Shown: one piece after another, positions 1 to 20,091 of the stretch
Position numbering within the stretch: position 1 is the stretch's first letter
How the letters are laid out: each line of letters opens with the position of its first letter
NCBI GenBank assembly: GCA_026770585.1
Contig: MU646386.1
Span: 853,377-873,467 of the forward strand
Reading direction: 5' to 3'
Length of the DNA: 20,091 nucleotides
Origin: Baffinella frigidus
Taxonomy: Eukaryota > Cryptophyceae > Cryptomonadales > Baffinellaceae
Position numbers and translations under genes: made by a program
The notes under the pieces: model-generated
What the model was told of the DNA's origin: nothing
The model's database searches: none
What the model saw: only the letters and a program-made list of their open reading frames with translations

Positions 1-175
1 TTTGGGGTTTGGGGTTTGGGGTTTGGGTTTTGGGGTTTGGGGTTTGGGGTTTGGGGTTTGGGGTTTGGGGTTTGGGGTTTGGGTTTTGGGGTTTTGGTTT
101 TGGGTTTTGGGTTTTGGGTTTTGGGTTTTGGATTTTGGGTTTTGGGGTTTGGGGTTTGGGGATTTGGGTTTGGAG
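1..175. repeat. TTTGGGG-type telomere-like array
   Basis: Tandem seven-base units, mainly TTTGGGG with TTTTGGG variants, G-rich on the plus strand. Diverged from TTTAGGG. It lies downstream of the last traced channel exon. Apparent open frames here are repeat artefacts. Confidence 0.9.
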
Positions 176-221
176 GTTAGGGTTGAAGTGGCGGATGGGC
201 CCGCCTCGGGCGCGAGGAGTG

Positions 222-340
222 GACCTGAGGAGGTTTGGCCAGACATGGGATAGGTCCGCCTCGGGAGCGAGGGGCCAGGGTTTAGCGTTTAGGTTTTAGG
301 GTGAGGGACCTGAGGAGGTCCAGACAAGCTCCAGGTTGTC
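222..340 (-). pseudogene. Two decayed copies of exon 30 end
   Basis: 222-246 and 304-340 repeat the donor side of exon 30 (CCTGAGGAGG on plus). The second also keeps DNLE-LVW codons, with small deletions that shift the frame. Not usable as coding exons. Confidence 0.7.
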
Positions 341-540
341 CCCTAATTCAGTGTATCTATCGGATAAGACCCGTTCCTTATCTCAAATGACCCCCTCATT
401 CAGTGTATTTATCGGATAAGACTCGTTCCTTATCTCAAACGACCCCCTATCTCAGTGTATTTATCACACGAGACCCGCTCCTTACCTCAGACGACCCCCT
501 AAAGCAGTGTATTTACCCGCCACGACCCGTGCCTTACCTG
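339..540. repeat. 52-bp tandem repeat, four copies, carrying a splice-donor-like site
   Basis: Units begin at about 339, 391, 443 and 495 with CCCCCT, then CAGTGTATTTAT and CGTTCCTTA. The fourth merges into the real exon 30 donor. On the minus strand the units carry GAGGTAAGG or GAGATAAGG, copies of the donor of exon 30. Confidence 0.85.
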
Positions 541-608
541 AGGAGGTTGGACCAGACAATCTCGAGGTTGTCCTCGTCGATCTCCTCCCGCTTGATCGAC
601 TCCGAAAC
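538..608 (-). CDS. Channel exon 30: last traced tail exon
   Basis: Residues 696-718: VSESIKREEIDEDNLEIVW then SNLL. Acceptor ATGCAG. The 3' end reads CTCAG then GTAAGG, a good donor in phase 2. If it is not spliced, translation would end almost at once at the TAA inside the donor (534-536), giving a natural C-terminus after one Arg. Both endings are possible. Confidence 0.75.
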
Positions 609-3600
609 CTGCATTCGGGTTTCGGGTTTCGGGTTTCGGGTTTCGGGTTTCGTGTTTCGTGTTTCGTGTTTCGTGTTTCGGGTTTTCAGGGGACGGTGTC
701 CCCCAAGGGTTCGGGTTTCAGGTTTCTTGATCCCCTCGGAGACTGGATCCGGGTGTCGGGTTTCATTTTTCGGGTTCCGGGTTCCGGGTTCCGGGTTCAA
801 GGTCCAGAGTTTAGCGTTTTCCCGTGGCAGGACGTCGGCGATCTTGTTGATGGTCCCGGTCTTCTGATTCATGGTCTATCTCGGGTTCCGGATTCCGGAT
901 TCCGGGTTCCGGGTTCCGGGTTCTGGGTGCCGGATTCCGGGTTTCGGGTTCCGGGGTCCGGTTTTCGGGGTTCGAATTCACCCGTGGCGGGACGCCCGCG
1001 ATCTGGATGATGGTCACGTTCTTCTGTTTCCAGAGCTTAAGACGAGCAAACGCTATTTTAGGTATACACCCAAGGCTTAAGATAGCATAAATGCGGGCAG
1101 ATTCTGGTACATCTTCCGAGATGAAACCCGTGGCAGCACGTCCGCGATCGCCACAGTTTTCAGCCTTATGGTTCAGGTTTTCGCTTCTCGATTTCGGGTT
1201 TCGGGTTTCCGGCTCATGTTTTTTCGGGTGCAGGGTTTAGTGTTCACCCGTGGAAGGACGTCCGCGATCTGGTTGATGGTCACGGTCTTCTGCTTCCAGA
1301 GGTCATGGAACGGCTCGTGCTGGATGTCCTGCACCACAGTTTGCACGTGTCGTTTAGCGTTTGCGCTTTCGGGTTTCGGGTTTCGGGTTTTGGGGGTTGC
1401 GGTTGGTGCGGGTTTTAAGGTTGAGGGTTTGGGGGTGGGGTTTGAGGTCTGGGGTCTGGGGTTTGGGGTTTGGGGCTTGGGGTTTGAGATTTGGTGTTTG
1501 GTGTTTGGTGTTTGGTGTTTGGTGTTCGGTGTTTGGTGTTTGGTGTTTGGGTTTTGGAGCTTGGAGTTTGGTGTTTAGGGTTGAGGGATTAGGAATGCAG
1601 GGTCGCGCAGCGCATGAGAGAGTGCAGATCAAAAGTGGACGCATATTCAAAGTAGACGCATTTCAAAAGTGGACGCACCTCGGAAGTCATGGTCTCGAGG
1701 TACTGGATGCGGTGGGCCAGCATCTGCTGCTGCTTCTGCAGCACTTTCAGCTCCTGTTTACGGGTTTATTCAGAGTCGACAATCTGCTTCCCCCGGGCTC
1801 TTTTCCGCGCTTAAGTTGACGGATTTGTACCGCACGCCCAGAACGTCGACTTAAGAATAGTCGGTCAACCCGAGTGCGGCAGAGCTAGGGTTCGGCTGCT
1901 TCTGCTGCTTCTGAAGCAATAGTAGCTTCTGGTGTAGGCTGTAGGGTGTAGGGTTTAGAGTGTAGGGTTTAGGGTTTGGGGATCAGGGTTTAGGATTTGG
2001 GATTAGGGAGTGTAAGGTTTGGGTTTAGGGTTTGGGTGCAGAGTTTTGGGTTGAGGGTTTGGGTTCAATGTTTGGGATTAGGATTAGGGTCAGGCTGAGC
2101 TCCTGCAAGGGTAGGTTTTCGGGACGAGGGTCCAGGGATTAAGGTTCAGGGTTCAGGATTCAGGGTTTGGGGTTTGGGGTGGAGGGTTTATGGTTTGTGG
2201 TTATGCACCTTCTGGTAGACGTCGAACTCGACTTCCGGGTCAGGGAGGTGCTTGTCCAGAAGCTGCCGGGGAAGGGTTTAGGGTTTAAGGGTTAGGGTTT
2301 AGGGGTTTGGGGTGTGGGGATTCGTTGTTTTGTTCGGGTCGGGGAGTGGGAGGTGCTTGTTCAGGAGGTGTGGGGGTAGGGTTTAGGGGTTAGGGTTCAG
2401 AATTTAGGGTTGAGGTGGTAGGGTTCAGGGTTTATGGTTTGGGGTTTAGGGTGTAGGGTCAGAGTGTGGGTTTAGGCGCCAGGATTTAGGGTTTAGGGTT
2501 TAGGGTTCAGGGTTTAGGGTTTAGGGTTTGGGGTTTGGGGTTTAAGTTTTAGGGTTTAGGGGACCTTGAGGGAGTGGAGAAGCGCCTCGCGGTTGAACTT
2601 CCACGCGTTGCGGTCCAGCACCTGATTCGGGAGGGGAATTAATTTAAAATAACATTTAATATAATGCATCATTCGATTTAATTTATCATTTAATCTAATG
2701 TATCTCTGTTTGGGGAAATGAAAACTGCTGCGTGGAAGGGCCGTGGCCATCGCAATGGCAGGCAAAGCAGCGGTGCAGCAATTTTCGGCGCCAAACGACA
2801 AATAGATTAAATCATGACCCAAAAGCAATTCAAGTAAATGGGTCGATCGAGTGAGACATAGAGACCGTAGAGATGCCAGCGTGCCAGCGTTCTGTTCGCC
2901 ATTTTGTACTGGATTTATGCTCTTGGACACTGAGGACAAGCCAGAATAAAACTCGGACAGAGCTAGAGGGAGACCGTAGAGATCTCCAACATAACGGCTC
3001 CAATTTCCGCCGCCAAGAAATTTCCGCCAAGAGGGACCGTAGAGGGGTTAACGGTTTGGGGTTCAGGGGGACGGTAGAGATTTCGGACAAAAAGGCTCCA
3101 ATTCCCGCCGCCAAGCAATTTCCGCCGAGAGGGGTTGAAGGTTTGGGGTTTAGGGGAACCGTAGATATCTCGGACATAAATGCCGCCACGTCGTCGCCGA
3201 CCGCGTCTGGCTGCTCCTTGCCACGCTTCTCCGCCTACCGTTTTGTGTTTTGTATTTGAAATTTCGGGTTTAAGGTTTGGGTTTAAGGTTCAAGGTTTAA
3301 GGTTTAGGGTTTACGGTTCAGGGTTCAGGGTTTAGGGTTTAGGGTTCAGGGTTTAGGGTTCAGGGTTTAGGGTTTAGGGTTTAGGGTTTAGGGTTTAGGG
3401 TTTAGGGTTTAGGGTTTAGGGTTTAGGGTTAAGGGTATCGGGTTAAGTGTTTCGGGTTTTGAGTTTCGGGTTTAGGGTTCAGGGTTTAGGGGTTAGGGTT
3501 TACCGCGGCCTTCCCCTCTTCGAGCGCGAGACCGTATGCGTCCATCAGAATACCTGGTTCGGGGTTTACGGTTTAGGGTTGAGAGATTTTAGGGTTTATG

Positions 3601-6600
3601 AGGTTTACGGTTTACGGTTTAGGGGTTTGAGGGTTCAGGGCTGATGGTTCAATGATTCAGAGTTCTGGGTTCAGGGTTCAGGGTTCGGAATTTAGGATTC
3701 AGAGTTCAAGGTTCAGGGTCCAGGGTTTAGGGATTAGGGTTCAGGGTTCATGGTTTATGATTCAGAGTTCAGGTTTCAGGTTTCAGGGTTCGGGTTTCAG
3801 GGTTCAGAGGTCAGGGTTGAAGGGTTTAGGGTTTAGTGTTTAGGGTTTGGGATTCACGGTTTAGGGTTCAGGGTTTAGGGCTTAGGGGTTAGGGTATACC
3901 GATGAACACGTTCCAGAGCACCAGGAACGCGATGAACATCCACGAGATGAAGAACACCTGATTCAAACCAAAACGAATTAAATCGAATTGAGTCCCAACA
4001 AGTTGACTTTTGCCACTGATTCTCGCAAAAGTGGTGCTGGTGTGCACCACCCGCGTGTACGCATTCCCCCTGAGCGCGAGCTCAGATCGACCCAGACACC
4101 CGGCCGGCGAGGGGGCGGCGACGAGCACTGCTCCATACACCCCCGGCACATAGACACCCGCGGGGGGTAGAGGACGTGACCAGCGCTGCGCGCGGCAAGT
4201 GGGGGGGGGCGGGGGGGGAGCGTGCCTGCCCCATGTAGATGTTGATGTACCCGAGGTCGGTGTTCCCAATCGTCGGCCCGAGGTCGATGTTCCCGAACAG
4301 CGACTCCCAAAGCGTCTGTTTGCAAGGTTTAGGGTTCGGGGTATGGGGTTTAGGTTTTAAAATAGCATCTGCCCACGCCAGGCCACAAATGAGGATTCCA
4401 CACGCAGCGTTTCGCGCTAAATGTGTTTCGCGGTACAAAACAACGTCGTGTCGCCCAGCAACTTCTCCAATGCGCAACACTTTTGGCGTGTTTCCCGGGT
4501 GGGAATCGAGGTCGGTGTTCCCAATCGTCGGCCCGAGGTCGATGTTCCCTAACAGCGACTCCCACAGCGACTGTTGCCACACATATGTAATGTAAATTAA
4601 TTTGAATGTAATATAAAATATCGTGTACGGAGTAGAGTTTTAGGGTGCACGATTGAGGGCTTGGGGTGCAAGATGTATGGTTTTAGGGTTCAGGTCGTAG
4701 GGTTTAGGTTTGAGGGTTCAGCGTGTACGGGTCCGAGGTCGGTGTATCCGGACAGCGTCTGTTTCTGTAGGGTTTAGGGTTGGGGGTTCAGGGTATGGGG
4801 TTTAGCGGGCGTTTAATCATGTAAGTCGACATGCAGGGTGTGCGGTGCAAATCCGTCAACTTTGGAGCGGAAACGTATACGTATGATGAAGTAACGCATT
4901 GAGTTGACTTCGGGGTTGCACCTGGATAGAGTAGATAATGGTGACGAAATCGCGCGACTGTTTGCCGAAGTTGAGGTGCCCCAGCACTGCGAAGCCTGGG
5001 TTCGGGTTTCAGGTTTAGGGCCCGAGGGTTTAGGGTTTCGGGGAACCAAAACTAGGCTTCGCTGTCCAAACCACAAAGGTGGTTTTGGGTTTGGGGTTTG
5101 GGGGGTTGGGTTTGGAGGTGGTGAAAATAAATTTGGGGTTGGGGTTGGAGTTTTGGGTTTTGGGTTTTGGGTTTTGGGTTGAGGGTTGAGGGTTGAGGGG
5201 TTACCACACAAGATGATGCCGAAAATGAGCATGAAATGGTACAAGTGCACCACCGCCGCCCCCATCGTCTTGTTCACGATCTGTTTCGGGCGTCGGGATT
5301 TAGGGTTTGAGGGTTGGGTTTGAGGGGTGGGGTGTACAGTTTAGGGTTGAGGGTGGATGGGTGGATTAGGGATAAGGGTTTAGGGTTGAGGGTTGAGGGT
5401 TCAGGGGTTAGTGTCGAGGGTTTAGGGTTGAGGGTTTAGGGTTTAGAGTTCAGGGTTTAGGGTTTAGGGTTTAGGGTTTAGGGTTTAGGGTTTAGGGTTT
5501 AGGGTTTAGGGTTCAGGGTTTGAGATTTATGGTGAATTGTTTAGGGTTCCGGGCTTAGGGTTTATGGTTTTAGAGTGAACCTGAAGGCGCGGCTGGAACT
5601 GGTAGTACTTGAAGAAGCGCAAAATGCAGAGAAGGATCGACACGAAGTTCACCGTCAGCTGGTTCTGCGTGTCCTCGTACACCTTCGGTTTGGATGGGGA
5701 ATCTTTTAGTTGTCGTTTTAAAATCTCTTTGGGTGTACGAAGAAATACAATGATACCGGCTTGATGCATGGGTCAGACGTGTGTCCCACAGGGAATTGGA
5801 GCCGTCAGTCTTCTTTCTCCAATTCCCTATGAATGCAGAGGAGGGACGAACAGACGTTGACAGTCAGCTGGTTCTGCGTGTCCTCGTACACCACTCGGGG
5901 GGTTGGGGGGGGTTGATTTAATTTGATTTAAACACGCACTCCGCCCTTAAGGAATTGGAGCCGTTAGCCTGCTTTTTCCAATTCCCGAAGGGCAAACAAT
6001 TTGGTCACGTTAAAAGAGCACATTACAAGGTCAGTTGGTATGTCTGGAAAGTTGCTGTCAGCTATTTGTTTTTGAAAATGGTTGTTTGAAAGACCTAAAA
6101 GTCACTTACTGTTTAGTATTGAGGATGTGGGGCTTTTTTTCGCACCTCTTCGAAAATCCGTTGGTAGTCGTTGACAGGGACCTTAACATACCTGGGTTGA
6201 GGTTTCAGGTTTGGGGTTAAGGGGTTAGGGGTTAGGGGTTTGGGGTTTGGGGTTTGGGGTTTGGGGTCTGGGGGTTGGGGGTTTGGGTTTAGGATTTGGG
6301 GTTCAGGCTTTAGTCTTCGGGTTAGGGTTTTTGCAGTTATTCTCAAATTGCCAATGCTGGGTCCGCGGTACACCTCCGTCAACTTAGGGGCGGTTCAGTC
6401 AACTTAGGATCGGTTCCGCACCCCTCGATAATTTTGCGGAGGATCATGATGCGCATGTACATGAACAGGATGTTGCAAAAACATAACTGAATCAGTTCCT
6501 TTTCAATAGGAGATTGAACAGGAAAAAATAGCTAGGACATAGTAAATTCAAGCATGTTGAATAGGAGAAATTAGTTCGGGCATAGTAAATTCAATTAGGC

Positions 6601-8102
6601 CTCCGAATCAAACGAAAACGCTAATTAGGGAACTGATTCGGTTATCTTTCGAGATGAAGTTAGGGGCGGATCCGCACCCCTCGATAATTTTGCGGAGGAT
6701 CATGATGCGCATGTAGATGAAGAGGATGTTGCACGTGTAGTTGATCGCGTCCAGAACGTTGAACTGCGCACACGAGGGGAGGGGTTAGTCAACTCCTTGA
6801 ACTGCGCACACGCGGGGGATTTAACACACCATCGCCCTTAAGATACCACCACGGAAGGTCACACATCACATATAATCACCCCTACGATAGCACAAAATCA
6901 CCCCTATGATAGCGCAAAGTATTATCAACTGCATGTAGATGAAGCGGATGTTGCACGTGTAGTTGATCGCGTCCAGGATGTTGACGTGCGAACATCAGGA
7001 TTAGTCAACTCCTTGAACTGCGCACATTGGAGTTCAAAGTTAGGGGTTTTAGGGTTTACGGAAGAAGACGGAATCCTAGCTCTGCCTCACTCGGGTTGAC
7101 CGACTATTCTCAAGTTGTCATGCTCGGTCCGCGGTGAAACCCCGTCAACTTTGGAGCGGAAAAGAGCCCGGGCCCACCAAATTGGAGAGCCCAAATAGAC
7201 TGAGCCAGAGCTAGCAATCGTAGGGTTTCAGGACCGGGGAAAGGCGAGGAAGTGGACCGTTTTGAGGTCTAGGGTCTAGGGTCTAGGGTCCAGGGTCCAG
7301 GGTCCAGGGTCTAGGGTCTAAGGTCTGGGGTCCAGAGTCTAGGGTCTAGGGTCTAGGGTCTAGGCTTTAGGGTTTCACCGGAGACCAACGCTTGAGGAAG
7401 TGTCCGGACATGGCGTTTTCGACTTGCTCTCGGACAAACGAGGCCACCAGGATGAACACCTGACAGGGGTGGGGTTTAGGGTTTAGGGTTTGGGGTTTGG
7501 GTTTGGGAACGGTTGGGGTTTAGGGTTCAGGGAAGGGGAGGTAAGGTTAAGGGGGTAGTTGTGGGGTTGATGGTTGTGGGAGGTGTTACAAGTTGTGGGG
7601 TTGGTCGTTGTGGTGTTTGTTTGTAGAATAGGGTTGAGGTTGTAGGGTTTAGGTTTTAGGTTTTAGGTTTGGAGGTTCAGGGTTTAGGGCTCGGGGTGTT
7701 GGGAGGGGGGTTACCCAAACCATGAAAACAACCTCAAAGGCCAGCCGCACGAAGTCGATTTCCTGGTTTAGGGTTCAGGGTTTGGGGTTCGTGTTTAATG
7801 TTTAGGGTGTAGGATTCCTCTGGCTTAGGGTTTAGGGTTCAGGCCCAGTCGCACGAGGCCGATTTCCTGGTTTAGGGTTAGGGTTAGGGCTTATGGTTTA
7901 AGGTTGAAGTTTTGGGGTTAGGGTTTGGGGTTTAGGGTTTGGGCCCAGCCACACAATCCTCGAGGTGGTGGGTCGCTTTATTTTTATTTCAAAGTTGCTC
8001 ATTTTTGACTGCATGCTGAGAGAGCCGATGGTTCAGGATTAAGCGTTCTGTGATTAGGGTTGAGGGTTTAGGGGTCGGGGCTGAGGGCTGAGGGCTGAGG
8101 GC

Positions 8103-8141
<39 letters not shown>

Positions 8142-11100
8142 GGTTGGGGATTTTGGGTTTTGGGTTTTGGGTTTCGGGACCAGGGATCAAGGTTTCGAGT
8201 TCAGGCGTATTGACGATACGCCTCCAACGATAAGCCTCCGATAAGCCTCCATGCAGAGGGGGCGTGCAGTGGACCCCGAAACCCGAAACTCTGAACCCTC
8301 AAGGCATTCGGGTTTCGAGTTCCGGGTTTCGGGTTTCGGGTTTCGGGTTGTGCAGTAGGGTTTAGGTTTTAAGGAGTGTAGGGTTTAGGGGTTGTTGACC
8401 TTGAGATAGGGCTCCATATTGAGTGACCCAATCTTGAGCTGGATGCCTTTCGCCATCGCCTGCCGCGTTCGGGAAAAGTTGACGCATGTGTACTACACAC
8501 CCTGCATGTCAACTTATGAATAGTCCGCCAGCCCGAGTCAGGCACACCGAGAAGGTGGAAGTGCGAATTGCGTTACCTTTTCTGTAGGAACCCCCCTATG
8601 TCCCTACGATATTGCCTACCGTAGGGTCCTTATCCGTAGGAACCCCTCCTATGCCCCTACGGTATTGCCTACCGTAGGGTCCTATTGGTTATCACTTATG
8701 GGTTATTCACGAAATCCCTGCGAAGCGCGGTGTGTGGCAGAGACCCTCCTCCATCCCCTGCCGCGTTCGGAGTTTGGGGTGTGGGGTGTAGAGTGTGGGG
8801 TGTAGGGTGTAGGCCACGCCACATCACAAGTGGGCGTTTTGTTGTCAATCCCATGTATGAGTGTAAAGTTGACTCACGCCCGGAAACACGCCATACGTCC
8901 AGGAATCTGTACCACAAAAGACGTTGAGCGCGCATGAAATTCCCACGTGTGGCCTAAAAAAAGACGCATGGGGTTCGTCACCTGCTGCCCGGGTCTGATG
9001 CAAATTCAACAACCCCACTTTTGAAATAGTGCCTCTTCCAGCCTCGAGTGGGAGGCTCGTAACCTGCTGCACGGCAGCGGATTCCGGATCGTAAGGACGG
9101 TAGATGCCTCCCTTGTCGAACGACAAAATGATCTTCGCGAATGTAAACTTCCCGAAGTTGCCGTTGTAGAAAATGAACTTGATCTGTAAGGGTGGGTTGG
9201 GGTGAGGGTTTAGGGGTTAGGGGTCGGGGTTATGGGGTTATGGGTTGGGGTTGAGGGGTTGAGGGGTTCGGGGTTAGGGTTCAGGTTTATGGATTAGGGT
9301 TTAGGGTTTGGGGTTTAGGGTTTAAGGTTTGGGGTTTAGGGTTCAGGGTTTAGGGTTCAGGGTGTAGGGTGTAGGGTTTAGGGTTCAGGGTTCAGGGTTC
9401 AGGGTTTAGGGGCGCAGGAGAGAAGAGGGGTTTAGGATTGAGGGCGTTGGGTTTATGGTTTATGGTTAATGGTTTAGGGTTTGGGGTTTGGGGTTTAGGG
9501 TTGACCTCAAGCTGCTTGGTTCTCTTGTCGAGCCACCTCATCGTGTTCAGGTCCTGGTTTGGGTTAAGTGTTAGGGCCACTAAAACAAAACTACCGGGAA
9601 CACTTTTGAACCGAAATTGGATCCTCTGACCCAAACCGGGAACAAATATGTTTCTTTGAAAAATCTGGCAACGAGAATTACTACACAAATGAAGCAATTG
9701 TGTGGTGATTTTCGATTCTCAAACGAAAAGTCCTTGTTCCCGGATGAGATCAGTCAACCATCGCCCGCGACGCTCGGATTAGTCAATTCGCGTACGCGGA
9801 CACGACTCAAGTCACGTCCAATAAATACACTCGCAACGCACGCCGTTTCCTATTGATGGACGCACCCACCCCCACACAGGGGAAACACTCTGCCGTGTCA
9901 AGTCAACTGATTCCGGCGCTCTGATTTCAGTCAACTGGGGTTGACTGATTGTGATTGGTCAACTCGGGTTCGAACCTCGAGGCGTTTCTTGTTGTAAGAA
10001 GATCCGTCCGCGAGCGAGAGAAACGTCGTGAAGCCCTTGGGTTTTGGTTGAGGGTTGAGGATTTAGGGTTTAGGGTTTGGGGATTAGGGTTTAGGGTTCA
10101 GGGTTTAGGGTTTAGGGTTTTGGGGTTTCGGGGTTTGGGGTTTAGGGTTTAGGATGTGGGATTTAAAGTTGAGGGTTTAGGGTGTAGGGTTTCGGGTTTG
10201 GGGTGTAAGGTTTAGGTTTTATGGTGTAGGGTTGGTTTCGGGTTTACCTGTTCGATAGGGTCCCACTGAAATGCCGGCGCGACCGTAGCGGTGTACGTCT
10301 GGTTCAGGAGGTGTAGGGTTTAGGGTTTAGGGTTTAGGGTTTAGGGTTTAGGGTTTTAGGGTATAGGGTTTAGGGTTTAGGGTCCGGGTTCAGGAGGTTT
10401 ATGATGTGGGGTCCCTTCTGGAAACCCGACCCGCCAGTCGCGCGGTACATCTGGCGATTGAAACAAAGCATTTGTGTTAACTACGAACACGGTTAATTCA
10501 TCAGTTTTTGGCGATAAAAATTGCTGCACATAATGATCATACCAGTAATAGTAAAGCATCTGTGTAATAACTTTCACAGCCAAACGGTAACAACACTGAA
10601 TATTTTCCCGGATGAGCGCAGGGTTTCGGGGTTTGGGGGTGGAGCCCCAGGGTTTCTAGGGGTTATGAGGGTGCGGGGGTTTGAGGTCTACGGTTTACGG
10701 TTTAGAGCTTCGGTCGGACGTACGAGGGTCCGATCGGCGGCCGATAATGGAGCGGTCTCCAAAACTTTGCCCAACCCCGTAAACCCTAAACCTTTATTTA
10801 GGGGCTAGTGCTAGGATTTAGTGGCTCACAACCTGCGAGAAAAAAAGGGGAAAAAAAGAAAAAAGATGTGGGGAAAAAGAACCTGCGAGCCGTCGATAGT
10901 CTCGCGGTCTCCGAACTTGGACCGCTCGATTTCCTCCGGAGAGTCGCCGAACACCTGCCAGCCAAGATGTTTGGGTTTTAAACTTGACTTAGTTGAGTGG
11001 AAGAATGAAAAAACGCAACGGTTCGCGGACGGGCAGGGTTCGGGGATTTAGGTTGAGTTTCGGGTTTAGGGTTTTGGCCGGCGGCGTGACCTTGTAGCAC

Positions 11101-11344
11101 GTCTCTTAGAAGAGGTTATAGTGCAAGGTTGCTAGCTCTGTCTCAGTATATTTGAATTTGGCCTCGCCAATATGTTGCGCCCGGGCGCGTTGCCGCTCCT
11201 AAGTTGACGGATGTGTACCGCACAACCAGCATGTCAACTTGAGAATAGTCAGTCAACCCGAGTGAGGCAGATCTAGGGTTTGGAGTTTTGTGTGTGGAGT
11301 TTACCAGCGGCTTTCCCTTCTATGTCTGTCTGTCTGTCTGTCTG

Positions 11345-11409
<65 letters not shown>

Positions 11410-14400
11410 CTATCTCTATATCTCTCTCCAGCTCTCCAGCTCTCTCTCGCACGCGCTCTCTCTCTCTCGGTCTCTCTCTCTCTCTCTCGCACTCTCTCTC
11501 TCTCGCGCGCGCGCACTCGCACTCTCTCTATCTCTTACCTGTGGCTCGTCCTCGTAACACGTCTCGTAGAAGAGGTTATAATTCGAGAAGCCGCGCCCTG
11601 GTTTCGGGTTTCGGGTTTAGAGTTTCGGGTTTGGGGTTTAGGGTTTGGGGTTCAGGGTTTGGGGTTGAGGGTTAAGAGTTTGGGGTTTAGGGTTTGGGGC
11701 TTAGGGTGTGTGGCTTAGGAGTTAGGGTTTGGGGTTTCGGGTTTGAGGTTTGGGGTTTAGGGTTTAGGGTCAATGGTTTGGGGTTTATGGTTTGGGGTTC
11801 GAGTTTGAGGGTGTAGGTTGTAGGGTTGGGGGTTTAGGATTTAGGATTTAGGGTCTAGGATTTGGGGTTCAGGGTTTAGGGGTTGCCTTCCGAGCATTTC
11901 TGCTCCGTTCCGCGGATCTGTTTGAGCTGCACACCTGGCATGGGTTAAGGGTTTAGGGTTTAGGGTTTAGGGTTTAGGGTTTAGGGTTTAGGGTTTAGGG
12001 TTTAGGGTTTAGGGTTTAGGGTTTAGGGTTTAGGGTTTAGGGTTTAGGGTTTAGGGTTTATGGTGTAAGTTGTAGGGGGAAAGGGGAAGGGAGTAGGGAA
12101 TAGGCTAGGGTTCAGGGATCAGGATTCAGGCTTTAGTGTTCAGGGATCAGGGTTCAGGCTTCAGTGTAGGGTGCGGGGTTCAGGGTTCAGGGTTTAGGGC
12201 TTAGGGCTTCACGACTCATTGCATCCGCATTAAGATTTAGGGTCTACTTCCGATGAGCTTGTTGGCAGAAAAGAGGAAGCCGCCAGCGTTTAGTGCAGGG
12301 TGTGGGGATTCGGGTTCAGGGTTCAGGGTGTGGGAATTCGGGTTTAGGGTTTAAGGGTTTAGGGGTTCGGGTTCAGGGTTTGGGGATTCGGGTTCAGGGT
12401 TTCGGGGTTTTACCTCCAATGAGCTTGTTGAAGGAGAAGAGGAATCCGACGTCCTCGCCAATGATCGGGTCTCCGTTATAGTGCTCCGCCTCGAACAGCG
12501 TCCCGAACACACCCCTGGGAAGGCATTCCTATGAATCACTATGAATTACTGTGATTACTATTGAGGAATTACTATGAAGGAATTACTAAGCATTACTATG
12601 AATTACTATGATACGGTGTAGTGTTCCGCCTCAAATAGCGTCCCGAACACGCCCCTGGGAATTACTTACTATGAATCACTACGGATTACTATGATTGCTA
12701 TGAAGGAATTACTATGAATTACTGTGAATTACTGAGATTGCTATGAAGGAATTACTATGAATTACCATGAATTACTATGATACGGTGTAGTGCTCCGCCT
12801 CGAACAGCGTCCCGAACACGCCCCGGGGGTGGTAGCATTCAGGAATTCCTATGCTTTCATGAATCACTATCAAGGAAGTACTATGAATTACTATGAATTG
12901 CTGTGATTACTGTGAAGGAGTTACCATGGATTACTATGAATTACTACTAAATACTATGAATTGCTATGATTGGAAGGAAAAGCACGTTTTCGCCGATGAT
13001 TGGATCGCCGGTGTCGCAAGGGTCTATCTAGGACCTGCATCGAGAGTGATGAAGAAGAAGAAGAAGAAGAAGAAGAAGAAGAAGAAGAAGAAGAAGAAGA
13101 AGAAGAAGAACGTTTAGGGTTTAGGGCAGGGGAAGCACCCGTCGTTGTCCGTCCAACGTCCCGTGTCTGAACCGTAGCCCTGAATCAGGTATCAAACCGA
13201 GGCTAGAGATTGAGCCATTTCCTTTGGCAGACGGTTCGAAACATAATTTCTGCCCTGGGGAATGGCTCGACGTGCAGTGTCGATTTGGTCCACTTCGGGT
13301 TTAGGAAGGCACCCGTCGTCTTCCGTCCAATCTCCCGTGTCGGAATCGTATTCTTTGAGCAGGTACGAGAACACGTCCCCCTGCAACGTTGACGGTACAC
13401 GGTTCAGGGTTCAAGGTGTAGGGTTCAGGAGAACACGTCGCCCTGGCGTTTCGCGTTCAGGGTTCGGGGGTTAGGGTTGAGAGTTTTGGGTTTACGTTCT
13501 AGGGTCTGGGGTTTAGGGTTTCGAGTCTTGAGAATAGGGTCTAGGCTGAATCGTAGTCCTTGCGCAGGTACGGAAACACGTCGCCCTGGCGTCAAGGTTT
13601 AGAGTCCCGGGTATTATTATGGGTGGATATTATGGGTGGGTGTCATGGGTAGCATGGGTAGCATGGGGTATTTCGGGTTTGGCGTTACGTGGCCCGCTAC
13701 GTTGGCCAGCGATTTCTGGTCTCGAGGTTCGGGGTTTCTATCATGGGTACTATCAGTTGTATGGGTAGTATGGGAATCATGGTTATTATGCGTATGGTGG
13801 ATATTCTAGGCCGGTAGTACGTGGCAAACGGTATCCGGTCTCGGGTTTCGGATCCGGGGTCTGGAATATTATGCGTATTATGGGAAAGATGACATTTATG
13901 GGTAGTATGGGTAGTATGGGTGTTATGGGTTTGATGGACATTATGGATGGGTATGATTGGGCGGTTGTACGTGTCCGGCGACGTTGGCGAGTGCGCCTTC
14001 CTGGTCGAGCAGCCGGTGCCGCACCATGTGGTCCAGCTCGTACTGTGTCGGCACGTCCAACTGCGTCCAGTGTTGATGCGTTACTGTGAATTACTATGGG
14101 TTGCTATGGGTTACTGAGGGTTACTATGAAGGAATTACTATGGATTACAAGGAAGAAATCAGCCGGTGGCGCGCCATGTGGTCCAGCTCATACTGTGTCG
14201 GCAAGTCCAACTGCGTCCAGTGTTGATGGGTTACTATGAATTACTATGAATTGCAATGGATCGCTATGGATTACTTTCAAGGAATTAGCATGATTACTAT
14301 GGATCACTGTGAAGAATTCAGGCTGTGCCGCACCACCATGTGGTCCAACTCGTCCTGCATCGGCACGTCCAACTGTACACGTGCAGGGGTTGGGGGTGAG

Positions 14401-17400
14401 GGGAGACACTGTGGGCCAATAGTAAAGTCACTCCGGCTATCTTACACGGGTCTGTGTCTCCAAAGGACACCTGACCCTAAAACCTTGACCCTTTACCCTA
14501 TCCCGTCACCCTTCATCCTTTACCCTAACCTTAACCCCCAACCCCTCGGTTCCCCATGAACCCAAGCCCCTCCATGCAGGGGTTAGGGGTCAGGGGTGAG
14601 GAGGGTTGACTGAGTGTGTGTGAAAGAGCCGCATGTGATTCAGGGGAAGAGAGGAGCACCTGAAACAACACGAAGTTCATGAAGAGGCAGACGATTCAAT
14701 TTGAAACACGTTTGGTACGAAATCTTGCGAGTGGTGTTGGCAGACAGGTGCGCGACTATCGGGGTGGGAGAGAGAGACTTTGTGTGTGTGAAAGAGCCTC
14801 AGGTGATCAAGGGGATTAAACGGGACAGAGCGGCACCTGAAAGCTGAAACTTTCTAGTGGTGGGGCCAGCCCCCCGCCTCGACCCCCGCGACCCTTCACA
14901 GTGCTGCCCCCGGTGGCTGCGAAGAGGTGAGCGACTATCGGGGTGGGAACCTGGAAGACGACGAGGCTCATGAAGAGGCAGCAGAAGAGGAAGTACATGG
15001 TCAGCGCGGTGTAGTCCTTCACTAGCCCGGGCCTGCACCCCATCCATTCAGCTTAATAGGCGCCACTGCGAATTCGCGTTAGGAAAGAAGAGCGGTAGAG
15101 GATGCCTGTGGTCAGCGCCGTGTGGTCCTTCACCAGCCCGGACCTGCGATTTCGGAACATCCCCGGATCAACCAACCGCGCGCAGAGGAGGAAGGATAGT
15201 AAGAAGCAGAGGATGAGGACTGTGGTCAGCGCCGTGGAGTCTTTCAGCAGCCCGGGCCTACAATTTCCTCGCTTGGTCACCCTCAAGCCTTGATATAAGT
15301 GATCCACTCCTCTGTACCAGACTGTGGTTAGCGCGGTGTAATTCTTCACCACCCGGGCCTGCACCCCATCAATCGATCCATTCAATCGATCAACCAACAT
15401 GGCTGAATCAGTACAGCTGAATGGGTGCGTGACAATACCCTGCACCACAAGTGCGAATTTTGTACTGCTAAGAAGCAGGCGAGGTTGACAGTGGGCAGTG
15501 CCGCGGAGTCACCAGCCCGCGCCTGCGTCCTCTCGTGTGTTACTCTCGAGCCTTGAGGTACGTGATCCAATAGTCTATGCGCCGTATACGCACCCGCCTC
15601 AGCCGGGGCGTTCCAGCGCGTCGATGGTGTGCTCAAGGTTCACGTCGACGGTTTGGATCGCCTAGCTCTGTCCCAGTAAATTTGGGCTCGCCATTATTTC
15701 GCCCCCCCCGAAATTTCACTAGTGAATTTTAATATCCCCCCATGAAATTTACCTGTAAAATTTCGGGGGGGCGAAATAATGGCGAGCCCGAATCTAAGTG
15801 AGACAGAGCTAGATCACCTCCCCCGGAGTTTCACCCACGCCAGGTCACAAACGGCGGAACGTTCCGTTCTGAAATTCGCAGGTGTGGTCTGGCGCGGGGC
15901 GTACGGTCTGGCGTGGGGTGTACCAGCGCTGCTGCTCTGGGGTTAGCGCTTTCGGAGGTTTCGGCTGAGTTAAGGGTATAAGGTTCAGGGGGGGTGCACC
16001 AGGGCTCCAGCTTGTTGATGATCCGTTGACGGTTTCGGGGGTTTTGGGTTTCGGGGGTTTCGGGTTTCGGGTTTATGGTTTCGGGTTTCGGGGTGAGTGA
16101 AGGGTTCAGGGTTTGGGGTTTAGGGCGCACCAGCGCTCCAACTCGTCGATGGTCCGTTTCAAATTGACATGCACTGGGTAGATGTCCTCCTCCGGGTTCT
16201 CCGCTGTGAGGGTTTGGGGTTTGGGGTTTAGGGTTTGGGGGTTGGGGTTTGTCAACTTGCATCCCCCCCCCACCCGCCAAAGTTGACGGGTGGGTTATAT
16301 GGACGCAGAGTGTCAACTTGAGAATAGCTATTGTCAAGTTGACACCAGCCAGACACCAACCGGAGTATCCGGGTTTGTGGTTTTGGGTTTCGGCGAGCGA
16401 CGGATCTCCTCTGCGGGGGGATTGTGATCACTTGCTTTTCCGAATTGCTCTCGGGGCAACGAAAACTACTGTACAGATGCTTTACTTTTACTAGTATGCG
16501 CCAACCCACTCGAGGCTAGAAATGTGACAATTTTAAAACAGGGGTTCCTTTACAAGTGAAGGGGTGTGTAGCAATTTTGAAGGGGGGTGTGGTAATTTTC
16601 ACACGAATAGTCGCGTTTGGTCACGTAGCTGCGGGATATCCCGCAGCTAAGTGACCAAACCCGCCCGTGACTGGTTCAAATTTTCACAACCCAACATTTA
16701 AAATACTCTCTCTTCCAGCCTGGAGTGGATTGTACAGTAATTTTCGCTGGTTTTCGCTAGTTTGTTCATGCTAGCAATAGTAAAGCGTTTGTGTAGTGAT
16801 TTTCGTTACCCCAAACGCTATTAATTATCCGTCGTGCGTTTGAGGTTGAGGTACGCCGAAGTGATCTCCTTATCCGGGTTCTCCGCTGCGAGGGTTTGGG
16901 GTTCAGGGTGTGGGGTGTGGAGTTTCGGGTTTCTGGTTTGGGGTTTGGGGTTTAGGTTTCGGGCTTCGGGTTTGGGTTTCAGGGTTTCGGGTTGAGGCGA
17001 ATGACACCACGCGCAAAACATCACGGGGACCTCCTAGCGCTGCCCCCGGCGGGTTGTCTGAGAAACTCTTCACGATATGACGTCCCAGGTTTGCGGTACA
17101 CACCCGTCAACTTTAGGGAGGAAAAGAGCCCGGCTTGAGAGAGAGAGATAGAGCGAGCGAGAGAGAGAGAGAGAGAGAGCGGGGAGATAGCGCCGATGCC
17201 GCGAGGCCGCGGGGGGCAGGGTTCGCGGGGGACAGGGTCAGCGGGGCGCTCACGGTCTTTCTCGCTCCGTGGGCTGCGAATGGACGTCTTGCTCTGGGTG
17301 TCGCCCATGTTTTTCGACGTCCCTTCGTGCGCGAGCTTGCTGCCGCCCCCCCCCCCCTCCAAGGCCTGCCACACGGGGGACGCGTCAGACCCTCAACACT

Positions 17401-17864
17401 CAACCCTAAGCTCCAAACTCCAAAACCGCAACTCTCAACCCTCCACCCTAAACCATGAGAGCGTTGGGGCGCCCAGGGAAACGCGTACGAGCAGTGGGGC
17501 ACCCTGGGAGACGCACGGGACCGACGGGGTACCCGGGGGGGCGCATACGAGCGTTGCGGTGCCCAGGGGGGACTCATGGGAGTGTTGGGGGCACCCTGCT
17601 GTTTCACTCACCTCAAGGCGCAAGGGCCTACCTAGGACCTGCATCGAGGGTAATACAGAAGAAGACCAAGTCGGGGCACCCAAGGGGGACAGACCATTGC
17701 GAGGACTGCGCCATGGAGGCCAAGTCAATAGAGACGACACCCCACTGAAGAAAAAGAAAGTGATGCGCGTCTGTGAGTGTAATCCGAGGTGGTGTGCGTG
17801 TGCTACCTTCTTCTTCTTGAGGCGCTCCTTGATGCGCTTGATGCGCGCGTACGCCGCGCCACCA
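538..17864 (-). CDS. PKD2-like: Polycystin-2 (PKD2/TRPP) family cation channel, 30 traced exons, both ends incomplete
   Basis: Polycystins are six-helix membrane channels, usually tetrameric, passing Ca2+ and other cations in cilia, ER or plasma membrane. I joined 30 exons (listed separately) by CAG acceptors and mostly GT donors; phases match at all 29 junctions and give 718 codons (residue numbers below follow this model). Family hallmarks in order: helix 1 (about 91-108); extracellular domain with GGVQLKQIR followed by Cys208 and Cys224 (PKD2 has RQLRV then a Cys pair), WLDKRT (300-305) and FYNGNF; S2 at 373-394; FNVLDAIN starting S3; S4 with LRFFKYYQFQPRL; S5 with HFMLIFGIIL; pore TLWESLFGNIDL; S6 ending NVFIGILMDAY (PKD2: NMFLAIINDTY). 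The coiled-coil-like tail (644-668) recalls PKD2. The true start codon and stop codon were not identified. The family call is firm; the exact subfamily is not. Confidence 0.9.
614..975. repeat. TTTCGGG and TTCCGGG variant arrays
   Basis: Within the intron between exons 29 and 30, heptamers are GGGTTTC (614-690), GTGTTTC (651-678), then GGGTTCC (770-800, 885-950). Each variant occurs in a local block, which implies local spread of a mutated unit. Copies of exon 29 separate the blocks. Confidence 0.85.
821..1150 (-). pseudogene. Three partial copies of exon 29
   Basis: 821-870 (QKTGTINKIADVLPR), 980-1037 (LWKQKNVTIIQIAGVPPR, with the donor GTGAA intact) and 1127-1150 (IADVLPR). None has a recognisable in-phase acceptor with the 5' part DIQHEPF. 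They look like duplicated donor-side pieces. Confidence 0.8.
1248..1328 (-). CDS. Channel exon 29: C-terminal tail
   Basis: Residues 669-695: DIQHEPFHDLWKQKTV then TINQIADVLPR. Acceptor TGCAG, donor GTGAAC, phase 0. Three downstream copies (821-870, 980-1037, 1127-1150) repeat the WKQK...VLPR end, but this copy alone has the 5' part with its acceptor. Confidence 0.8.
1365..1600. repeat. Telomere-like array with TTTGGTG block
   Basis: Heptamer-type repeats between exons 28 and 29: GGGTTTC, then GGGTTTG, then nine or so units of GTGTTTG (1495-1545), each type in its own block. Confidence 0.85.
1631..1678. repeat. Triplicated donor neighbourhood of exon 28
   Basis: Three short copies of (A)AAGTGGACGCA, the last of which is the intron side of exon 28 (donor GTGCGTCCAC on minus). 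Confidence 0.7.
1679..1753 (-). CDS. Channel exon 28: coiled-coil-like tail segment
   Basis: Residues 644-668: ELKVLQKQQQMLAHRIQYLE then TMTSE. Spacing of L, L, M, I, L suits a short coiled coil; PKD2 channels have a C-terminal coiled coil for oligomerisation, so a similar role is inferred. Acceptor AACAG, donor GTGCGT, phase 0. The donor neighbourhood is repeated three times (1631-1678). Confidence 0.8.
1794..1887 (+). mobile_element. Truncated MITE-like element
   Basis: Shares GGGCTCTTTTCCGC, AAGTTGACGGATTTGTACCGC and TCGGTCAACCCGAGTGCGGC then AGAGCTAG with the fuller copies at 11132-11276 and 19480-19617. The left end is missing. Confidence 0.75.
1895..1925 (-). pseudogene. Fragment of exon 28
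   Basis: On minus, encodes LLLQKQQKQ, resembling KVLQKQQQM of exon 28, without splice sites. Confidence 0.45.
1930..2190. repeat. Degenerate TTTAGGG array
   Basis: Mixed heptamers (TTTAGGG, TGTAGGG, TTTGGGG, TTCAGGG) between exons 27 and 28. I see nothing else here. Confidence 0.8.
2209..2262 (-). CDS. Channel exon 27: C-terminal tail
   Basis: Residues 626-643, LLDKHLPDPEVEFDVYQK. Acceptor GGCAG, donor GTGCAT, phase 0. A copy of its 5' part (L-x-K-H-L-P) occurs at 2346-2372. Confidence 0.75.
2268..2562. repeat. Degenerate TTTAGGG array with exon 27 fragment
   Basis: Telomere-type repeats between exons 26 and 27. Embedded at 2346-2372 is a copy of exon 27 (GGGAGGTGCTTGTTCAGGAG on plus, coding LLNKHLP on minus). 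Confidence 0.8.
2565..2621 (-). CDS. Channel exon 26: C-terminal tail
   Basis: Residues 607-625, VLDRNAWKFNREALLHSLK. Acceptor ATCAG, donor GTCCCC, phase 0. Not a recognised motif; it fits by frame, position and splice sites. The 883-nt gap between this and exon 25 could hide another small exon of length divisible by three. Confidence 0.75.
2950..3180. repeat. Three-copy diverged intron repeat
   Basis: A unit of roughly 65 bases recurs at about 2972, 3070 and 3162. It contains ACCGTAGAGAT, then GGCTCCAATTTCCGCCGCCAAG and AATTTCCGCC, spaced by telomere-like GGTTTGGGGTT. On minus it reads SEISTVPL in each copy, but no splice sites support coding. Confidence 0.7.
3255..3500. repeat. TTTAGGG array, partly perfect
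   Basis: 3360-3428 holds about ten uninterrupted TTTAGGG units, flanked by TTCAGGG variants. It fills the intron next to exon 25. Confidence 0.95.
3504..3553 (-). CDS. Channel exon 25: end of S6 and post-S6 helix
   Basis: Residues 590-606: GILMDAYGLALEEGKAA. With exon 24 it rebuilds NVFIGILMDAY, equivalent to NMFLAIINDTY and the following E-V-K-E-E helix. Acceptor ACCAG, donor GTAAAC; phase 1 in, 0 out. Confidence 0.88.
3556..3897. repeat. TTCAGGG-rich degenerate array
   Basis: Between exons 24 and 25. Heptamers are dominated by GGGTTCA and AGAGTTCA variants (3655-3800). No other feature seen. Confidence 0.85.
3900..3957 (-). CDS. Channel exon 24: S6
   Basis: Residues 571-590: VFFISWMFIAFLVLWNVFI, matching the pore-lining S6 of polycystins up to the conserved N-x-F-x-x-I. 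Acceptor ATCAG, donor GTATAC; phase 0 in, 1 out. Confidence 0.9.
4200..4219. repeat. G tract next to the pore exon donor
   Basis: Nineteen of twenty bases are G (one C), immediately inside the intron after the GC donor of exon 23. On the transcript this is a poly-C tract. Prone to length change and sequencing error. Confidence 0.85.
4226..4315 (-). CDS. Channel exon 23: pore helix and selectivity filter
   Basis: Residues 541-570. TLWESLFGNIDLG covers the pore helix and filter; PKD2 has LGD where this has FGN. The motif is immediately echoed as GNTDLG (557-562), followed by YINIYMGQ. Acceptor ACAG; the donor is GC (GCACGC). Phase 0 at both ends. Its intron side borders an extreme G tract (4200-4219). 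A second, partial copy is at 4505-4570 and a shorter one at 4732-4758. Confidence 0.88.
4505..4570 (-). pseudogene. Second, partial copy of the pore exon
   Basis: On minus: acceptor AACAG, then SLWESLLGNIDLGPTIGNTD and L, in frame and nearly identical to exon 23. The copy stops after LD; the YINIYMGQ end and a GT/GC donor are missing. It could be a decayed exon or a partner in alternative splicing with a distant donor. Confidence 0.75.
4732..4758 (-). pseudogene. Third, shortened pore exon fragment
   Basis: On minus, AACAG is followed by ACGCTGTCC and then TACACCGACCTCGG: the start and middle of exon 23 joined by a deletion. Confidence 0.65.
4825..4872 (-). mobile_element. MITE-like element fragment
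   Basis: AAGTCGACATGCAGGGTGTG and GTCAACTTTGGAGCGGAAA match the middle of the family at 7076-7214. Confidence 0.65.
4922..4995 (-). CDS. Channel exon 22: end of S5 and turret
   Basis: Residues 516-540: GFAVLGHLNFGKQSRDF then VTIIYSIQ, the outer end of S5 and the approach to the pore helix (PKD2: YAQLAYLVFG, then F-S-T-F). Acceptor CCCAG, donor GTGCAA; phase 1 in, 0 out. Confidence 0.88.
5205..5280 (-). CDS. Channel exon 21: S4-S5 linker and S5
   Basis: Residues 491-516: IVNKTMGAAVV, then HLYHFMLIFGIILCG, the start of S5. Acceptor ACAG, donor GTAACC; phase 0 in, 1 out. Confidence 0.9.
5285..5578. repeat. TTTAGGG array, perfect core
   Basis: Between exons 20 and 21; 5454-5514 holds about nine perfect TTTAGGG units. 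Flanks contain GGGTTGA variants. Confidence 0.93.
5581..5682 (-). CDS. Channel exon 20: S4
   Basis: Residues 457-490: VYEDTQNQLTVNFVSILL then CILRFFKYYQFQPRLQ. The L-R-x-x-K-Y-x-x-F-x-P-R-L pattern is the S4 of polycystins, with few regular basic residues. Acceptor CGAAG, the only one not ending in CAG; donor GTTCAC; phase 0. A decayed copy lies at 5832-5892. Confidence 0.88.
5791..5986. repeat. Duplicated small hairpin flanking an exon 20 copy
   Basis: 5791-5827 and 5951-5986 are two copies of a hairpin with arms GGAATTGGAG and CTCCAATTCCC (second arm TTCCAATTCCC). Between them, 5832-5892, lies a decayed copy of exon 20 (VYEDTQNQLTVN on minus, then frame-changing differences). Confidence 0.75.
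6146..6191 (-). CDS. Channel exon 19: S3-S4 loop
   Basis: Residues 441-456, GYVKVPVNDYQRIFEE. At 46 nt it is the smallest exon traced. It is required to repair the phase between S3 (ends in phase 2) and S4 (starts in phase 0). Acceptor CCCAG, donor GTGCGA. Confidence 0.82.
6200..6335. repeat. TTTGGGG / GGGTTAG array
   Basis: Telomere-type variants upstream of exon 19 in its intron; blocks of GGGGTTA then GGGGTTT. Confidence 0.85.
6337..6395 (-). mobile_element. MITE-like element fragment
   Basis: TTATTCTCAAATTGCCAATGC and GGTCCGCGGTACACCTCCG then TCAACTTAGGGGCGG match the left half of the 7076-7214 copy. Confidence 0.65.
6422..6486 (-). CDS. Candidate alternative S3 exon, or intact duplicate
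   Basis: On minus: acceptor GATTCAG, then LCFCNILFMYMRIMILRKI, ending IEG with donor GTGCGG. It is 65 nt, phase 0 in and 2 out, exactly as exon 18, and nearly identical to its second half; the FNVLDAINYT start is replaced by four other residues. It could replace exon 18 in frame. Lower support than exon 18 because the S3 signature is missing. Confidence 0.4.
6678..6763 (-). CDS. Channel exon 18: S3
   Basis: Residues 413-441: FNVLDAINYTCNILFIYM then RIMILRKIIEG. W/F-N-x-L-D at the start of S3 is a clear polycystin signature. Acceptor GCGCAG, donor GTGCGG; phase 0 in, 2 out. Two more copies of this exon lie in the adjacent introns (6422-6486 and 6931-6985). Confidence 0.9.
6931..6985 (-). pseudogene. 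Acceptor-side copy of exon 18
   Basis: On minus: NILDAINYTCNIRFIYMQ, resembling the first half of exon 18. No donor of the right phase and the CAG acceptor is lost. Confidence 0.7.
7076..7214 (-). mobile_element. Full-length MITE-like element
   Basis: Begins CTAGCTCTGCCTCACTCGGG and ends GACTGAGCCAGAGCTAG, so the ends are inverted repeats of about 14 bases. 139 bp long with no coding capacity. TA at each end suits a TA target duplication of Tc1/mariner type, which is inference. Confidence 0.8.
7255..7372. repeat. GGGTCTA variant array
   Basis: About fifteen heptamers of GGGTCTA / GGGTCCA directly after exon 17. A third-position variant of TTTAGGG fixed in this one intron. Confidence 0.9.
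7379..7459 (-). CDS. Channel exon 17: second half of S2 and S2-S3 linker
   Basis: Residues 386-412: VFILVASFVREQVENAM completes S2, and SGHFLKRWSP is the linker that in polycystins reads H-x-x-Y-F-R-S-x-W-N. Acceptor GTCAG, donor GTGAAA, phase 0. Confidence 0.87.
7465..7712. repeat. Degenerate TTTAGGG / TTGTGGGG sequence
   Basis: Between exons 16 and 17: telomere-like units, then a GT-rich stretch (7555-7650) with GTTGTGGGGTTG repeats. No gene seen. Confidence 0.75.
7715..7762 (-). CDS. Channel exon 16: first half of S2
   Basis: Residues 370-385, EIDFVRLAFEVVFMVW. Equivalent to FDFFLAACEIIF of PKD2 at the start of S2. Acceptor CCAG, donor GTAACC, phase 0. The acceptor half is repeated in decayed form at 7846-7871. 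Confidence 0.87.
7846..7970 (-). pseudogene. One or two decayed copies of exon 16
   Basis: 7846-7871 copies the acceptor half of exon 16 including CCAG, with EIGLVRLG codons. 7940-7970 (CCCAGCCACAC...GAGGTGGT) is a weaker match. Confidence 0.6.
8040..8345. repeat. GGGCTGA / GGGTTGA / TTTCGGG arrays
   Basis: 8075-8150 has blocks of GAGGGCT and GAGGGTT units; 8305-8348 has TTTCGGG. In between, 8211-8262 holds short duplicated words (GATAAGCCTCC, GATACGCCTCC). Confidence 0.8.
8400..8459 (-). CDS. Channel exon 15: end of extracellular domain
   Basis: Residues 350-369, AMAKGIQLKIGSLN then MEPYLK. It corresponds to the short linker that brings the polycystin domain back to the membrane before S2. 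Acceptor GGCAG, donor GTCAAC, phase 0. Confidence 0.8.
8468..8550 (+). mobile_element. MITE-like element fragment
   Basis: GGGAAAAGTTGACGCATGTG, CTGCATGTCAACTTATGAATA and CCGAGTCAGGCA match the right half of the family. Confidence 0.65.
8575..8690. repeat. Two-copy tandem repeat with internal palindrome
   Basis: Two copies, about 58 bp apart, of CTGTAGGAACCCC...CCTACGGTATTGCCTACCGTAGGGTCCT. Each contains the near-inverted words CCCTACGGTA and TACCGTAGGG, able to form a stem. Confidence 0.8.
9064..9183 (-). CDS. Channel exon 14: YNxN strand and conserved loop
   Basis: Residues 310-349: IKFIFYNGNFGKF, equivalent to FIDFSVYNANINLF of PKD2, then FAKIILSFDKGGIYRPYD, equivalent to the VRLLVEFPATGGVIPS region. 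At 120 nt this is the longest traced exon. Acceptor TACAG, donor GTTACG, phase 0. Confidence 0.9.
9190..9412. repeat. Degenerate TTTAGGG array
   Basis: Between exons 13 and 14. Variants GGGGTTA, GGGTTTA, GGGTTCA. No other content seen. Confidence 0.85.
9506..9553 (-). CDS. Channel exon 13: WLDKRT motif
   Basis: Residues 294-309, DLNTMRWLDKRTKQLE. W-L-D-x-x-T-R followed by a beta strand is a hallmark of the polycystin domain (PKD2 has WLDRGTR). Acceptor ACCAG, donor GTCAAC, phase 0 both ends. Confidence 0.88.
9560..10040. other. Intron segment without a recognised feature
   Basis: Between exons 12 and 13. 9640-9730 shares words (ACTACACAAATG, GTGATTTTCG, AAACGAAAA) with 16735-16815, suggesting a dispersed repeat. 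9885-9960 has several GTCAACTG words. No splice-bounded coding frame was found on either strand. Confidence 0.5.
10045..10240. repeat. TTTAGGG degenerate array
   Basis: Telomere-type heptamers beside exon 12, with GGGTTTG and GGTGTA variants. Confidence 0.85.
10248..10298 (-). CDS. Channel exon 12: extracellular domain
   Basis: Residues 277-293, TYTATVAPAFQWDPIEQ. Acceptor ACCAG, donor GTAAAC, phase 0 at both ends. Its place between exon 11 and the WLDKRT exon agrees with polycystin order. Confidence 0.75.
10301..10398. repeat. Small intron made of TTTAGGG units flanked by a 12-bp direct repeat
   Basis: The intron between exons 11 and 12 is only 86 bases. GGTTCAGGAGGT occurs at 10301-10312 and 10387-10398; almost all between is TTTAGGG. 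Removing one repeat plus the array would restore an uninterrupted in-frame sequence (INLLNQTY). Confidence 0.88.
10385..10450 (-). CDS. Channel exon 11: extracellular domain, uncertain donor
   Basis: Residues 255-276, with ATGGSGFQKGPHIINLLN, equivalent to the Gly-rich Y-S-G-A-G-Y segment of PKD2. Acceptor GCCAG. No GT or GC donor fits in phase. The only in-phase reading that keeps the exon needs a GA donor (GACCCT) or a junction inside the 12-bp direct repeat shared with the far end of the intron (10301-10312 and 10387-10398). The left boundary may therefore be off by a few codons. Confidence 0.65.
10462..10600. repeat. Dispersed non-telomeric repeat
   Basis: Words CAGTAATAGTAAAGCATCTG, GTGTAATAACTTTCACAG and CCAAACG recur, diverged, at 16459-16495, 16765-16815, 9650-9725 and (weaker) 2705-2800. 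No coding potential. Confidence 0.5.
10883..10954 (-). CDS. Channel exon 10: extracellular domain
   Basis: Residues 231-254, VFGDSPEEIERSKFGDRE followed by TIDGSQ. Hydrophilic, fits the loop region of the polycystin domain. Acceptor GGCAG, donor GTTCTT, phase 0 at both ends. Short fragments resembling it occur at about 10750-10770 and 10828-10838. Confidence 0.75.
11088..11122 (-). pseudogene. Decayed copy of exon 9
   Basis: GACCTTGTAGCACGTCTCTTA and AGAAGAGGTTATA on plus match exon 9, with a stop (TAA) and lost acceptor. Confidence 0.65.
11132..11276 (+). mobile_element. Full-length MITE-like element
   Basis: Starts CTAGCTCTGTCTCAGTATAT and ends CGAGTGAGGCAGATCTAG. About 145 bp, inverted ends, opposite orientation to the 7076 copy. 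It lies in the intron between exons 9 and 10. Confidence 0.8.
11322..11535. repeat. Pyrimidine microsatellites (TCTG, TC, TATC)
   Basis: (TCTG)n at 11322-11347, (TC)n at 11350-11390, (TATC)n at 11391-11412, then imperfect TC and CGCG-interrupted tracts. On the transcript they are purine-rich (GA). They end next to exon 9's donor. Confidence 0.95.
11539..11597 (-). CDS. Channel exon 9: second Cys of extracellular domain
   Basis: Residues 211-230, containing GFSNYNLFYETCYEDEPQ. Cys224 is the probable disulfide partner of Cys208; PKD2 has a similar ECYDVYS. Acceptor ACCAG, donor GTAAGA, one of the best donors in the gene. A worn copy with the same LFYE codons lies at 11088-11122. Confidence 0.85.
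11600..11885. repeat. Degenerate TTTAGGG array
   Basis: Between exons 8 and 9: GGGTTTC, GGGTTTG, GGGTTTA and GTGTAGG units. No other feature seen. Confidence 0.87.
11887..11934 (-). CDS. Channel exon 8: polycystin RQLRV-like motif and first Cys
   Basis: Residues 195-211 with GVQLKQIRGTEQKCSE. This matches the PKD2 stretch RQLRV followed by the first Cys of the conserved extracellular disulfide (here Cys208). Acceptor GCCAG; the donor is GC (GCAACC), not GT. Phase 1 in and out, and only this frame joins both neighbours. Confidence 0.85.
11945..12063. repeat. Longest perfect TTTAGGG array
   Basis: About sixteen uninterrupted TTTAGGG units directly upstream of exon 8 in its intron. The purity suggests recent insertion or active homogenisation. 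Confidence 0.95.
12064..12235. repeat. TTCAGGG / GATCAGGG degenerate repeats
   Basis: Words CAGGGATCAGG and CTTCAGTG / CTTTAGTG occur twice. Degenerate telomere-like sequence in the same intron. Confidence 0.7.
12245..12282 (-). pseudogene. Donor-side copy of exon 7
   Basis: Plus CCGATGAGCTTGTTGGCAGA then AAGAGGAAGCC matches the exon 7 end (FLFSFNKLIG). The GTAAAA donor has changed to GTAGAC. Confidence 0.7.
12414..12514 (-). CDS. Channel exon 7: extracellular domain
   Basis: Residues 161-195, with GVFGTLFEAEHYNGDPIIGE and then GFLFSFNKLIG. In polycystins the equivalent segment precedes the RQLRV motif. Acceptor CCCAG, donor GTAAAA; phase 2 in, 1 out. Partial copies at 12245-12282, 12618-12660, 12786-12826 and 12977-13016. 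Confidence 0.85.
12530..12972. repeat. GAATTACTATG minisatellite with three exon 7 fragments
   Basis: 11-base words (GAATTACTATG and variants) fill this region. Embedded are copies of exon 7's acceptor half at 12618-12660 and 12786-12826 (both with CGTCCCGAACACGCCCC) and a diverged middle piece just after, at 12977-13016 (DTGDPIIGENVLF on minus). A second block of the same minisatellite lies at 14083-14310. Confidence 0.85.
13018..13112 (+). repeat. Dispersed repeat ending in a GAA tract
   Basis: AAGGGTCTATCTAGGACCTG and CATCGAGAGTGATGAAGAAG recur at 17622-17665 (AAGGGCCTACCTAGGACCTG, CATCGAGGGTAATACAGAAG). Here it runs into about twenty GAA/AAG triplets. A conserved stretch with a simple-sequence tail would suit a LINE or SINE 3' end; this is inference. 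Confidence 0.6.
13139..13179 (-). CDS. Candidate alternative exon resembling exon 6
   Basis: On minus: acceptor ATTCAG, GYGSDTGRWTDND, donor GTGCTT. 41 nt, phase 0 in and 2 out, the same as exon 6, whose YDSDTGDWTEDD end it resembles. Either an in-frame substitute that shortens the extracellular domain by nine residues or a duplicate that has kept its frame by chance. Confidence 0.35.
13313..13380 (-). CDS. Channel exon 6: extracellular domain
   Basis: Residues 139-161, containing GDVFSYLLKEYDSDTGDW and an acidic end. Acceptor TTGCAG, donor GTGCCT; phase 0 in, 2 out. Partial copies at 13139-13179, 13431-13447 and 13546-13589 preserve different parts of it. The first keeps the same phases and could serve as an alternative exon. 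Confidence 0.82.
13431..13589 (-). pseudogene. Two acceptor-side copies of exon 6
   Basis: 13431-13447 and 13546-13589 repeat CAG then GGCGACGTGTT. The second continues as GDVFPYLRKDYDSA. Both keep the acceptor and lack a donor. Confidence 0.7.
13610..13960. repeat. ATGGGTAGT(ATT) minisatellite with exon 5 fragments
   Basis: Short words GGTAGTATGG and ATTATGGGT recur throughout. 13684-13722 and 13811-13841 copy exon 5's donor end (LANVAGH region). Confidence 0.75.
13971..14060 (-). CDS. Channel exon 5: start of extracellular domain
   Basis: Residues 109-138, beginning LDVPTQYELDHMVRHRLLDQ. It follows helix 1 and so begins the extracellular (TOP/polycystin) domain. Acceptor ACGCAG, donor GTACAA, phase 0 at both ends. 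Four partial copies lie nearby (13684-13722, 13811-13841, 14163-14222, 14318-14378). Confidence 0.8.
14083..14380. repeat. GAATTACTATG minisatellite with two exon 5 copies
   Basis: Repeats GGGTTACTATG / GAATTACTATG. Copies of exon 5's acceptor side at 14163-14222 (same CAACTGCG acceptor) and 14318-14378. Confidence 0.8.
14466..14556. repeat. Reversed telomere-like array (CCCTAAC on plus)
   Basis: CCCTAAAACC, CCCTTTACCC and CCCTAACC units: opposite in orientation to nearly all other arrays in this gene. Confidence 0.8.
14640..14850 (-). pseudogene. Donor-side copies of exon 4
   Basis: 14655-14690 repeats CACGAAGTTCATGAAGAGGCAG (exon 4 end, CLFMNFV codons on minus) with a shifted donor. 14738-14790 and 14817-14845 repeat the intron side (GCGACTATCGGGGTGGGA; AGAGCGGCACCTGAAA). 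Confidence 0.65.
14951..15032 (-). CDS. Channel exon 4: transmembrane helix 1
   Basis: Residues 81-108. GLVKDYTALT is followed by the hydrophobic run MYFLFCCLFMSLVVF, the first membrane helix of the channel, leading straight into the extracellular domain. Acceptor GTGCAG, donor GTTCCC; phase 2 in, 0 out. The 5' half of this exon is echoed four times upstream (15105-15526) and the 3' half twice downstream (14655-14845). Only this copy has both halves joined. Confidence 0.88.
15105..15526 (-). pseudogene. Four acceptor-side copies of exon 4
   Basis: At 15105-15155, 15219-15263, 15322-15367 and 15489-15526. Each has a CAG- or TAG-type acceptor followed by codons like PGLVKDHTALTT on minus, then diverges before the membrane helix. 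Tandem spacing is roughly 100-165 bp. Confidence 0.8.
15589..16030 (-). pseudogene. Two copies of exon 3
   Basis: 15589-15650 (VDVNLEHTIDALERPG, then a stop) and 15989-16030 (RIINKLEPW, with the GTGCACC donor intact). The first runs directly into PG, as if exons 3 and 4 were fused. Confidence 0.65.
15662..15812. mobile_element. Palindromic MITE-like element
   Basis: Both halves are inverted copies: CTAGCTCTGTCCCAG...GGGCTCGCCATTATTTCGCC on the left, GGCGAAATAATGGCGAGCCC...GTGAGACAGAGCTAG on the right. About 60 bases per arm; the centre is AT-rich. Ends match the 7076 and 11132 elements but the interior differs. Confidence 0.88.
16052..16130. repeat. TTTCGGG / TTTGGGG array
   Basis: Telomere-type units beside exon 3's donor; a similar short array follows at 16206-16250. 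Confidence 0.8.
16131..16203 (-). CDS. Channel exon 3: acidic pre-helix-1 segment
   Basis: Residues 57-81, containing ENPEEDIYPVHVNLKRTIDE and ending in a Trp codon shared with exon 4. Acceptor CACAG, donor GTGCGC; phase 1 in, phase 2 out. Three worn copies of this exon lie in the introns on either side (15589-15650, 15989-16030, 16836-16893). Confidence 0.8.
16250..16335 (+). mobile_element. MITE-like element fragment
   Basis: CCAAAGTTGACGGGTGGGTT and GTGTCAACTTGAGAATAG match the family; ends are missing. Confidence 0.6.
16616..16659. repeat. 44-bp near-perfect palindrome
   Basis: Arms of 22 bases around ATAT: TTTGGTCACGTAGCTGCGGGAT pairs with its complement with one mismatch (reported as positions; arm core TAGCTGCGGG). 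Confidence 0.92.
16836..16893 (-). pseudogene. Copy of exon 3 with early stop
   Basis: On minus: acceptor TCGCAG as in exon 3, then ENPDKEITSAYLNLKRTTDN and TAA. Near full length but stopped. If spliced in, it would truncate the protein before helix 1. Confidence 0.75.
16894..17000. repeat. TTTGGGG / TTTCGGG array
   Basis: Telomere-type variants next to the exon 3 copy. Confidence 0.8.
17087..17136 (-). mobile_element. MITE-like element fragment
   Basis: GGTTTGCGGTACACACCCGT and CAACTTTAGGGAGGAAAAGAG then CCCGGCTTGAG match the middle of the family. Confidence 0.6.
17134..17182. repeat. GA microsatellite
   Basis: Imperfect (GA)n with GAGCGA interruptions, TC-rich on the transcript. Confidence 0.9.
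17254..17365 (-). CDS. Channel exon 2: Gly-rich N-terminal cytoplasmic segment
   Basis: Residues 20-56: ALE, a run of five Gly, then a polar Ser/Lys-rich stretch. Acceptor GGCAG, donor GTGAGC, phase 0 in and phase 1 out. It contains an internal Met (17306-17308) followed by GDTQSK, which resembles an N-myristoylation start (MGxxxS). If transcription began downstream of exon 1, this Met could be the real start. The poly-G/C tract that encodes the glycines is prone to length change. Confidence 0.6.
17394..17456. repeat. Reversed degenerate CCCTAAA-like stretch
   Basis: CTCAACCCTAAGCTCCAAAC and CCACCCTAAACC on plus, so G-rich on the transcript: the second exception to the usual orientation. Confidence 0.7.
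17458..17600. repeat. 30-bp GC-rich minisatellite, about 4.5 copies
   Basis: Unit like GAGCGTTGGGGCGCCCAGGG followed by AAACGCGTAC, starting near 17458, 17489, 17519 and 17549. Open in several frames, but no splice-supported coding role seen. Confidence 0.85.
17622..17665 (+). repeat. Second copy of the CTAGGACCTGCATCGAG repeat
   Basis: Matches 13018-13060 over about 40 bases and also leads into GAAGAAG. Confidence 0.7.
17807..17864 (-). CDS. Channel exon 1 of the model: basic segment
   Basis: Residues 1-19, ending in ARIKRIKERLKKKK, a strongly basic helix-like stretch on the cytoplasmic side before helix 1. The acceptor is GTGCAG and the donor GTAGCA. It begins with one base that completes a codon from an unseen upstream exon and ends in phase 0, which fits the next exon. 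This is the least certain exon, because it shows no family-specific motif and rests on phase, splice sites and composition only. Its coding start upstream was not found. Confidence 0.5.
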
Positions 17865-18064
17865 CTGCACCATCAAAATCAACTCATCCACCTTGAAATT
17901 GAAATCAAGCGACTGGCCTTGAAACCAAAATACAGCGATTCGCCAATATCGAAATATTGGCCCATGCACCGCAAATCGGATCTCCCATCGGGCTGGTGGC
18001 CTTCCCAGGCGCATCACATCCCCCCACCCATCCTCCCCTACCTGACCAAACCCCAGAGCAACAT

Positions 18065-18810
18065 CCTCAAGCCGGCACTTCGACAGGTCGCACTGTGCCC
18101 TGCCGGCAGTGCTCACGCCTGCTGGCGTAAGCCACCAGTCCAAACCACCAGGGCGCAGCAGGTCCGTGCATGACGACCCCACCCTCTCGAACCCCTGCAT
18201 GGTACCATCCCGGGACAACCGACAGCAACAACCCGGGCCAAACGATTTAGCACAACCACGCCTCCATGTTTGTCTCAACCTCTTCCTCGGATTAAACTTT
18301 GGCAATGGATGCATCTCCATCAAGGAACCCTGTTCCGCTGGCCCCTAGCGCCATGCACAAGCACCCGCCCGACATCTTTTCATACGGGATCTCTCCTCAC
18401 GAGCGCCCTCCCCTTCCAAGGGCCGCAAGCCCAAGTAACCCAGGTTGGCACCCGGCACTCGAAAGGTCGCAGATTGCTCTTCCCTGCCCATAGTGCCCAC
18501 GCCTCCGTGCATGACGAACCCACCCTTTCGAAACCATGCATCGTATTTTCCCGGGGCAAACGACAACCACAACCCAAAGACACCCATGGGACGCCCCTGT
18601 CTAGACATGGGTTCCATATCCCCGCCTCCATATTTGCATGCAAACTTGTTTCGGCTCAACCTTGGCACCAACACCTCTCGCGCAAGGAAACCTGCTCGGC
18701 TGGCCCCTAACGCCATGTAAACGCACCTGGGCGGCATCTTGTCAGACGAGGTCCCCTCTGACGAGCGCCCTTCCTGACAGAAGAAGGGCCGCAACCTCAA
18801 CCAACCACCG
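18065..18810. repeat. Diverged tandem duplication of about 340-380 bp
   Basis: First copy starts near 18070, second near 18450. Shared landmarks: GGCACT(T)CGA(C/A)AGGTCGCA, GTGCATGACGAMCCCACCCT, CCACGCCTCCATGTTTG / CCCGCCTCCATATTTG, GCTGGCCCCTARCGCCATG. Long open frames exist on both strands but show no recognised protein and change frame between copies, so I leave them uncalled. The region lies between the two divergent genes and may contain unseen 5' exons or promoters. Confidence 0.7.
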
Positions 18811-18869
18811 CTTTTTAAAATGGAGAAAGATAAACTTTTAGCGAGTTCGGTCATCATCTTGTTTGTAAA

Positions 18870-19467
18870 GTGAGACCGAATTTTGTAAAGCATCACATTG
18901 TGATGTCAACTTTCGGCCGCGAAAACAACTTAAACTTTTCACCGGTCGCAGCAATGCCGAGGATGCCGAATCCTCTGCCCTCACCTCGCCGGGGGGCATC
19001 ATGGTCACTGGCGACTGGAGCCTTCTTTTCGAACGCGTTTCTATTTGCGACGGTGGACGGGCTTTCGTGCGCGGGGCGCGTTCCTGTGCTCCACTCTCGC
19101 TTCCCCGCGGCGGGAATATGTTCGGCGGCCGCAAACCCCGGATGCGCGATCCTCTCTAGGCCCTCTCCCTTTCAGACACCCGCGGGATGTTCCTCGGTGC
19201 GCGCTCCTGCGAGATTGAGGCGAGGGGAGGGCTGTCGCACTCCGCTGCTCTTGTCGAGCGAATCTTCGGACGAGGAACGACGCTCGCTCTTCGCCAACCT
19301 CCCACCACAGCTGCAGAACAACTGGGTGCAGCTCGGGATGCTTATCGCGTTCTACGCGTTCCACGTCGGCGTGTTGTGCGCCCACACGTGCAGTATCCCC
19401 GTCTCGTGGCTCAAGCCCGGCGCCCTGCCGATAATCCTCCCGTTTGAGGTGATCTTCGGAACAGCAG
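18870..19467 (+). CDS. First exon of an unrecognised gene with a leader-like N-terminus
   Basis: An open frame of about 199 codons ends at AACAGCAG followed by GTGCGA (phase 1 donor). The sequence after that is a MITE-like element and intron-like repeats, so the frame beyond 19467 is probably not coding. Start codons at 18870, 18903, 18954 or 18963 are possible; 18954/18963 put a basic stretch (PSPRRG) before a hydrophobic run (AFFSNAFLFATV), as in a signal peptide. A Ser/Ala/Arg-rich stretch without acids follows, then an acidic SSESSDEERR and a conserved-looking NNWVQLGMLIAFYAFHVGVL with a possible membrane helix. Signal plus transit-like order hints at a secondary-plastid leader; this is inference. 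GC-rich third positions support coding. I do not recognise the family. The rest of the gene lies beyond the window. Confidence 0.55.
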
Positions 19468-19479
19468 GTGCGATCTGTC

Positions 19480-19617
19480 TGCCTCTGTCTCAGTCTATTT
19501 GGGCTCACCAATTTGGTGAGCCCGGGCTCTTTTCCGCTCCAAAGTTGACGAATTTATACCGCAAACCCAGCATGTCAACTTGAGAATAGTCGCTCAACCC
19601 GAGTGAGGTGGAGCTAG
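19480..19617 (+). mobile_element. MITE-like element in the intron of the plus-strand gene
   Basis: CTCTGTCTCAGTCTATTTGG ... CCCGAGTGAGGTGGAGCTAG. Near full length; an internal hairpin CTCACCAATTTGGTGAGCC. It starts 13 bases after the predicted splice donor. Confidence 0.8.
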
Positions 19618-19705
19618 GCTCTCTTTCAAATCGCCTTTCTTTCTTTCAAATCGCCTTTTTGGGGTCCCGTTTTATGAACTTATGTACTGGAGCCCGTCGA
19701 AATCC

Positions 19706-19843
19706 GAGCTCTGCCTCAGTCGGGTTGATTGACTATGTTTAGGTTGACAGGCTGGGTTCCCGGTACGAATTCGTCAACTCTGGAACGGAAAAGAGCCTGG
19801 CCTCACCAAATTGGCGAGACCGAATCAGACTGGGTCAGAGCTG
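19706..19843 (-). mobile_element. Second MITE-like element, inverted relative to the previous one
   Basis: GAGCTCTGCCTCAGTCGGGT ... CAGACTGGGTCAGAGCT. The 88-bp spacer contains a direct repeat of TTTCTTTCAAATCGCCTTT. Confidence 0.8.
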
Positions 19844-19934
19844 GGAACCACCTCCACCACATCACCCTTGTCACCCTTGTCAGGTCGCTCGACTCTGTAC
19901 TCGTTTTGCAACTTTCACACTCAAAACTTTCGAC

Positions 19935-20091
19935 TTTACACCATAAACCCTAAACCCTACACCCTAACCCCTACACCCTAAACTCTAAACCCTAAACCCT
20001 AAACCCTAAACCCTAAACCCCACACCGCAAACCCTAAACCCCAAACCCTAAACCCCAAACCCCAAACCCTAAACCCCAACCCCCAGCCCCC
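19935..20091. repeat. CCCTAAA array in the plus-strand gene's intron
   Basis: Telomere-type units with C-rich strand on plus: opposite to the arrays in the channel gene, but again C-rich on the transcript of its host gene. Runs to the window end. Confidence 0.92.

Follow-up and report, generated by a model that had tools for sequence, protein, structure and literature searches.

Partial copies of flanking exons in the introns of a polycystin-type channel gene of Baffinella frigidus

The introns of a minus-strand gene of Baffinella frigidus encoding a polycystin-type cation channel carry partial copies of the exons that flank them, as an earlier note on this DNA had claimed. Such copies, called ghosts here, were found on the same strand in the own flanking introns of 17 of the 31 exons, 33 ghosts in total, with aligned lengths of 25-83 bp (Table 1). 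We consider it likely that short tandem duplications, recurring across exon-intron borders, left the ghosts behind, and that these persist as half-exons which would not be seen as exons.

Gene model and catalogue of ghosts

The window, the whole stretch of 20,091 nucleotides that was analysed, corresponds to contig positions 853377-873467 in an assembly of 382 Mb and 1364 contigs. The published assembly of CCMP2293 is larger (534.5 Mb, with a BUSCO coverage of 72.3%; PMC9756366, Table 1 therein), and a term search of the main text of that genome paper did not find the word "intron". The gene occupies positions 538..17864, with its 5' end, X1 (about 18726-18740), lying to the right of X2. The encoded protein matches the Pfam families PKD_channel (2e-15), Ion_trans (5e-14), and Polycystin_dom (1.1e-7).

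The initial, hand-built model contained 30 phase-consistent exons on the minus strand. Protein searches retrieved P0001, a protein of 794 aa encoded by a 2,551-nt contig, and P0002, named "Polycystin cation channel-domain-containing protein [Baffinella frigidus]", both matching the model at 100% over the aligned parts. The model was mended using these two proteins: exon 3160-3234 (E25b) was added, and E10 was ruled out as a coding exon. The 5' exon X2 brings the final set to 31 exons. The segment 10409-10448, first taken as an exon with a GA donor, is now considered a ghost of E11, and the donor is false. P0001 runs on past the left edge of the window. Since the exons are spread over about 17 kb, whereas the contig encoding P0001 is so short, this protein must go back either to spliced RNA, presumably, or to a prediction with the introns removed. 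The profile search for further proteins returned none besides P0002 named Baffinella, the Rfam search gave nothing at gathering scores, and two viral-contig scans yielded no sister-strain loci.

P0001 contains no ghost, and the ghosts fall inside the introns of the model. P0002, an NCBI gene prediction, takes two of them as exons, 14334-14372 (E4) and 982-1023 (E29).

Table 1. Terminal exons, telomere-type tracts, and ghosts in the window (nt, position within the parent exon)
Feature	Position	Strand	Parent exon	Part of exon and end kept	Remarks
X2 exon	17807-17864	-			first of 31 modelled exons
Telomere-type tracts in introns	1..17253	-			CCCTAAA mostly on sense strand
E2 ghost	16830..16885	-	16131-16203	nt 1-60, acceptor	upstream
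E2 ghost	16000..16027	-	16131-16203	nt 46-73, donor	downstream
E3 ghosts (four)	15085-15141, 15184-15257, 15325-15358, 15470-15522 (within 15085..15522)	-	14951-15032	acceptor	15184-15257 extends to nt 77 of 82, without donor
E3 ghost	14660..14690	-	14951-15032	nt 52-82, donor	downstream
E4 ghosts	14160-14210, 14319-14372	-	13971-14060	nt 1-51, acceptor	92% and 88%
E5 ghost	13548..13585	-	13313-13380	nt 1-38, acceptor	
E5 ghost	13139..13191	-	13313-13380	nt 16-68, donor	downstream
E6 ghosts (two)	12614-12654, about 12782-12823	-	12414-12514	about nt 1-41 by eye	tandem
E6 ghost	12966..13010	-	12414-12514	nt 40-96	upstream; sole geometry exception
E6 ghost	12249..12282	-	12414-12514	nt 67-100, donor	
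E8 ghost	11083..11127	-	11539-11597	nt 11-55	downstream; GT lost
E9 ghost	10737..10772	-	10883-10954	nt 32-66	downstream; 74%, among weakest
E11 ghost	10409..10448	-	10248-10298	acceptor	
E16 ghost	7841..7866	-	7715-7762	nt 1-25, acceptor	
E18 ghost	6902..6984	-	6678-6763	donor GT kept	sole clear full-length; acceptor AG lost
E18 ghost	6422..6477	-	6678-6763	nt 31-86, donor	downstream; 96%
E20 ghost	5832..5891	-	5581-5682	nt 1-60	upstream; 90%; AG lost
E23 ghost	4507..4569	-	4226-4315	nt 2-64, acceptor	97%
E23 second ghost	4697..4760	-	4226-4315	acceptor side only once flanks counted	weak
E25b ghosts (two)	3074-3110, 2975-3012	-	3160-3234	nt 36-75, donor	
E27 ghost	2335..2367	-	2209-2262	nt 1-27	upstream; AG lost
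E28 possible ghost	1859..1927	-	1679-1753		AGCAGC-rich, gappy, doubtful
E29 ghosts (three)	1128-1187, 982-1044, 822-893	-	1248-1328	donor side	GT lost in 822-893
E30 ghosts (two)	310-341, 225-263	-	538-608	donor	
E30 exon	538-608	-			last of 31 modelled exons

Geometry and origin of the ghosts

The claim that ghosts adjoin their parent in the same orientation holds. Exons match their adjacent introns in sense orientation in 23 of 62 pairs, compared to 2 of 930 pairs with non-adjacent introns in sense orientation and 2 of 62 with adjacent introns in antisense. Further, the acceptor end of the exon is kept in 18 of 19 upstream ghosts, and the donor end (within 6 nt) in all 14 downstream ones, so that the rule "upstream, acceptor end; downstream, donor end" is obeyed by 32 of the 33 ghosts. 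The doubtful E28 ghost is the only one of the 33 with more than one splice dinucleotide aligned. Tandem duplication alone is sufficient to produce this geometry. A duplicated segment reaching from an intron into an exon would leave a fragment that extends from the acceptor to the middle of the exon and lies upstream of the intact copy, and a donor-side duplication would leave the mirror-image fragment downstream. A half-exon bearing a single splice site would escape exon recognition and could therefore persist.

The repeated local duplication at exon-intron borders, proposed in the earlier note, is well supported by strand and adjacency, by recurrence in other genes (see below), and, in part of the cases, by tandem units. 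The spacing from copy to copy is 85-291 bp for 28 of 30 steps, the remaining two measuring 460 and 682 bp, and an intron flank is aligned along with many ghosts. When telomere-type DNA was masked, 11 of the 30 neighbouring pairs of intron pieces flanking a ghost were more alike than in any of 200 shuffles, namely at E3 downstream, E4, E5 upstream, E6 (two upstream, one downstream), E18 on both sides, E20, E25b, and E29. Some of these matches are short (E29 and downstream E6, 16-23 nt). For instance, the intron DNA beside the downstream E3 ghost is also duplicated (14593-14647 and 14761-14815), and the tandem E6 ghosts (12614..12823) come with homologous intron spacers. Both E4 ghosts end at the same exon base, nt 51, and two E6 ghosts end nearly together, by eye at about nt 41, as copies of a single repeated unit would.

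In the other 19 spacer pairs no repeat beyond all shuffles was found, and the E23 ghost, though 97% identical to its parent, has just 5 nt of intron flank in common with it; at these places, plain tandem duplication therefore requires later turnover of the intron. The non-repeated spacers could be explained either by fast turnover or by a copy-and-fill origin. In the latter case, break repair by polymerase-theta-like or synthesis-dependent joining would copy the edge of a nearby exon, the ghost being a templated insertion, and the filler added at repair would include telomere-type repeats. The E23 ghost is in line with this scenario, as the 191 nt separating it from the exon have their best match elsewhere in the window through a telomere-type part, and so are the negative spacer tests and the telomere-type DNA near many splice sites. 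However, templated insertions could carry either end of an exon, on either side and either strand, contrary to the nearly uniform geometry and the rarity of antisense matches, and the repeated spacers also argue for tandem units. We regard copy-and-fill repair as an unlikely alternative to tandem duplication.

The duplications may have a preference for borders. Of 60 pairs of local direct repeats, 35 take in exons, compared to 23.0 expected at random placement (P 9e-4), and 13 of 15 do so, compared to 5.7, among pairs of 90% or more, in a count that leaves out telomere-rich repeats and in which exon-ghost pairs diverge at about half speed. Given this excess, such a preference is possible. Candidate causes of the duplications are slippage, end joining combined with local copying, and unequal exchange, and telomerase might be what adds the telomere-type repeats; the earlier note had put forward break repair or template switching as a possible source of both.

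Duplicated copies that serve as mutually exclusive exons retain both splice sites and coding constraint. Ghosts resemble them in adjoining the parent in the same orientation, but lack at least one splice site in 32 of 33 cases and look neutral. The substitutions relative to the parent amount to 13.8% at the first codon position, 10.3% at the second, and 21.7% at the third (third position versus the rest, p 2.8e-6), with a dN-like value of 0.121, a dS-like value of 0.274, and a ratio of 0.44, and frameshifts make up 39 of 47 indels (counts from 31 of the 33 ghosts). A ratio of about 0.5 is expected when a dead copy is compared to a constrained parent, and this is what the pattern looks like. 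Of 32 ghosts, 25 still have the AG or GT on the kept side (acceptor-side, 14 of 18; donor-side, 11 of 14; ghost 12966-13010 was left out, as neither side is countable). Retention of splice sites was rejected as a sign of function, since at roughly 85% identity about 72% retention is expected, and the observed count shows no excess. Functional alternative exons, mutually exclusive or poison ones regulating the channel, would agree with the reading of two ghosts as exons in P0002, and a coding constraint on ghosts could add to the third-position excess. But constraint on the real exon alone would give the same excess, and the frameshifts, the ghost-free P0001, the substitution ratio, the lack of excess splice-site retention, and the alignment of both dinucleotides in the doubtful E28 ghost only make this explanation very improbable.

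Complete copies of exons are scarce. Random placement of duplications at the observed periods predicts a whole exon in 10.4 of 30 steps, and one clear case is seen; for the 21 exon sides, the expectation is 8.4 complete copies and one is seen (P for one or fewer, 1.3e-4), a comparison that presumes random breakpoints and is blind to copies now serving as real exons. The only clear complete copy, that of E18, is itself broken at the acceptor. Five ghosts were labelled by the script as reaching both ends (15184-15257, 12733-12823, 6902-6984, 1859-1927, and 822-893), and after inspection of the alignments 6902-6984 alone was accepted as complete. If the four script-labelled complete copies among the tested steps are counted, P is 0.005 by step and 0.027 by side; if the periods are multiplied by 0.6, allowing for later growth of spacers, 4.1 complete copies are expected and P is 0.037 for one. 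The shortage supports, and does not prove, the purging of complete copies: these would be spliced in and therefore removed by selection, leaving mostly half-exons. The shortage and the strand lock described below were both absent from the earlier note.

Strand lock of the telomere-type repeats

The repeat unit of the tracts in the introns is TTTAGGG/CCCTAAA, of the telomere type. Exact heptamers in any rotation were counted in the 30 introns between X2 and E30 (15110 nt): CCCTAAA occupies 1837 nt of the sense strand, and TTTAGGG occupies 46 nt, with heptamers in 24 and 3 of the 30 introns, respectively. No such heptamers occur in the exons of the gene. Among the 24 introns with CCCTAAA, 15 have their first heptamer at most 20 nt from the donor, and 12 have their last one at most 20 nt from the acceptor. 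In six regions CCCTAAA prevails in 75 introns and TTTAGGG in 4, while 20 are tied or empty. The orientation tracks the strand of the gene, which is minus in the window and in regions L023, L025, and L031 and plus in L029 and L032. This simple and strong regularity is in need of explanation.

CCCTAAA contains neither AG nor GT, while each TTTAGGG unit has both. With the splice matrices of this gene, TTTAGGG scores weakly, 2.1 as an acceptor (minimum of the real sites 1.5, median 5.0) and 2.0 as a donor (minimum 2.5, median 5.4). We suggest that the strand lock reflects the same filter that purges complete exon copies, and that the C-rich strand would be kept in RNA because it is free of these dinucleotides. 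The main rival, which concerns the strand lock only, is that the polarity of replication or transcription, not splicing, sets the orientation of the repeats. The instability of interstitial telomere tracts in yeast does depend on orientation (reviewed in PMC6410037), but the orientation follows the gene strand here, and replication would have to be co-directional with transcription in every tested gene; polarity is therefore a possible but less probable cause.

More tentatively, the introns might be viewed as open-ended recording tracts, in which tandem duplication and addition of telomere-type repeats write and the spliceosome is the sole editor. Complete exons and repeats bearing AG and GT would be erased, whereas half-exons and C-strand telomere repeats would survive.

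Other genes and known systems

Other regions of the genome were analyzed with an exon finder trained on the window gene (28 of 30 exons exact, in-sample). L029 and L032 contain dynein heavy chain genes (AAA_6, 1.2e-77 and 3.1e-9, respectively), L031 a third one with large exons (AAA_6 matches, peptides), and L023 a DcpS-like gene (DcpS_C, 5.8e-8, in a search with residues 1-236 of the predicted 404). For L025, Pfam gave no match, and its strand was taken from the exon finder alone. No conclusion uses L011 or the plus strand of L020, these being two regions of uncertain gene and strand.

The search in other genes, suggested by the earlier note, did reveal ghosts. Under fixed rules, the three Pfam-named genes recovered by the exon finder (L023, L029, and L032) yielded 14 sense matches in 70 exon-side pairs, 12 of them with the expected geometry, and 2 antisense matches. 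All six other regions together gave 28 sense matches in 163 pairs and 3 antisense ones, with the geometry obeyed by 20 of the 28 and broken by 8; two further matches, low-complexity or telomere-type, were removed. Matches of the ghost kind come from five of the six regions, L031 having none in 31 pairs. The same rules applied to the window gave 19 of 60 pairs (15 obey the geometry; of the 4 that do not, 3 are labelled full and 1 runs counter to it) and 1 antisense match. In a looser earlier pass over eight region-strand sets, 49 of 192 pairs matched in sense and 13 of 192 in antisense, compared to 0 of 192 with random introns; in L025 sense equalled antisense (7 and 7 of 45). The L029 exon 1334-1426 has a 94% ghost, and by eye the upstream intron DNA of both matches, with an interruption by a telomere-like 15-mer at the intact exon and by a 10-nt repeat at the ghost. 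Thus the ghost pattern extends beyond one gene. Although tandem repeats assemble poorly and the genome is a draft, the recurrence on other contigs, the ghost-parent identities of 72 to 97%, the near absence of non-adjacent matches, and the agreement of the exons with P0001 and P0002 make an assembly artefact or chance similarity hardly credible.

The statement of the earlier note that no described mechanism yields the pattern was too strong, as a tandem duplication that crosses an intron-exon border has been described in the RdRp gene of potato (Ma, Lan and Niu 2016, PMC4974935). The duplicated stretch takes in the 3' end of an intron together with the 5' part of the exon that follows, and a partial exon copy is left upstream, as in Baffinella. 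However, the potato case is a single event that produced a new spliced intron with a cryptic donor, whereas the Baffinella copies lie inside existing introns, affect 17 of 31 exons on both acceptor and donor sides, and show many levels of divergence. New introns are known to arise by tandem duplication (PMC3443670, PMC4974935), which reshapes exon-intron structure in both settings, but in that model exonic AGGT segments are duplicated and introns created, while here existing borders are crossed and introns enlarged; no new spliced intron or exon was found, P0001 being ghost-free and the ghosts intronic.

Direct repeats at or near exon-intron borders were also described by Rogers and Bendich (2025, PMC11782384). 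Those are 4-30 bp long, lie at both intron ends, and are read as insertion footprints, unlike the longer pieces of a single exon (25-83 aligned bp) in the adjoining intron. Introners also increase intron content through repeated DNA (PMC9860276, where a term search of the text found no Baffinella, cryptophyte, or Guillardia), but they form one element family, carrying splice sites and dispersed over unrelated genes, while ghosts match the adjacent exon. Similarly, processed copies would contain joined exons without introns, while each ghost derives from one exon, many with an intron flank. Finally, interstitial telomeric sequences (PMC6410037) are telomere-type tracts inside chromosomes, introns included; those of Baffinella differ in occupying most introns of a gene and being nearly strand-locked.

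Searches of the open-access literature, judged by titles and the beginnings of abstracts, found no description of the ghost pattern, which does not prove it unpublished. What appears to be new is that border-crossing duplication recurs in many genes of one genome and obeys a one-splice-site rule, of which we know of no report. The inclusion of two ghosts as coding exons in P0002 means that other predicted proteins from this genome can be wrong.

Intron lengthening and its tolerance are usually studied with few dated events. Here a single gene offers 33 oriented relics of duplication with graded divergence, and they recur in five of six other regions. The ghosts may be a fossil record of intron growth, in which surviving and lost duplications could be counted, a natural test of exon recognition. 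If the view of introns as recording tracts is true, intron sequence would show which additions exon recognition sees and which it misses.

Short inverted-repeat elements and intron features

The window contains full or partial copies, in both orientations, of a short element that ends in CTAGCTCTG-like inverted repeats, measures about 140-160 bp and looks like a MITE family. Stretches resembling it (query window 1792-1889) were found in two further contigs. A long GAA microsatellite was seen by eye in the E5>E6 intron (window 13053-13110).

Repeat features of the window
Feature	Window position	Remark
MITE-like element, copies or parts	1776-1895, 4822-4873, 6338-6393, 7072-7217, 8475-8544, 11129-11280, 15662-15812, 17033-17133, 19483-19618, 19698-19842	orientations mixed
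Intron palindrome	16612-16663	92% self-complementary
Intron palindrome	16310-16345	94% self-complementary
Intron palindrome	15662-15812	78% self-complementary; same site as one MITE-like copy

Strand of the telomere-type repeats

Telomere-type repeats nearly always lie with their C-rich strand on the sense strand (75 versus 4 informative introns in the window and the regions L023, L025, L029, L031, and L032 of the same genome). From window 19100 onward, CCCTAAA is on the plus strand (107 versus 7 nt), the sense strand of a putative divergent gene, whose first exon is probably at about 18954-19471, with open frames judged by eye.

Gene models and duplications beyond the ghosts

In the public gene model P0002, two ghosts (14334-14372 and 982-1023) are taken as coding exons, and the E23 donor is read through. 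P0002 and the 794-aa protein P0001 use different 5' exons (window 17254-17867), with AYARIKRIKERLKKKKALE missing from P0001. This discrepancy points to alternative splicing, to a difference between alleles, or to an error in prediction.

Further, a local duplication of 300 nt (67%; window 18163-18440 and 18504-18806) takes in the first-exon region X1. Within the coding exon E23 (window 4226-4315), GGGAACAYCGACCTCGGG was seen by eye to occur twice as an internal repeat, as if duplication had also reached the protein.
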